64,000 nt of DNA. Source: Calocera cornea HHB12733. Lineage: Eukaryota > Basidiomycota > Dacrymycetes > Dacrymycetales > Dacrymycetaceae. This document shows, piece by piece, positions 1-64,000 of this stretch. The translations under genes were made by a program, and so were the position numbers. The first letter of the stretch is position 1; the number at the start of each line of letters is the position of its first letter. The notes under the pieces are model-generated. The model did not search any database. It had not been told where the DNA came from and saw nothing but the letters and a program-made list of their open reading frames with translations. The stretch lies in the NCBI GenBank assembly GCA_001632435.1, contig KV424057.1:1337-65336 (forward strand), in the 5' to 3' direction.

Positions 1-1305
1 AGAGGGGGGTGATGTCAGGGGACACTCTATTTTCCTTCCTTATTCGGCTCTTACTTGCTTCAGAAGCACTTCCCAACAGGGAATCCGGCCTTCAGGGTCC
101 AGGCCTATGGTCTAGAGTGTGGCCCGGACAACGGCACAGCCATGAGTCTGGCCACTCATCACGACACAGCAGCCACGACTCATACACGCGCAGCCTCGTT
201 CCATGACCTGCTCCATGATGTGCCCCATGATGGGTTCCATGCTCTGACCCATGCAGGTCTGTAGGGTATATATAGGTGGGCTTTAGGCCCCTTAGCTCCC
301 CAGATCTGGTCTCTGAGGAATCCCCCACCATAGGGACTTAGGCACTCGGTCAATCATACACCTATTCCCCTATACTCAAACCCCCTCATACGTCACTACT
401 CCACCTATTCCACTTGACTCTTGTACTTGTCTACCGTCAGGCAGCCTCGTTACTGTGGTGTGCCCTCACAATCTCTGAATGAGGCTTCTTAGCAAAGGCT
501 GGGTCTTAGGCCATGGAATTGATGGCAAAATAGGTTAAATTGAGAGCATAACCACTTGTCATGTGACTGATTGAGTACCTAGTCAATAGTGCCAAACCCC
601 CTGGATGCACTTCATAAAGTGACACTCAGGGCACAGAAGAAAAGACCTGGAACTAGAGACTAGTGGGCTGCCTCTACATGGGCCCAAGTGTGCACACACA
701 TCTCCTGAATGCAAGACTGGGGTCTATTGCCTGGCGGATGCAGTTGTACGCAATCCTAGGGTCCTGCGGGGGCAAATATGAAGCTGTCCATGTAGACCCT
801 CCATCATTGCTAAACTGCCAACCTAGCTATATGTGGCTATGTAGCAGCTATAAGGGTCCTAGCACTCATTGCAACCCCCAATGCTACATAGCGCTATTGA
901 GCATACTGTTCATGACCCCAAAATTATTTTGATTTTGGTGGCATCAAGACATGTAGACTGTATTAACATACAGGCATCCAGAATTTATAGTTTTAGGTAT
1001 TTTATATATGCCTTCTGGGCAGAATTTGCTTGGCCCAAAATGCCCATAGCACCCATAGCAGCTATAGGACCCCTGCTATTAGGGCCTACGGCATTTTTGT
1101 GATGATATGACTGTGGGTCCCTCTGGGTGAAACAAGAGTACCTGGAACAGAACACTGACCTCTCTCAAGGATGACAATGCCAGTGGTCTCACAGAACTTA
1201 ACCATTAGGGCAGTGTAGGGAATACCGAAATGTGGCCCAGAGTATGCATAATTTGGGTGGAAATGAGGGCAAAGGCAAGCACAGGGTAGGGTTGTAATAC
1301 ATGTA
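1..1305. other. non-coding, AT-richer edge region
   Basis: No reading frame here shows a recognisable domain, signal peptide or consistent splice structure. The stretch is richer in A/T and visibly poorer in CpG than the gene-dense parts of the window, as expected for old repeat-derived DNA. Short irregular reiterations of CCATGATG-like words occur near 205-260. I see no gene, RNA or terminal repeat that can be supported. Confidence 0.5.
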
Positions 1306-1795
1306 CAGTCAACTTTGTCTAAGAGAATCACATCCAGAAGGGACTTTGGCTATGCATTTATGAAAATATTCATCAATACATTTCGGACTTAAGGCCATCA
1401 GAGCTCAAAATGAGTCACATGACCTTGGGATAAGCAAAATTAAGTCCCATGATGATGGAGTTAAGGTGCTTAGAGGGAAGATGTACCTCCTTATTGATGT
1501 TTTATTGGGTAAACTGATTTTAAGGATGTTTGGACACCACAGCAAGGGTCTGTGATGAGATATGCAAATCTCTTCCTCTTCTTTGGGAACTTCCAGAAGC
1601 CCACTCTTGGCTCCAAAACTCCCAGAAAACCTCTCCTTTGAGTGAATACCACTAAGGCGAGGCCGGGAGCCAGGTATTCATTATGCAAATATGCAGCAGA
1701 TCCAACTTCCCCCTTTCCCACATTGGGAGGGGCCAAATGGTATCCGCTTATAGAGAATGTTCACTTAGAGAGTATCCACTTAAACAGAGTTACTG
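1306..1795 (-). mobile_element. pogo/Tigger-like MITE, copy A
   Basis: A 490-bp element bounded by terminal inverted repeats starting CAGTCAACTTTGTCTAAGAG on the left and ending in the complement of CAGTAACTCTGTTTAAGTGG on the right. It sits between TA dinucleotides (1304-1305 and 1796-1797), the target duplication expected of Tc1/mariner/pogo elements. It has no transposase frame, so it would be a non-autonomous MITE. Its left end matches the right end of the element at 3522-3992, so the two copies lie in opposite orientation. Superfamily is inferred from the TA duplication and the CAGT termini only. Confidence 0.7.
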
Positions 1796-1952
1796 TAGCT
1801 TGACAAATCAAGTTCTAGTCTAATACCATCACATGCAGAGCCGTGCACAAGAAAATACTAAGGAGGGTACATGTGTATTGACTACCTGTTTAGATATGCA
1901 GAATTTGTGTTACAACCAGTGGTATGCTGAGGATTACCTACAATGCATTTCA

Positions 1953-2582
1953 CCTAATGCTGTCATATGAGCACCTTCACCATGTTCTGGGCACTTTGTG
2001 CCTTGACATATGCTACTTTCCTCTCCTTTCTGGGCACCAGGTGGGGTTTGCCATACTTTGCCTGTGCCTTTTTTTTACACCTTGTGAAGTCAGCTCACTT
2101 GTAGAACTTGATAAGGAAACCGGAGCAGAGGAATGTCAACGCAGGGGCGTGTTTGGCTGTTGATGGGGCGCTGTTGTTTGCAAACATGTAAGGCAGGAGT
2201 AGTACAGGCAGGTCTAGCTATATAAGCACAGATAGGGTGAAAGACCGTCCCCTACACTTAGGGCAGGTCTCTCATCAGAACTGTCCATTGTAGACCTTAC
2301 TAGGGATTTTCAAATCTTAGTGGGTAAAGCTATGATCATTAAATATTTGACAAAGGCAAATTAACACCTATACTAGTGTTGACACACTGGGAAGGAAAAG
2401 AGAAGGACCCTATGAAGTCTTAGATGGGCTTTGCGCCAGATGCAAGGACCCTGGCGGGCATTCTGGATTATCTTGACTCGGAAGGGCATTCTGGATTTTA
2501 GGGCTAAAACCAAGGGCATTCTGGATGATAACTCCATGGCAGACACAATGAGGATGAGTGTGAGCTGTGTCGTGGAAGGCAT
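1953..2582 (-). pseudogene. decayed small secreted protein gene (MPSTTQL family)
   Basis: The start codon at 2582 opens a frame beginning MPSTTQLTLILIVSAM, matching the signal peptide of the family members at 22153, 23023 and 24927. The family C-terminus is still legible on the same strand near 1965-2070 (KERKVAYVKAQSAQNMVKVL, cf. KERKAAYVKAASAQNMVKAL in the intact copy). Between them roughly 290 extra bases interrupt the gene after codon 15, including three GGGCATTCTGGAT words. The frame is broken, so no functional protein is expected. The ancestral TAG (1953-1955) is preserved just after a new in-frame TGA. Confidence 0.85.
2456..2526. repeat. three direct copies of GGGCATTCTGGAT
   Basis: The 13-mer GGGCATTCTGGAT starts at 2456, 2484 and 2514 (spacings 28 and 30 bp). 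It lies in the segment that interrupts the minus-strand secreted-protein pseudogene and is absent from the intact family members, so it belongs to the insertion. Confidence 0.8.
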
Positions 2583-2868
2583 TGTGGGTCAGCCGGATGG
2601 GTTGAGGTTGGTATATCAATGAAAGCTGTGAAGATATGCAAAGGCTGCAGCAGCAACATCAGCAGTGCACCTTTGGAAGACCAAACAGACATACTGTCTG
2701 GCACCAGTATATGTGTAGAGGAATATAGGGTGAAAGGATGGGGGCTATTGAAGGTGTGAGCTCCAGCTGTCAGAATGCACAGGGTGCCTCACTACTCACT
2801 GTCCAGCACTGCTCGGAGCAATTGTGAAAAAGTTAGGTGGAATGAGCATGAGAAGCCTATTTACGTCA

Positions 2869-2875
2869 TTTTATA
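2869..2875 (-). promoter_or_regulatory. TATA box of the decayed secreted-protein gene
   Basis: TATAAAA read on the minus strand, 293 bp upstream of the pseudogene start at 2582. The same box sits at 292 and 298 bp from the starts at 22153 and 24927. Confidence 0.7.
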
Positions 2876-3521
2876 CTTGCCATAGGCAATGCCTTCAGTC
2901 GTACCAAGCCTTTTCCCATCATGCACTATTGCCGTCTTCTGTTGTGCCAAGCCTGTGAGGAGGCGTTGAAGGTTACAGGGAAAGGTGCCATGATGATGGA
3001 AACGCTCATCGCAGCTCATCAAGAGACAGCCGTTCAGTTGTCTTGGAGCAAGCGATGCTCTAAGGTTGTCTGAAGCAGAGCTCAGCATGAGGGCCAATTG
3101 CAAAGAGCCTCCATAATACAGAGGCTCTGAAGGCAGTGTTCTACCCCCTGATCCAGCTGCTCTAGTCTGATTTGTGGAAGATGGAGTCGACCGTTAGTTG
3201 CATGGGCACTTGTAGATGTGGTTTGAGTGAGAGTCACACTTGCGACTGGCAGAACCTGTTTAGAGTTTCATGACCATCAACATGGATCTGCTGCTTGACT
3301 CATGCCAGCATGCACCTTTGCACAGCCATCAGAGCTGTTTGCTCCGCTTATGTTTGATGGAAGAATGCAATATAGATACATTGGTAGGAGGGCAGTAGGA
3401 TTACGCTTGGCAGAAAGGGGTAAAATGGTGTTCACTACCGCCGGTCGTTGCACACAGTAGCTCTTGCCAGACCAACCCTAAGCTCATACCATATAACCAA
3501 TTAGTACCGTTTGCAGTGTTA

Positions 3522-3992
3522 CAGTCAACTCTGCCTAAGCGAATTTTGTCTAAGAGAAAATCCTCTCTAAGCGGATACAAAATGTCTTTCTTGACTCGAG
3601 ATTGGTGGGAAATTTGGGCTCGCTGCATAATGTGCATATGCATACAGTTGGCGGACACATTGCTTAGTGATATGCTTTTACAAAGAGATATTCCGACAGT
3701 CTCGGAGCCGAAAATGGCAGCTTCAGAGGCTGATTCAGCTCTTTTTGGAAGTTTCTTGTCACATCTGCAGCTGCATTCAGGTTTAAGAGCACAACCGAGG
3801 CAAATTTGGCTTGTTGTGGGTCAAATTCAGATATATAAGTGGCTTAAAAGAAATTGCTACCATAGTCACATGCCTTGTGCCTCCTTAATTCCAACTCCAA
3901 CTGTGTAAGTCCGCCCTGCCTTAGGGAATAATCTCTCTAAGTGCATACCAAAGACCCTATCTGGACACGATTCTCTTAGACAGAGTTGACTG
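3522..3992 (+). mobile_element. pogo/Tigger-like MITE, copy B
   Basis: A 471-bp element with inverted ends: CAGTCAACTCTGCCTAAGCG on the left and the complement of CAGTCAACTCTGTCTAAGAG on the right. It is flanked by TA at 3520-3521 and 3993-3994. CTCTCTAAG words recur inside both ends (sub-terminal repeats). There is no transposase frame. Its right end matches the left end of the copy at 1306, so this copy is inverted relative to it and the two bracket the secreted-protein pseudogene unit. Confidence 0.75.
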
Positions 3993-3994
3993 TA

Positions 3995-5730
3995 ATAGTA
4001 GGTCCTTAAATGCTGACTGGAAGTGCTACATCCAATCCAGAATATGCAAGCACCATCTGTCACTTCCTCATGCGTACAATTTGCGCCATGCAATTCTTGC
4101 CTGTGTTTCTCAAATGATTGACTACTAGTTTACTTTCAAATTGTGCATCAGGTCTGGATCCTGCTGGTACGGACCATGCACAGAAATAGACCGATCGACG
4201 ATGTTGGAGGGAACATCAACCCCAATTCCCTCCCAATATGGAGTACGGGGACCACTGTGGAACGAGACCGTGCCTCAGTGACGGGAACACTGCTTGATTA
4301 TTACCTAGACAGTCGTTGACTGCATTCAATCTTGAGTAGCCTATGGCACAAGTCACGGTCATATGCCGTTTACTTGTTTTTTGCAAACGCTGAAGTAGTA
4401 GGCGGAAGACGCAGCAGAGAGCTCTGACAACATGTTGCCAAGCTATTAGTAATGCCTAATGACAAATATACAGGCAGTAAGTTACCTTGTGGCTCTCCAA
4501 TTTGCTCCGCGGAGAGCCTTACTCAGCTCGGAAGCACTGAATGGAAGAGCGAAGTCATGGCTGGTCCGCCGCATGGAGCACATCGCCGAGTCGGCCAGAA
4601 GCGCCGCAACTTCATCCGTGATGCTCGGTTCCTGTTTCATCTTCTCCCCGCGATACGCCCCTCTACTGCTTCAGTAACTGAGAACCCAATATCACGAATA
4701 ACCACAAGGGCATAGAGCGGAATGACTGATACCAAAACTTGCTGCGATGACGGGCTATCTCGCAACGACCTCGAAACACACGTAACTCGAGGCCATCTGG
4801 GCTAACCTTCCCTCCGACGTGACCTATGGCAGTGATCATTGAAGCAACCATCGCACAAGATACGGAAGGGGCCGATTTACCCAGGTTCTTGAAAAATATT
4901 TGCCTCTGAGGCATGGACTTACCAAAGAATGAATGCTTTCATGACCGGCCAGTGTACGAAATTAAGGCCACGCCGGAGGGCCGAGGCTTCCTGGGACCAG
5001 ATTCTGATCAATTCCCGCGGTTAGTAGCGCTCTTTGCTGACTGGCGTCTAAATGCCTCATGTTGCAGGGAAGAGACACAAACATTCCCCTAGACGTAGGT
5101 TACGATTGCTTGCTACATGGAGCACGTTTGTCATACGCGCAAGCCCATGGAATGAGGGCACTCCTCACGACTTTCGGCAAGCAGTCTGAAGACGGTTCGT
5201 TATGATAGAGACACATCCAACGTCCACCTCACGTTTCTTCGAAACACTCGACGATCGGCCACTCATTTGCTGATTCCGGTAGACTGCGGTTTCGCTCGCA
5301 GCACTTTACCTTTCATGCCTTTTTGTGATCTCGGCTTGGCATCTCAAGGAGTCGATCGGTGTCATTTGAATGGCCACGATGCCTCGTCGGCTCAGTCGCG
5401 CATGACTGCATTGTGCCGAAACGTCCGGAGTGGTTTTCCGCGGTTGACCTCGAGGCAGGCGATGCGACACTACTGCTCACCGACTCGTTAGACGGAATAT
5501 GAGAAGGCGGTCTCTCGGCCTGCACCCATGAACTGTACATCATGTTCTGAGGTCGGTGAGGTGAACGCTGTACAACTGTACCGTATTGGCGCAGCATTTC
5601 CAACTTGATGTGACCGAGGTATATTCAGTCGGATGCGCCGATGCTGACCGATCGTATCTGTCGAGCTATCCGCCCTTTGAGCGTCCTATTCAGAGTGTCT
5701 GGACAGAGAAAGACTGACATATACAGGCGT
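3995..5730. other. intergenic, no supported gene
   Basis: Short frames near 4450-4915 and 5270-5600 were inspected. None has a domain, signal peptide or splice pattern. The distal part is presumably the upstream regulatory region of the secreted-protein gene starting at 5834. Confidence 0.45.
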
Positions 5731-5736
5731 ACATGG

Positions 5737-5743
5737 TATAAAA
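5737..5743 (+). promoter_or_regulatory. TATA box
   Basis: TATAAAA 97 bp upstream of the ATG at 5834, in a C/A-rich leader; a normal distance for a highly expressed fungal secreted-protein gene. Confidence 0.7.
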
Positions 5744-5833
5744 GCAGCACTCAACGGTCCATTCGTCGTCAGCAAGCTCGTTCACTCCCGGACCGACAAG
5801 CAAACACCGACTTAAACTCTCACTATCGCAAAG

Positions 5834-6392
5834 ATGCAGTTCTTCGTCGTCGCTTCTATTATCGCCTCTATGCCTTTCATGGCGCAGGCCGCTGCCGTGG
5901 AAAAGCGTTCTATTCTCGGCATCGATACCTTTAGTGGTACCAGTGCGTGAAAACGCCCTGGCTCATGCCGTATAACCAATATTTGATCATAGGTTGCCAG
6001 GGCTTCCAGGAGTTTATCCATATCACCCAGCAAGGCGCCAACTCCAACACGTTCCCCGGACCCAGGTTCGTGACCTTTGTGCATTGGTGTTGCGGGATGG
6101 CTTACATCGACAACAGGAAGTCGTTCCTAGTCACTGAGAGCGATGGCGATTGTAAGCTTTCGTCGCCGGCGCGGTGTATATACAACGACTGACCGATTGG
6201 TAGGTGAAGCTATCTTGTGGACTGGCGACTTCAATGGAGGGAAGGTGGTGTTATCCAAGGGGAGCTTGACTGTGGGCACTTGCTTCGGCGCTTCCAATGG
6301 CGAGGCCTTCGAATCCTTCGACTTCCGTAAGTTCCTCCGCTTCCCCGGCTTGACGCGTAGCTGATGCTTCGCTCTCAATAGACTGCTTCTAG
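5834..6392 (+). CDS. small cysteine-rich secreted protein
   Basis: Four exons joined by three short introns (the first after GGTACCA, acceptor ATCATAG; the second GTAAGC..GGTAG; the third GTAAGT..CAATAG) give about 130 residues ending HCF and a TAG. The protein starts MQFFVVASIIASMPFMAQA, a clear signal peptide. AAVEKR follows, a likely Kex2-type propeptide site. The mature part has six cysteines (SCQG, HWCCG, GDC, GTCFG, HCF), which could pair into three disulfides, and the TFVHWCCGMAYID stretch is the most distinctive. I do not recognise the family. Secretion and disulfides are inferred from composition. A TATA box lies 97 bp upstream. The upstream neighbour region is repeat-rich; downstream is the hydrolase gene at 7047. 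Confidence 0.75.
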
Positions 6393-7046
6393 TGCGTTGA
6401 AACCAGGACGTGCAACGTGACCGCGATGGCTGACATTGTCCCAGAGCGATCGCTGTAAAGAGCGTCGAGCTGCGTAACGACAATATGAGGCAGCTCGTTC
6501 TGGTGACAATAGTCTGTAGTCTGGCAAACTTGTAGATTGCATATGTTGTTGTGAAATAAGCGATGCGCACCTTTTGGTATCGCCAGCGCAGCTGTGGGCC
6601 AGATCTACAGTTTGATGACGCCCTGAGTTGCACGACGAAGCACGGACATCACTCAATTCGCGAGCATCATTGACAAATATTTGGGGACAAGGTTCGAGTC
6701 ATTGTGGTGCCGAGAATGATTATAGAGCAGGCTCGATTAAATCAGTTACGTGATGCTTCATCTATAAGCACGTTGGTATTCATAGACAACCGGGAGCTAT
6801 GCCAAGGGCCGGAAGGATTTGGACCGGAAAGAGCGCCGGTCCCTATCATCCGGCCCAGGTTCTGTCCAATTCATTATCGCGTGCCGCGCCGCAAGACAAC
6901 ATCGGACGTCGACGGCACGCGCCTCTCTGCGCCCATTGACCGGCTTATCGTGTTCCGCAACCTCACTATGTATCCAAACAGCCGCCAGCCAGGCAGCACG
7001 CGCTGTCGGCTCTTCCTGCTCTGAACCGCTCTGCTGCACCTGTACG
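6393..7046. other. intergenic, no supported gene
   Basis: The 3' flank of the secreted-protein gene and the 5' flank of the isochorismatase-fold gene. Several overlapping frames on both strands lack motifs. An isolated GGTTCGAGTC word near 6690 is discussed among the rejected items. Confidence 0.5.
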
Positions 7047-8140
7047 ATGACGACAACACAGCGAGGAACCCCTCTGTCGGTCGTCAACAAGCCAACGACC
7101 TTCGGCCCTCCCGATCTCGAGGCGCAATGGCACGAATACCCAAACGGCCTGGTGGACTTGTCGCGCCCGGCGAAGGGCTTGGCGGAGTCGAGCGATGGAC
7201 CTGCATTGGAACCAGGGACGTTTGAGATCGAGTGCGAGGGCGGCAGGAAGATCAGGATCGCAGGGAAGAAGGCTGCACTCGTTGTGATCGATATGCAGAA
7301 GTGAGACCGTTTACCTACTATTGTTGTGTGGAAGGGCTGACAGGATCATTGCAGCTTCTTCCTCTCTCCCAAAATTCGAGACCACCCGCTTGGGCTCAAG
7401 GCTGTTGACCCTTTGCTCGCCATCTTGCCTAAGCTCCGCCAGCTTGGCGTGACCATTCTCTGGGTGTGCGTATTGTGATGTCTGATTCGTGCTCCTTCTC
7501 TGATACCCTCGGCAGCAATTGGGGATTGACCACCGAGACCGTCCCATCGCTACCGGCAGCCGTCCAACGCACGTTCCAGCGTTCCTTGGCCGTACCGGGT
7601 AGTGATGGACCAGAGGCTGGGTTTGGTGCTTATCTTGGGCCGGAGCACGGCAAGCTGCTCTTTCGCGGCGAGCCAAATTCGGATCTGTACGAACCGCTGC
7701 AGAAGGAGTATGAGAAGGGCAAGGCGGCTGGGACGGATGTGTGGATCCATAAGGACCGGTACGCCGAGTGTACAAACGCCATGTGGTCAGATCAACTTAC
7801 TCTTTGACAGCATGAGCGGTATCTGGGGCCGTGGCACTCCCTTGGAGGAATATCTCACCAAGCACGACATCAGGACACTCTTCTGGAGTGGTGTGAACGC
7901 GGATCAGTGCGTTCTGGGAAGTGTGGTCGATGCGTATTCGCTCGGATATGATATCGTCGCAGTCGAGGATACGATTGCTACCAACTCTCCTGAGGGTGCG
8001 AAGGAAAACCTCATCTACAACAGCATAAGGGTGAGTCGACCTACGTAGATCTGATTGATGATGGCTAACAGGTTACATCGCTGCAGAGCTATGGGTTTGT
8101 CACGGACGCGGAGAGGATTCTGAAGGCGGTCTCTGCCTGA
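7047..8140 (+). CDS. isochorismatase-fold cysteine hydrolase
   Basis: Exons joined at MQ|NFFLSP, at the intron beginning after LWV, at HKDR|MSGIW and at NSIR|VTSLQS give a protein of about 300 residues. The three catalytic positions of the family are visible: Asp in ALVVIDMQN, Lys in WIHKDRMSG, and Cys in GVNADQCVLGSV. GRGTPLEEYL and AVEDTIATNSP are further family landmarks. Members hydrolyse amide or vinyl-ether bonds (isochorismatase, nicotinamidase, ureidoacrylate or biuret amidohydrolases). The substrate cannot be told from sequence alone. The 80-residue N-terminal extension before the first strand is long for the family. No signal peptide, so probably cytosolic. It is followed 256 bp later by HFM1 on the same strand. 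Confidence 0.85.
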
Positions 8141-8396
8141 GCGAATCGGCTATCTCCATATGTTTCGATCTATTTGCACATATTGGTACGAATGGAGTAA
8201 TGGAATTACATGCACAGTTCGATACTCTATGGTGCTTGAAAGTCGGACGCGATGTAACCTGACCTAGGATATCAGGCACGTGACTCAGCCCTTGACGCGT
8301 CACATTCCAGTCGCCATGTCGCGAGATGTGTCTTCCTCCTGTCCCTCCACGTTAAGTTTGCGACAGGAATCGCAACTTACTGAAGCCCTTCCAAAA

Positions 8397-11300
8397 ATGT
8401 CCTACAATTACGCGAATCAACATGCTTACTACCCTCAAAACGGCGAGCACGGTAACTACGCTCAATCCGAAGATCCCTTAAGCAATTTCGACTCGACTGA
8501 TAGCCCTGGAGGTACGTATATGCGCCTGGATTTGATCGAATACACATCTGAATTATCTCAGCTCCTCCTTCTCCGACGCCGATATACTCTGCCGCTCCTC
8601 ATGGCTATGCTCCGGCTCCTGGCTATCCGTTCTATGATCCTTACCAACAACAATATTATCAACAGCCATACGGAACGGGACCTGGCGATGACCCGTACTT
8701 CGCGCCTCAAACGAGCTCATCCTCCGAAGGCTACTACGACCAAGGTCCTCCCGCATCTATTCCTCGGCGTGCCCCGGCCGTGTATCCCCAGCAGAGAGCA
8801 CCTCCGCAAGGTGCATATATGCAGGCAAGACCGCAGCAGCCGGCAGCCGCGCCTCCGCCTGTAGCTGCTCCACCTCGTAACAAGCATGGAATCACCCTCC
8901 GCCCTGTTTCCGAACTTCGTATGCTCCCTATTCTCCCCGTCTACAAGTACTGACGACTTGAAGCGGATATCTATCGCGGTCTCTTCAAATTCGGCGTCTT
9001 CAACGCGATGCAGTCCAAGTCTTACGATACGGTGTGTACAACCTATGCCCATAATAAGCTGCTGACTCATATTATCACAGGCGCTGCACACTGATGAGAA
9101 CATGGTGTGTAACATTCAATCACGTACTGATACGCGATGAGACTGATTATCGTCCTGTGTAGGTGATCGCAGGTGAATTCGTGAACTCTTGTGGGTCGAG
9201 AGAAAGTCTCATCCTACGTTGCACATAGCTCCAACGGGCAGCGGCAAAACTGTGTTGTTTGAGCTCGCAATCGTGCGATTACTCATGGAGGGGAATTCAG
9301 ACGCAAAATGCGTCTACATGGCGCCGACCAAGGTGAGAATTTGCCCCATACCGGCCCTCGTGAGGACTGAGTCGGTAGTAGGCTCTATGCTCCGAGCGCT
9401 TCAACGATTGGACTGCCAAGTTCCAAGGTCTCGGAATCAGCTGTGAGGTCTGCCAGGCTAATATGCATATTTGATGTTAACCGCTCGTAAGGTTGTGAAC
9501 TCACTGGTGATACGCACGACACAAGCAAAAAAGCTTGGGCGCAAGCCAAGAAAAGCAGTGTCATGTAAGATGAGCTAGTCTCGACCGCATAACTTCCCCT
9601 GACCATTTCCAGCATCACAACTCCAGAAAAGTGGGACTCGCTCACGAGGAATTGGTGTGTATTGCTCTGAAGATGATCCCGCCTGTCACTGATCTTTTCT
9701 AGGAGCGACAACAGCGTAATTCTGGCCCAGATGAAGCTATTTCTAGTGGATGAGGCAAGCTCAGTAATTCCCGCTAGATCTTCGCTTACCTTCGCTGGAG
9801 GTACACATTCTTAACGAAAATCGTGGAGCTACTCTGGAAGTCTGTCTGGCGCGTATGCGGCATAGAGGATCCAACGTGCGCTTTGTGCTGGTTTCTGCGA
9901 CAGTGCCAAATATCGAGGATGTTGCGAACTGGATCGGTGATGCCAGCTTTGGAGATGATGGCGGTTCGGCAACCGTGTTAAAGGCAAGCATTATTGCCGT
10001 GTGTACAGATCCGCTAGCTGAGTTGCCTAGTTTGGAGAAGAATTCCGCCCATGCCCTATCAAACGGCTTGTCTATGGATTCCCTCGCAAATCAGGCGCGA
10101 ACGACTTTCAGTTTAACACGACTTTGGACTTCAAGGTGTTTGGCATTTTGCGAGATAACGTACAGCAAAAGCCAGCACTGGTCTTCTGTGCGACCAGGAA
10201 AGGTACCGCGCGCCGAACGCTTTTGAAGGTGGCGCTGACCTGGTCCCAGGTGTGCTCACAACGGCAGAGCAAATCGCGAAAGAATACAAGGCGCTTTTGC
10301 AAACTAAGGAGCAACCTCCGTGGCCCGCTCCCAAAAAGTGAGCTCATAATTAAGATTCCCTGATTGTGCTCACGAGGACATAGTATCGACGTTAGTTTTC
10401 ATGATAAGACGCTACAAGGTAATGCATCATATGAACCCCTTCGACATGATCTGAACAATGTACAGATCTCGCCCGCTGTGGGGTAGGAGTCCATCATGCC
10501 GGCATTCACGTAGCAGATCGGAGACATGTAGAGCACCTGTTCACGCAGAAGCAGTTGAGAGTTGTTGTTGCAACTTCTGTAAGTTTATACCCTCCTGCAT
10601 CTTCAAGTTCTGAACGACTATCATCAGACTCTGGCCGTGGGAGTGAATTTTCGTAAGCAGCTGGACTTGGGCCATTGAGCACATAACTTATGCTGGCTCC
10701 AGCGGCTCACACCGTCGTGATCAAAGGCACTAGGCAGTGGTCTGACAAAGGCTGGGCCGAGTACTCTGATTTGGATATTATGCAGATGATTGGGAGAGCT
10801 GTTCGTTCACCATCCACATACACTATCGAATATCCAGATAACGCGATTTAGGGTCGGCCACAATTTGACAAGGAAGGTCTGGCGATCATCATGACGGAAA
10901 CATCCCAAGAAGCTCGATACAACGCACTCATTTCCGGCCGCACGCTTCTTGAGAGCTCACTGCACTTGAACCTTACAGAACACATTAATTCTGAAATCAA
11001 GCTTGGCACTATTTCGAATGTCGAAAGCGCTAAACAATGGCTCAAGAGATCTTTCCTCTTTCAGAGGATACAGAAGAATCCACGGCACTATAGCATGGGG
11101 AAAGACGAGAAGCAGACTTGGGAAGCGCGTCTGGACGAACTAGTGGACGAGTCCGTGAAGAAGCTTGAAACTGCAGAGCTGATCACTGTCGAGGACGGTG
11201 ATCGTCGCATGACCTCCACCGAGTACGGAGAGGTCATGAGTCGATACTACATCCGCTTCAATACGGTGAGCCCTCGATGGACGGCCATGCTTCGCTTGAT

Positions 11301-14300
11301 TAGCTTACCGCCTTTGTAAGATGTGCCTAATTCTCAAACTGCCCGAACGGGTAACAGTCCGAGAAATTGTCCGTCTATCTGCAAAAAGTTCGGACCCCGT
11401 ACTGATTGTCTGCAGCTCGAAGTGATTGCAAATGCCGATGAGTAAGTATCATGCCTACGGCGCTTCAATCTCTGAAGCTTCGTGCCAGATTTCATGATGT
11501 TCGCATGCGGGCAGGAGAACGGACGGTAAAGATATCATCCAAGTGAGGATATGAAACTCATATGACATAGATGCTAGAAACCCTGAAGATCCAGCAGAAC
11601 ATCCGTTTCCGGCCTCAGAGAGTAACACCATTTCGTTCCTTGCTGATGGATCTATGGGATACTAACCCTTCGCCTTCGCACCCCAGATTGCGAAAGTAGC
11701 CGACAAAGTCTTCGTGATGCTTCAAGCCGTTCTTGGCGGTATCAACTTGAACAGCGCAGAGTACAAGACGCCAGATGCGCAGGCTCCTCATATGGAAGCA
11801 AACTTGATGTTTAAGCACGCACCAAAACTGGCTAGAGGTCAGTGCACTGTTATCCTGTGTGATTCAATGCTAAATATTTGTATAGCCGTAGCGGATATCG
11901 GGATCATCAAGCAGAATGGACACCATATTAAATATGGAATGGAATTGTCGGTTTTCGAGTTTTCGAATTTGTGCGTAGCGACTGATTATGTGCAGAATGC
12001 GAAGCCTGAACGCGAGGACTTGGGAGGATCGACCTGGCGTATTAAGGCAGATAGACCAGATCGGAGAGAAATCGTGAGCTTAACCGTTGACGAAACCATA
12101 TCCACGCATCCTGATACCTTGTCTAGGTTAATGGTATGGCTCTCGACACTGTTGTCTAATGACCTGCTCAGCTCAGGAACAGACGCTTGAAATGGCTCGC
12201 ATCCGAGACATAGCGACTTTACGGAAGTGCCCACCCCAGAGGCTGGAGTCGGTACGTAGTCAACCTTTACCCTATTCTGATCTAACATCGGACAGTTATT
12301 GAGTCGTAATCCTCCTTTCGGCCGGGACGTCATGAATTCGGTCCGTGCGTTGCCCGAGTATTCTCTTGACATCGAGGAGGTGTCAGTAGAGCCTTCCTCA
12401 GGAAACCGGCCTGTCCGTGCTGTGCTCCGCATTCACGTCAGCGGCCAGTGCGAAAGTACCAAGAAGAAGAAAGGGAAGACGGTGCATCTCGGGATGACAA
12501 CCATCTTGACCTTGACATCCGACCTTGACGTTATTGATTTTCGCCGAATCCCGTAGGACCCAATTTCCCCACGGGGATTACCACTTTGCTGATCATTCGT
12601 TGTGCGAAGGACGAAAGTACTCCTTGAGGAAGAGAAATCCTACGATATCGACGCTCTTCTCACCAAGCCGAGTCAATCTGTCACCGTTTCCATCAGTGGA
12701 GCGAGTGGTCCAGTCGCTAACATACAGCAAACTGCTGACGTCTTATCGCAGGATAACTTTGCTGGGTTAACGGTCACATCAGAGTACAAACCTGCATTGG
12801 CACCGACCCAGTATCCAACAATGGACACGCGACCAGCGTCAGCGAACACTGTGGGACCTGAGGAACCGCAGGCGGTTGCGGTGCAGCAGCTCGACGGAGG
12901 TGACGAGGATACTTTTTGGCGTGGTCTTGATGTGGTTGAGGACGACGACTTCCTCGACTTGACCGGAGATGATGATCAGGCTAAAGGCAAAGTCTTAAGC
13001 AATCGCTTCGAATATTCCACTGATCTCGACTGTTGTCAGATCCGACGAAGAGTGCGAATCAGCTCACTTCGGCAAAGAGGATTGATCCCCATTCGACAAC
13101 GTCGGGTACTCGACTCCCGAATGGCAATTACCGGTGTGTATTGTTTAGGGGTATAGAGGGTGGTATTCATCTGCTTTGGTAGGTGTAACCATCAGTGTAA
13201 GGACAAATGGCAATGTCGGCATCGATGGTGAGCTTCTGGATCCCAATTTGGCCGCAAATGCTAACCTCATGATCTGCAGCTGTCAAGAAGGTGTGCCCCC
13301 GAAGTCAGTCAAGATGATGAACGCGGACAGCGCTACCACATCGAAACCACCATCTGTCGGCCAAGATGCACGGCAATCCATTGCCGCAGCAAGTGCAGGA
13401 CGCGAGGCTTCACATGGCAACAAACAGCTCCGAACCCTTGAGAAACTCCATTCATCTGTGCGCCCGATGTCTAACCTAGGGCGAGCGTCTGCTGCTAAGC
13501 TTGACTTGCTTTCTCGAGTACCCAAACCCTCCGACAGGTCTGCATCGTTCTCTGTTCCAGAGTTTTCTCAGGCAGAACTGAATCAGCGAATGAACTCTGA
13601 TGATCTCCCCGACGTTGACGTTGCTATCGAAGATGCTCTCCAGCCTGCTGCTCTCACTGACGACGAGAACGATATCGTTGAAATTCTTTCGTCCAGTCCT
13701 CCAACACCCCCAAGATCGCCTCCTGGACGTCTTTCAGTACCTTCTACTAAACGCAAGGTCGAACATATCAGCTCAGGACAGAAGTTCCAGCCGTCCGAGG
13801 AAAGGCATCATGCCCAAAACCGTCCTGCGAAGCATCCTAGAACATCTCTGTCGCTGACAGAGTCTGGCGAATCCAGCAACAGACCTGTCGACCGATCCGT
13901 CACTAAAGCTCCCTCCACCGCGGATGGTCTGTCAAGGCTGAGTCGCTATGCCAATGCTGCAGCTAAGCCGACAGCCTTTCGCGAATTCGATCAAACTGCT
14001 CGGCCGCCTCCGGATCGGAGATCAAGTGATAGTGAGACTTTGGCGAACTTCGATCCTCCCCTGTTCCTCCCCAACTCGGATGACGCAGACCGTATCTCTT
14101 ACGGTCCGGAACAGACATATTCAGATCTAGATATGCCCACCCTTCTTGACACGGTCTGCGAGATTGTGCCTTCTGACGACGACATCGCCGATCTGTTCCC
14201 CGTTCCATTCGAAGCCTCTGGCGATATTGCTGAACCAGACTTCACACGGAAGGTCTATGAATCAGAGGCCGCTGACAGCGCACATGGCCATGCCGAGGAC

Positions 14301-14615
14301 TTCGAGGATGATGTCGCTGAACACATGATTGACGTGACTGTCGAAAATGACGAGGTCCATTCTCACGATGATCAGTATGATGTCGAATCTTATGCGGAAG
14401 GGTCAAGGACTCCAGTCTCTAGCCACGACTTCCTGGAGCCGGTTGACTTTGGACCTATCGGCAGCGATCTCAACAGCGGAGCACCGTCGCAGAGCTTGAA
14501 CGATTTCGGCGGGGTGTTCTCGAAGGAGGAACATCCCAAGGCCCAGGCTAGTGGCGATCCGTGGGCTGAGTTCGATGACTGGATGAATGACCCGAACAAC
14601 GTGGATGTTTCATGA
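8397..14615 (+). CDS. HFM1: meiotic DNA helicase HFM1/MER3
   Basis: A Ski2-like superfamily 2 helicase of roughly 1,600 residues in more than 20 exons. A Pro/Gln/Tyr-rich N-terminus leads into VSELPDIYRGLFKFGVFNAM, then Walker A APTGSGKT (near 9232), motif Ib ELTGDT, the DEVH box (split by an intron at 9755), SAT motif III, motif VI QMIGRAGRPQFD, a winged-helix region and a Sec63-type domain (10890-12750). The C4 zinc motif CNHQCKDKWQCRHRCCQEG, diagnostic of HFM1/MER3, is built across the intron at 13228-13279. A disordered acidic tail of about 430 residues follows to the TGA at 14613. The family unwinds recombination intermediates and promotes ZMM crossovers in meiosis. Two introns use GC donors. 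Convergent with IMP4. Confidence 0.93.
9755..9800 (+). other. GC-AG intron inside the DEVH box of HFM1
   Basis: 46-bp intron with donor GCAAGC and acceptor CTGGAG. Removing it joins LFLVDE to VHILNENRG, restoring the helicase DEVH motif. No GT donor at this position gives an open frame. Confidence 0.8.
9984..10030 (+). other. second GC-AG intron in HFM1
   Basis: 47-bp intron, again with donor GCAAGC; acceptor GCCTAG. It joins TVLK to FGEEFRPCPI, the expected helicase sequence. Confidence 0.75.
13183..13310 (+). other. C4-type zinc-binding motif exons of HFM1
   Basis: Exon 13183-13227 encodes CNHQCKDKWQCRHR and the next, from 13280, continues CCQEGVPPKS after an intron of 52 bp. The spacing of Cys and His matches the HFM1-specific motif after the Sec63 domain, which separates this gene from other Ski2-like helicases. 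Confidence 0.85.
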
Positions 14616-14981
14616 GCAGGGAATGCGCGATGAGAGCGGTGTAGATGTTCCATTATGCCACGAGTTAGATCGACGCTGTTGTTACATATTTGTGTGCCGA
14701 ATACAATCCACAATCTCCACTAAACATGCGCCTGTTCATAAAGAGTGCTATGACTTGCAGGTGTGGCTCGCTGACAGTACGTATCATTCTGCCGGCTCAT
14801 ATGCAGCACCATGCAAACCACATCCAGCCGCATGAGTGATAAGCAATCACGAGTCGCAGCAGTCCCTCAGCAGCCCAAATCTTACTGGGGCATCGGCGGA
14901 ATGCGATATAAGTACAAATTACGAACATGTCCTACAGTACAGTGCGGAGATCGCAACCGAACCACAGCCCGCAGGCCACAA

Positions 14982-16140
14982 CTACAGCTGCCGTCGCTTC
15001 CCCGCCGTCCGCGTATAGTTCGTGAGCACCCACTCCCGCTCCGCCTCGTTCTGCTCGATCGTGCCCAGGCGGATCTCGTACGCTGCACCGACCAGTCAGT
15101 CTCAGACCACGGCAACGCGAGGATGGGAGGGAGGGGAAGCGAGGACGCACGTTTCAGCTCGAACCTGGGGCCGACCTCGGCGAGCTCGACGTTCTTGTGT
15201 GACGTGCGGACGAAGACGTGATGCCTGCCGCTGTGTCAGTGACCATCACCGGGCAGAGACGGGGGCAAGAAGAGGCGCACCGGAAGGAGATGAAGTCGCT
15301 GTCGTTTACGAAACTCATGACGCGCTTGCTGTCCTCCTTCGGCACCGGGAACAGGTACCGGAGCGCGTCCATGATCCTGTTGCCCAAGACGCTCGAGAAG
15401 CCGTCGAACACGAGGTGCGGGTACTGCTCGCTGACCGTGCTCTCCGCGTACGCGGCGATGTCGTGCCGGAGCGCGACGTTGTGCAAGGTGAAGAAGAGGG
15501 TGGGGCCATGCGGGAAGTGCGAGAGGATGAGCGCGTCGGGAGTGCCTCGGTGCTCGTGCAGGATTATGAGGTCCGTTACATCGTTCGTACGGCACGCGGC
15601 AGCGAGCTCGGAGACGACGTAGTTGCCCCGGTTGATGCGGTGCGAGTTGGGGAAGACGAGCCGTATTTCCTGCGCTGGAGTTAGTACTTTAATCGCATGG
15701 ATGGAGTGGAGATATGAACCTTGGCAAACTGCTGTAGCCGGGAGCTCGGGTCGCGTGATGTCGTGATGACAATTTTGGGATCCTGGATCCCCGCTCTGGA
15801 GTACTCGCTGTCCACATGAGTTTCCGGTTCTACAATAAATAGTCAGGGCAGTTCTTCTCAGGCGCGATGAATGAAGCTCACCAGTCTGCGCTTGGTCAAA
15901 GATCAAGTCCTTCCCGAGGCGCTCCGTGTCCTTCCTCATCTCTCCCGGGACGAGCTTGCCAGCAGCGAGCGCATCCTTGAGCTTCTGCTTGCGCTCGAAG
16001 GTTTGCCTCTCCTGCGACTCCTGCGCCTTGCGGTACAGGTACTCGCGGCGCTCCCTCACTTGTCGTCGGATCTACGCCACAGGACGTCGTGCATCAGCTG
16101 GGGTGAGAGGAGAGATTGCGGGATGTCAGTGGCTCACCAT
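14982..16140 (-). CDS. IMP4: U3 snoRNP protein IMP4 (Brix domain)
   Basis: About 290 residues. Exon 2 reads [20 protein letters not shown], the conserved IMP4 N-terminus. Then come [75 protein letters not shown] and RLGTIEQNE, all Brix-domain landmarks. The last residues are AGKRRQL before TAG at 14984-14982. IMP4 works with MPP10 and IMP3 in the small-subunit processome to seat U3 snoRNA on pre-18S rRNA in the nucleolus. The best model puts the start codon alone in exon 1 (16140-16138), followed by a 66-bp intron (16137-16072), so the ATG sits directly at a GT donor. Convergent with HFM1; divergent from the gene at 16466. Confidence 0.92.
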
Positions 16141-16465
16141 GGTGGTCTAATAGCAAGGCTGAAATTATGCGAGCCAAACGCTGTCAGGGTCCAGCGGGAA
16201 TTGCGGCCGGGTCCGGCACAGCGGGGGCAAAGGGCGAGGACGAGTCCCATATGACGTCGGGTCGCGACGGACGGAGGACCCGCCCTATGGCAGGCAGAGC
16301 GGGAGCAGAGGCGCCAACAGCGCCGAATCAGGCAGGCGAACCGCCCGCTGTTCACCCTCTCCTCCTCCTCCTCACCACCCCGGCCTCGTCAACACTCCCC
16401 TCCTTCCTACCAGTGGCCACCTCCCCCCCCTTGCAACCCATTGCGCACACCACGCAGCGCACACC
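16141..16465. promoter_or_regulatory. bidirectional intergenic region, IMP4 / DUF3429
   Basis: 325 bp separates two divergent start codons, so the promoters of both genes must lie here or overlap. The DUF3429-proximal half is a pyrimidine-rich tract (about 16360-16440) typical of fungal leaders. No TATA box seen. Confidence 0.5.
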
Positions 16466-18200
16466 ATGCTCCCAATCGCTAGACTAGGCCTGCTCCGCGC
16501 CGGCCCAGCCCTGCGCAGGGCAGCATACCCGGTACGTCCTCCCCCGTCCCAGCCACACTCCAGGAGGCTGACCACAAGCACAGGCGATAGCGTCGCGAGG
16601 TTTGCCTGTCCTTTCTGAGACTGGGGAAGAGCGGCACTGATCAGCACGCAGTCGCCCGCTTCACCCCGCCCACCGTGCTCTCCTACCAGCTCGCCATCGC
16701 CCGCCACTTTGCAGACAAGCCCAAGGGCACGTCCACTACCAAGGTACCTGTGAGCGATGCGCCTGTTGAGGAGCTGCTTCCAGCTGTATGTCTTCCTACC
16801 CTTTGGGCACGTTCTCCGTGTATTCACAGGCCGTATAGATGAGCAGCGCAACGAAGGAGGCTCGTGCCGGTGCGTACCACCCCACTTCTACACAGAACAC
16901 TTCTGATGCGGCTTTTTTGCCCCACAGTCGCAAGCGACATTGCCCGCACCATCGCCGGCAGGGATCCTACTGCCGTGACGCGCGAGTCGCACGCCTCCAG
17001 CACCGCTGAAGGCGGGGAAATGGCGGAGGACTTTGTACGTTGCCCTCGTTTTGCCAGGCACGGGTGTTGAGTGGCTGCCATAGGCATCTATCACGTCTTC
17101 GATCGCTTCCGAGGTCCCCAAACCCGTGCTCTACTCTGGTCTCATTGGTCCGTATCTCCTCAGTGTTTGGCACGAGACCATGAGCTGATCTCCCGTGTCC
17201 TCGCAGGCGCTGCTCCTTATCTCGGTACCGCCGCCGCCACCATTTGGTACGCCCGCCAGGCGGGTATCGCCTTCGCGGGCGGCACCACCGGCGCGACGGT
17301 CGCTCCCGACGTAGCCATGGCAATCCTGAACGGCTGCGTGCACCTGCAGGTCACGTACGGCGCGGTGCTGCTCTCCTTCCTTGGCGCGCTCCACTGGGGC
17401 ATGGAAATTGCCCAGTACGGCGGCGAGCAGGGGTACAACCGCTTGCTGCTTGGTATGGCCCCTGTTGCGTTCGGCTGGAGCACGCTCGCGTTCGAGCCGA
17501 CCTTTGCCCTGGCGCTTCAGTGGTTCGGCTTCACTGCTATGGTATGTGCTGGGCGGCTGTTCGGGAAATGGAGCTGACTTGCTGTGCAGTGGTATGCTGA
17601 TCTCCAGGCGACCAACGCCGGCTGGACACCGAGGTGGTACAGCCAGTACCGCTTCTACCTGTCGATCCTCATCGGTGTCTGGTAAGACATGCGCATACAC
17701 CAGCGTTTCTCCTCTAACTCCCGCACAGCATGATCTCTACCCTGGCTGGAATGAACTTTTTCGGCGCCTGGACCGGGCAGTCTGAGCGCACGCACATCAT
17801 GGAGGAGCACGCGGACCGCCATCAGACCGCCCCCGGCCGCATCGAGGGCACGTACGAGGGCGACATCGAGGCTGTCGACGGGGAGACAGTCGGCTCAGAC
17901 CACTATGTTGTGTTCAAGCATGTTGGAGGCGAGGAGGAGGAGGAGGAGAGCGGCGAGGAGGAGGAGGGCGGTGAGGAGGGCGGTGCTAAGGAGGGCGAGG
18001 AGGGTGAAAAGGAAGACGGTGGTGAGGAGAAGGAGGAAGGCGGGGACGAGCAGGACGGGAAGCAGAGTCAGGTCCAGAAGGATGTTGAGCAGGTTAGTCG
18101 AGTTTTGATTCCATAATCTGTTTGGTCTGGGAGGGCACGGCTGACACGCTAGCAGGCGGAAAACAGTCCTGAGGGCCAGAAACAGGACACGAAGAGCTAA
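16466..18200 (+). CDS. DUF3429/TMEM69-like membrane protein
   Basis: Multi-exon gene of about 400 residues. The N-terminus MLPIARLGLLRAGPALRRAA is arginine-rich without acids, as in mitochondrial targeting sequences. The core (17205-17780) is the DUF3429 domain: GAAPYLGTAAATIWYARQ, YGAVLLSFLGALHWGMEIA, MAPVAFGWSTLAFEP, and RWYSQYRFYLSILIGVCMIS, about four membrane helices. After the core comes a region of roughly 130 residues dominated by Glu, Gly and Lys, ending QDTKS before TAA. The family is widespread in fungi and includes metazoan TMEM69, thought to be mitochondrial inner membrane; its biochemical role is unknown to me. The acidic tail is longer and more extreme than expected. QRI7 follows 491 bp downstream on the same strand. 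Confidence 0.8.
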
Positions 18201-18691
18201 GCGTCCCCTCGCTGGGCGGGCGAGCGGCGGAAGCACGGGCGCCGGTGCGGTGCGAGCAGCGCGTTCTGGTCGTCGTGGCGGAAATGCGGACTGGCCCGGA
18301 AGTGGAAAAGCGAAACCTGCTGCTGCTGCTGCTGTCCCTGCTGCCTTGTCGGTGCACAAATACGCTGTACATAAAAGAGAAAACGGCCCCGAAATGGGCT
18401 TCGTTTGTAATTCCATTCCTATTTCCGAACCGACGTTGTTGCAGTATGCGGCGCACTGGGTGGCTGCTGCTTTGCTGTGCGGATCCGAGAGACACTCCCT
18501 CTGCCGACTCTCCACTGCGCTCTTCTCTATGTCGTTAGGTAGCAAGCGTTGTGCGAGCATGTTAGCGAGCGCGTACGGGTATGGGAGGCGAGCCGGACGA
18601 GTCGAGGACAGATCGGGCAGTCCAGGCGCTCCAGGGTCCTCTCCCTCCCACATCTTCAAGTTGCTCCACCAGGCCATACCGCTCTCAGTCG
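18201..18691. other. intergenic between DUF3429 gene and QRI7
   Basis: 3' and 5' flanks of co-directional genes. Frames present in it are short and motif-free. A (GCT)n run lies near 18320. Confidence 0.5.
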
Positions 18692-20176
18692 ATGAACAGC
18701 GCACGACTCGTCCGATGTCGACCTCATAGCACCTCGCCCCATGTCAGCCGTACGCTCCAGCGCCGAGCGTTCGCCACCTCTCCCGCAGCCTACAAGCCGT
18801 TCACCGTCCTCGCGCTCGAGAGCTCGGCGGACGACACGTGCGCGGCGGTCGTCGACTCGGACCGGGTCGTGCATTCTAATGTTGTCATCAAGCAGAATGA
18901 CGTGTGCGTCCTCTATCCGCCCCTTCGCGACACATTACATTGCTGAACATTGACCGCGGCACAGGCACGAGAAATACAAAGGCATCCACGTTCTCCCGGC
19001 CATCTACGCGCACGTCGAGCGCATGCCCCTCGTCATCCAGCGCGCGCTGATCGACGCGCGCATGCGCATGCAGGATATCGACGGCATCGCGTTCACCCAG
19101 GGCCCGGGGATGGCGGGGTGCCTTGCTGTGGGGTGTAATTCTGCCAAGGCACTCGCTGCGGCGCTGGGGAAACCCTTGGTGGGCGTGAACCATATGGTGC
19201 GTTGCTGGCCTGCTCCTTGCTGCGAAGAGTGCTGATGGTGGGGTAGAGAGCACATGCGCTCACGGTCACTTTGACGGAGGAGCGCCCGCCGCCGTTCCCC
19301 CATCTCACACTTCTGATCAGCGGCGGGCATACTATGATCGTCCTAGTGAAGAGCGAAGTGTCGTATGAGCTCCTTGCCAACACGACGGACGACTCAATCG
19401 GGTGCGCCTCTCCCTCCCCTTCCCCCCCTTCTCAGATACAGAGCAGTTACTGATTCCCACCGCAGGCAGGCGTTCGACCGCCTCGCGGTGCTCATCGGCC
19501 TGGAGTGGGGCCAGCGCGGGCTGGGCGCGGCGCTCGAAGCGTGCGCGCGTGAGCACTCGCCCGCCGAAGACGGGGACTATTGGATCAAGTTCCCCGTGAT
19601 CATGCAGGGCCGGCCCGACTTCTCTTTCTCGGGCGTGCGGTCGGCTGGTATGCGCATTATCGACGATCTGAAGGAGCAGGACGGCGGGGAGATGTCCGCG
19701 CGCAGCCGGGCAGCGTTCGCTTACAAGTGCGTCTCCTGCCCTGACTCGTGACACACGCCTCACTCTCCCTGTAGGTTTCAGGAAGCCGTAGCAGATCAGC
19801 TTGAGGACAAGCTCATCCGCGCTATCAAGAATTGTCGCTTGAAGGGTGTGAAGCCGACCGCATTGGTAGCGTCTGGGGGAGTGGCGAGCAACCAGTACCT
19901 GCGCAGCCGGTACGCCCTCCCTCCGTGTCTTCCACGCTATTCTCAGCTCACGAGACCCGCAGGCTGCACCAAGCCGTCGTAGCGGCGCACGAAGGGTCCG
20001 GTGCGCCCCTGCGGGTGTACTATCCCCCACCCGCGCTGTGCACCGACAACGCGGTCATGATCGCATGGGCATCCATGTCTCGTTTCCTGGCTGGCGACAC
20101 GGACCCGCTCGATATCATGCCCCTCAAGGGGTGGAAGATCAACATGGAGCGACCGGTGTGGACGGGGCACGAATGA
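18692..20176 (+). CDS. QRI7: mitochondrial tRNA threonylcarbamoyltransferase, Kae1/TsaD family
   Basis: About 390 residues in six exons. The N-terminus ([22 protein letters not shown]) is a basic, acid-free presequence. The fold is read from [32 protein letters not shown], the metal-binding NHM-RAHAL pair (formed across an intron near 19195), [51 protein letters not shown] and [10 protein letters not shown], whose Asp is the third metal ligand. The enzyme transfers threonylcarbamoyl to A37 of ANN-reading tRNAs to make t6A in mitochondria. The presequence and the QRI7/OSGEPL1-type insertions point to the mitochondrial rather than the cytosolic KEOPS paralogue. The in-frame upstream extension from 18581 lacks an earlier better start. 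Confidence 0.92.
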
Positions 20177-20370
20177 TATGACCATTTGGGCATTTAGACG
20201 GTGGAACACTAGGGGTAGGGTGCCACGGGTACTTTGTTCGGCTATTGTATGGACACCAACGAGTGCTTGGCGTCTGCCCCCAACGGACGACAGCGACTTA
20301 GAAGCAGTCTGGCACACGGGCTGGAATCAGTTCGACACAAATACGACGCACACGACGACTCACGAATGTC

Positions 20371-21034
20371 CTACGACGCCCACTGCTGGCCAGAGCCCGA
20401 GACACACGCGCCATTGGTCAGGTCCTCCTTGTAGAAGACGGTCTGGGGACCTTTGCAGTCGTAGCTCTACCGCGAAATGGTGTCAATACATCCCTCCTCA
20501 AAAGCGCATTCTGTCTCGTACCTCCCAGACGATCAGCTCGCAGGTGCCATCACTGGTCAGCATTGCATGGAGGCTTTGTGAGTCTTTGAGGCGACAGGCT
20601 GTGGGAACGCACCCTTGAAGGACGCTCGGGCTCGATGAACATCCCGGGATTGGCGCCCTTGGCAGAGCCGGCAACGTGATCGTTGAGCGTCCCCTCGTAG
20701 TCAGCATATCTCACTTCTCTGTTTCGGGCAGGGCCCTCAACTTCGGGCCGACTGCCATCAAGTTGACGTTTCAGTCTGCTTCCGGAGACCGTTTACGGCA
20801 AGGACACGTTGGAAGCTGCCGCTCTGCAGAGGTGTTCGCAAGAGGTTGGGCCGTATCACAGTAGTTGACCCGGAAAGGCATGGGAGCAGCAATATTCGCC
20901 TCTGCGAGAGGATTCAAGGAGATGAACAGAGCTAACAGACGCCGAACCAATCCTGCGTCCGGTCGCTGACACGCGGGTGAAAGTGCAGAATTCCGGGCAG
21001 CCTGAGCGGCGTGGGACCAACCAGCGGCATACAT
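20371..21034 (-). CDS. putative small secreted protein
   Basis: A consistent exon chain is seen on the minus strand. A hydrophobic stretch RRLLALFISLNPLAEANIAA (signal-like) leads to NYCDTAQPLANTSAERQLP; small exons give GPKLRALPETE and GCSSSPSVLQG; then comes LTSDGTCELIVWE, and a last exon SYDCKGPQTVFYKEDLTNGA followed by CVSGSGQQWAS and TAG at 20373-20371. Introns use GTAAAC, GTGAGA, GTGCGT and GTACGA donors and keep one frame. The C..LxVWxSYDCxG pattern recalls small fungal crystallin-like secreted proteins, but I do not assign a family. The start is unsure: the ATG at 21034 leaves about 40 residues before the hydrophobic segment, so a further 5' exon is possible. Convergent with QRI7. Confidence 0.45.
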
Positions 21035-21860
21035 AGCAACCCAAAGTGCATGCGAATTAAACCAAAATAAGGAATCACCACACGAGCATCACTGTGATGG
21101 AGCATGGCTATGTGACTCGAGTGCCAAAGGTCAAGCGGGAGCAGAACTGGGACTGTACAGCAGCAGCCTCAGGCTGCTGGCTTACCTAGGGTCGGTCTGG
21201 CGAGGACACGTTGGATCTACTGTACTGTTCAGGCGGAACCCAACGTCGTTTCACCTCTTTCCGCGAAGCGTAATCTTGCAGCTGTCCGACCAACGTGCAG
21301 TGCATGGTGCCATCACACATAAAAGGAGCAAACAGCTCCGAGGGCTGTGTACAGGTGCACGGCGCTGGCATGAGTCAAGCAGCAGATCCATCAGTGTTAA
21401 TGGTCATGAAACTCTAAACTGCTTCCGCCGGTCGCAAGGTGACTCTCGCCTAAACCACGTCCACAAGCGCCCGTACGATAATGGTCGACCCCATCTTACG
21501 CAAATCAGAGTAAACGCAGCCGGATCAAGAGGGTAGAGCACTGCTTCCAGAGCTCCCGCATCACGGATGCTCTACGCTTGGAGATCAGCCCTCATTGCGA
21601 TGCTCCCGCGACTCATCGCAAGACGTTCAACACTGCGCTTTTTACCGACGGAGGCTCGGCCAAGGTTTCCACTGAGCTCTGCTGATGGCAATCTGAGAGC
21701 ATCGCTTGCTTCAAGACAGCTGACGACTGTCTCTCGACTAGCTGGGCCGAACGTTTCCATTATCTTGGCAACTGTCTTCTGAAACCTTCAATGTTTCCCC
21801 ACAATAGCGCATGGTGCGAAAGGCGGGCTTGGCACGGCTCGACACGTTGCTCATGGCCAG

Positions 21861-21867
21861 TATAAAA
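21861..21867 (+). promoter_or_regulatory. TATA box, secreted-protein copy 1
   Basis: TATAAAA 292 bp upstream of the ATG at 22153. The same box and spacing are found at copies 3 and 0 (24629 and 2869-2875). Confidence 0.75.
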
Positions 21868-21936
21868 CGAAGCGAATAGGCTGCTAATGCTCGCTCCACC
21901 CCACCCTTTCACAATCCCCCCGAACGGTGCTGGACA

Positions 21937-21992
21937 GTGAGTAGCGACGCACCCTTGTGCATTCGGACAGTTGGGGCTCACACCTTCCATAG
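21937..21992 (+). other. conserved 5'UTR intron, copy 1
   Basis: GTGAGTAGCGACG..CTTCCATAG, 56 bp, lying between the TATA box and the start codon. The same donor and an equivalent acceptor (CTTCAATAG) are retained upstream of 24927 and in the inverted pseudogene copy. A second leader intron appears to end at CTGCTGCAG just before CCTTCATAC. Confidence 0.6.
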
Positions 21993-22152
21993 CCTTCATC
22001 AATTCGGCCACTATCTCGCAACGCATATCCTGGTGACGGATAGTGCGTGTTCTGGTTCTCTAAGGTGCACTGCTGATGCTACTGCTGCAGCCTTCATACA
22101 TCTTCACACCTTTCGTTCATACACCGACCCCGCCTCCTTCAGACGACCCACA

Positions 22153-22476
22153 ATGCCTTCTACGATGCAGCTCGCACTCATTATTATCCTCTCTGCATTT
22201 AGCATTCTCGCCGCTCCCGTGGCGGTCGAGATGCGTGATATCACTCGCATGGCCATCGTTGAGAGAGCCAATCCGCTGAATACCCCGAACGGCCGCGGCT
22301 CTGCCACGGACGCATTCAAACAGTTTGCGAAGGAGTCTCGGACTGCGTACAACCAGATCAAGGCACAGGGAAAGTACGGCGAACCTCACCCTGTACCCAG
22401 AAAGGAGAGGAAGGCGGCTTACGTCAAGGCAGCATCTGCCCAGAACATGGTGAAGGCGCTCACGGGAAAGCATTAG
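22153..22476 (+). CDS. small secreted protein, MPSTTQL family, copy 1
   Basis: A single-exon coding region of 107 residues. MPSTMQLALIIILSAFSILA is the signal peptide, cleaved near AAP. A short segment with acidic and basic residues ends AIVER. The mature body is basic and cysteine-free: NGRGSATDAFKQF, then SRTAYNQIKAQGKYGEPHPV and KERKAAYVKAASAQNM, ending TGKH with TAG. I do not know this family. Its two best-conserved blocks (GRGSATD and the KYGEPHPVP..RKAAYVKA run) are shared with copy 2 and with the decayed copy at 1953. It has a TATA box and two leader introns. Role unknown; secretion is inferred from the leader. Cluster context suggests rapid birth and loss of members. Confidence 0.8.
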   Translation: MPSTMQLALIIILSAFSILAAPVAVEMRDITRMAIVERANPLNTPNGRGSATDAFKQFAKESRTAYNQIKAQGKYGEPHPVPRKERKAAYVKAASAQNMVKALTGKH

Positions 22477-23022
22477 GTGAAATGGAACATATGTAATCCT
22501 CAGATACCGCTCCTCGTGGCACGAATTTCTCATATTCGTGCACCTGTGTAACTAGCCAGCGGATACAACCATTGTCTCCTCGTCAGTATTCGCGTGTACA
22601 AGGCTCCGCATGTGATGGTACTAGAGTAAAACACGCATTGTATAGCCTCTGCTTGTGCTCACCCTGGGCTCCGCCCAAATCAGTGCACCGCAACACAGAG
22701 CATAGTACACACGGTCTGGACTACATTCGCGTATTCCCTGCGCTCCCTTGATGGCCGAGTTCCGTGAAATCACTGGCGTTGTCATCGTTGAGAGAGGTCA
22801 GTGTTCCGTTCCGGATACATTACATGTAATGGAGGTGGTCATATGAGGGTACTAGAACACGCATTGTCTCGGCGCTGCGTCTGCTCCCATAAATGGCACC
22901 GCGCCTGCCTGCTAATACGTACATGTATTGGAAGATGGTCGTATGATGTCGCTGTTTCAGCCTTATTACACTTTCACGACCTTCCCTTCTATATCGAGCC
23001 CACTCCGTCCAGACCATCCACA
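22477..23022. other. spacer between copies 1 and 2
   Basis: Holds the relic above and a direct repeat: GGTACTAGA(GTAA)ACACGCATTGT at about 22619 and again at about 22849. Only about 60-70 bp immediately upstream of copy 2 match the family leader, so copy 2 lacks the conserved TATA block. Confidence 0.55.
22738..22814 (+). pseudogene. relic of a family member (signal/pro-segment fragment)
   Basis: CCGCTCCCTTGATGGCCGAG followed by a stretch readable as EFREITGVVIVERGQCSVPD matches the pro-segment of copy 3 (VESRDAIGVTIAERGEPSVS). No start, signal peptide core or mature region remains around it. It is a fragment left by a lost tandem copy. Confidence 0.6.
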
Positions 23023-23493
23023 ATGCCCTCCACGACGCAGCTCGCACTCATCCTCATTCTCGCCGCCTCCGGCATTGTCGCCGCCCCCCTGAGGGTTGAG
23101 TCCCGTGATACAGCCGGAGTTGACCTCGTTGAGAGAGGTGACAATGGTGGTAAAAGCAATCCAGTGAACACTCTAAACGGCCGCGGCTCTGCGACAGACT
23201 TGTTCAAACAGTTTGCGTCGGATTCTCGGGCTCAGTACAGCCAGATCAAAGCACAGGGAAAGTACGGCGAACCCCACCCAGTGCCCATGAAGGACAGGAA
23301 GGCGGCATACGTCAAGGCGCAATCTGGAGAGAACATGATGAAAGCGCTCGAGGGACCTAAGCAGGCGAAATGGATCGTAGGTGCTGCTCACCGTATCGCC
23401 CCTTGTAGCACGGACTACGCACGTGCGATCACTTGTGTTTCGGGCCAATCAATCTTGTTGCATCATCGTCAGCATCTCTCGTGTACAACATGA
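23023..23493 (+). CDS. small secreted protein, MPSTTQL family, copy 2 (stop-loss extended)
   Basis: 156 residues in one frame. Signal peptide MPSTTQLALILILAASGIVA, then a pro-segment ending DLVERG, then the family body GRGSATDLFKQFASDSRAQY and KYGEPHPVPMKDRKAAYVKA. Where copy 1 stops (GGAAAGCATTAG) this gene reads GGACCTAAGCAG, so the TAG has become CAG. Translation continues about 44 residues into what is 3'UTR in copy 1, adding two cysteines and ending HLSCTT. The TATA-containing promoter of the other copies is missing. The frame is otherwise intact, so it may be expressed from a new promoter or be an early pseudogene. Confidence 0.65.
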   Translation: MPSTTQLALILILAASGIVAAPLRVESRDTAGVDLVERGDNGGKSNPVNTLNGRGSATDLFKQFASDSRAQYSQIKAQGKYGEPHPVPMKDRKAAYVKAQSGENMMKALEGPKQAKWIVGAAHRIAPCSTDYARAITCVSGQSILLHHRQHLSCTT

Positions 23494-23628
23494 TGATACC
23501 AGACTGTAACGAGAAGTGTCACAGCTGTGCTAGGATTCGCGCTGGGTGTCCTGCGCGAGCCAAAGCGCTACGGCAAAGAGCAGATGCCATGATGCACACG
23601 ATCTGGGCCTCATTATCGAGTTCTCGAT

Positions 23629-23757
23629 GTTCCCTTGAGGGGTGAGTGCTATGATACACTGGCGCTGTCATTATCGAGAGGTTAACCTTCCGTTCATGGT
23701 GTACGCCTGGCGGGAAGCACGGTCAAGCCAAGCAGCACAAACACCAGCAGAATGACA
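23629..23757 (+). pseudogene. relic of a copy-3-type member (His/Lys-rich start)
   Basis: TCCCTTGAGGGGTGAGTGCT aligns with the CCCCTGAGGGTTGAGTCCCG of copy 3. It continues through GGCGCTGTCATTATCGAGAG to CCTGGCGGGAAGCACGGTCA, encoding PGGKHGQAKQHKHQQN, the start of the His-rich region. The frame is broken between these parts. Copy-3-type tails therefore existed more than once in this cluster. Confidence 0.65.
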
Positions 23758-24926
23758 GGAGTATGTCCAAACCGGCACTGCCCATGGATACGGCTACGGA
23801 TAACCACCGCCCTGAGTCGTGGGGCTGCGTCGATCGATGCCGATGCTGTCGAGACGTATGTAGTGATCGCGTGTAGATACTTAGGGACCAATGTAACGAC
23901 TTTGACCCCCGAACGTTCACCGCGCCTCGTAACAGAGGCTGTGTCCGCTGCCATGACCGGCGCCGGGCGCGCCCCTTCGTTCCTGCCAAGGGAGACTCGT
24001 CATCTCGATGTTCTCCGGCAAACACCATATCGTGTTGCGTCCTATGGTCCAGCAATAATATCTCTTTGCGATGAGCTCCGAAGTCTGGATGGCATGCTAC
24101 ATACACGCTGGGACGACTCAACGACTCAGCCAGCAATCCCATCAGCTCGGGATGGCAATGAAACATGCCACTGCTCTGGACTGATTACATCAGTCGCGAC
24201 GTGATTCTCACCCAAATTACGTCCACAAACTCTCTTGAGCTCGGGGTCGACGCGATGGTGTCCAACTCGAACTGAAGCAGGTTGATCAAGAGGCTAGAAC
24301 ATCACTGTGGCAAGTTCTGTGTCGCTACTACTCTCACGCCTTGCAATCAGCCTTCATTGCGCTGCGAGTCTGACTCCTCGCAAGGCGCTCAACAGTTCGC
24401 GGATTTCCGACGGCGGTCTGACCGACGTTTCGACTGAGGTCTGCTTAGGGCGATCCAATGATTAGGACATTGCTTGCTGAATGCAACGGATGGCTGTCTC
24501 TAGACGTGCTCGGACCAGCGATTTCATTTTCCTGCCACCAGTCCTGAAACATTGCACATTTCCTCACGATTGCGCATGATGGAAATCATCGGCTTGGCAC
24601 AACCCCTGAGATGGTGCACACTGGCGGGTATAAAAGGACGCAACAAAACCTGGGATTCTCCTCACCACTACCTCACGACCCCTCTGAACGGTGCTGGACA
24701 GTGAGTAGCGACGAGCCTCCGAGCCGGGCAGTTGAAGCTCACACCTTCAATAGCCTCCCTCCATCCTTTCACCCTCTTTTCCGCTACACATCTTTTCCCG
24801 GTGCCGGACAGTATGCAGTCCTTGTCTGCTGAAAGTGAAGTGTTGCTGATGTTGTTGTTTCAGCCTTCGTACACTCTCACAACTTTCGTTTCTATACCCA
24901 AACCCACTCCGTCCAGATCACCCGCA
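23758..24926. other. upstream region of copy 3
   Basis: From about 24110 to 24926 the sequence repeats the 21380-22152 promoter and leader block. Before that (23758-24100) I see no coding or repeat structure that can be supported. Confidence 0.55.
24629..24635 (+). promoter_or_regulatory. TATA box, secreted-protein copy 3
   Basis: TATAAAA 298 bp upstream of the ATG at 24927, in the duplicated promoter block. It is followed by the same GTGAGTAGCGACG leader-intron donor and a second leader intron ending GTTGTTTCAG. Confidence 0.75.
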
Positions 24927-26144
24927 ATGCCTTCGACGACACAGCTCGCACTCATTCTTACCCTCGCTGCCTCCAGCATTCTTGCCGCTCCCCTGAGGGT
25001 TGAGTCCCGTGATGCCATTGGCGTTACCATCGCTGAGAGAGGTGAACCTTCCGTTTCCGGTACTCCTGTCACACCCGGCGGGAAGCACGGTCACGGAAAG
25101 CACATCAAGCATGCCGGACATGGCCATCACGGGAAGCACGCCCAATCCCATGGCCTGCACAAGCATCACGGCCACCACGGCCACCACGGTCACCACGGCC
25201 ATCACGGCCACCATGGCAAGCACGGACACGGCCACCATGGCAAGCACGGCAAACATGGCAAGCACGCCAAGCACGGACACGCCAAGCAGCACCATCACAA
25301 GCAGAAGCATGCGGCCGTCGGCGGTCCCGCTGCTCAGAACGGCACTGCGTCTGCAGCTGTGGATCCGGCTACGGCTTCTGTCCTGAGTGGTGCTGCGGCC
25401 GCTCCTGTGAATGGAACTGTGTCTTCCCCCGTGAGCGGTGGTGTCCCTGCCGATGCGTCCGCCCCCCCCTCGGACGGCTCTGCCCCTGCTTCCGGTTCTG
25501 GCCCTACCAGTGCGTCCAGCTCTACTGGTCCAGCGTCTACACCTGCCGCATTGTCCTCCCGCGGTATCGGATCCACCATCAAGACTGACTGGAAGAAGGC
25601 AGAGCCTTATGTAAAGGACGCCGCCTCCATTGCCGGCAGCGTTCTCCCCTTGTTCCTCCGCGATGTGGATGGCGATGAGGACGATGCATTGGACGCCCGT
25701 GACGTAGGAACAACCATCAAGAACGACTTGAACAAGGCAATGCCTTATGTAAAAGACGCCGCTTCCATTGCCGGCAGTGTTCTCCCCCTCTTCCTCCGCG
25801 ATGTAGACGGCGATGAGGACGAGCTTGAGGAGCGTTACTTCGCGGGAGGTCACATGTACCACTGGCACCCAACGGGATTCCACAGCCGGCCGCCTCTGCG
25901 CCACTTCATGACTCGTGATGTGGACGAAGCTGACGACGAGCTCGATGAGCGTTTCTTCTCTGGCGATGACGAGGATGAGCTCGATGAGCGCAGCCTGGGC
26001 AGCGACCTGAAGAACGACTGGAACAAGGCCCAGCCATACATCCAGACCGCAGGCACCGTCCTCGGCGACGTTGGCTCGTTCGTGGGCGGCATTGCGCCGT
26101 ATTTGGAGAAGGCGCCCAAGCGCAGCCTGAACGATCTGGATTAG
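24927..26144 (+). CDS. secreted His/Lys-rich repeat protein on the MPSTTQL leader
   Basis: 405 residues, one exon. The leader MPSTTQLALILTLAASSILA and pro-segment ending TIAERG are those of copies 1 and 2, but the mature part is unrelated. Residues about 50-125 are a Gly/His/Lys run (HHGHHGHHG, GKHGKHGK) able to bind metal ions. Next comes an Ala/Ser/Pro/Thr linker of about 85 residues. Then two near-identical repeats of about 47 residues contain PYVKDAASIAGSVLPLFLR and end in an acidic DVDGDED spacer. A Met/His-rich segment follows, and a third diverged repeat (LKNDWNKAQPYIQTAGTVLG) closes with APKRSLNDLD. Acidic spacers ending L-D/E-A/E-R recur (LDAR, LEER, LDER, LDER), resembling propeptide cleavage sites. 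No cysteines. Family unknown; a multi-peptide precursor is my inference. Confidence 0.75.
   Translation: MPSTTQLALILTLAASSILAAPLRVESRDAIGVTIAERGEPSVSGTPVTPGGKHGHGKHIKHAGHGHHGKHAQSHGLHKHHGHHGHHGHHGHHGHHGKHGHGHHGKHGKHGKHAKHGHAKQHHHKQKHAAVGGPAAQNGTASAAVDPATASVLSGAAAAPVNGTVSSPVSGGVPADASAPPSDGSAPASGSGPTSASSSTGPASTPAALSSRGIGSTIKTDWKKAEPYVKDAASIAGSVLPLFLRDVDGDEDDALDARDVGTTIKNDLNKAMPYVKDAASIAGSVLPLFLRDVDGDEDELEERYFAGGHMYHWHPTGFHSRPPLRHFMTRDVDEADDELDERFFSGDDEDELDERSLGSDLKNDWNKAQPYIQTAGTVLGDVGSFVGGIAPYLEKAPKRSLNDLD
25563..25835 (+). repeat. in-gene tandem repeat of about 143 bp
   Basis: Two direct copies (from 25563 and 25706) encode the TIK.D..KA.PYVKDAASIAGS block with its acidic spacer. A third, clearly diverged copy lies near 25995-26110. 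The DNA of the first two is nearly identical, so the duplication is recent or homogenised. Confidence 0.75.
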
Positions 26145-26583
26145 ACAAGCAAGGACCACAGCTAGCGTACAACTGTAGCTATGATAAAGAGTTGTAGCTC
26201 ATGGATAAATGGGTTTTCTAATCGATGCGACATATCATCAAGCTGAAACTCCGCTCGTCCGGCCTCATTCGCTCCCCGATCAACGGCCAGAAATGCGCTA
26301 TTCCGAGTACCGGCCAAGTGACTTTGGTGCCTCTTCAGTGAACAACACGCCTCAGTAAGTTGTGGATTCGAAACATATTTGCATTAGTGGGCGTAAAGAC
26401 GGAAGGGCATAACATGAACAAAAGCGTATCTGGTTGAATCCACCATGTACATCCTCGAACGATTCCGGTAAGACAGGCGCGAGAACACGAGAAACAGACA
26501 AGAGATCGTAAAACACTACTACTATACGGATACCGATACTCATAACCCCAGCAATAGACGTGAAGCAATTGTTCGCAATTCCT
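26145..26583. other. intergenic between convergent genes
   Basis: 3' flanks of the repeat protein and of the kinesin. AT-richer than the genes, with short motif-free frames only. Confidence 0.55.
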
Positions 26584-29500
26584 TTACATGCAGACGAACT
26601 TGGACTTGCGCTTCTGCATGTCCTCCATGCGCTGATCGAGCTGCGCACGGGCACGTTCACGCGCCTTGCGCTCTTCGTCTAGCTTGCGCTCTGCTGTCTG
26701 CTTCTCCTCTTGCATGGAACGGCGCAGCCTTGCTGAATCGTCCTGAGCGTCGCGCAGCTGCGTCTGGAGCGCCTGAATCTGGGTATTCAGCGCGTCACGC
26801 TCCTTAGCGAGGTCGCTGGATTGCAGCCGCGACTTCCGCACTAAGAGGTTGTAAGTACGCTGTGAAATGACGCAGAGTCAACACTCACAGTGACGCTCAG
26901 CATCGTGCAGCTCGTTCTCCAGGGTGGCCACAAGCTGCTGGTTGGCTTGCAAATCAGCCTCGCAATGCTCAAGCTGTTTCTCCAGGGTTTTGATCATGAG
27001 CTGGGACTCGGAGTACAGGTGCTGCATGTCTTCGAACTGCTGCTGCAGTGCACTTCCATTAGTCGCGTTGGTGGCGAGGGTGTCCTTCATGGACGGGGCG
27101 CCTGATGGCACCTGGTCAGACGCTGCTTCGGATCGGAAGTCCTCAGAGTCGTAGGACATGCGGGGCACCATAGACTTGTCCGCATCAAACACTGGCAGCT
27201 CCATGGGGACTGGGGGAGGAGGAACAGTTGGAGGCGGTGACGCCGGCGGTAGTTTCTTAGACAAGCTATTGAGCCGTCCGATAGGCAGTGTCAGGGAATG
27301 CAAAGGATGCACAGCAGATCCATTGGGCGAAAGTTCCATCTGAGTGACCTTCGGTGTGGTGACCTGTGCTAGCTGGTCATGAAGCTCCTTGACGACACTG
27401 TCGCGCTTGCTCATTTCAGCAGCCAGCAGATCCTTCTCATCCTTCGCTCTGTTGAGCTGCTCGTGCGTCTCTGCTAAAGCAGCGCGGTGACGCTCGAGTT
27501 CTTGAACGAGAGAATCCCGCCTTCCGGCTTCCTTGACCAGTCGGGCCTGTTCTTCGGCGGTGCGCTTCAGATCAGCGTCAAGCTTTTCTGCGCGAACCTT
27601 AGCTGCATCAGATTCGTTCCGAAGCGCCGACAACTCCGAATACAGCTTCGTGATAACAGACTGCTTCGCCTGCATATCTTCCTCATGAGTGCTGAGAAGC
27701 TGTTCTCTTTCGGCCTCGGCCTGAGAGACTTGAGCAGCGAGCTCACGTACTTGATCAGCAAGCAAGTCGTGTGCCTTGCGAACTGTGTCGAGTTCTTCTG
27801 TCTGCATCGTTTGAAGCTCAGCAAGAGCTTGCGAATGTTGATCACGCAGCTCGGCAATTGCCGCTTGATGCTCTAGCCGATTCTCCTCCAATGCTTCTTG
27901 GGCAGATTGTTGCATGGCGAAGGTGTCCTGATGCGCTTCTTGTAGGGCAATTTGATGATCAGCGCTCATCGCGAGGACAGTTTTACCATGTTCCTGCACT
28001 TGCTTCTGAAGGGCAGAGGCGTGTTCTTTGCGGATCTCCTCGAGATGATCGCTGTGCTCCTCCTCCTTGCGAGCAAGAATTTGGTCGTACTTTTGATTGA
28101 GCACCTGCTCGACCTCACGTGCTTTCTTGTCCGCGGCCCGGGCGACTGCCTCTTCACGCGATTGCTGAAGATCGGCCAAGGTAGAAGCATGCTGCTCCTT
28201 CAAACGAGCAATGCTCGACTCCACCTCCTCCCGAAGCTTGCGCATGGAGGTATCATGTTCCTCTCTGCTGCGAGCCAACGATGCCTTGAGTCGTTCGACC
28301 TCAGCGTCTTTCTCTTCCTGGAGACGAGCAGTAACGGTGGCATGCTCAGCCTTCAGACGAGCAATGGCAGCAGAATGGTCTTCCTCCTTGGCGGCAATGG
28401 TGCGGGCGTGTTCGGCCTTGAGCCTCTCGGAATCCTCCTTCCAAGCGGTCTCACGACGTTCAAGCGCGGCAGCCTGCTCTTGACGGAGCTGTTGGATGGC
28501 TTCGACATGTGCATCCTGTGACTCGGTGAGAGTGCCTTCACGAGCCATATCGGCTTCCTTGAGCTGTGCAGCGTGATCCTCCTTGAGTCTGGCGAGGTGC
28601 GCGGTCACTTCATCATCCCGGCGACGTAGGTCGGCTTCGTGCTCGGCACGGAGCCTACTCAGCGACTGAATGTGCTCGTCTTCGGCAGCCTGGCGAGCAG
28701 CAGTGAGATCGGCCTCGCGACGGCGAAGGTCGGCGATGGTGGCGTTAAGGTCGTCATGCTGATCCTCTGCACTGCGAAGCTTGCCCCGAACGCTCTCGAG
28801 CTCAGTCGACAGCGTCAAGTTATGCTCGCGAGCTTGCTCGGTCATGATCTCGTACTTCTCCTCAGTCGCCCTGAGCTTCTCATGGAGGCCTTCCATTTCA
28901 GTGGCCATGTTGAGCGCTTGGTCGCGGGAGACAGTCGTGAGGTTCTCGCATTGCTTCGTCATCCGAGTCAGCTTGGAAGAAATTGATTCGATCTCGGCGT
29001 GGAGCGCCTCGACTTCCTCGCGATGCGTAGACTCTTTCTGCGCCATAGAGCGGAGAAGTTCCGCGTGGCGGAAAGCCTCTCCATCAGAGTCGGTAGGGGA
29101 AGATCCCAGGGAGGACTGCTGACGCTGATGCATTGTGGCTGATACCGGCGCTTCTGCTGCAGGGGTAGGGGGAACATCGATCTGGAGTTCCTTGATGTCC
29201 TCGCTTGCCTCGTCCTCGGGGACGGCAGTCAGACCTGAAGATGTGGGCATCATCGTGGCTGACGAGTTCTTCAGGGCCATCTCCAGCGCCGTGATCTCTG
29301 CCTCCCGAGCCATCAAAGCCTGCGACAGAATGGTCAACGTGCATCTCTCGTCAGAGCGAATTTACGTACCTCTTGGAGGCGCATCACCTCACTTTCCAGG
29401 GCTCGGACGGAGCGCTCCTCAGAAGCACTCGGAGGGAGGCTGCCCATAGAGAAACGAGGACTGGGTGGACCGGCCAGCATCCGCGCACTCCCATTCGGTG

Positions 29501-32500
29501 GGAGGCTCATGCGTGGGCTTGGTGGGGAGAGCGCGCCCAGAGAGTATCGGGGAGATGGTGGCGACCGGAGCTCCCTAGAAGTCAAGATGCTGAGGCTGCC
29601 GTGCGAGCCGTGCCCGTTCGGCGAGACTGGCGAGAAGAGCCCTCCATTCTGCAGGGACCCATTCTGCCCATTGGGCGCACTGGTGTTGATAGGGGGTGTC
29701 GGCGGCAATGCAGGCCGCAAAGAGAGCTCCTGCGCAAGCGACTGCTGTGATTGCGATTGCGACCTTGCCCGGAGCTGATCTGACGAGGCCGCGGACCGGA
29801 AAAACGACCGGGAGCCTGCGCTATCCTTTCTTGGGGTTTCGCGACCTTGCCGACGGCCTACCAATAGACTGTTGCGTTCGCCTTCGGAGCCGTCACTGGG
29901 CTCGGGAGTAGGCAGCTCAACCGAGGTGTCGGGGGATTTCCTGGATTGAACGGGAGACTGAGACTGAAGGATCGAGAGCTGGGAGGTAAGCGAGGAGATC
30001 TCGGAGAGCGCAGACTCGTATTTTGCGCGCATGGAGGCAAGGTCGGAGATTGCGGTGGTATGTTCCATCCTGAGCGCAGCAAGCTGGACTTGAGCAGCAG
30101 CTTGCGCGGGCGAAGTGGGCGTCTCCTCGACAGCAGCGTCGATCGCCTTGTCCGCCTTCTCCTGGTTCTCCATAGCTTGTCGCTCCTTCTCCTTCTCCCA
30201 CTCGTCCTTCTCGCGCTCCGCCTCGGCCACACGACTCTCGAGCACTTTGACCCGGTCCTCGCGCTCTTCCAGCTCCTCCAGCAGTCGCTGCATCTCGCTG
30301 TCCCTCTCCCCATCACCAGCGCCGAGCACCTCGACGCGCCTTTCGAGGCTGGCGACCTCCTCGTCGCGCTCTTTGAGGGCGTCCTCGAGCTGCTCAACAG
30401 CCTCGCGCAGCTCGCTGATGCTTTCGTCCGAGCGCTGCAGGCGGACTTCGAGATTGGTGATGTAGGCCGCAGTGGCAGCTTCCTCCTCGCGGTGCTTGGA
30501 GATCTGCGAGCGAAGATCTGCGACAAGACCTCCGTGGGACGAGCTATTATCCTCCAGCATCCGGAGCTTCTGCTCGAGATCCTGCACATAGCGCTACAGT
30601 GACGTCAGCAGGTCGGCGGGCAAGGCATCGAGATCCACTGACCTCAGTGGAGCCCTCGCGCTCAGACAGCTTTACGATCCTCGCTCGGAGCTCCTCAACG
30701 AGCTGCTCAGTGCGAGTGCGCTTCCTAGACTCCTCCTCGAGCTCGGCTTCCTTCTCGTCAAACATCGCGTTCGTGTGATCCTAGAACGCACACACGAGCG
30801 TCAGCGTGTGCCCTAGTCCAGACTCAAAACACGCGTGGGGGGTCAGGGATGGGGTAAGGTTGCCTCCGCCTCGGGCCGAGACAAGCCCAACTCTAAGCCC
30901 ATCCGGCCGCCCGGCCGCCGCGCAGAGCAGGTCAAACGAACTGAATGAAGGGCAGGACGTACCAAAGCGACCCTGGCGAGCTTGAGCTCGACCTCGAGCG
31001 CGCTCATGCGCCGCTCGTACTCCTCCACGACGGGCGCGACGATCTCGGCGTACTTGCGCTTCTCGCGCTCCTCGACGCCGCCCGGCCCGCCCTCGGAGGG
31101 CGCGGCGAGGAGCTCCTTGAGCCGCTCGACCTCGCCCAGTCGATCTTTGTACATCAGCGCGAGCTCCTCGTGCGCACGCTGCAGGTTGGTCAGCTGGGCA
31201 GCAGCTTCGCTCCCCGCGGCGGAGGTGGCTGCGCCAGAAGGCGCCGCGACCGCACCGCCGGCTTTGAGCGCCTCGATCTCCTTGCGGAGCTTGGTGACCA
31301 TCCCCTGGAGCCAGTCGAGGTCGCCCCAGCCCTCCTCACGCACCTCCTTCGAGACGACATTCTTGATGCCTCTCGCGCGAGCAGCATACTTGAGCGTGTT
31401 GAGCGTCTCGGCAAGGTTGTACTCGGCGGGCGCAACACAGGCCAGCATGAGCGTGTGCGCGTTCCCGCCGAGCGAGTCTTGCAGGAGCCGCGTGAGCTTC
31501 GAGTCGCGGTACGGCACGTGCGTGATGCCGCCGGAGTGGGCGATGGGGAGCGCAGCGAGCGCGGAGATGACGTTGCCGAGGGCGAGCAGACCAGAGTTGA
31601 TCGAGATACCCTCCTTGATACGCTCGCCTTGCGCAGCGGTGCGCTTGAGCTGCATAAGTAGTCAGTCATGTGCCATATTCAATACAGCCGTGTTGAAGTG
31701 CGTACCCTCTCGCTACCGGCCAAATCCACGAAGTGAAACTTGCTCGTCATGACCACCCATCCCTGCTCATCATCATCGTCCTTGCTCGGCGGCATCGGGC
31801 TGTTCCTCCCGGGCGTCATGATCCCGCTCGTCCTCGGCTTGAGCGAGTTGTTCCCCACAACGCTGCTGGGGCGCTGGCCGAACGCAGGGCTGGTCGCGCG
31901 CAGTGCCTGGCTAGAAGGCCGCGCGAGCCTGCTGGGCGCGGGGGACGTGCGGCCCGTTGGCGAGCGCAGGCTCCCGAACGCGCTGGGCGGAGGGGGGGAC
32001 ATGGCGCGGGAGGGGTTGGGCGAGGGAGGCGCATTGAGTGGACGGCGCTGGGTGAGCGTGAGCGAGAAGATGGCGTGGGAGCGCGAGGACTGCGCGTTCA
32101 TGTCCGTCTCGTTCGTGCGGCGGAGGGAGCCGCCATGTCGGAGCAGGCTGGCATGCAGGAGTTAGCATATATGCCGCCGGGTGAGATGGTTCAACGCACG
32201 CTAGCACATCACCAACATTCTTCACGCTGACCTCCTTCAGCCCCTCCCACTTGATCCGCCCATCCTTGTCCTCGCGGATCATGACCTCCCTGCGCCCCTC
32301 GCCCTCCTCAACAAGCAGGTCGATGAGGTCCTCGTTGTACAGCTCCACATACGCGACGCGCGCCTCGAACGTTGCCCCGCCCCTGCCATCAGGCAGCTTG
32401 GAGAAGATCGAGTGCAGCGCGCGGGGGATGATGCCCGAGCTGGCAGGCGGCTGGCTTCCGATGCTCGGCGGGGGCAGGTCCGGCCCGGACATGCTGTACG

Positions 32501-32959
32501 TCTTGCCCGAGCTGGTCTGGCCGTACGCGAGGATGGTGCAGTTGAAGCCCTCCAGGAAGCGCTGGACGAGCGGCTCGGCGGCGATGGCGTACACGTCTGC
32601 CTGGGGCGTCTGCGGGCCCAGCACGCGGTCGAACGTGAACGACTGCTTTTGGGCGGCAGAGCCCTGCTGGCCCGCCCCCCCGCCGGAGACACTCGAGATC
32701 GTCGACGTGGAGGCATTGTGCTGGTGGGAGGCGGTCGCGGACGAGTCGACGTGCACGGTCGTGTTCGACGAGGGCAGGACGGCGATGCGCTGGAAGCGCG
32801 ATGGGATGGACGCGTCCTGGGATGTGGGAGGCCGAATGCGGACAGCTGGGCAAGGTAAACAAAGTCGAGTCAGTCACGTTATTGCCCGAAATGGGCCACG
32901 CAGCACCACGCACCGACTTGCACGCTCGTCGCGGTGGACTTGTCCTTCTTGTCGGCCAT
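26584..32959 (-). CDS. kinesin-4 family motor (chromokinesin/KIF4-like)
   Basis: About 1,950 residues in roughly ten exons, start ATG at 32959. [15 protein letters not shown] precedes the motor: AVRIRPP, the P-loop [13 protein letters not shown] (near 32510), switch [14 protein letters not shown], switch [11 protein letters not shown], then [20 protein letters not shown], the sequence that places it in kinesin-4. KEVREEGW and a short neck follow. The rest is coiled coil with Ser/Pro-rich breaks (29400-29900 and 27160-27330), and a long array of LKAEHA-like heptads at 27900-28700. Kinesin-4 motors move to plus ends and slow microtubule growth, acting in spindle midzones or on long-range transport. 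The last residues are [11 protein letters not shown] before TAA. It ends convergent with the secreted cluster. Confidence 0.9.
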
Positions 32960-34243
32960 CTCTAGTGTGCGGGTGCGGAGTCAGGTATCGGTTGATAGGG
33001 AGCGATTATTTGTTGTGTTTGAGTCGGGGTGCGGGGTGCGCGACTGGGCTGGGGCTGAGGCTTGCGGGGAAGATGTATGCGTGGAATCGTCGTGCGAGGT
33101 ATGGATCCGGGGTATCTGGCGCACACTGCTGGGAGCGGGTTGGGCACTGAGCGGTGGTGGTTGTCCGCAAAGGTGGGTGGGACGGACAAGGGAGGGCGCG
33201 CGGGGGTGAGGGAGGGGAGGGAGAGAAAGAGGAAGATGGGAGGGAAGGGGAATAGGGGAGAAGCCGCGGCGGGATCCGTGGAAGGCTGCGAAGCAGAAGC
33301 GGCCGTCGCCTTGTCGGGGTCGAGAAGCCGCGGGGGTCCGGGTGGCGGTTGCGAGTGCTCTCTGCCGCTGCCGTCAATGAGGGCGAATGTCGAAGCGGTT
33401 GCGTTCCCACCACCGGAGCGTGCACCGTAAAGTGCCTCGTGCCAGCAATCGAGTGGGCACCACAAGCACGCGTTCAGGGTTGCTCCCGCGCCCGCGCCCC
33501 CGGTTGTCAGGCGAGAAAAGAAGGGCGTGGTCGAGCTGCAGGGACCGGCCGGTTAGCGCGCGTTGCTAGGGCGCATAGACCCCTCGCTGATAATATCAAC
33601 GGGTGGGGATTTGGGGTGCAAGAGTTATTGTCGTCCGGGAAAGGCCGGCCCCGGCGCATATGGACACGCTTATTACTGTGCTCGCGAGTGTATACAGTAC
33701 CCGCGCAGCATTATTGTCAACAACGGGCGGCCCCGGCCAGGCGCGTGCGGGACGCGGAGGAATGTGATTTGGCAACGAGAGACACTCCGGAATGTTTGCG
33801 ACCGCGTCGCACCCCATTCAATCCCTTCGCGCGCGACCGGCGCTCTCTCGTAACCCTGCCGGCACCTCCAGCTTGGAGCCTCTTGTATGCGTCGCCTTCT
33901 CTCGTTCTGCCTGTGAGATGGCGCCGTTCGTGCGTATGTCGTGGTGCCAGCACTGTTTGGTCCGAGTGTATGTTTGTATATCTCATGTCGCGGACGCGTT
34001 CTGGTCGGACCCAGTCTGAGACATCAGCACTGACAGCAGCGATACCAGGCTTGTACAGTCTGCTTTATGGCAGTGTGAACATATGTCGTTCGCAGTAAGC
34101 AGAGATTCAGACGTGTATACACATCTGCATCTGAAACGAGTGATGCTCCCCAGCAACGTTATCGCACGAACGCCTTCTCCTCCCACAATGAGGAAGCCGT
34201 CAGCCTGTCCAATTGCAAACTCCGCCCGCGCGCGACCCAGGTC
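32960..34243. other. intergenic upstream of kinesin-4
   Basis: The kinesin promoter region, then GC-rich sequence with overlapping long frames on both strands caused by high GC. None has motifs or consistent splicing. No gene supported. Confidence 0.5.
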
Positions 34244-36340
34244 TTCTGGCGACTTCCGATCACGTCTCCCTGATACAGATACAGTAGGGTGGCGGCTGGT
34301 GGACATTCAAAACCCTGCACTCGCACGCTTGCAATTTGCAACTTGCAAGTTTAGGGCCGGTGGCCCCGCCCGCGTACAAATACCAACGCGAGCGGGATCA
34401 GCCGCGAAGTCCCCCTTCTGTGCGGGCGACCATCGTCATCCCCAGGAGGCTCTCCCTCCGGGGATTGCTCCCTCCTCCCCCCTCCCTGCCCGCTCTGCTG
34501 CAGACTCGGCTCTGCCAGTCTACCGGACGCACTTGGGGTAGCGCCTTCCCAGCTCGTTGACGCTTGCCTTCGTGAGTGACGTCTCCGTGCGTCACTCTGT
34601 GAATGGTGTCACCTCCGCCCGAGCGGGCGGACTACGCCTCATCGCCTCCTACTCCTCGCCTGTCTGTACTCTACTCTACCCTCCCCTCGTCGTCCTCGCC
34701 ACTCTGCCCTTCTCGCTGTTCTTGCTCTGACACCCTCCCGCCCTCCCCGGCCGTGTCTCATACACAGCTGAGGATGCCGGTCAGTGATCCATCCAGCAGG
34801 GTCACTGCATTGCTGGCAGAGGAACCAGCTGTGTATGCGCACGCGTCGCGCGCTCGACTTCTGGGCACTGTCCTGGCTCTCACATCACCCCTTCACCCTG
34901 CCATGGGTGGCTTGATGCATGGACTTTTGCCTGCACTGTCTAGCCCACTGCTTCTGAGAACATCACAGCATGTGTGGTCTCTGCCCTCGGGAGTGTACTG
35001 CACCAGTGGACAGCTCTTCATGCCTGGCTTACATTTGATCAGTCCATTTTTGTGGACAGTGTCCTTCATCTCCCGGGCTTTATCGGCATCAGTTCTCCAC
35101 CAACCCTCGCACTCTGGGGAGACTGCCAGGGCCTCTGCTTCTCTTGTCGGCTTGGCGGGTGATGATGGGCAGTCCTTGCGAATGGTGTCCCGGTGCTTGC
35201 AATAGGCTGACATCAGTCCACCTCTTGCATAGGTTGCTGGGGTCGCAATCGTTCGGAATGTCTGCCCATCACCCAGCCTCACTCAGGGTCTGGCTGCCTC
35301 ATTCCTGGGTGCCCACTTTGTGGAACCAAGGGAGGCGAACTTCTGGCTGCAAGGACTGGCGGGCGCAGTTGACGGACGGCTTGGGCTGTTCCCTGCTTTC
35401 AATACAGTGTATTGAAAGTCATGGACAGCTTGAGCCTCGTGTCCTCTTCATCTTCCCCAATCAGCTTCTGGTCTGGCAACACTGGCTGCAACTCCTCAAT
35501 CTTCAATTTGGCTCTACAGGAGTTTTGAAGTCGCTGCCCCAGCCCTATGGGCTCTACTCGTGGGCGCGCCTCCCCAGGGGCCCTACAGAGTTGACTGTGC
35601 CCATATGAGATCGGGGCCGCCGGCAGCGGCTCTCACCTCCTGAGACTTTGTCTACATTGGTTTCCCCACCAACCACTGTGTTCTCCGATGGACGGCGCTC
35701 CAGTCTTCCTGTCTCTTCCTTTGTTCTGCCTGCTGAGCGATCGGTAGCCCCTCTGAATGTGCCGGTAGTACTTACGGCAAGAGGGCATATGTCCCTATCC
35801 CGTAGGTTCATCGTGCCTGGCCACCTGGAGTCTCGGACGGTCTGCCTTTCGCCCAGATCGTGTCTCTTTCTGAGCTCATGCTGATATCTTCGGTAGTCAG
35901 AACATGGACTGAGAACAACTACGGTCTGGGAGATTGAAGTACATGCGCACGCACGCCCAGCTTGTCGCATCTGGCGGAATGGCACCATGCCCACTGCGAG
36001 ATCGACTGATATTGTTGGGCCTTTCGTCGCGTGTCCTCCTTTCACCCAGTCTCTACTCCTGCTACCTTTCTGGCCATCTCAGCGCTGCAGGCGGTGTGAG
36101 TCTCTCTCTGAAGCTTGTCGGTCTCTACTGCCTGCGCGGGCTGGCGTCCCAGCCCGTCGTCGAAGTGGATGATCATCTGCCTGTACTCAGACAGCGTCTC
36201 CATCTCCTGCACTTCTGGGTGGTCTACTCTACTACTGTCAACCGCCCCAAGGTATCGTCCGCTCCCGTCTTGCTATCTCATGATAAGGGAGGGAAAGTCA
36301 TGCCCCGCTCCGCTTGCTCGCGTCTGCCCCATGTTGCAGT
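34244..36340 (+). repeat. repeat module copy 1 with CpG-poor body
   Basis: Begins TTCTGGCGACTTCCGATCAC, then a GCAACTTGCAAGTTTAGGGC block and CCCGCCCGCGTACAAATACC (near 34367-34384). The same ordered blocks start at 36856 and, inverted, at 55034. The following 34.85-36 kb is visibly poor in CpG and rich in TG/CA. It shares GTGTACTGCACCAGTGGA-like stretches with the body of the inverted copy (53770). No transposase, reverse transcriptase or terminal repeats were recognised. Nature unknown: a worn mobile element or a duplicated promoter-plus-transcript block. Confidence 0.55.
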
Positions 36341-36429
36341 ATGACAACCCCCAAGCTGCTCGAGACGCGCGTGCAATCGCCATCCGTAATGCTGGTCCGT
36401 TCCCCTCCCCCTCCCCCGCCTTCACCAAA

Positions 36430-36735
36430 CCTCACGTCTCCGTCCACGCGGGAAAGTGCTACAATGACACGGACCACACGGACCACCCCGCCTACCCGTT
36501 CTTCATCTCCGCCCATTGGCACAAGGCGCACGGTGCGAGCTGGAGGTGTATCGGCGAGGGGGAGTGGAACGCTTTGTGGTGGATTCGAAGAGGAAAATTG
36601 GGCTGCAGCCGTGGCGGGGCCGTACCTTGAGGGGGGAGAGGGACAGACGACGACCTTGTTTGGAGGGTCGCGAAGATGCTGGGGGATGAGGAGGTGCTCA
36701 CGGTTGAGAGTATCCGTGAGGAAGATTTAAGGTAG
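36430..36735 (+). pseudogene. decayed cupin-like gene
   Basis: One frame reads PFFISAHWHKAHG, the metal-binding HWH..H pattern of the cupin-like gene at 55981 (PPHWHDYHDEH). After a frame change it is readable as ELEVYRRGGVERFVVDSKRK, where the intact gene has IYRDGLWERF. After a TGA (36628-36630) it ends VAKMLGDEEVLTVESIREED before TAG, matching VAKLLGDRKVLTAEDV at the intact C-terminus. Frame changes and the stop mean it is not functional. The upstream limit is uncertain. Repeat module copy 2 starts about 120 bp after its end, the same arrangement as at the intact gene. Confidence 0.45.
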
Positions 36736-36855
36736 TACACATATTAAGTAGCATATATGCGCACCAGATCATACAAACATGACCATTTCGTAAGTGTGGT
36801 GTCCATATGGTACGTCGCTGCGACGCCCAAGAGAAGGGGTGAGACACTCGCAAGG

Positions 36856-37480
36856 TTTCTGGCGACTTCCCGTCACGTGCCCCAAAGTGGTCTCCCGCCG
36901 AGCGGCACAAATTCAATTCCGCCTAAGAATTGCACTTTGCAACTTGAGCGCCGGCGGTTCCGCCCGTCATACAAAGATCCCTCGCGGGCGGGAGCAAGCG
37001 GAAAGTGTGGCTTTCGTCCCCCCCTCCCCTTCCCCTCCCCCTTCCTCCCCAGCAAATGTGCCCTCGCGCGGTCTCTGCCCCTTCCCTCTCTGCACTGCCT
37101 TTCACCCTCCTCTGCTCGGGTTTGAGACCTCTCTCCCCCGTCTCTCCTCTCGGGGCTCGTGTACTGCTGGACGAATCCGGGTGGGCTATGCTGGGCCTGG
37201 CTCGCTCTCCTTCCCCGCGGGCGGGTCACTGCCCATGCCGCCCGCGCGTGGACCTGGTCTGCGATGGCTTGCGGGAGAGCGTACCCCGCAGCTGCTTCTT
37301 CGCGGTCTTTGGGAGCAAGTCGTTGTATCCCATGACTGACGACGAATGTATGTCAGCTGTATGGACGCCCCGCCGCGGCCATCGCATGTTCGGTGTTGAC
37401 TCGGGCACTGAGCACTCGCTCTGTCGATCCGCCCATACGGGATCCTCTTCAGCCTTGCCATGTCGGTCTCTGTAGCTGAG
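36856..37480 (+). repeat. repeat module copy 2
   Basis: Starts TTTCTGGCGACTTCCCGTCA. It continues with the GCAACTTGAGCGCCGGCGG and CCGCCCGTCATACAAAGA blocks, GCAAATGTGCCCTCGCGCGG and, near 37290-37360, GCTGCTTCTTCGCGGTCTTT then CCCATGACTGACGACGAATG. All are found in the same order in the inverted copy at 55034-54440. Same strand as copy 1. Confidence 0.6.
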
Positions 37481-38480
37481 GGTGAAGCCCCATCCACACC
37501 AGCCCTATACTCTGAAAGCACCAGTGCTCAAGTCGGTCTGTTCATGCAGGCGATGACCCACCATAGATGGACCCTTGCCTTCCAGCCCACTTACTCCGCT
37601 TGACTGCTATCAAGGGATCGTCCATTCGAAGTAGGCTACACAACTTGTCATGGGAAGCGGTGTACGCCTACCGTCTGGGGCAGAGTCTCTGGTTTTGCTG
37701 TTCTTCTGCTGGTCTACTTGGTGGATGAGTGGAACATTGCCTAACCTCGCTGTCCTCTCGCCATCTGTGGTCAGACCCGTGTGCTCGCGGCTGAAACGTT
37801 GAGGAGGTGTGGCATGGCCACTCCATCAGCGCGACCATGTCTACAGTACTCGGACAAGGGCAGACATGGGCACTGTTCCTTTGTTTGCGGCTTGGCATCT
37901 CCGGTTTCCTGGTAGAGGATGGACCGTGTGGCTGGTCCCCCTGGCCCCAAGCTCGCCACTTGCAGTGCATACTGTACGCTGCATAGCCCAAGCCGTGGGG
38001 ACGGGGAGCTCGCACGCGTCCCCTCCAATTACCATTCTATGGATGGCTTCTACGGATGAAGACGCACTCCCATGAGCATCATTTCCGGTGCCCGATGCAC
38101 GGCTGCACGCCGCACAAGTGGGTGTCTTGCTGATCCGGTGCTTTTGTCATGTGGCATGATCCCCTGCCTTCTCTGGCCGTCTAGCCCTGTCTGTCTCCCT
38201 GTCTCCCTGTCTGCTGTCCGCTGTCCGCTGTCTCCCGGTCACGTACGGGGCACCACATTGCCGCCCGAACGGGCTTCTCGCCAGTCGCTAGCATTAGTCG
38301 ACTGAGTGGTGTCCGGAGGTGTCCGGGTGCCTCGCATCGACTGGCACTGCACGCCGGTGCTCTTCTATTCTGTATTCTGTCCGAGCTCTACCAGTCCATG
38401 AGCGCCGCATGACTTTCTGAGGGAGGCGGGATTCATGCCCCACGCGCGCAGCACGCTGCGAGGCGGCGACGGGCAGACCG
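37481..38480. other. non-coding continuation of module copy 2
   Basis: CpG-poor to mixed sequence without motif-bearing frames. Near 38190-38240 there is a short run of CCCTGTCT/CTGTCCG units. Confidence 0.45.
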
Positions 38481-38724
38481 CCGGGTGGTCACGTCGTACA
38501 GTGCATATGGCATGAGCCTGCATCGGCCCTCCTCACTACTTCAGTTCCCACATGCCCGCCCGAGCTGCCCGCCGCTCGCCGTGCGGCCTCGCGCAACCTC
38601 AACCTGTTTCTTGCCAGTCCCGCCTCCCGCTCGGGCTGATGGGGACTGGCGACTGGCGCCCGCGCACGGAGGGGACAGTACAGTATGCTCATCCGCCGAG
38701 ACGGCACTCGGCCAGCCGCCAGCG

Positions 38725-38771
38725 CCCCCTCTCCCTCTCCCTCTCCCTCTCCCTCTCCCTCTCCCTCTCTC
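38725..38771. repeat. (CCCTCT)n microsatellite
   Basis: About eight uninterrupted copies of the hexamer CCCTCT/CTCCCT on the plus strand; non-coding. Confidence 0.9.
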
Positions 38772-38818
38772 GTATGTCTGGAGCCTCGAGCCGCGGGTCT
38801 ACGGTACTACACAGTGCC

Positions 38819-38836
38819 CAGCAGCAGCAGCAGCAG
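38819..38836. repeat. (AGC)n microsatellite
   Basis: Six AGC units immediately before AGAGTC. Confidence 0.85.
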
Positions 38837-38899
38837 AGTCAGTCCATGCTCATGCGCAGCAAGTGCCTCTCACTGACTCGGCACACCTCGCAGCTGTCC

Positions 38900-39030
38900 T
38901 ACAGTACAGTCTCTACAGTGTCTACAGTGTCTGCAGTGTCTGCAGTGTCTGCAGTGTCTGCAGTGTCTGCAGTATCTACAGTATCTACAGTATCTGCAGT
39001 ATCTACAGTATCCACAGTGTCTGCAGTACA
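38900..39030. repeat. 9-bp minisatellite TGTCTGCAG/TATCTACAG
   Basis: About fourteen copies of a 9-mer with two alternating variants (TGTCTGCAG and TATCTACAG) in blocks. It gives repetitive frames on both strands, including a CRYCRHCRHC frame on minus, that are by-products of the 9-bp period. No gene supported. Confidence 0.9.
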
Positions 39031-39201
39031 GGACAGGACGTGCGAGGCTCGCCCGTCTCGGCAAGGCGGACGCAGGCTGATCGTGCTCGTCCGAGTCCGA
39101 GCCCCTGCAGCCAGTGCCCAGCTGCCAGCTGCCAGTCCAGGTGCTCTACCGCCCTCGGCTCCCGGCTGCCTCCCGCCGAGCGGCTCTGCTCTCCCCAAGC
39201 C

Positions 39202-39257
39202 CAAGCAAGCACCAGCAAGCACCAGCAAGCACCAGCAAGCACCAGCAAGCACCAGCA
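39202..39257. repeat. 10-bp repeat CAAGCACCAG
   Basis: Five to six tandem copies of CAAGCACCAG; followed near 39335 by GGCTGGCTGGCTGG. Confidence 0.9.
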
Positions 39258-39259
39258 CG

Positions 39260-40161
39260 TCCCGTTTCCAGCTGACGACGATCATGCACAAGCCAGGCCG
39301 TGTACTGTAACGGTGGCAGTTGGCTGGTTTGTTTGTTGGCTGGCTGGCTGGGTTGTTCGTTGACTTCTGCTCGCGCTGGGTGGGCGTACGCTCCGCAGTA
39401 CCCAGTAGCACTGCACTGCTGTAGCCGGTGCTGCCTGGGTGCTGCGAGCAATATTGTCAGGGTCGGACAACCGATCACATGACATGCCATGGCTTGTATT
39501 TCACGTTAAGTGAACTGCCATGATAAGATAAGGGTAGGAGACCGGCGGTTCGGATGAGTCATGTGTGCCCTGGACGGACCATGCTGAAGGGGAGTGGGGG
39601 GCAAGGGGTTGGAACGGTACAGTTCCGCCCGGGGGTGGCCGCCAGTCACTAGTAGTCATTGGAGGGTGACCGACCCGGGCAGGGCCGGTTAGTCATCCCG
39701 TGGTGTCAGCGAGGGGGTGACTAAGGGCACCGCCACGCGGTTCTTCCCCCGCCGGCATTGGGGGGACGCGCGTTTGGCGGCCGGCCGGTGGGGAGCGGAC
39801 TGGAGTGGGAGTGAGGCGGGGCTGTGCAGATGCGGGATGGATGGACGGACGGGGACGAGGGCGCGGGCGCGGGAGCGGAGGAATTGGAAGGGTGTGATGG
39901 GTGGCCAGCCCCGTGTGCGTGTCTGTGACTGCGGGTGCCGACCAGGGTCTCTCCTCCCTCTCCCTCTCCCTCTCCTCCCCTCTCTCCCGCTCTCCCGGTC
40001 ACTCGTCACTCGTCACTCACCAGCACCTTCCCCTTCCCCCTTCCCGCTGCACGCTCCGATCGACGTTCATCTGTCCCCAGCGCGATCGGACACGCGGAAC
40101 ACTCCCATCGCTCATCCCACCGTCACCACCCCGACCCCCGCTCGGCAGAGCACTCCCTCCA
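39260..40161. promoter_or_regulatory. upstream region of the gene at 40162
   Basis: Non-coding. A long pyrimidine tract (about 39945-40010, CTCC/CTCT units) and a CACTCGT triplication (about 40009-40020) lie 140-220 bp before the start codon. CT-rich tracts at this position mark transcription starts in many filamentous fungi. No TATA box seen. Confidence 0.45.
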
Positions 40162-43110
40162 ATGGACAACCCCAACGCCAACGCCAACGCCAACGCCAAC
40201 GGCTCCAACATCCCCTGGATGCCGCAGTACACCACGCCGTACGACCCCTCCCTCTCCTTCCCCGCCCCTCCCGCAGCCGCAGCAACAGCAGCGTCGATAG
40301 AGGAGCAGCGCGTCCGGCTCGAGCTCGCGCGCGAGACCATCAAGCTGCGCGAACTCGAGCTCCAGATCGCAGCCGAGAAGAGGAGGGAGAGGGAGGCAGA
40401 GCTCGCTCTCGCCCATCTGCACGGCGGGGGCGGGGGCGCACAGGGGTCCGGCAGTGCAGGGGGTGCGGGTGGGCCGAGCCCCACGGGCCACGCGCAGGGC
40501 AGCCCACACGCCGCCCGGCCCCTCCAGCCGCAGCATTCCGGCAGCCAGCAACAACACCAGCCGTACAACACCACCTTCTCCGCGGGCGGCATGCCCTTCC
40601 CCGGCCCGGGCTCGGGCGGCAGCGGCGGCGAGCACCAACAGCCCAACTTTGACTTCTCAAACTTCCCGCTGGACTTCCTTGCTGCTGGCATGGGCAACTG
40701 GGGGATGCCCGGGGGCGCGCCGGCCAGCAACCCCAGCAGCAACAGCGCCCAGCAGCAGCAGCAGCAGCAGCAGAACGAGCTCAGCCTGTCCGTCGGCGGG
40801 AGCGCGATGAACCTCTCCTCGCTCACCATGGGCCTGTCGGACGCGTCCTTCCCCCTCGACGTCGGCGTCGCCGTCGACGACGCCGCGTTCGACGACATCC
40901 TCGCCGAGCTCCTGCAGAACGAGCCGAGCTACGTCCCGCCCCCGCCCCAGGCCCAGCCCGACACCCCCGTCGACGAGCTCTCCCCGGACGATGTCGCGCA
41001 CTCGCCCGACCCCCTGGCCGGAAGCGGCAAGGGCTCCCCCTCCGCCTCTGCCTCAGCGTCCAACGACGACTCCCGCGCGGTCAACGCCGCCGCGGGCGCC
41101 ATGGCCCCGGGCGGCATCCCGGCCCTGGGCCAGATCCACAACGGCGCCCCCGCGAGCATCTTCGACCAGACAAAGGCCCTCGTCTCCCGCATCGCCGGCG
41201 TCGGCGCGTTCGACACCGGCCCCGCACCGCGCTTCTCCCCGACCGATGGCTCCGCCTCGGGCACGGGCACGGGCTCGGGCTCCGGCTCGGGCAGTGTGGG
41301 CACCTCGCCCGAGACGGCGCTCGTGCCCAGCAGCGCGAGCAGCGTTGGCAGCGCAGGCGCTGGGCAGGCGCAGCAAGCGGCCCCGACGCAGCTGCCGACG
41401 ACGAAGCGGAGCAAGAAGTTGCTGCTGGAGCAGCTCGCCTCGTGCGCCTCGTGCGGCGCCGGCATCGCCAAGCTCCTCCTGCGCGGCACGAAGCCGGAGC
41501 TGGACGAGGCGTTCGACATGCACTACCTGTGCGCCTCGTGCGCGCCCGCCGTCCCCGCCCAGCAGGGCGTGCGCAAGCGCGTCAAGCAGACAGAGGACAC
41601 GACCCTGCCGACAGTGTGCGACGTCTGCCTCCGCACCCGCGGCCGCGGCGGCGTCGTCCCCCGGCGCGAGGGCGCCGTGCTCCAGTTCGCGGTCGAGGTC
41701 GTCTGCCTGCCCTGCACGGACAAGTACAAGCGCTGCTCGGACTGCGGCGGCGGCAGCGGCCGGCTCGGCGTCGGCAAGTGGCGGTGCAGGGAGCTGTTTG
41801 ACGAGGGCAGGAAGACGTGCAATTTGAGTCATGCCAGGTAAGCCTAAGCCCTGCTTCTCCCGCGGTCCTTGCATTGGCAGTCCTACTCCGTACTCCGTAC
41901 TCCCCGGCTGGGGTGGGCATGCGCTGACCCGCGTGTGCAGGCTCGGCACGGGCGAGCTCGAGCTCGCCGTGTGGGAGGTGCCGGACGACGTGGAGCAAGA
42001 GCTGCAGATCGAGACTGTGCTGAACGCGTGCGAGAACCTGTGGAGGGAGAACGTGCTGCGCATGGCCGTGCCCGAGATCCTCGACAGCGACGCGGAGAGC
42101 CCGCTCGGGCTAAAGACATTCAACGACATACAGCACAAGATCCTCCAGCACGGGTGGCCCGCACGCGACTTTGTCATGCGCGACGAGACCTACTCCGGAC
42201 AGCGCAAGTACCTCGCCCTCACCTGGGCGAAGAACAGGTGCGTCCCCTTTTCCTCTTGTGCCACCGCGTCCGCGACGCGCGCTGACGCCCGCCCAGGCCC
42301 CGCAGGGGCAAGACGACGACGATCGGCGAGCGCACGGGAAAGGTCGTCAAGGACGACGACTGGCTGTTTGCAAACATCAGGCGCACACGCATCTTCGCCC
42401 CCGCCGGCTCGATGCTCGTCGGCATCTGGCTCAGCCACTGGGACATGAACCGTGCGTCTCTCTCACTCTGCCTTTGCGTGTGCGAAAGGAACAGTGCGAA
42501 ACTGAGCCCCCCGTGCAAACCCTTGTCTAGGCCGCACCATCCATATCTCCACCTCGTCCCCCTTCGACCCCGGCGACCTCGAGGACCGCTCCGTCGTCGC
42601 CATCGCCGAGACGCTCAACAGGATCATCACCACCGGGTCGAACGACGCGGCCGCGATCCTCCCGCCCGCCCACGTCTGGGTCACGTACAACGAGCTCTCG
42701 CCCGTCATCGAGCAGCGCATGGAGGACGCGCTCATAAAAAAGAAGGGCTTCTTCCCGCTCGACGAGTACGTCCAGCGCTTCCCAGACGTAAAGCGCGACG
42801 ACTTCATAGAGCCAAAATACACCCGCGTCGTAAAGGCCACAGGCTGGAAGCAGGGCGACCCAGGCCTCGACACCCCCGTCCACATCCTCGTAAAGACCCT
42901 CGGAAAGAGCATGAACTGGTACAGGCTCCAGAAGCTCAAGATGCAGGAGGTGAGTGCCCCCGTTGCTCCCTGTCAACCCCGCTTGCTAAAGTGTTTCCCG
43001 CCCCCCCCCGCGGCTCTCGCCACTCCCAGATGCACGAGAAGCGCGTCATGAGCCAGCTCGTGAGGAAGCGCAAGGCGCTCGAGGAGGAGGAGGTCAGCCA
43101 CAGGCACTAG
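40162..43110 (+). CDS. basidiomycete-type cysteine-rich protein, function unknown
   Basis: Five exons, about 870 residues; start chosen at MDNPNANANANANG, where the upstream frame is low-complexity. The first 500 residues are Ala/Gly/Ser/Gln-rich and disordered, with one predicted helix (EEQRVRLELARETIKLRELE). From 41440 come ordered Cys pairs: CASCGAG, LCASCAP, CDVCLRTRG, CLPCTDKYKRCSDCGGG and KWRCRELFDEGRKTC, which would bind two or three zincs. The C-terminal 250 residues are dense and globular (LKTFNDIQHKILQHGW, RRTRIFAPAGSMLVGIWLSH, VHILVKTLGKSMNWYRLQKL), ending HEKRVMSQLVRKRKALEEEE. I recognise no named domain. The Gln/Ala-rich N-terminus plus zinc-binding core suggests a nuclear regulator, which is inference only. 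Confidence 0.8.
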
Positions 43111-43961
43111 AAAAAGGCCCCCCCCTATCGACCTCTCGTCTGTTTTCTTGGTGGGTCACCCTGTGGTCGACGCCCTCGACCTCTGAATAGGATAGGATGG
43201 CGGGATATGCACACTTGGTTTCGTTCGGGCTCTTCGTCTCGTTTCTCTTTCCCGTTTGCCTGACCGCTGATACTGATCGCTGAGACATGGCTCCAAACGT
43301 CGCGTACTGTACGAGATTATGTACTAATTGAAATGTGGGACTCTCGCGTGCCTGGCTCGCGGCGTTGGCGGTCCTTTTAGCTCTCGTCCGGCTGTCCTCT
43401 GCTCATCAAGCCAATCAGAGAATCAGAAGGAACAGCTATCGTAGGCTCCCACAACCCCGGCATCTCGTGGCAGCAGCGTCAGCCCCGCCCCTGGATGCTG
43501 TCAACGCAGGGATTCAAGCGGCCTCCGCGTTCTTGGCGGCGGCCGCGGGTCGTGCCATCATTGCGCCCCTTCGGTCTATCTCCCCCTCCGCCGGTTGGCT
43601 GGCCGTCACATCACTACCGCGGGAAGGCGCGGAGCCAGATAGATGAAAAGAGCGAGCGCGGGCCAGCCCAATTCAAAAGATAGGCGGCGGCAATCGGCGA
43701 ATGAATGGGCGCTACAGGGTCCTCCCCGCCCATTGGCGGAAATCTCGTGTTGGTTTATCCAGGGTAGGGGTCCCCGTCGCGCCCTCCAACTGACGGATAG
43801 GGACGCGAGAAGCAAGACAGGCACGCGAAGACGATAAGAAGCACCACGGCCAGCATTCACCCATGGGCCACGCAGCTCCAGCGCACGCCCGTGTCCTTCG
43901 CGCGCCTCCCTACCCCGGGCACTGTACATCTCCTTCTTCCGCGCACTTTTAAACTCCAAGA
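43111..43961. promoter_or_regulatory. intergenic, promoter region of transporter
   Basis: 3' flank of the Cys-rich gene, then the transporter promoter. An inverted CCAAT motif (CCCATTGGCGG near 43729) and a similar GGTTGGC lie 200-370 bp before the ATG at 43962. TTTTAAAC just upstream of the start may serve as a TATA-like element. Motif roles are inferred. Confidence 0.4.
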
Positions 43962-45609
43962 ATGGCGGATTTCGAGAAGAAGGAGCATAACCATCACCAT
44001 GTCACGGTCGGGCAGGCGCTCAAGAGCGTCACGTCCCTCAAGAGCGCACGGGAGAGCGCGGTCGGCGGCCCTCCGGACAGTTATATCGCGGCGGATGTCT
44101 TCGGCGACGAGGAAGGTGCCCAGGTGCGTCGACCGCCCTCGCCGCGTCGCGTCGCACTCACCCCCTAGCTTAGATCAAGTACCGCACATTGGGATGGCAG
44201 TTCGTCTCCTTCTTCATGATCGCCGAGATTGTGTCGAACGGCATGCTCTCCCTCCCGTCCTCGCTCGCAGTCGTCGGCATCGTCCCGGGTGTCATCCTCA
44301 TCGCCTTCCTCGGCATATTCGCCACCTACACCGCCGTCCTGCTCATCGACTTCAAGCTGAACCACCCCGAGGTGCACAACATGGGGGACGCAGGCATGCT
44401 CATCTTCGGCCCGATCGGGCGCGAGATCCTCAGCTTCGGCACAATCGTCTTCGCCATCTGTGCGGCGGGCTCGGAGCTGCTCTCCGGCCAGCAGGCGCTC
44501 TCGACCCTCTCCAACCAGGGCCTCTGCGCCGTCGACCTCGTCATCATCTTCACCGCCGCATCGTTCCTGCTCGCCCTGCCTAGGACGCTCGACAGGCTCT
44601 CCTGGCTCGGCCTGGCCAGTTTCGTCACCATCTTCATCGCCGGCGTCGTCGCGATGATCGGCGCGGGCCAGAGTGCCGTCCCCGGTCGTGTGATCAGCGC
44701 GACCATCAGCGGCGACTTCTACACCAGTTTCCTGTCCATCACCAATCCGGTGTTCGCTTATGTGAGTTTCTTCTGCTACCTTGTTACCGCGGCTTCTGAC
44801 ACCCGTCCCAGGCTGGCCACTTCATGTTGTGAGTGGAAATCAGCCCGCCAAGTAGCTGTCACTGACCACATGTAGCTTCCCCCTTGTCTCGGAGATGCAC
44901 ACCCCTCGCGACGCGTACAAGTCGGCCTATTTCCTGCAAGGATTTGCGACCATCTGTGAGCATAATCATTATTTTTCTGAGTCTACCTCTAACCTGGACG
45001 CAGTCTACATTATTTTCGCCGTGGTCTGCTACTGCTACATCGGCAACACGGTCGCCTCGCCCGTGCTGTTCTCCCTGAACGAAGTCTGGTCCAAGGCGTC
45101 CTTCGGCATCGGCCTAGCCAACTTCCTCGTCGCCGCGGGCCTCTACTCGCACACAGCGGCCAAGCTGCTCTTCATCCGCTTCTTCCGCGGCTCCCGCCAT
45201 CTGCACGAGCACACCGTGTGGGGTTGGTTCTGGTGGGTCGCCCTGGTGCTCCTGGCGAACGTCATCGCCTGCATCTTCTCCATCGCCGTGCCCGTCTTCT
45301 CGTACATCATCGGCATCACCGCCGCGCTGTTCGCGAGTTGGTACACGTACGGTATCGCCGGCTTCTTCTGGCTTTTCGACACGTACCACCAAGGCGGTGG
45401 GAGCAGGCAGGCTTGGTACAGGCAGCCTATCAGGTTCGCCATTGCTCTCTTCACCATCCTCTCTGGTGCCTTCATCTGCGTCGCCGGTATCTACGTGTCC
45501 GTCAAGGTGAGCTCTGCGCATCCTGTTCTAAACCAGAAGCTGACACTCCATCAAGCTCATCGTCGTCTCGTATCAGGAGGGCCTGATCGGCAAGCCTTTC
45601 ACTTGTTAG
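43962..45609 (+). CDS. AAAP-family amino-acid transporter (Mtr/AVT type)
   Basis: About 480 residues over seven exons. A charged, His-rich N-terminus (EKKEHNHHHV) is followed by 11 hydrophobic segments, beginning KYRTLGWQFVSFFMIAEIVS and SLPSSLAVVGIVPGVILIAF. It continues through VVCYCYIGNTVASPVLFSL to FAIALFTILSGAFICVAGIY, and ends with VSYQEGLIGKPFTC. The layout and the NGMLSLPS motif near the first helix match the fungal Mtr/AVT branch of proton-coupled amino-acid permeases (plasma membrane or vacuole). Substrate cannot be fixed. The 3' part, from the small HFMF exon onward, was copied into 47214-47640 by a tandem duplication. Confidence 0.85.
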
Positions 45610-45819
45610 ACAGATAGACCGGTATCTTTGCTGTATTTGTGGAACTCAATGATAGACACGCTGCTAATCAAACGGGATAAACAACGCGCGGTGAAGCGGG
45701 ATTTGAGCTAACCGATACACCTGGTGAGTGGCAAAGAGCAAGCATGTGTGCTTGGGGTACTAGAAATACGACAAGCGCCAACAGCAAACGGCGTCTACTT
45801 CCGGTCTCCTCTCGGGGGG

Positions 45820-47217
45820 CTATGCCTTCAAACCATCGTTCAACTGACTGCCGCTGCAGGAGGCAGCGGTGGTACCGGTCGAGCTGGGCAACCTGGACTC
45901 ACCCTTCGCATCTTCATGTAACGCCTCACCCTCGACATCGTCCCCTGGCACATCGCTCTCCTCGCTTACATCGCTGACATCCTCGTCCAGCACCTCATCT
46001 CCCAGCGTAACCCCGTCCTCGTTGCGCTCCGCATCCCACGTAAAGACATCGAGGAACGTCTCCTTTCCGCGGTTACAAGCGCTGACGACCCTTCGACCTC
46101 GGCCTGCGACTGCCCAGACGCCGCCGACATCCGTGAGCAAATCGCGCTGCCACTCGCCCTTCTCCGCGTCCCACATCTTCAGGCTACCGTCAGACCCGCT
46201 CAGCACGCGGGACTCGTCGTGCAGGAGACACATAACCGCGGACGTGTGGCCCGTGAGGATGTGCAGCAGCTGGCCGGTGGTAGGCGACCAGATGCGCAGG
46301 GTTGAGTCGGCCGCGGCGGAGATGAGCTGAGTTGGGCGGACGGAGAGGAGGCCGACGAGCGAGGTGTGCCCGGAGAGCGAGTGCAGGCACTGGCCATCGA
46401 CCAGAGACCAGATGCGGACCATGCCGTCCATCGAGCCCGACACGCATCGCTCACCGACAGGGTCGAGCGCAACGCTGTACACTAGGTATACAGGTCGAAC
46501 CATGAACGCAGAGAGTGGATAGGGAGCAACTTACCTTTCTGCGTGTGCCCAGAGAGTACAAAACGGCATTCTCCGCTCTCCATGTCCCACACGCGCACCG
46601 TGCAGTCGTAGCTTGCAGAGACGAGTGTGCTACCTCTTGCAGCGAGCGCACGCACGGCACTCGTATGCCCCAACAGCATCCTAACGTGGTACGGATTGCG
46701 AGACGGCTCACCCTGCAACGTGATCAGCATGCATACAACTAGAGACAGGTAAAGGACGCACTCGATCGACATAGTGCAGCCCGTCCGTCCCCGGGCTTTG
46801 GTACTCCGCCTCGCCTTCCCTAGGCAAATACCACAAGCGCAGGGTGTTGTCCCTGCTGCCGGTGATGATCATCCTCCTCCTCGGCCACGATCCGTTCTCG
46901 CCCTTCTCCACGATCTGCAGGCAGCGGACGGTGCCGGTGTGTCCGGCAAAGACGTGTGTGTTGAACCCCCTGCGGAGGTCCCAGACGCGCACGGTCCGGT
47001 CCGTCGAGCCCGAGACGAGTGTGTTGTGGACGAGCTGGAGGGCCCAGACGCCGCCCGAGTGGCCGTTGAGCGTCTGGATGAGCAGGCCGGTGCGGGGCGA
47101 GTGCACATAGATGGTGTGCTGGTCCGAGGCGGAGACGACGCGAGTGCTCGAGATCTGCAAGCAGGTGACCAGCGTCACCGGCGCCGGGAGAGGGATGGTG
47201 AGCTGCGACGAGGGCAT
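45820..47217 (-). CDS. WD40-only paralogue of the CDC4-like gene (F-box missing)
   Basis: Three exons, about 430 residues, no stops. From SQLTIPLPAPVTLVTCLQIS onward it matches the WD40 part of the gene at 50667, including both intron positions (after DR and after GHTQK). Repeats read TLNGHSGGVWALQ, VFAGHTGTVRCLQ, LLGHTSAVRALAAR, SLSGHTSLVGLLS and ILTGHTSAVMCLL. The F-box and everything before it are absent. The start (ATG 47217-47215) lies at the duplication junction in transporter-derived sequence. Near the C-terminus about 115 residues of the acidic tail are deleted in frame (HEDAKGESRLPSST). It could bind the same phosphodegron substrates without recruiting SCF, or be unexpressed. Confidence 0.75.
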
Positions 47218-47640
47218 GCTGTGAGTTCACGAAGCAGGTCGCAGAGGAGAGGGAACTGACGCTTCCCCTTTGTCTCGGAGAGGCACACGCCCGTGACTCA
47301 CGCGTACAACTCCGCGTTTGACCTGTGAGCGCGCTTCTTGCTAATCCGTTCACATCTCACCCTGCACCCGTCTGCATCATCGTGTCGTATCAGGAGGGTG
47401 TGATTGGTAACCTTTCCTTGTGAGAATACTTAGTGTGCTGGATCTTTGCTGTCTTCGTGCAACACGACGAAAAACACGCTGCTAATCAACCCGCATAAGC
47501 AACGCGCCGTCCAAAGGGTTGTGTGATAAGAATGTGGTATTGCAATAAGCTAGCCGAAATACCTGTTGAATGATAAAGAGCAAGCAAGTATTTGTGCGGG
47601 GACGGGTACTAGAGAACATTACAAGTGCAAACAAACAGCG
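47214..47640 (+). pseudogene. transporter 3' fragment left by tandem duplication
   Basis: CATGCTGTGAGTTCAC here matches CATGTTGTGAGTGG at the HFMF exon end of the transporter (about 44824). GCTTCCCCTTTGTCTCGGAG matches the next exon (PLVSEMHTP). After an internal deletion of about 600 bp, ATCGTGTCGTATCAGGAGGG matches the last exon (VVSYQEG). The 3'UTR match continues (AACACGCTGCTAATCAA; AGCGAACGGCGTCTACC). It encodes nothing complete. Confidence 0.85.
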
Positions 47641-47686
47641 AACGGCGTCTACCGTACGACTACTCCCGGCCATCCTCCCCCGCGCG

Positions 47687-50667
47687 CTATGTCTGCATAG
47701 CGTCGTTCGAGCGCCCGCTCCTGCTGCTCGGCCCAGCAGTGGCGACGGTCGAGCTGGGGAGGCGGAAGCCGGTACCTGACAGGCCGAGGAAGGAGCGGAC
47801 TCTCGGCGCGGGCGTCGGGGTCGACTGCTCCCACGGCTCGACCTCCTGGATCTCGTCCGACTCCTCGCCGTCGACGTCGATATGCCTCGCCGCCGCGGCA
47901 AGCGCCTTGGGGTGCCGCACGGGCTCGTGCCGCATGTCGATGTCCTCCTCGACGTCGAGCTCGTCCTCCGCGTCACCATACGACTGGGACATGGACTCGT
48001 CCTCGTCCTGCTGCCGGGCGATCCGGCGCACATAGTCCGCCGGCGGGTAGGCCCCCTGCCCGCGCTTGAGGTGGCCAGCGTCGTCCTCCGCCTCCTCGTA
48101 CGACGCCTCGCCCTCGACATCGTCCTCGTGCACATCGCTCTCCTCGCTGACCTCGCTGGCATCGTCGTCCAGCACGTCATCTTCCAGCGTCGCGCCGTCC
48201 TCGTCGCGCTCCGCACCCCACTCGAACACGTCGAGGAACGTCTCGTCCCCGCGGTTGCACGCGCTGACGACCCTCCGGCCCCAGCCAGCGACTTGCCACA
48301 CCCCGCCGACATCTGTCAGCAGGTCGCGCCGCCACTCGCCCTTCTCCGCGTCCCACATCTTGAGACTACCCTCCGAGCCGCTCAGCACGCGGAACTCGTC
48401 GTGCAGGAAACAGGTGATGGCGGCCGGGTGGCCCGTGAGGGTGTGCAGGAGCTGGCCGGTGGTAGGCGACCAGACGCGCAGGGTCGAGTCAGCCGCGGCG
48501 GAGATGAGCTGAGTTGGGCGGACGGAGAGGAGGCCGACAAGCGAGGTGTGCCCGGAGAGCGAGTGCAGGCACTGGCCATCGACCAGAGACCAGATGCGGA
48601 CCGTGCCGTCCATCGAGCCGGACGCGCACCGCTCGCGGACAGGGTCGAGCGTGACGCTGTACACTGCGCATACAGGTCGATCCATGAACCCACAAAGTGA
48701 AAACCACAGCGGCTCACCCTTTTGCGCATGCCCAGAGAGCACGAAACGGCATTCCCCGCTGGCCATATCCCACACGCGCACCGTGCAGTCGTAGCTCCCG
48801 GAGACGAGGGTGCTTCCTCTTGCAGCAAGCGCACGCACGGCGCTTGTATGCCCTTGGAATATCCGCACGTGATACGGGTTGCGGTTCGGCTCGTCCTGCA
48901 AGGAAAATCAGTATGCATACATGATGAGCTATGGGAAGGACGCACCCGATCCGTATGATCCGGCTCGTTCGTCCCCGGGCTCTTGTACTCGGCCTCGCCC
49001 TCCCTAGGCAGGTACCACAAGCGCAGGCTGTTATCCCTGCTGCCAGTGATGATCATCCTCCTCCTCGGCCACGCTCCGTTCTCGCCCTTCTCCACGATCT
49101 GCAGGCAGCGGACGGTGCTGGTGTGTCCGGCAAATACATGCGTGTTTAGCCCTGTGCGGAGGTCCCACACGCGCACGGTCCGGTCCGTCGAGCCCGAGAC
49201 GAGGGTATTGTGGACGAACTGGAGGGCCCAGACGCCGCCCGAATGGCCGTTGAGCGTCTGGGTGAGCAGGCCGGTGAGGGGCGAGTGCACGTGGATGGTA
49301 TGCTCGTCCGAGGCGGAGACGATGCGCGTGCTGGAGATCTGCAGGCAGGTGACGACTGTCTGCGTCGGGAGAGGGATGGTGAGCTGTGAAGGGGGCTGGG
49401 CGAGGACCTGCTGAAGCCGCAGGCGGTGGCGGAGGAGGGTCTTGTACGGGTGTGGCGGGCGGAGGTTGTGCGGGTAGTTGAGCGGCGGGTGCTGGTGTGC
49501 GCTGAGCCGCATGGACGGGGGCAGGGAGGCGCGGGAGGGGTCCTCGAACCAGAGCTTGTAGTGCTTGAGCAGGCTGCGCCAGAGCGGCATCTCGTTGTCG
49601 ATGAGGTCGCGCCAGTTGCGGCAGACGCGGCAGCAGCGGAGGAGGGAGCGGAGGTCGATGCACTGGAGGATCTGGAGGGAGAGCTCGGTCGGGAGCAGGG
49701 AGAGGAAGTCGCGCGAGAGCGCCGGGGTGATGAACCCGTCCGCGGAGCGGAGGACGGAGAGCGGGGAGAGCTTGAGCAGGGAGAGGAGAACCTGCGTCTG
49801 GAGCGGCGACGGAAGCTGGCTGTACTGCGTGAGCAGGATGGGGAGGGACATGAGCGTCTGGAGGGGGAGGATCGGCAGCTCTGGGGGGCTGTTCGAGTAC
49901 GTCGTCGTGACTGTCGAGGACTCGGCCTGGGCGGGCTCGCTGACGGAGGGCGGGGGCGAGTTTGACGGCGAGGGCAGCGGGTGCAGGCCCGGCCCGCTGG
50001 TGCTCCCATGCGCCTGGAGGTGCAGTGCACGCGCCTTCTTCCTCGGTGGGCTGGGCGGCGGGGGGCTAGGTGGGCCCTCGCTCATGCGCACGTCGCCCGA
50101 CTGGCTCGGTTGGCTCTGGCTCGAGAGGATGCTCGACTGGCGCTCTGCGTTGTTGCTGAGCATGCGCTTGCGGCCCTTCCCCCCGCTACTCGCGCTGCCG
50201 GGCGTGGGCGCGCCCCCGGGCGGGAAATAGCGCTCGACGGCCTCGCGCACGGTCCCACCCTGGAGGATATCGTCCACGGAGCCCTCGCGGCGGATGCGGA
50301 CCCAGCTCTCGCCGCGCTCGAGCTGGGGGCGCGGGTCCGCCTCTGGCACGCCTGGGTCGCCAGAATGGTACCGTGCGCGTACGCCGGGGAGGAAGTATGC
50401 CTGGGTTGCGGGCGGGAGCGGGGCATGGAGGAGCGGGTATGCGGGTGAGACGTGCAGGCGGGAGGAGGGGGAGCCGGCGAGATGCGGGTAGAGGGCTGAC
50501 GGGGACGGCGGGAGGGGGAGTGGGATGGGCGGGTAGACGGTGGTCTGGGTCGTGGTTGTGGTCACGCTGGATGGTGAGGTGAGGACACGCGGGTGGGATG
50601 TATGCGCTATTTGGGGGGACGTACACGGTTGTTGTGGTGGAGGGGAGGAGGGTGAGGGTGGGGACAT
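47687..50667 (-). CDS. CDC4-like F-box/WD40 protein
   Basis: About 950 residues. The first ATG is at 50667-50665 (MSPPSPSSPPP); the frame is open further upstream but without ATG. A Pro/Ser/Thr-rich N-terminus contains a basic PPRKKARALHL signal. An F-box follows: FLSLLPTELSLQILQCIDLR, then SLLRCCRVCRNWRDLIDNEM and PLWRSLLKHY. Seven or eight WD40 repeats follow (TVVTCLQISSTRIVSASDEH, GHSGGVWALQF, GHTSTVRCLQ, GHTSAVRALAARGSTLVSGS, and so on). An acidic tail (DVHEDDVEGEASYEEAEDD) runs to SNDAMQT. The family recruits phosphorylated substrates to the SCF ubiquitin ligase (cyclin and Sic1-type degrons in yeast). Introns sit after HTDR and GHAQK. A (GGT)n run lies just upstream. Confidence 0.88.
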
Positions 50668-50753
50668 GGTGGGTGTCCGCGTCCATGTGCGCGTCGTGGA
50701 GAGCGGGGGTTGGATCAATCAGCGGCGGGGATGGAGAGTGGAGAGTGGAGAGT

Positions 50754-50789
50754 GGGTGGGTGGTGGTGGTGGTGGTGGTGGTGGTGGTA
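50754..50789. repeat. (GGT)n microsatellite
   Basis: GGGTGGGTGGT followed by about nine GGT units, preceded by three GGAGAGT units. It lies about 90 bp upstream of the CDC4-like start codon, in its leader or promoter. Confidence 0.9.
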
Positions 50790-52540
50790 TAGTGGGAAGG
50801 GAGAGAGAAGAGAGGGCGGGCGAGGCTGGCCGATTGGGCGCCTTGTGCGGTTTGGGCGGAGACACGCGCAGGGCGGGAGGGCGCGAGGTGCAGACGGACG
50901 GCAGAGGCGGCAACCCGAGTCTAAGCCGCTGGCGGGCGGGCACAGCGGCCGCAATCCCCCGCACGTGATCCACCCGATACACATGGCCTCCGACAATGGC
51001 GCATTGATGGGCTCCCTTTGTCCCCGGCATTCCAGTCATCGCGCTTGGGCCACCGTACAGCGCACATACAGTACATGCATGATGGCAACTACTTTGCTAC
51101 CTAACTGCTGCAAACTTGCACAGCGCCCCCCCATGAATTCTGATCCCTCCAAAACCCCGTCGCACACCTCACAGCCATCTCCCATAACCCCACCACATCT
51201 CCGAGTCCTCCAGCCATCCCCTCCTCTCCCACTCCTTCAAACCCGGCATGTGCAGCACGATCTTACCCCAGCCTAGCGCAAGACAAGGCACTCCCTTTGC
51301 GCCTGGCTGGGCCCGGCTGGCCAGTGCGACCCGACGCGCGTGGCGCGCGCACGGCGCTGCAGGCTGCAAGCCATGCTGACTCTGACCGTGTTCGGCGCGG
51401 GCTAGGGCGCGTCTCACCCTCACCCGTCTACGCGAGGGCGCGTCTCACCCTCCCGCCGTTGAGCGCCGAGCGCGCCCTGAGCTTGGGAATGCATTGCTCA
51501 GGCGCGCTGTCCCCGTGGGACATTTCTGGCCGAGCTGGACGGGCATTCCGGGGTGGATGAGCGGAGGGAGGGGTGCGGGTGCGGGTGCGGGTGTGGGACT
51601 GGACTGGAATGGCATGGCGTTCCACTGGGTACACAGAGCAGAGCAGCACACACTCAGAGCGAGGTGCATTTGCGAGCTGCGAACGAAACGAGTGGTGCGC
51701 TGCTGTGCGGTCTGTACATCGCGTGTACCGTACATACGGCACATACCGCCGCCAATCGCACGCTCGTGAACGCACATCACATCGAGAAGCATCCTCCCCT
51801 CCCGCCCCGTGGCCAACTCCAGCGCACACATACTGTACGCCTACAGCATATACGCACCCATCACCGCATCCTCCTCGGCTCCTCCAGGCTCAGCGCCTGG
51901 CCAACAGCGCGCCGAGCAGCGTCACCTGCGTGCCGTGCAGTCCACCAGTTCGCCCTCTCGAGCACCGCAGCAGCGCGGGAAAGAAGTGAAGCGAAGCGAA
52001 AGGACGCACGAGCCTCCAGGCCATGAACTTGGGCAGTCCGGGGACGGAGGCGCGCGCTTGTCTGCTAGAAACAGCGCATGCCGCAGTTGCAGGAAGCCCG
52101 GGTCGGGGCTGGCAGAGAGGTCGCGGAAGAGCTGCTCTCGTGTGCCCCAGCATCGCACAACTGCACCAGGCCCGACAGTGCGACAGTGCGACAGTGCTAC
52201 AGTGGAAGAGCAGGAGTGTGACGCACAGCACAACCCTCCGACCCCTGGCTGATGCTTGATCGGCCCCCGCTCCCCTTCGTCAGCTCCTCCGCAGACTGGA
52301 CTGGAGCAGCCCCGGCGCGGGGCCGCACTGACGCACGTAGCGGTCCGTCCTCACGCTCTCCCTCGCATCCATGCAACCCCCCCTGCCATTCGGCTTAATA
52401 TGGCACATCATTGAATCTTCCCCATATTGTACTGTACATAGCACCCACCTTCCACACCTTCTCATCCCCCAGCATCGTCCCTTACAAGCCCCACTTTGTC
52501 CCTAAATACAACCCCGTGCTCCCTCCCTACACAAACCGAA
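50790..52540. other. intergenic, low-complexity patches only
   Basis: The CDC4-like promoter side, then GC-rich sequence without a supportable gene. GCGGGT units lie at 51571-51597, and CGACAGTG units at 52173-52204. Frames on both strands are motif-free. Confidence 0.5.
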
Positions 52541-55034
52541 CCTAAGGACAATGTGTCGTCTCACAAAGCGGGGGAAGTATAGACAACTTGAGAAGAGGTT
52601 GTCCTGGTAGAAGGCACATGTGGGAGTGAAGGAACGAGGGGCTTGGGCGGGGGTAAGGAAAGAAAGGTAGGCTGTCGGTTAGCCCATTGAGACTCATGAA
52701 CGCCAGGGGAGGAGGGACAGTACCGCCGACCTTTGGCGGTGCACCAACTATGCGGCAGGCGGGGCCCGGTGGTTCCTGAGGTGGCAGGCAGCAACTGGTC
52801 GTCGGCAAGTGTCCAGCCCGCAGGCAGTGCTCTGTTTGTGGAGAACTACAGGGAGACAGGCAGAGAGATCCAAAGGATGTAGAGGGTTCATGCCGCACGA
52901 TGACAGCAGATAGTTGTAGTAAGACGCGCAACCTGTGCGACTTGCACCAGTGTACCAGCACTGTGGCATGGATCCCTCCATCTCGCCAGAATCTCCTCAT
53001 AGAGTCGCCACAGTGCCGTACGAGAGAAGACCACAGGAGCCAGTAGTTCGGAGTACAGTAGGAGCAGCCAGGGAGGAGGCAGGCTGCCTGATCTTACGTT
53101 GCCCAACTATGGGACTGATGGTGCGCGGCCCCAGTGGTACAAACGCAGACAGGCAGAGACCGCACCTCCCCCCAGCGCGAGCAAGTCCAGCGGCCATAGA
53201 GCGCAGGGAGAGGTCCGATGCCGCGCGAAATGTGCCTTGCGGGATAAACGAAACAGAGTGCTCGGATGTAGTGCCCATGCCATACCCATACAGTGAGTAT
53301 TAGTCAACACAACCGGGAAAAGAGATCTGTGTGAAAGTGAAGCAGCCGTGTGGCAAAGAGCACCCAGCGATTACAAGCCAGACTCCGCTAGTAGACAGTG
53401 GCGGTGGGGAGAGGAGGGGACACCGCACGCGTGAGTCTCCATAATGCCCCCAGCAAAGAGTTGTGCTAGTGATCCAGTCTTCAATGACAAGCCTCAGTGA
53501 TCCAAAGGGAGGAGGGGCACTGCCAAAGCTCCAGGTTCTTCCAGACACAGCTGGGGAGCGAGGCTGATGACCCGCGCCAACAGTCGCGACTAGGACCGTG
53601 CATGGCAGAGACCACATCTCCCCTGAGAAAATAGATCATCGTTCCTAGGCCACTTTGATTCGAGTTACTCCATCAGCCAGGAACGAGGACAAATGATGCA
53701 GAGCAGAAAGCCAGAGACACTGTGCAGTTCTCCGTGAAATACAAACTGCAAAGCGGAAAAACCTCCACTTGTGCAGTAGCACCCAGGGAATGCCACAGGG
53801 ACTCGTGGCTTTCTGGCAGAGTGCAAGAGGGAGGGGCAGTTTAGAGTAGTATCTTTGTACATGAGTGTACCGAGTGTAGGCGAACCCAGCCACCTTGTCT
53901 GACAACACCACAAACTGGGAGCCAGGCCTGACAAGTGACGTTGACCCGCTTCAGTAGATGTCCTCGTCAATATGGCTGGGATCTACCCCACTCAAGGTAT
54001 CCGCTGGCTGCAGCAGGTTGTGTAGGCTGACACTGCCAAAGAGGAGGTTGCCAGAGGAAGACGACGTGCCATCGAGCGCTAACTACAACCAACAACTCCG
54101 GCAGTGGAGAACTTACCACCTGCCAGAAGAGGTTGGGTAGTCCAACGCGAATGTACGTTGACTTGATCTGGAAAACAATGGACCTGGACGGCCCAGCTTC
54201 CCCGCCAAAGTTGTCACCTGTAATTCGCGCTTGAAAGCAGGTCATCGGGAAGCCAGTGATGAGGGACCCTTCCAACCATCAGCTTCTTCGAGAGCGATAA
54301 AGACAAGGAACATATTGCTCAGAGTGCAGGGTACTGTGAGAAGGGATCTGCACCTCGGACGAGGAGAGCAAGGCGGACACCTAGTAGACAATGCCAAGAA
54401 GGAAGCCAAGTACCGCGGGTAGACAGAACCGAAGCTCAATGCCTACCCCACCCACCGACAGCGGCGGCGAGACGTGCACACAGCTGCATACATTCGTCCG
54501 TCAGTCATGGGGGCAGCGCTGTGCTCCCAAAGACCACGAAGAAGCAGCTGGGAGCAACGCTCTCCAGCGAGCCGTCGGGGTCGACAGTACCCAGCCCTCG
54601 CAGGGAGGGAGAGGGAGCGGGCCGGGCATGGCCCAACTGGCGCGCCGTTGTTGTGGGCAGCTACTAGAGAGGTGCGCGAGCACGCTCTCACGGCCCACCG
54701 AACGGCGCGCCGGGGTAGGCAGGCCCATGCGCAGGGTGGTCGTCCACAGTCCACCAGCGACGGGAGGGGGTTGAGCCCGGAAGACAGGAGGGAAAACGAG
54801 TAGTAGTAGGGGAGGGAGGGACAAAGGCCGCGCGAAGGGCACATTTGCAAGGGAGGTGGAGGGGCCGAACGAAAGGGGTGTTTTGGGTCGCTCCCGCGCG
54901 CAGCGGGTATTTGTACGGCGGGCGGGTGGCGCCGGCCCTAAAGTTGCAAACTGCAATTTGGGCCGGAGGTGCCGCTCGGCCACAAACCACAGGGGCTGGC
55001 ATGTCGCACGGCACGTGATCGGAAGTCGCCAGAA
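52541..55034 (-). repeat. repeat module copy 3 (inverted) with CpG-poor body
   Basis: Read on the minus strand it starts at 55034 with TTCTGGCGACTTCCGATCAC. Then come GCAACTTTAGGGCCGGCGC, CCGCCGTACAAATACCCGC, GCAAATGTGCCCTTCGCGCG, GCTGCTTCTTCGTGGTCTTT and CCCATGACTGACGGACGAAT (54500-54520), the block order of copy 2. The rest, to about 52540, is CpG-poor and has no motif-bearing frame. It begins about 140 bp after the stop of the cupin-like gene. Confidence 0.6.
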
Positions 55035-55175
55035 CGTGCACGTGTCTGGCTTCTGTCCGTGTCGGGCGACGCGCGACGACGGGCTTGATGTGGGCAGCAT
55101 TATGCAGTGGTGCTTATGTCACTACCTGTGAGCATGGTCATAGTATTACTTATGCGGCTTACTGGGTGCATAACA

Positions 55176-55981
55176 TCACTGCATCGTGCGCACATCCTCC
55201 GCCGTCAGCACCTTCCGATCGCCCAGCAGCTTCGCAACCCTCCCGACGGCGCTGGTCATTTGCCACGCAACGCGCAATGCGCAATACGCATCAGCCCGCC
55301 CGCTGTCATGCTAACGAGAGAATGAATCGGGGACGTACCAGCACGCAGACAAAGCGCGGAAGGTAAGGGAGCTTCAGGAAGGCGTCGCCGTCGTGGAAGG
55401 CGCGCATGACGTGCAGGAAGGAGGGCTTGCTGACGGAGAACAGATCGCGGAAGAAGCTGCGAGATGCGGTGTTAGTTGCTGCCGGACGTGGAGTTAGGGA
55501 AGGGGAGAAGTACGAACAGGACTTTGAACTCGGGCTGGTCGGTGATCGGGTCCTGTTCTCCCAGTGACAGTAAGAGAGTGTACATGCTCAGGCGGGGACC
55601 GAGTACGCACGTAGTATGTCCCCCACTCCGTAAAAGCGACCTCGCCCTCCCCCCCCCCCCACCCTCTTGAAACTTTGTACCACCCCGCGCCTGATGAGCG
55701 CCTCCTCCGAGCCCGCCGGGAACCGCTCCCACAGGCCGTCCCGGTAAATATCGAGCAGGCCTGTAATGACCTTGATGTGCTCGTCGTGGTAGTCGTGCCA
55801 GTGCGGGGGGACGAGGAAGGGCGGCTGGCTGAGGTCGCAGTGGCTCCTAAGGTCGGACGGGGATCGTCTCCGGCAGCGGAGACGGTGGCATGTTCAGTTC
55901 CAGTGGCGGTGGTCAGTGCATCAAACACCCGAGCTCAACCGCATATTTAAGAGCGCCGCCCCAGCTGGAGAGCTTCTCCAT
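55176..55981 (-). CDS. small cupin-like protein
   Basis: About 170-190 residues in several exons. MEKLSSWGGALKYAVELG joins across an intron (acceptor CCTTAG) to SHCDLSQPPFLVPPHWHDYH, then DEHIKVITGLLDIYRDGLWE and RRGVVQSFKRV, a single cupin barrel with HWH..H metal-site residues. Downstream exons read GEVAFTEWGTYY, DPITDQPEFKVL, FFRDLFSVSKPSFLHVMRAF, and end VAKLLGDRKVLTAEDVRTMQ then TGA. Between FKRV and GEVAFTEW lies a run of 12 G (minus strand; 55649-55660). Eleven or fourteen would keep frame, so as given the two exon parts are out of frame unless an intron starts at the GTGGGG. Substrate unknown. Divergent from IPK1 by 111 bp. Confidence 0.65.
55649..55660 (-). repeat. G12 homopolymer inside the cupin-like gene
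   Basis: Twelve consecutive C on plus (G on minus) between the codons for FKRV and GEVAFTEW. The length does not keep the two flanking frames in phase. Confidence 0.85.
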
Positions 55982-56092
55982 CCACGAACCGCACTCTTCT
56001 GACCAGTCCAAGTTGACTCTGCAGAAAGTCAAACGCGGGGAGACGTGCGCCCAAGCAACTGTCCGCGGGAATTACGTCACGGGACCCTCCTC
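55982..56092. promoter_or_regulatory. 111-bp divergent promoter, cupin-like / IPK1
   Basis: Only 111 bp separate the two start codons, so the promoters and leaders must overlap or use each other's coding DNA. It contains GTTGACTCTGCAG and ACGTCACG (CRE-like, about 56075). CATATTTAAG lies inside the first cupin exon. Site roles are inferred. Confidence 0.45.
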
Positions 56093-57593
56093 ATGCGCTT
56101 GCCCACGGCGGACGAAACGCTGCCCGTCTGTCCGCCCCGACCCCGCTCCTCCTTCTCCTATCCCACCCTGGAGCAGACGAAGCAGGAAGAATGGTCATAC
56201 CTCGCCGAAGGCGGCGCTTCTCTCGTCTGCTCCTACACGCCTGGAGCGGTAGGAGTGCATGAGCGGTACGTGGGCAAGGTTCTCCGCCTGAGCAAGACGC
56301 GTGTCGTATCGGCCGACGAGGAAGAGGAGGAGGGGACAAACGCGGTGGAATGGCAGGACCGCGTCATCGCCAGGCTGCTGCCGGAGGGGGTGATTCCCCA
56401 GCTTGAGACGGTCGATCTTGACCCCGCCTGGCTGCAGAAGCTCGCGGAGCGCATAGAGCCGCTGCGGCCTGCGTTCCGGCGAACGGCGGACCAGATCGAC
56501 CTCACCGCCGCTACCGGAGTCCTGGCGGCCGACCTGATTGGGGGGAATGCCATAGCTGTGGAGATCAAGGTGCGCGCTCTTTCACACTATATGCCCTCGC
56601 ATCGCTGACAGGAACGACAGCCAAAATGGGCCTTCCTCCCCTCCCCTCAGCACCTCAGCCCCTCCACGCGCGCCCTCAAGACGCAGCACTGCAGGTATTG
56701 CATGCACAAGCAGCTCCGCGCCCTCTCCTCCAAACCAACCGAGGCAGCATACATCCCCACCTACTGCCCGCTGGACCTCTACTCGGGCGAGGAGAGCAGG
56801 GTGCGGCGGGCGCTCGAGCAGCTGTGGGAGGACTGGATGGCCACGGGGGGGAGGCTCAACAACTTTCGGGTCTTTGTGCGCGGGGAGCGGGTGGACCCGT
56901 CTCATGTGCGTCCTATCGGAACTCTTGCGTCTTGGACATGCGCTGATGAAGCTGCAGCCCGGATCGCTCGCCCGATTGGAACGCTGCTTCCCCCTCTCGT
57001 CGGCGAAGCAAGCCCTTCTTGCCCGCCTCCTGCCCCTGCTCCTCCTCAGCCCCATCCTCCAGAGGCTAAAGCACCTGCAGCGCACGCTCGACCCATGGGA
57101 CATAGAAGGCCTCTCCGCCCTCTCCCGCGCGCTGCACCCCTCGTCCCCCCTGGGCGAGGGTCAGACCCAGCCGCGGATGGGGGAGTGGGAGGCTTTCGTG
57201 CGCGAGTATTTGGCCGGGAAGGGCCCGACAGAGGAGGACAAGGGAGGGGAGGAGGAGCTGCGGTGGTGGGTTATGGCGTATACGCTCGGGGCGACGTTCA
57301 AGGACTGTTCCCTCATTGTGCGCCTGCCGCTGCCCGTCGGTCCTTCCGCCGCAGAAACCGAGCCGCTGCAGGACGGGCACGATACGGGGATGGGGCGGGC
57401 AGCGGCGGCACCGGAGGAGGAGGAGGAGGAGGAGGAGGAGAGGGAGGAGGGAGGGGGGCACGGAGAGGGGAGCGTCTGGGTCATCGACACGGGTGTGAAG
57501 AGTGTTGGCAAGCTCCGGAAGTGGGAGGAGCTGGACCGGGAGGTTGTCGAGGGGTTTAGGAGGAGCGGGGCTGGGGGGAGGTGTGTGGAATAA
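56093..57593 (+). CDS. IPK1: inositol-pentakisphosphate 2-kinase
   Basis: About 465 residues, three exons. The ATG at 56093 is the first in frame (MRLPTADETLPVCPP). EWSYLAEGGASLVCSY is the N-lobe glycine-containing loop; VGKVLRLSK carries the likely ATP-binding Lys. The family signature EIKPKWAFLPSPQHLS is built across the intron at about 56571-56620, followed by THALKTQ-like TRALKTQHCRYCMHKQLR with its zinc-associated CxxC. The C-lobe holds YTLGATFKDCSLIVRLPL, and WVIDTGVKSVGKLRKWEE has the catalytic-lobe Asp. The enzyme phosphorylates InsP5 at the 2-position to make InsP6, used in mRNA export and as a precursor of pyrophosphates. A Glu-rich insert (57410-57460) between the last two blocks is longer than usual. 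Confidence 0.9.
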
Positions 57594-57773
57594 GAGCCTG
57601 CATAATCAGCAGCATGTATTGTTTAGGCGGCGTTGAGCGCCAGTGATGGGCGGCATGTTGTACTGTATGTATACAATAGATTATCATAATGCCTGTTTAT
57701 GGAACCGCCTCCGACGGTAGTTCTGTACCACGGGCGCCTGCTGGCATCCCCGCCCGCCCGCTCAAGAGCGGCC

Positions 57774-58770
57774 ATGTCCACCGCACCTTCCCCCCTCGCC
57801 CCCGTCAAAGCACTAATATTCGACCTCATGGGCACGTGCACAAACTGGCACGCGCCCCTGCTCGCCCTCCTCCGCTCCTCACTCCCCCTCCCCGCGCAGC
57901 TCAAGGCGGAGGACTTACCCCGGCTGGCGGCGGACTGGCGCGCGGGGTTCTTCAGGCGCATCCAGGAGAGCTTCGAGAGAGGGGAGGAGGCGCAGGATGT
58001 GGATGCTGTGCATCGGCTGGTGCTGGATGGGCTGCTGAGGGAGAGAGGGGTGGGGGACGGGAGCGATGGGACGGGAGGGTGGGGGGAGGAGGTGAGGGAG
58101 AGCCTCGTGAGGGGGTGGCATGTGCAGGAACGTACGGCCCGCACGCTCTGGTCGCGGTCCGAGATGCTGATTGTTCGTGGGCTGACCAGCCTGGCCCGAC
58201 TCAGTGGAGGGGTTGGCGAGGCTGCAGAAGAAGTTCATGGTGTGAGCGTACAAGTTGCATCGCGCAGCAGCAGCAGCGCGGCTGACCATCGCACGCCTAT
58301 CCGGCCAGTATCGTCCTTGCCAACGGGACAACCCGGCTGCAGCTGGACATCGTCCGCTCCTCCGGGCTGCAATTCGACACCCTCCTGTCCTCCCAGCTGC
58401 TCGGGCGTACCAAGGTCTGCACGCACATCAGGTGCGAGAGATGGAGGTCGTGCTGATTGGTGCGCAGCCGAGCCCGGACATGTACCGCAGAGCGCTCGAG
58501 CTGCTCGCCATCGAGCCTGAACAAGCGCTCATGGTCGCCGCACATGCATATGACCTACGCGCAGCTGCGAAGGTGTATGTCCCCCAGAATCCCTGTTTGT
58601 TCGTTGAGATACTGATCGCGAGAAGGGGCATGAAGACTGTGTATATCCACCGACCGACGGAGGATCCGCAGGAGGACATGTCCAAAGTCCGGGAGGATGT
58701 CGACCTGTTCCTGGATGGGATCTCGCCAGGGAGCGGTCTTATGGCCCTGGCTGATCATCTTGGTGCTTGA
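57774..58770 (+). CDS. HAD-superfamily hydrolase, haloacid-dehalogenase type
   Basis: About 270 residues, four or five exons. The start at 57774 (MSTAPSPLAPVKALIF) places the nucleophile loop near residue 18; an in-frame upstream start at 57699 would add 25 low-complexity residues. Motif I is FDLMGTCTNWH: nucleophile Asp present, with Met-Gly-Thr instead of the second Asp of phosphatases, as in 2-haloacid dehalogenase relatives (D-x-Y-G-T). Motif II is VLANGTTRL. Motif III Lys is in RTKPSPDMYRRALELL (joined across an intron whose acceptor is GCGCAG). Motif IV is MVAAHAYDLRAA. The C-terminus is YIHRPTEDPQED. Fungal members are common and mostly of unknown substrate. No signal peptide. Convergent with the GH92 gene. 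Confidence 0.82.
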
Positions 58771-59086
58771 GACAGCGAATCCATTCCGCGATGACAGGCG
58801 ATGGGAACAACAACTAATCCATTGTTGCGAGGGCTCAGCAGTGGCCACAGTCAGTGTTCATGCGCGAGTCGCTCAATAAGAGAACCGCGCCTTCATCTTG
58901 TTGCACTTCAGCATGCGTATACCTCACTGGAACAAGCTGTACTTGTGAAAGACGGCGAGGCATATGTGGCCAAGCAGGGCCAAACTGGGGCAGCACAAGA
59001 ATCCTGTATATTCATTTGCAGACTACATTACGCAACATAGTGGTTACAGAACACATAAAACCCAGGAGAAAAATCATGAACCAAGA
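58771..59086. other. intergenic between convergent genes
   Basis: 3' flanks of the HAD and GH92 genes; no further structure seen. Confidence 0.55.
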
Positions 59087-62037
59087 TTAGAATCCTCCAG
59101 AGACGATGCTTGGCGGCAAATCTCCGGGCTGCGTTCCCCACGTGCTTGGACTACGTCCAAGTGTAAGCTCGAGTGTTCCACCTTTCGAGAAGATATCGTG
59201 GTTGATCCAATTCTTCGTATACGCCTGGCCGTTCAGCTTGGCGCTCTGCACGTATTTGTTGGACCTCGCGCCGTCCCAATTGTGCGCGATTATCGTGGCC
59301 TTGGTTCCCGTGACAGGATTATTGAACGTGATGGACGGGAACAAGGGCGTCGAAAGCAGATAGGTGTTCTGGCCTGTTCATCTTATCAGCGCGGGATCTG
59401 TCGTGCGGTTTTAGTAACCCACCTGCGACTGGGAAGAGCCCTAAGCTAGCCCAGACAACATAAGAACCCATGGCGCCGCTGTCGTCGTTCCCCGGCAAAC
59501 CATTGGTGCTCGTGTTGAAGTTAGACTCGAGCGTGGTCAACACTCTATCAACTGTTTTGTCAGGCCGGCCACCGTAATTGTAAAGGAAAGTGGGCATGAA
59601 GCCAGGCTCGTCGCCAATATCAGAGTATCCGTGCTCAAAGAGCGTATCCAACCGATCCAAGAACGTCGCCGCTCCGCCCATATAGGTGTCAATGATAAAC
59701 TTCATGTTGTGAGGGAAGTAGAAGGAATATTGCCCTGTATCGACCAGTCAGTGAACTACCCTAAGATCAGGTTCGAAGCCGACTTACATGACGACGCCTC
59801 ATAGAATTCACCCTGATGAGAGCGTTAGGTTTGAGGAAGATATCGACATGAAACGCATGAGGGAACTTACACCCTGTGGATTAAGGTAGCAGCTTGTATG
59901 TCCCAATACAGGAGAACAGAAGCGGGGATCAACGTTCTTGAAGGAACCATTCTGCAAAGTGTACATGAGGAGGTATCGAATGCGGAGTGCGCGAAACACC
60001 TACCGCAAATCGTGGTTGAATGAATCCGGAGAATCCGTCGCTTTCGACGTCCGGGTTCCAGATATTCAGCGACTCCATCGATTTGTTGATATAAGAGTGG
60101 TAGCCTTGAGAATCTCCCAGCCCCTGAGCAATCAGAGCGATACCGAAGTCATTGTACGCGTATTCCAGTAGGCGGGACGCGCTCCTGTGCGAGTGAAGTT
60201 AGAGGGCATCACTACAGAATAGTGATTAAGCCACACACCTTCCAACTGTGCTACCGGTGCTCATAGGATCAGTCGAGTCTCCAATAGGGATATAGCCATA
60301 TTTTGCTCTGCTCGTAATCCCTCCACGACCCTGGACACCCCAAAGAGTTGACTCGACTGTCGCATCTTTGAGCACAGCAGCATATCCATCCTGCCAGTTG
60401 ATACCATCTGTAATACCCTTAGAGAACGAGTCAGAGAGAAGGTTGTCGGCGTTGCTGCCCTGCGAAGGGTCAGAATATGGTCAACCGTCTGAGACTCGAT
60501 GGCTTACCCCTTGCGTAAATCCCATGTCAAGGGACATACGGCAGTCCGGAAGCCATCCGGTATGCCGGTATACATCAATGACCGCTCTGATGACCTCCGC
60601 TTGTGCTTGAGGTTGGACGATGGTCCACAGCGGATGTACAACACGGAAGGAATCCCAGATGCAGTAGTAGGAGTCGTAATATGGCTCTGATGAATCCGGC
60701 CAAAGGGGATTGTCTCCGGTCAGGTTCATCGGAGAGATGAACGATCGATACAGCGAAGACCAGAATAGCGTCTGGAACTCGGTCGAAACGCCTGTTGCGT
60801 CCACCTGAATCGATGTCAGCAGATCGTTCCATGTTGCGCGAGCGTTCGTCTGCGTGGTGTCGAATCCGGTGGATGTAATCGATGGTATCTCCGATTCTGC
60901 GTAGGAGCAAGCTTTGCCGGTCGACATCCACGAGACGCCGATGCGTGCAACGAAGGAGGAGGTGTCATTTGGCATCTGCAGCAGCGCTCCGAGCTGATCG
61001 TCTGAGGACAAGATAAGCGGATTTCGGACACGATTCGAGGGCGACGTACTCGCGTTACCGCTACTCGAGAGCGATGTAGCTCCAACGGTGATGTTACCAT
61101 TCTCATAGATGGCAAAGTTCGCGACGCTCGGTACATCCATGCAGAAGTACACGTTGTACGTGCCGATACCGAAGCTGGGAATCCATTCGCCGCTCCCCGT
61201 CAGGCGGGTGATCTTCTGGCCCTGCTGCTCGTTGGCCATCCTCACGATGTCAAGATTACCGTTTCCCTGGAATGAGTGCCCGAGATCGTTTGTTAGATCG
61301 AAGAGCAGGACAGGATCCTCAATGGACGAGTTGACCGTAAATCGGTGAATGGCGGCATGATTTGTTGTCGTGACCTCTGCAGTGTACCCGTTCTCAAGGC
61401 CGATCGAAAAGTATCCTGGGCTACCAGCTGCTGCAATATCAGAACATAGTCAGCTTCACACGTATTGACACTTACTCGCGGAGCCTTCCACTCTAGGAAC
61501 GACTCGTGAGGCCTCGCTCGTGACGCAGGTGGTGAGCTCTCCGCTGCATACGATAGGCAGGACCTTGAATTGGCCCATGCTCGCTCCCCCTCCAGTGCCG
61601 TCGTCATGTAAAGGAGAAATACCACTGCAATGATCGGCGCGTAAGTGGGTGGGACAGTCACAAATAACATCAGCATACCGGATCGGTGTTCCATCGGAGA
61701 CGAAACCGCCTTGATCCTCTCCCGACGCACAATCAGCAACCGCCTTGACCCCCGCGTAAGGTCTAACACGATGGTCAACGGAGAGCTGCAACCGATGTGC
61801 GTATCCAAACATACAGAGTTGAGCCCGCAAACACATGGCCTCCGTTGGTTGTCCCAATGAACGGATCAACTGGACCCAGTCAGTCCACTCATCTTGAAGC
61901 AACAGCAGAGAGACCGGCTCACCAAATCTGGCCGGGTCCGGGTCCGCTCTGATCACCAGCGCAGCAGTCAAAGGCAAAAACAATAAAAAAGCAAGCAGCG
62001 CGCAGACAGACTTTCCTCCCCGAGACATCATGAGCAT
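59087..62037 (-). CDS. secreted GH92 alpha-mannosidase
   Basis: About 830 residues in ten or so exons. The first ATG is at 62037 (MLMMSRGGKSVCALLAFLLF), followed by LPLTAALVIRA, a signal peptide. GH92 landmarks in order: GAVKAVADCASGEDQGGF, ISPLHDDGTGGGASMGQF, ITRLTGSGEWIPSFG, VYFCMDVPS, RIGVSWMSTGKACSYAE, YYCIWDSFRVVHPLWTIVQP, TGWLPDCRMS, LLEYAYNDFGIALIAQGLGD, NVDPRFCSPV, EPGFMPTFLYNYGGRPDKT, and GLPGNDDSGAMGSYVVWASL, where the DD pair includes the calcium/base-associated Asp. The family are calcium-dependent exo-mannosidases, mostly alpha-1,2, acting on N-glycans and yeast mannan. It ends LPPSIVSGGF. The linkage specificity is inferred from the family, not read from a residue. Confidence 0.9.
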
Positions 62038-62599
62038 GGCAGCTATGTGCAGGCACAAGCTGGCATTTGGAAAATGCCTAGCGGGGTGTTGGGTTCATAT
62101 ATGTATGCGGTGCCTGCCGCTTTGAGGCCGGCCCATCCATAGTCGGATGAGGCATGTCACATGTCGATGTTGGAATGTTTGCTCACGGCATGGGAGAGAA
62201 CGTGCAGAGCATATGCAGTCGAACCGAGTATAAGCCAAACGAACATGCAAGCCGTATTGTACAGAATCAATTGAGGTCATCGCGAAGCAGGTGCATGCCA
62301 GGAGGAAGTCGCGTCGCAACGCGTCGAAGAGAAAGGGACGCGAGGAGAGCATTTCATAGGGGCTTCTTCGGTACAACCGAACCGAACCACGCAAGAACAC
62401 CTCTTCCAGATGCTCTCATGACCTTCGATGTTACAACATGTTTGTATTTCAACAAAATTAGGTCGACCTGCCGACCACAAAAGAGAACCAAATACATCTT
62501 GTGTGGACATATGGGGTACCCAAACGAAAGCAAGAAGCCAATAAATAGAAACTCGTTGCAGAAGGCGCCAAAGAAGGACATGCCAAAACGCCCACTGCT
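62038..62599. other. intergenic, GH92 upstream region
   Basis: Contains the GH92 promoter (minus strand) and the 3' flank of the SH3 gene. AT-richer around 62430-62580; no TATA box could be fixed and no gene is supported. Confidence 0.5.
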
Positions 62600-63875
62600 C
62601 TAGCGCCGCCCAGGCGGCGCGAGACCGAGGCATTCGGCGGGCGCGACACCCTTCTCCAGCATGCCTCCTGTCGGACCAGGTCCGACGCGCTCCACCATTG
62701 CCCACCCGTCTTCGTAGACTTCGATGACCCTCACGCGCTCTCCGATCGTAAGAGGGAGCTCATCGGGAAGCTGGGGGCTGTACGTCGTCAAGACGTTCTT
62801 GAAGACTCCTTGGGCAGGTGACAGCGAAGGTGGAGGCGGGGCGACCGAGTAAAGGGAACCAGGCTGAACGCTATTGCCTGAACTGATGCGCTTCTGAGGG
62901 GGAGAGGTGCTGGGCGTGAAAACAGGGTATGGTCCAACCATACTCGTCATGCTGGGCGGCGGCATAGGCCGTTGCATAGGCCGGATCATGTCTGCTGTCG
63001 GCCGCTTGGTAATATTGCTTGTCGGCGAAAGAGGCGGCTGCGGCTGGCGCGGGAAGGCAGCGGGAAGAGGAGCGAGGGGCGTGACCACGTTCGCGTTAAG
63101 TCTCCTCGAAACCTCGGCCTCGACCTTCTCGCTCGAACCAGCGCTCTTGGGTGCATTGTAGGTAGCCAGACCAGCTTCCCACTGAATACGCTCCCGCCTG
63201 CGTCGAGAGAGACAGAGTTTGCGCAGAACGAATAGGATGATGAAGATGCCGACGACGGCAGAGCCAACGATAATACCTGCAGACTCGGATTAGTATCATG
63301 TATGCGCATACCGCATGGGACTTACCGATCATCGCCGGTTGACTCAATCCACCGGTCGTGGCTGACCCGGCAGCGTTAGCATTGCCCAGGGCCGTCGGCG
63401 AGTTGGTGTTGGCGGGCGAGGTTGTTGTAGGGAGCGTGGGGGTGACAGGTGGTGTGGACGGCGTGTTGATGACACGTGGTGTGTTCGAGGAGCTGCTCGA
63501 GATGGAGGTGGTGGAAGTAGTGGAGCGAGTCGAGGTGGTTGATGTAGTGCGGCTCGTCGTTGAACTCGTTGTGGACTTTGAGGATGTGGCGGACGAGGAC
63601 TTGGTGGAGCTTGTCGTTCGGGAGGCAGAGCTGATCGACGATGTTCGAGAGGTGGATGTTGACGCAGTCGTAGCGGCACCGATACCAAAGATACTGCCCA
63701 GCTCCGACGTAAGGAAATTGCCCACTCCCCCACCGTTCCCACCCTCTCCAGGCAGCGCGTTTCCCACGTTGGCCACGGCGCCGCCGATTCCCGCTGTCGT
63801 TTTGGGCTCGTCAAGAGCAGAGTTGACAGACGAGGTGGGGTCCAGCCCCGCAACTGCTGCTGGCGCAGGAGCCAT
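62600..63875 (-). CDS. single-pass membrane protein with mucin-like ectodomain and SH3 domain
   Basis: Two exons, about 405 residues, start ATG 63875. The N-terminal part to about residue 60 is Gly/Ala-rich; about 110 residues of Ser/Thr follow (STSRTSSISSASRTTSSTKS), a likely O-mannosylated stalk. The intron lies just before IIVGSAVVGIFIILFVLRKL, the one membrane segment, which is followed by CLSRRRRERIQWE as stop-transfer. The cytoplasmic part is Pro-rich (PPSMTSMVGPYPVF) and ends with an SH3 domain: FKNVLTTYSPQLPDELPLTI, GERVRVIEVYEDGWAMVERV, KGVAPAECLGL. The architecture (Ser/Thr stalk, TM, SH3) resembles yeast Fus1 and cell-surface sensors of the Sho1/Msb2 type. No cleaved signal peptide is obvious. 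Function as a surface scaffold or sensor is inferred. Confidence 0.78.
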
Positions 63876-64000
63876 ATGTGCTTGAGTTCTTGGTAGTTCT
63901 CGTCCTCCTCTCTGCGCTCGGGATGGTTTACAGACTTGTGGTACAGCTGTTAAGAGAAAGTGGGTGCGAGACGCAGTCTCGGCGTTGGAGAGCAGCCGTT
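63876..64000. promoter_or_regulatory. 5' flank of the SH3 gene, cut by the window edge
   Basis: Upstream DNA of the minus-strand SH3 gene. Too short for a promoter call. Confidence 0.4.

Follow-up and report, generated by a model that had tools for sequence, protein, structure and literature searches.

At one locus of the basidiomycete jelly fungus Calocera cornea HHB12733, genes for secreted precursors appear to share one 5' module that has been joined to two different cargoes. Alignments within the 64,000-nt window (the whole stretch of DNA analyzed, to which all positions refer) show a shared module, an abrupt loss of similarity where the pro-segment ends, and a recurring pair of type-1 and type-3 sequences, where type 1 comprises copies 1 and 2 and an inverted relic, and type 3 comprises copy 3 and three decayed 5' ends. 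The reading we favor, and consider probable, is that of a locus-bound family in which type 3 is an older polyprotein, type 1 is the same module followed by a new basic body, and the pair has been duplicated.

The common signal peptide and pro-segment that the earlier note had described at 22153, 23023, and 24927 were borne out over 115 nt, with 90/115 matches between copies 1 and 3, 93/115 between copies 2 and 3, and 83/115 between copies 1 and 2. The putative signal peptides start with a stretch that is hydrophobic as judged by eye, and the pro-segments all end in ER (AIVER in copy 1, 22153..22266; DLVER in copy 2; TIAER in copy 3, 24927..25040; all forward strand). Copies 1 and 3 are also alike upstream, where their alignment (883 columns, 68% identity, 21412/24174 to 22267/25041) spans the promoter with its TATA box, two leader introns, the signal, and the pro-segment. 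TATAAAA lies where it had been claimed, at 21861 (-292, copy 1) and 24629 (-298, copy 3), within promoter and leader regions at 21249..22152 and 24174..24926 (forward strand), and in the former, alignment to the relic begins at 21249 and alignment to copy 3 at 21412. For upstream and leader sequence only, the best local alignment of copies 1 and 3 scored 188 bits, against a maximum of 30.1 in 100 dinucleotide shuffles, and the promoter identity is thus well supported. The leader introns likewise proved common to both copies, with splice signals kept there and in the relic: those of copy 1 (21941-21992 and 22043-22090) are removed in CALCODRAFT_78649 (P0005), a partial deposited model that covers copy 1 and maps letter for letter, and those of copy 3 (24705-24753 and 24811-24863, forward strand) are predicted from alignment to copy 1 only. 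Genome searches found the shared promoter nowhere but at copies 1 and 3 and the relic, and this signal and pro-segment at no genes other than the three. Copy 2 (23023..23493, forward strand) has a type-1 body behind a signal and pro-segment closer to copy 3; its upstream similarity starts only at 22944, within leader intron 2, and it therefore lacks the shared promoter. Its old stop now reads CAG (23362-23364), which adds 43 residues before the next stop. The claim of one promoter and signal serving two unrelated proteins accordingly holds for copies 1 and 3, but not for copy 2.

Matches between copies 1 and 3, counted per 30 nt from the ATG, number 27, 23, 21, and 20, then 8, 6, 10, 9, 7, 7, and 12, a fall to chance level at the ER of the pro-segment. 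Beyond it lie bodies of 69 residues in copy 1 (22267..22476, forward strand) and 367 residues in copy 3 (25041..26144, forward strand), which also differ in composition. Homology between them was rejected: BLASTP failed to align body 1 with body 3 even at E <= 100, the body 1 region translated in all six frames matched copy 3 only at chance level (best E 0.73), and neither fused nor homologous bodies were found in this genome, in agreement with the earlier view that the two are unrelated. The proposal that a 5' module was joined to different cargo gains from the sharp break and from bodies without detectable homology, but loses copy 2 as a case with the promoter. Copies 2 and 3 carry a splice-donor-like GAGAG/GTGA at the joint of pro-segment and body; the motif suggested a hint of exon shuffling through an intron, and nothing further was found.

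No Pfam family scored above its curated cut-off for copies 1-3, nor any NCBIfam entry for copies 1 and 3. Body 1 (charge +9, no Cys, two predicted helices) occurs in this genome only in copies 1 and 2 and the relic; matches on C131 (E 0.375) and C55 (E 0.705) in the own-genome protein search were taken as chance. None of its four Arg residues has Leu, Ile, or Val at P4 (LIV-xx-R). A structural model built from a two-sequence alignment has two helices with pLDDT 82-89 over residues 51-100, 70 for the last seven residues, and <50 over residues 16-45. Foldseek of this model against the PDB gave 134 matches at E <= 10 and 0 at E <= 0.001, phmmer of body 1 against PDB sequences gave no match at E <= 10, and the modeled fold is read as a generic helical pair. 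Body 1 was found at a single locus in the genome. The earlier view that no family was known for either body does not hold for body 3, which has a homolog on contig C123 (best E 6.5e-17; 56% over 85 residues) and three genes of similar architecture on C25 and C189.

Body 3 consists of a His/Lys/Gly tract, an Ala/Pro/Ser/Thr-rich linker, and helical segments (residues 213-245, 259-291, and 356-399; 25563..26123, forward strand; homologous to C123) with intervening acidic stretches that end in ALDAR, ELEER, or ELDER, and a repeated core formed by a 137-nt direct repeat at 83% plus a third related segment. The C123 homolog leads on to the three precursor-like genes (two on C25, one on C189), which have a hydrophobic start, AAP, a pro-segment ending LxxR, and acidic spacers ending LxER or similar. 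As queries, these genes did not find copy 3 directly; the link runs via C123 and may be partly compositional. Scores of C123 above the ParB_N (36.3 over 26.3) and DUF4760 (27.4 over 25) cut-offs were judged compositional. Leu, Ile, or Val stands at P4 of 7 of the 11 Arg residues in the copy 3 tail, 12/14 in C123, 12/22 and 9/11 in the two C25 genes, and 12/18 in C189, an excess that holds for the tail and its four kin with these three residues, with Ala/Pro added, and with Leu alone (Met was left out, since PMC8528282 does not list it). This pattern agrees with the Kex2 specificity described there, and the genome contains one P_proprotein match. Amphipathicity is clearest on C25 and C189, where 4/5 basic pieces reach shuffle p <= 0.01; only 2/6 of the longer C123 segments reach p < 0.05, and the copy 3 segments (charge +1 to +2) have borderline moments (shuffle p 0.05-0.06). 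The copy 3 tail was modeled at pLDDT 41 and had one weak phmmer match in the PDB (E 0.26).

Copy 3 may be a His-rich metal-binding or structural secreted protein instead of a peptide precursor, which we regard as possible but doubtful. Its long His/Lys/Gly tract and Ala/Pro/Ser/Thr-rich linker, and the weak moment and charge of its helices, would suit such a protein; however, the regular acidic spacers ending LxER/LxAR, the Arg sites with aliphatic P4, and the homology between the tail and C123, which lacks a His tract in its part beyond the gap, argue against it. A protein search with copy 3 (the 7998 candidates with most shared words, in a length band that would miss a very long relative) gave four matches at E <= 0.001 covering at most 9% of the query (P0001 to P0004), among which P0001 and P0003 are His-rich and otherwise unrelated. 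Copy 3 itself, as read here, was not among the proteins returned, and residues 204-405 returned no relative among the 7996 candidates with most shared words in the same kind of band.

As a precursor, copy 3 would resemble the KEX2-processed repeat proteins or KEPs (PMC6339444, PMC9769878, PMC7329392), described as secreted precursors with repeated segments flanked by kexin-type sites. However, KEP surveys cut at KR, RR, or KK, and the copy 3 repeats are bounded by single Arg. The survey in PMC6339444 requires four or more fragments after cutting at KR/RR, with KK as the fallback; copy 3, with one KR and one KK, yields two fragments either way, copies 1 and 2 one either way, and the second C25 gene two at KR/RR and three at KK, while KK cutting gives 10 fragments for C123 and four each for C25 and C189. 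The pro-segments resemble those of Kex2-processed pro-domain (K2PP) effectors (PMC8528282), which are N-terminal and end in Arg with an aliphatic P4, as AIVER, DLVER, and TIAER do; K2PPs are pathogen effectors with demonstrated cleavage, whereas the Calocera likeness is one of motif.

The locus, which lies upstream of coiled-coil/kinesin genes at 26.6-32.9 kb, proved larger than the 21312..26144 first assigned to it. An inverted type-1 relic (3425-1812, reverse strand) retains promoter, leader, and signal start at 2554..3425 (TATA 2875-2869, ATG 2582-2580; 78% and 73% to copy 1) and the second half of body 1 with its 3' flank at 1812..2070 (74% to copy 1), interrupted at approximately 2071..2553 by foreign DNA, of which 2085-2546 has 15 matches elsewhere in the genome. 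A type-3 5' end lies behind every type-1 copy (3/3): psi3a behind copy 1 (22741..22814, forward strand; 77% to copy 3 over 75 columns), the weakest assignment of the three, with similarity running ~19 bases beyond the ER codons; psi3b behind copy 2 (23631..23752, forward strand; 71% over 114 columns and 87% over 38 to copy 3), which keeps a piece of the His/Lys region; and psi3c behind the relic (1108..1241, reverse strand; 80% to psi3a over 104 columns, 73% to copy 3 over 106). These decayed ends imply that the cargo split is older than the duplication of the type-1/type-3 pair.

The direction of the swap could also be the reverse, with type 1 old and its 5' module moved onto a type-3 body from a C123-like family, although we think this unlikely. 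The signal and pro-segment were not found at the body 3 kin, the body is kept in three type-1 copies and one type-3 copy, and the C123 homolog is a possible donor. Against this, the C25 and C189 kin share a hydrophobic start, AAP, and their own pro-segment ending LxxR, so that type 3 may always have had one, and body 1 has no other locus in the genome. Among the candidates scored in protein searches with copy 1, copy 3, and copy 3 residues 204-405, no relative outside the genome was found that would polarize the swap.

We also weighed whether the bodies are homologous after all, diverged past recognition under strong selection while gene conversion kept promoter, leader, signal, and pro-segment alike, as argued for the Hessian fly SSSGP-1 genes (PMC2955719), which form a cluster with one gene inverted and keep promoter, UTR, signal, and intron conserved while the mature protein differs greatly. 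The Calocera locus shares this layout: clustered genes, one of them inverted, with promoter, leader, intron, and signal conserved and the mature part different. Informative sites in the signal and pro-segment, moreover, do not unite the two type-1 copies (7 join copies 1-2, 14 join 1-3, and 17 join 2-3), which suggests exchange between copies, and dN/dS there is 1.0 between copies 1 and 3. Yet the disparity of the bodies in length and composition, their failure to align, the abruptness of the break, the constraint on body 1 between copies 1 and 2 (dN/dS 0.38), and the match of body 3 to a gene on another contig make this explanation very improbable. SSSGP-1 mature regions are described as diversified members under positive selection, which body 1 does not show (one pair, copies 1/2), whereas the Calocera bodies lack detectable homology and, unlike SSSGP-1, one of them has kin elsewhere in the genome. 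Least probable of all is that type 1 is a decaying or chance, non-working reading frame behind a genuine type-3 gene: copy 2 has neither promoter nor stop, the relic is broken, and the copy 1 protein search (10 candidates) returned solely its own deposited protein and no homolog outside C. cornea, but copy 1 is intact with a deposited model, and in body 1 amino-acid changes are fewer than silent ones (Fisher p 0.007, one short pair).

Under the favored reading of an older type 3 and a derived type 1, the 5' module would comprise promoter, two leader introns, signal, and a pro-segment with a kexin-type [LI]xER site at its end. Type 3 would be a polyprotein cut after LxxR by a Kex2-like protease, freeing amphipathic helical segments from between acidic spacers. 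Type 1 would derive from the 5' part of a type-3 gene, set in front of a new basic body of 69 residues with the pro-segment boundary as the junction; the result would be a short basic helical protein that is expressed and exported in the same way. Two or more duplications of the pair would have followed, with decay of most type-3 members. The products are perhaps likeliest to be membrane- or surface-active peptides, in antimicrobial defence or hyphal coating, the least certain step. Processing, expression, and activity are here predicted from sequence, and we infer, as the earlier note did, that the module may be a route to new effectors.

Precedents for a shared module with differing mature parts are, by analogy, the Hessian fly genes and frog antimicrobial peptide precursors, the latter with a conserved signal, acidic propiece, and variable mature peptide (PMC7106915). 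Acidic parts stand opposite cationic helices in the frog precursors and may do so in Calocera, but the amphibian genes are animal genes, whereas the candidate Calocera precursors have several acidic spacers each and single-Arg sites. Oomycete Crinkler effectors (PMC3726527) and bacterial 'terminal reassortment' likewise combine a conserved N-terminal delivery part with new members formed by fragment recombination, although in large effector families and not a three-gene fungal locus. In Nasonia, the nabaecins are proposed as a new secreted peptide gene formed as an exon-shuffling chimera (PMC2853521); they join two known peptide families, whereas body 1 has no known source. A broader proposal, which we advance only tentatively, is that Calocera makes a class of secreted polyproteins that are cleaved at single Arg in LxxR sites and whose acidic spacers offset cationic or amphipathic helices. 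At this locus, the entire 5' half of such a gene would have launched a new, possibly de novo, secreted cargo; with the break falling at the processing site, that cargo would have acquired promoter, leader introns, export, and maturation all at once.

The origin of orphan secreted proteins is an open question, and this locus offers a probable case of cargo change in which one can see the breakpoint, still align the non-coding promoter, and trace the order of events in decayed partner copies. If our reading is right, the processing site would be a natural joint for swapping secreted cargo with expression and export undisturbed. The companions on C123, C25, and C189 suggest a class of single-Arg peptide precursors only partly covered by dibasic-site searches; if so, surveys that count dibasic fragments would overlook copy 3 and one C25 gene.

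Copies 1 and 3 of the secreted-protein genes in this dacrymycete basidiomycete (start codons at 22153 and 24927; copy 2 starts between them, at 23023) align at 68% over 883 columns, from 21412/24174 to 22267/25041, and their upstream and leader DNA alone scores 188 bits, against a maximum of 30.1 in 100 dinucleotide shuffles. The TATAAAA boxes reported in the earlier note are present at 21861 (-292 from the ATG of copy 1) and 24629 (-298 in copy 3), and that of a type-1 relic lies 293 bases before its ATG. The copy 1 leader introns (21941-21992 and 22043-22090, forward strand) are positioned by the deposited annotation, a predicted model that maps back exactly once they are removed. Copies 1 and 3 and the relic all conserve the surroundings of the first donor (GGACAGTGAGTAG) as well as both acceptors, and in all of them a GCTGATG, a putative branch site, lies ahead of the second acceptor. 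Among the best three candidates scored, a whole-genome DNA search with the promoter found copy 1, copy 3 and the relic only. A protein search with copy 1 gave a single match, identical along the full length of the query: C. cornea's own deposited protein (P0005, hypothetical protein CALCODRAFT_78649, partial [Calocera cornea HHB12733]).

The difference in cargo beyond this 5' module is real, old and sharp. Counted per 30 bases from the ATG, matches between copies 1 and 3 run 27, 23, 21 and 20, then 8, 6, 10, 9, 7, 7 and 12, the break falling at the end of the pro-segment, which closes in ER. BLASTP of body 1 against body 3 returned no alignment at E<=100. Body 1 (the type-1 cargo) has 69 residues, a charge of +9 and no cysteine; body 3 (type 3) has 367, running from a His/Lys/Gly tract through an Ala/Pro/Ser/Thr-rich linker to helical segments between acidic stretches. 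At the pro/body joint, copies 2 and 3 (23136-23160 and 25035-25050) read GAGAGAGGTGA, resembling a splice donor, and copy 2 then carries 18 extra bases relative to copy 1, containing a stretch readable as GT..AG; a vestige of an earlier intron at this joint in copies 2 and 3 is possible.

Copy 2 is mixed. Its likeness to the other copies starts only late in leader intron 2, at 22944, and it therefore lacks the shared promoter. Its signal and pro-segment match copy 3 at 93/115 positions and copy 1 at 83/115, and its body is of type 1 (75% across a 333-base stretch that takes in body and 3' flank), the stop having become CAG and adding 43 residues. Informative sites in the signal and pro-segment (7 joining copies 1 and 2, 14 joining 1 and 3, 17 joining 2 and 3) are at odds with a clean type-1 clade and suggest exchange between copies. 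As single pairwise estimates from short sequences, dN/dS is 0.38 for body 1 of copies 1 and 2 (dN 0.18, dS 0.47; Fisher p 0.007 for substitutions, on rounded counts), and 0.35 (copies 1-2), 0.26 (2-3) and 1.0 (1-3) for the signal and pro-segment. Body 1, modelled from a two-sequence alignment, forms two predicted helices (residues 51-71 and 83-104; pLDDT 82-89 over 51-100), with no PDB match at E<=0.001.

The locus that the earlier note had described as three genes does hold all three, and its extent is greater, taking in an inverted type-1 relic and decayed type-3 5' ends. The relic (3425-1812) keeps promoter, leader and signal start; foreign DNA follows, and beyond it the latter half of body 1. 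Of the upstream informative sites, the relic shares 77 with copy 1 and 30 with copy 3, and copies 1 and 3 share 33 with each other. The rest of the genome gave 15 matches to the interrupting DNA (2085-2546), at up to 89% over ~170 bases, so this DNA appears to be a repeat or a mobile element. The relic sits close to the contig start in a low-G+C zone (0.47-0.55 in the first 12 kb, below most of the remaining window at 0.52-0.71). Every type-1 copy (3/3) is trailed by a decayed type-3 5' end: after the relic (1241-1108, reaching ~53 bases beyond the ER codons), after copy 2 (23631-23752, with a piece of the His/Lys region at 87% over 38 bases) and, the weakest case, after copy 1 (22741-22814, typed by just ~19 bases beyond the ER codons). 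The simplest account would be a type-1/type-3 pair predating these duplications. Downstream of copy 3, a kinesin motor domain in two reverse-strand frames (PF00225) and long coiled-coil-like frames, the latter with no Pfam match, probably make up one gene (26584-32873), a usable synteny anchor for the copy 3 locus. Further reverse-strand frames encode an F-box/WD40 protein (47482-50718) and a glycosyl hydrolase family 92 protein (60481-61449).

Body 3 has relatives on other contigs. Six matches at E<=0.001 (best 6.5e-17, 56% over 85 residues) and a further one at 0.08 link the tail of copy 3 to a frame on C123 whose gene start is masked by Ns; the C123 frame ends in APKRRSLEELD and copy 3 in APKRSLNDLD. 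With C123 as query, C25 (E 4.5e-5) and C189 (5.0e-4, 5.8e-4) were found; the C189 gene found the second C25 gene (6.5e-39) and C123 (8.3e-6). Copy 3 was not found directly with either the C189 gene or the second C25 gene, so this wider link depends on C123, and composition may account for part of it. From their layout, the two C25 genes and the C189 gene (L032, L033 and L038) are read as short secreted-looking precursors. Each opens with a hydrophobic start and AAP, followed by a pro-segment that closes in LxxR; after it, acidic pieces finishing in ELDER or the like alternate with strongly basic helical ones such as SFKSFFKKIGKGIKKGFSKIAGGAISVMAR. The tail of the second C25 gene is SLEDLD, which the first C25 gene and C189 lack. 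A fourth such precursor, decayed and with one stop, lies at C189:6396-6692 (L052). Two secreted-looking starts upstream of the C123 homolog, MYSTATIALLL.. (L017:1989-2744) and MHSAATIAVLL.. (L017:4321-4532, entering the N gap), come with HDE/QDR-rich repeats and DER sites; as a genome query, the former matched only itself.

Charge and helical moment were computed for copy 3, C123, C189 and the first C25 gene. The last two together have five basic pieces (+7 to +13), four of which have helical moments at shuffle p<=0.01; in C123, 2/6 longer pieces reach p<0.05, and the three helical pieces of copy 3, with charges of +1 or +2, give p 0.05-0.06. On these values, the case for predicted peptides is less strong in copy 3 than among its distant kin. 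A model of the tail of copy 3 puts helices at its residues 7-40, 53-86 and 151-191 (precursor 211-244, 257-290 and 355-395), where the segmentation places them, which at pLDDT 41 is no more than consistent.

Candidate processing sites were scored as Arg with Leu, Ile or Val at P4 (four places back, Arg included). Against a background of 0.18, they make up 7/11 Arg in the copy 3 tail (binomial p 0.001), 12/14 in C123 (3e-7), 12/22 and 9/11 in the two C25 genes (3e-4, 1e-4) and 12/18 in C189 (2e-5), p values overstated by non-independent repeats and by a motif chosen post hoc after viewing the sites. For Lys, the count was 0/11, 1/60, 2/23 and 2/16, and 4/35, respectively; body 1 has 0/4 such Arg, and the body of copy 2 has 1/3. 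The motif of these candidate sites agrees with Kex2 specificity as described in PMC8528282 (P1 Arg; Leu or another aliphatic at P4; variable P2, Glu tolerated), and PMC9769878 reports products, apparently cleaved after single Arg, of Coprinopsis KEX2-processed repeat proteins (KEPs) expressed in Pichia. The genome has one P_proprotein match. Neither Calocera nor Dacrymycetes is named in the main text of three KEP papers (PMC6339444, PMC9769878, PMC7329392), and among the open-licence papers listed we found none on copies 1-3 and their kin.

Because body 3 has kin and body 1 has none (a whole-genome DNA search found body 1 in copies 1 and 2 and the relic only, among the best three candidates scored), we infer with moderate confidence that type 3 is the older; the reverse order, type 1 first, is kept as a rival. 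Runaway divergence fits less well than cargo replacement at the pro-segment boundary, since upstream non-coding DNA is still 68% alike and dS next to the break is 0.26. There are precedents elsewhere: fragment recombination is described for Crinkler genes (PMC3726527), exon shuffling has been proposed for chimeric wasp nabaecins (PMC2853521), and frog peptide precursors join a conserved signal and acidic propiece to a variable peptide (PMC7106915). In Hessian fly SSSGP-1, promoter, UTRs, signal and intron are conserved while the mature parts differ (PMC2955719), a precedent that, like the C. cornea locus, places conserved 5' parts before differing mature parts.
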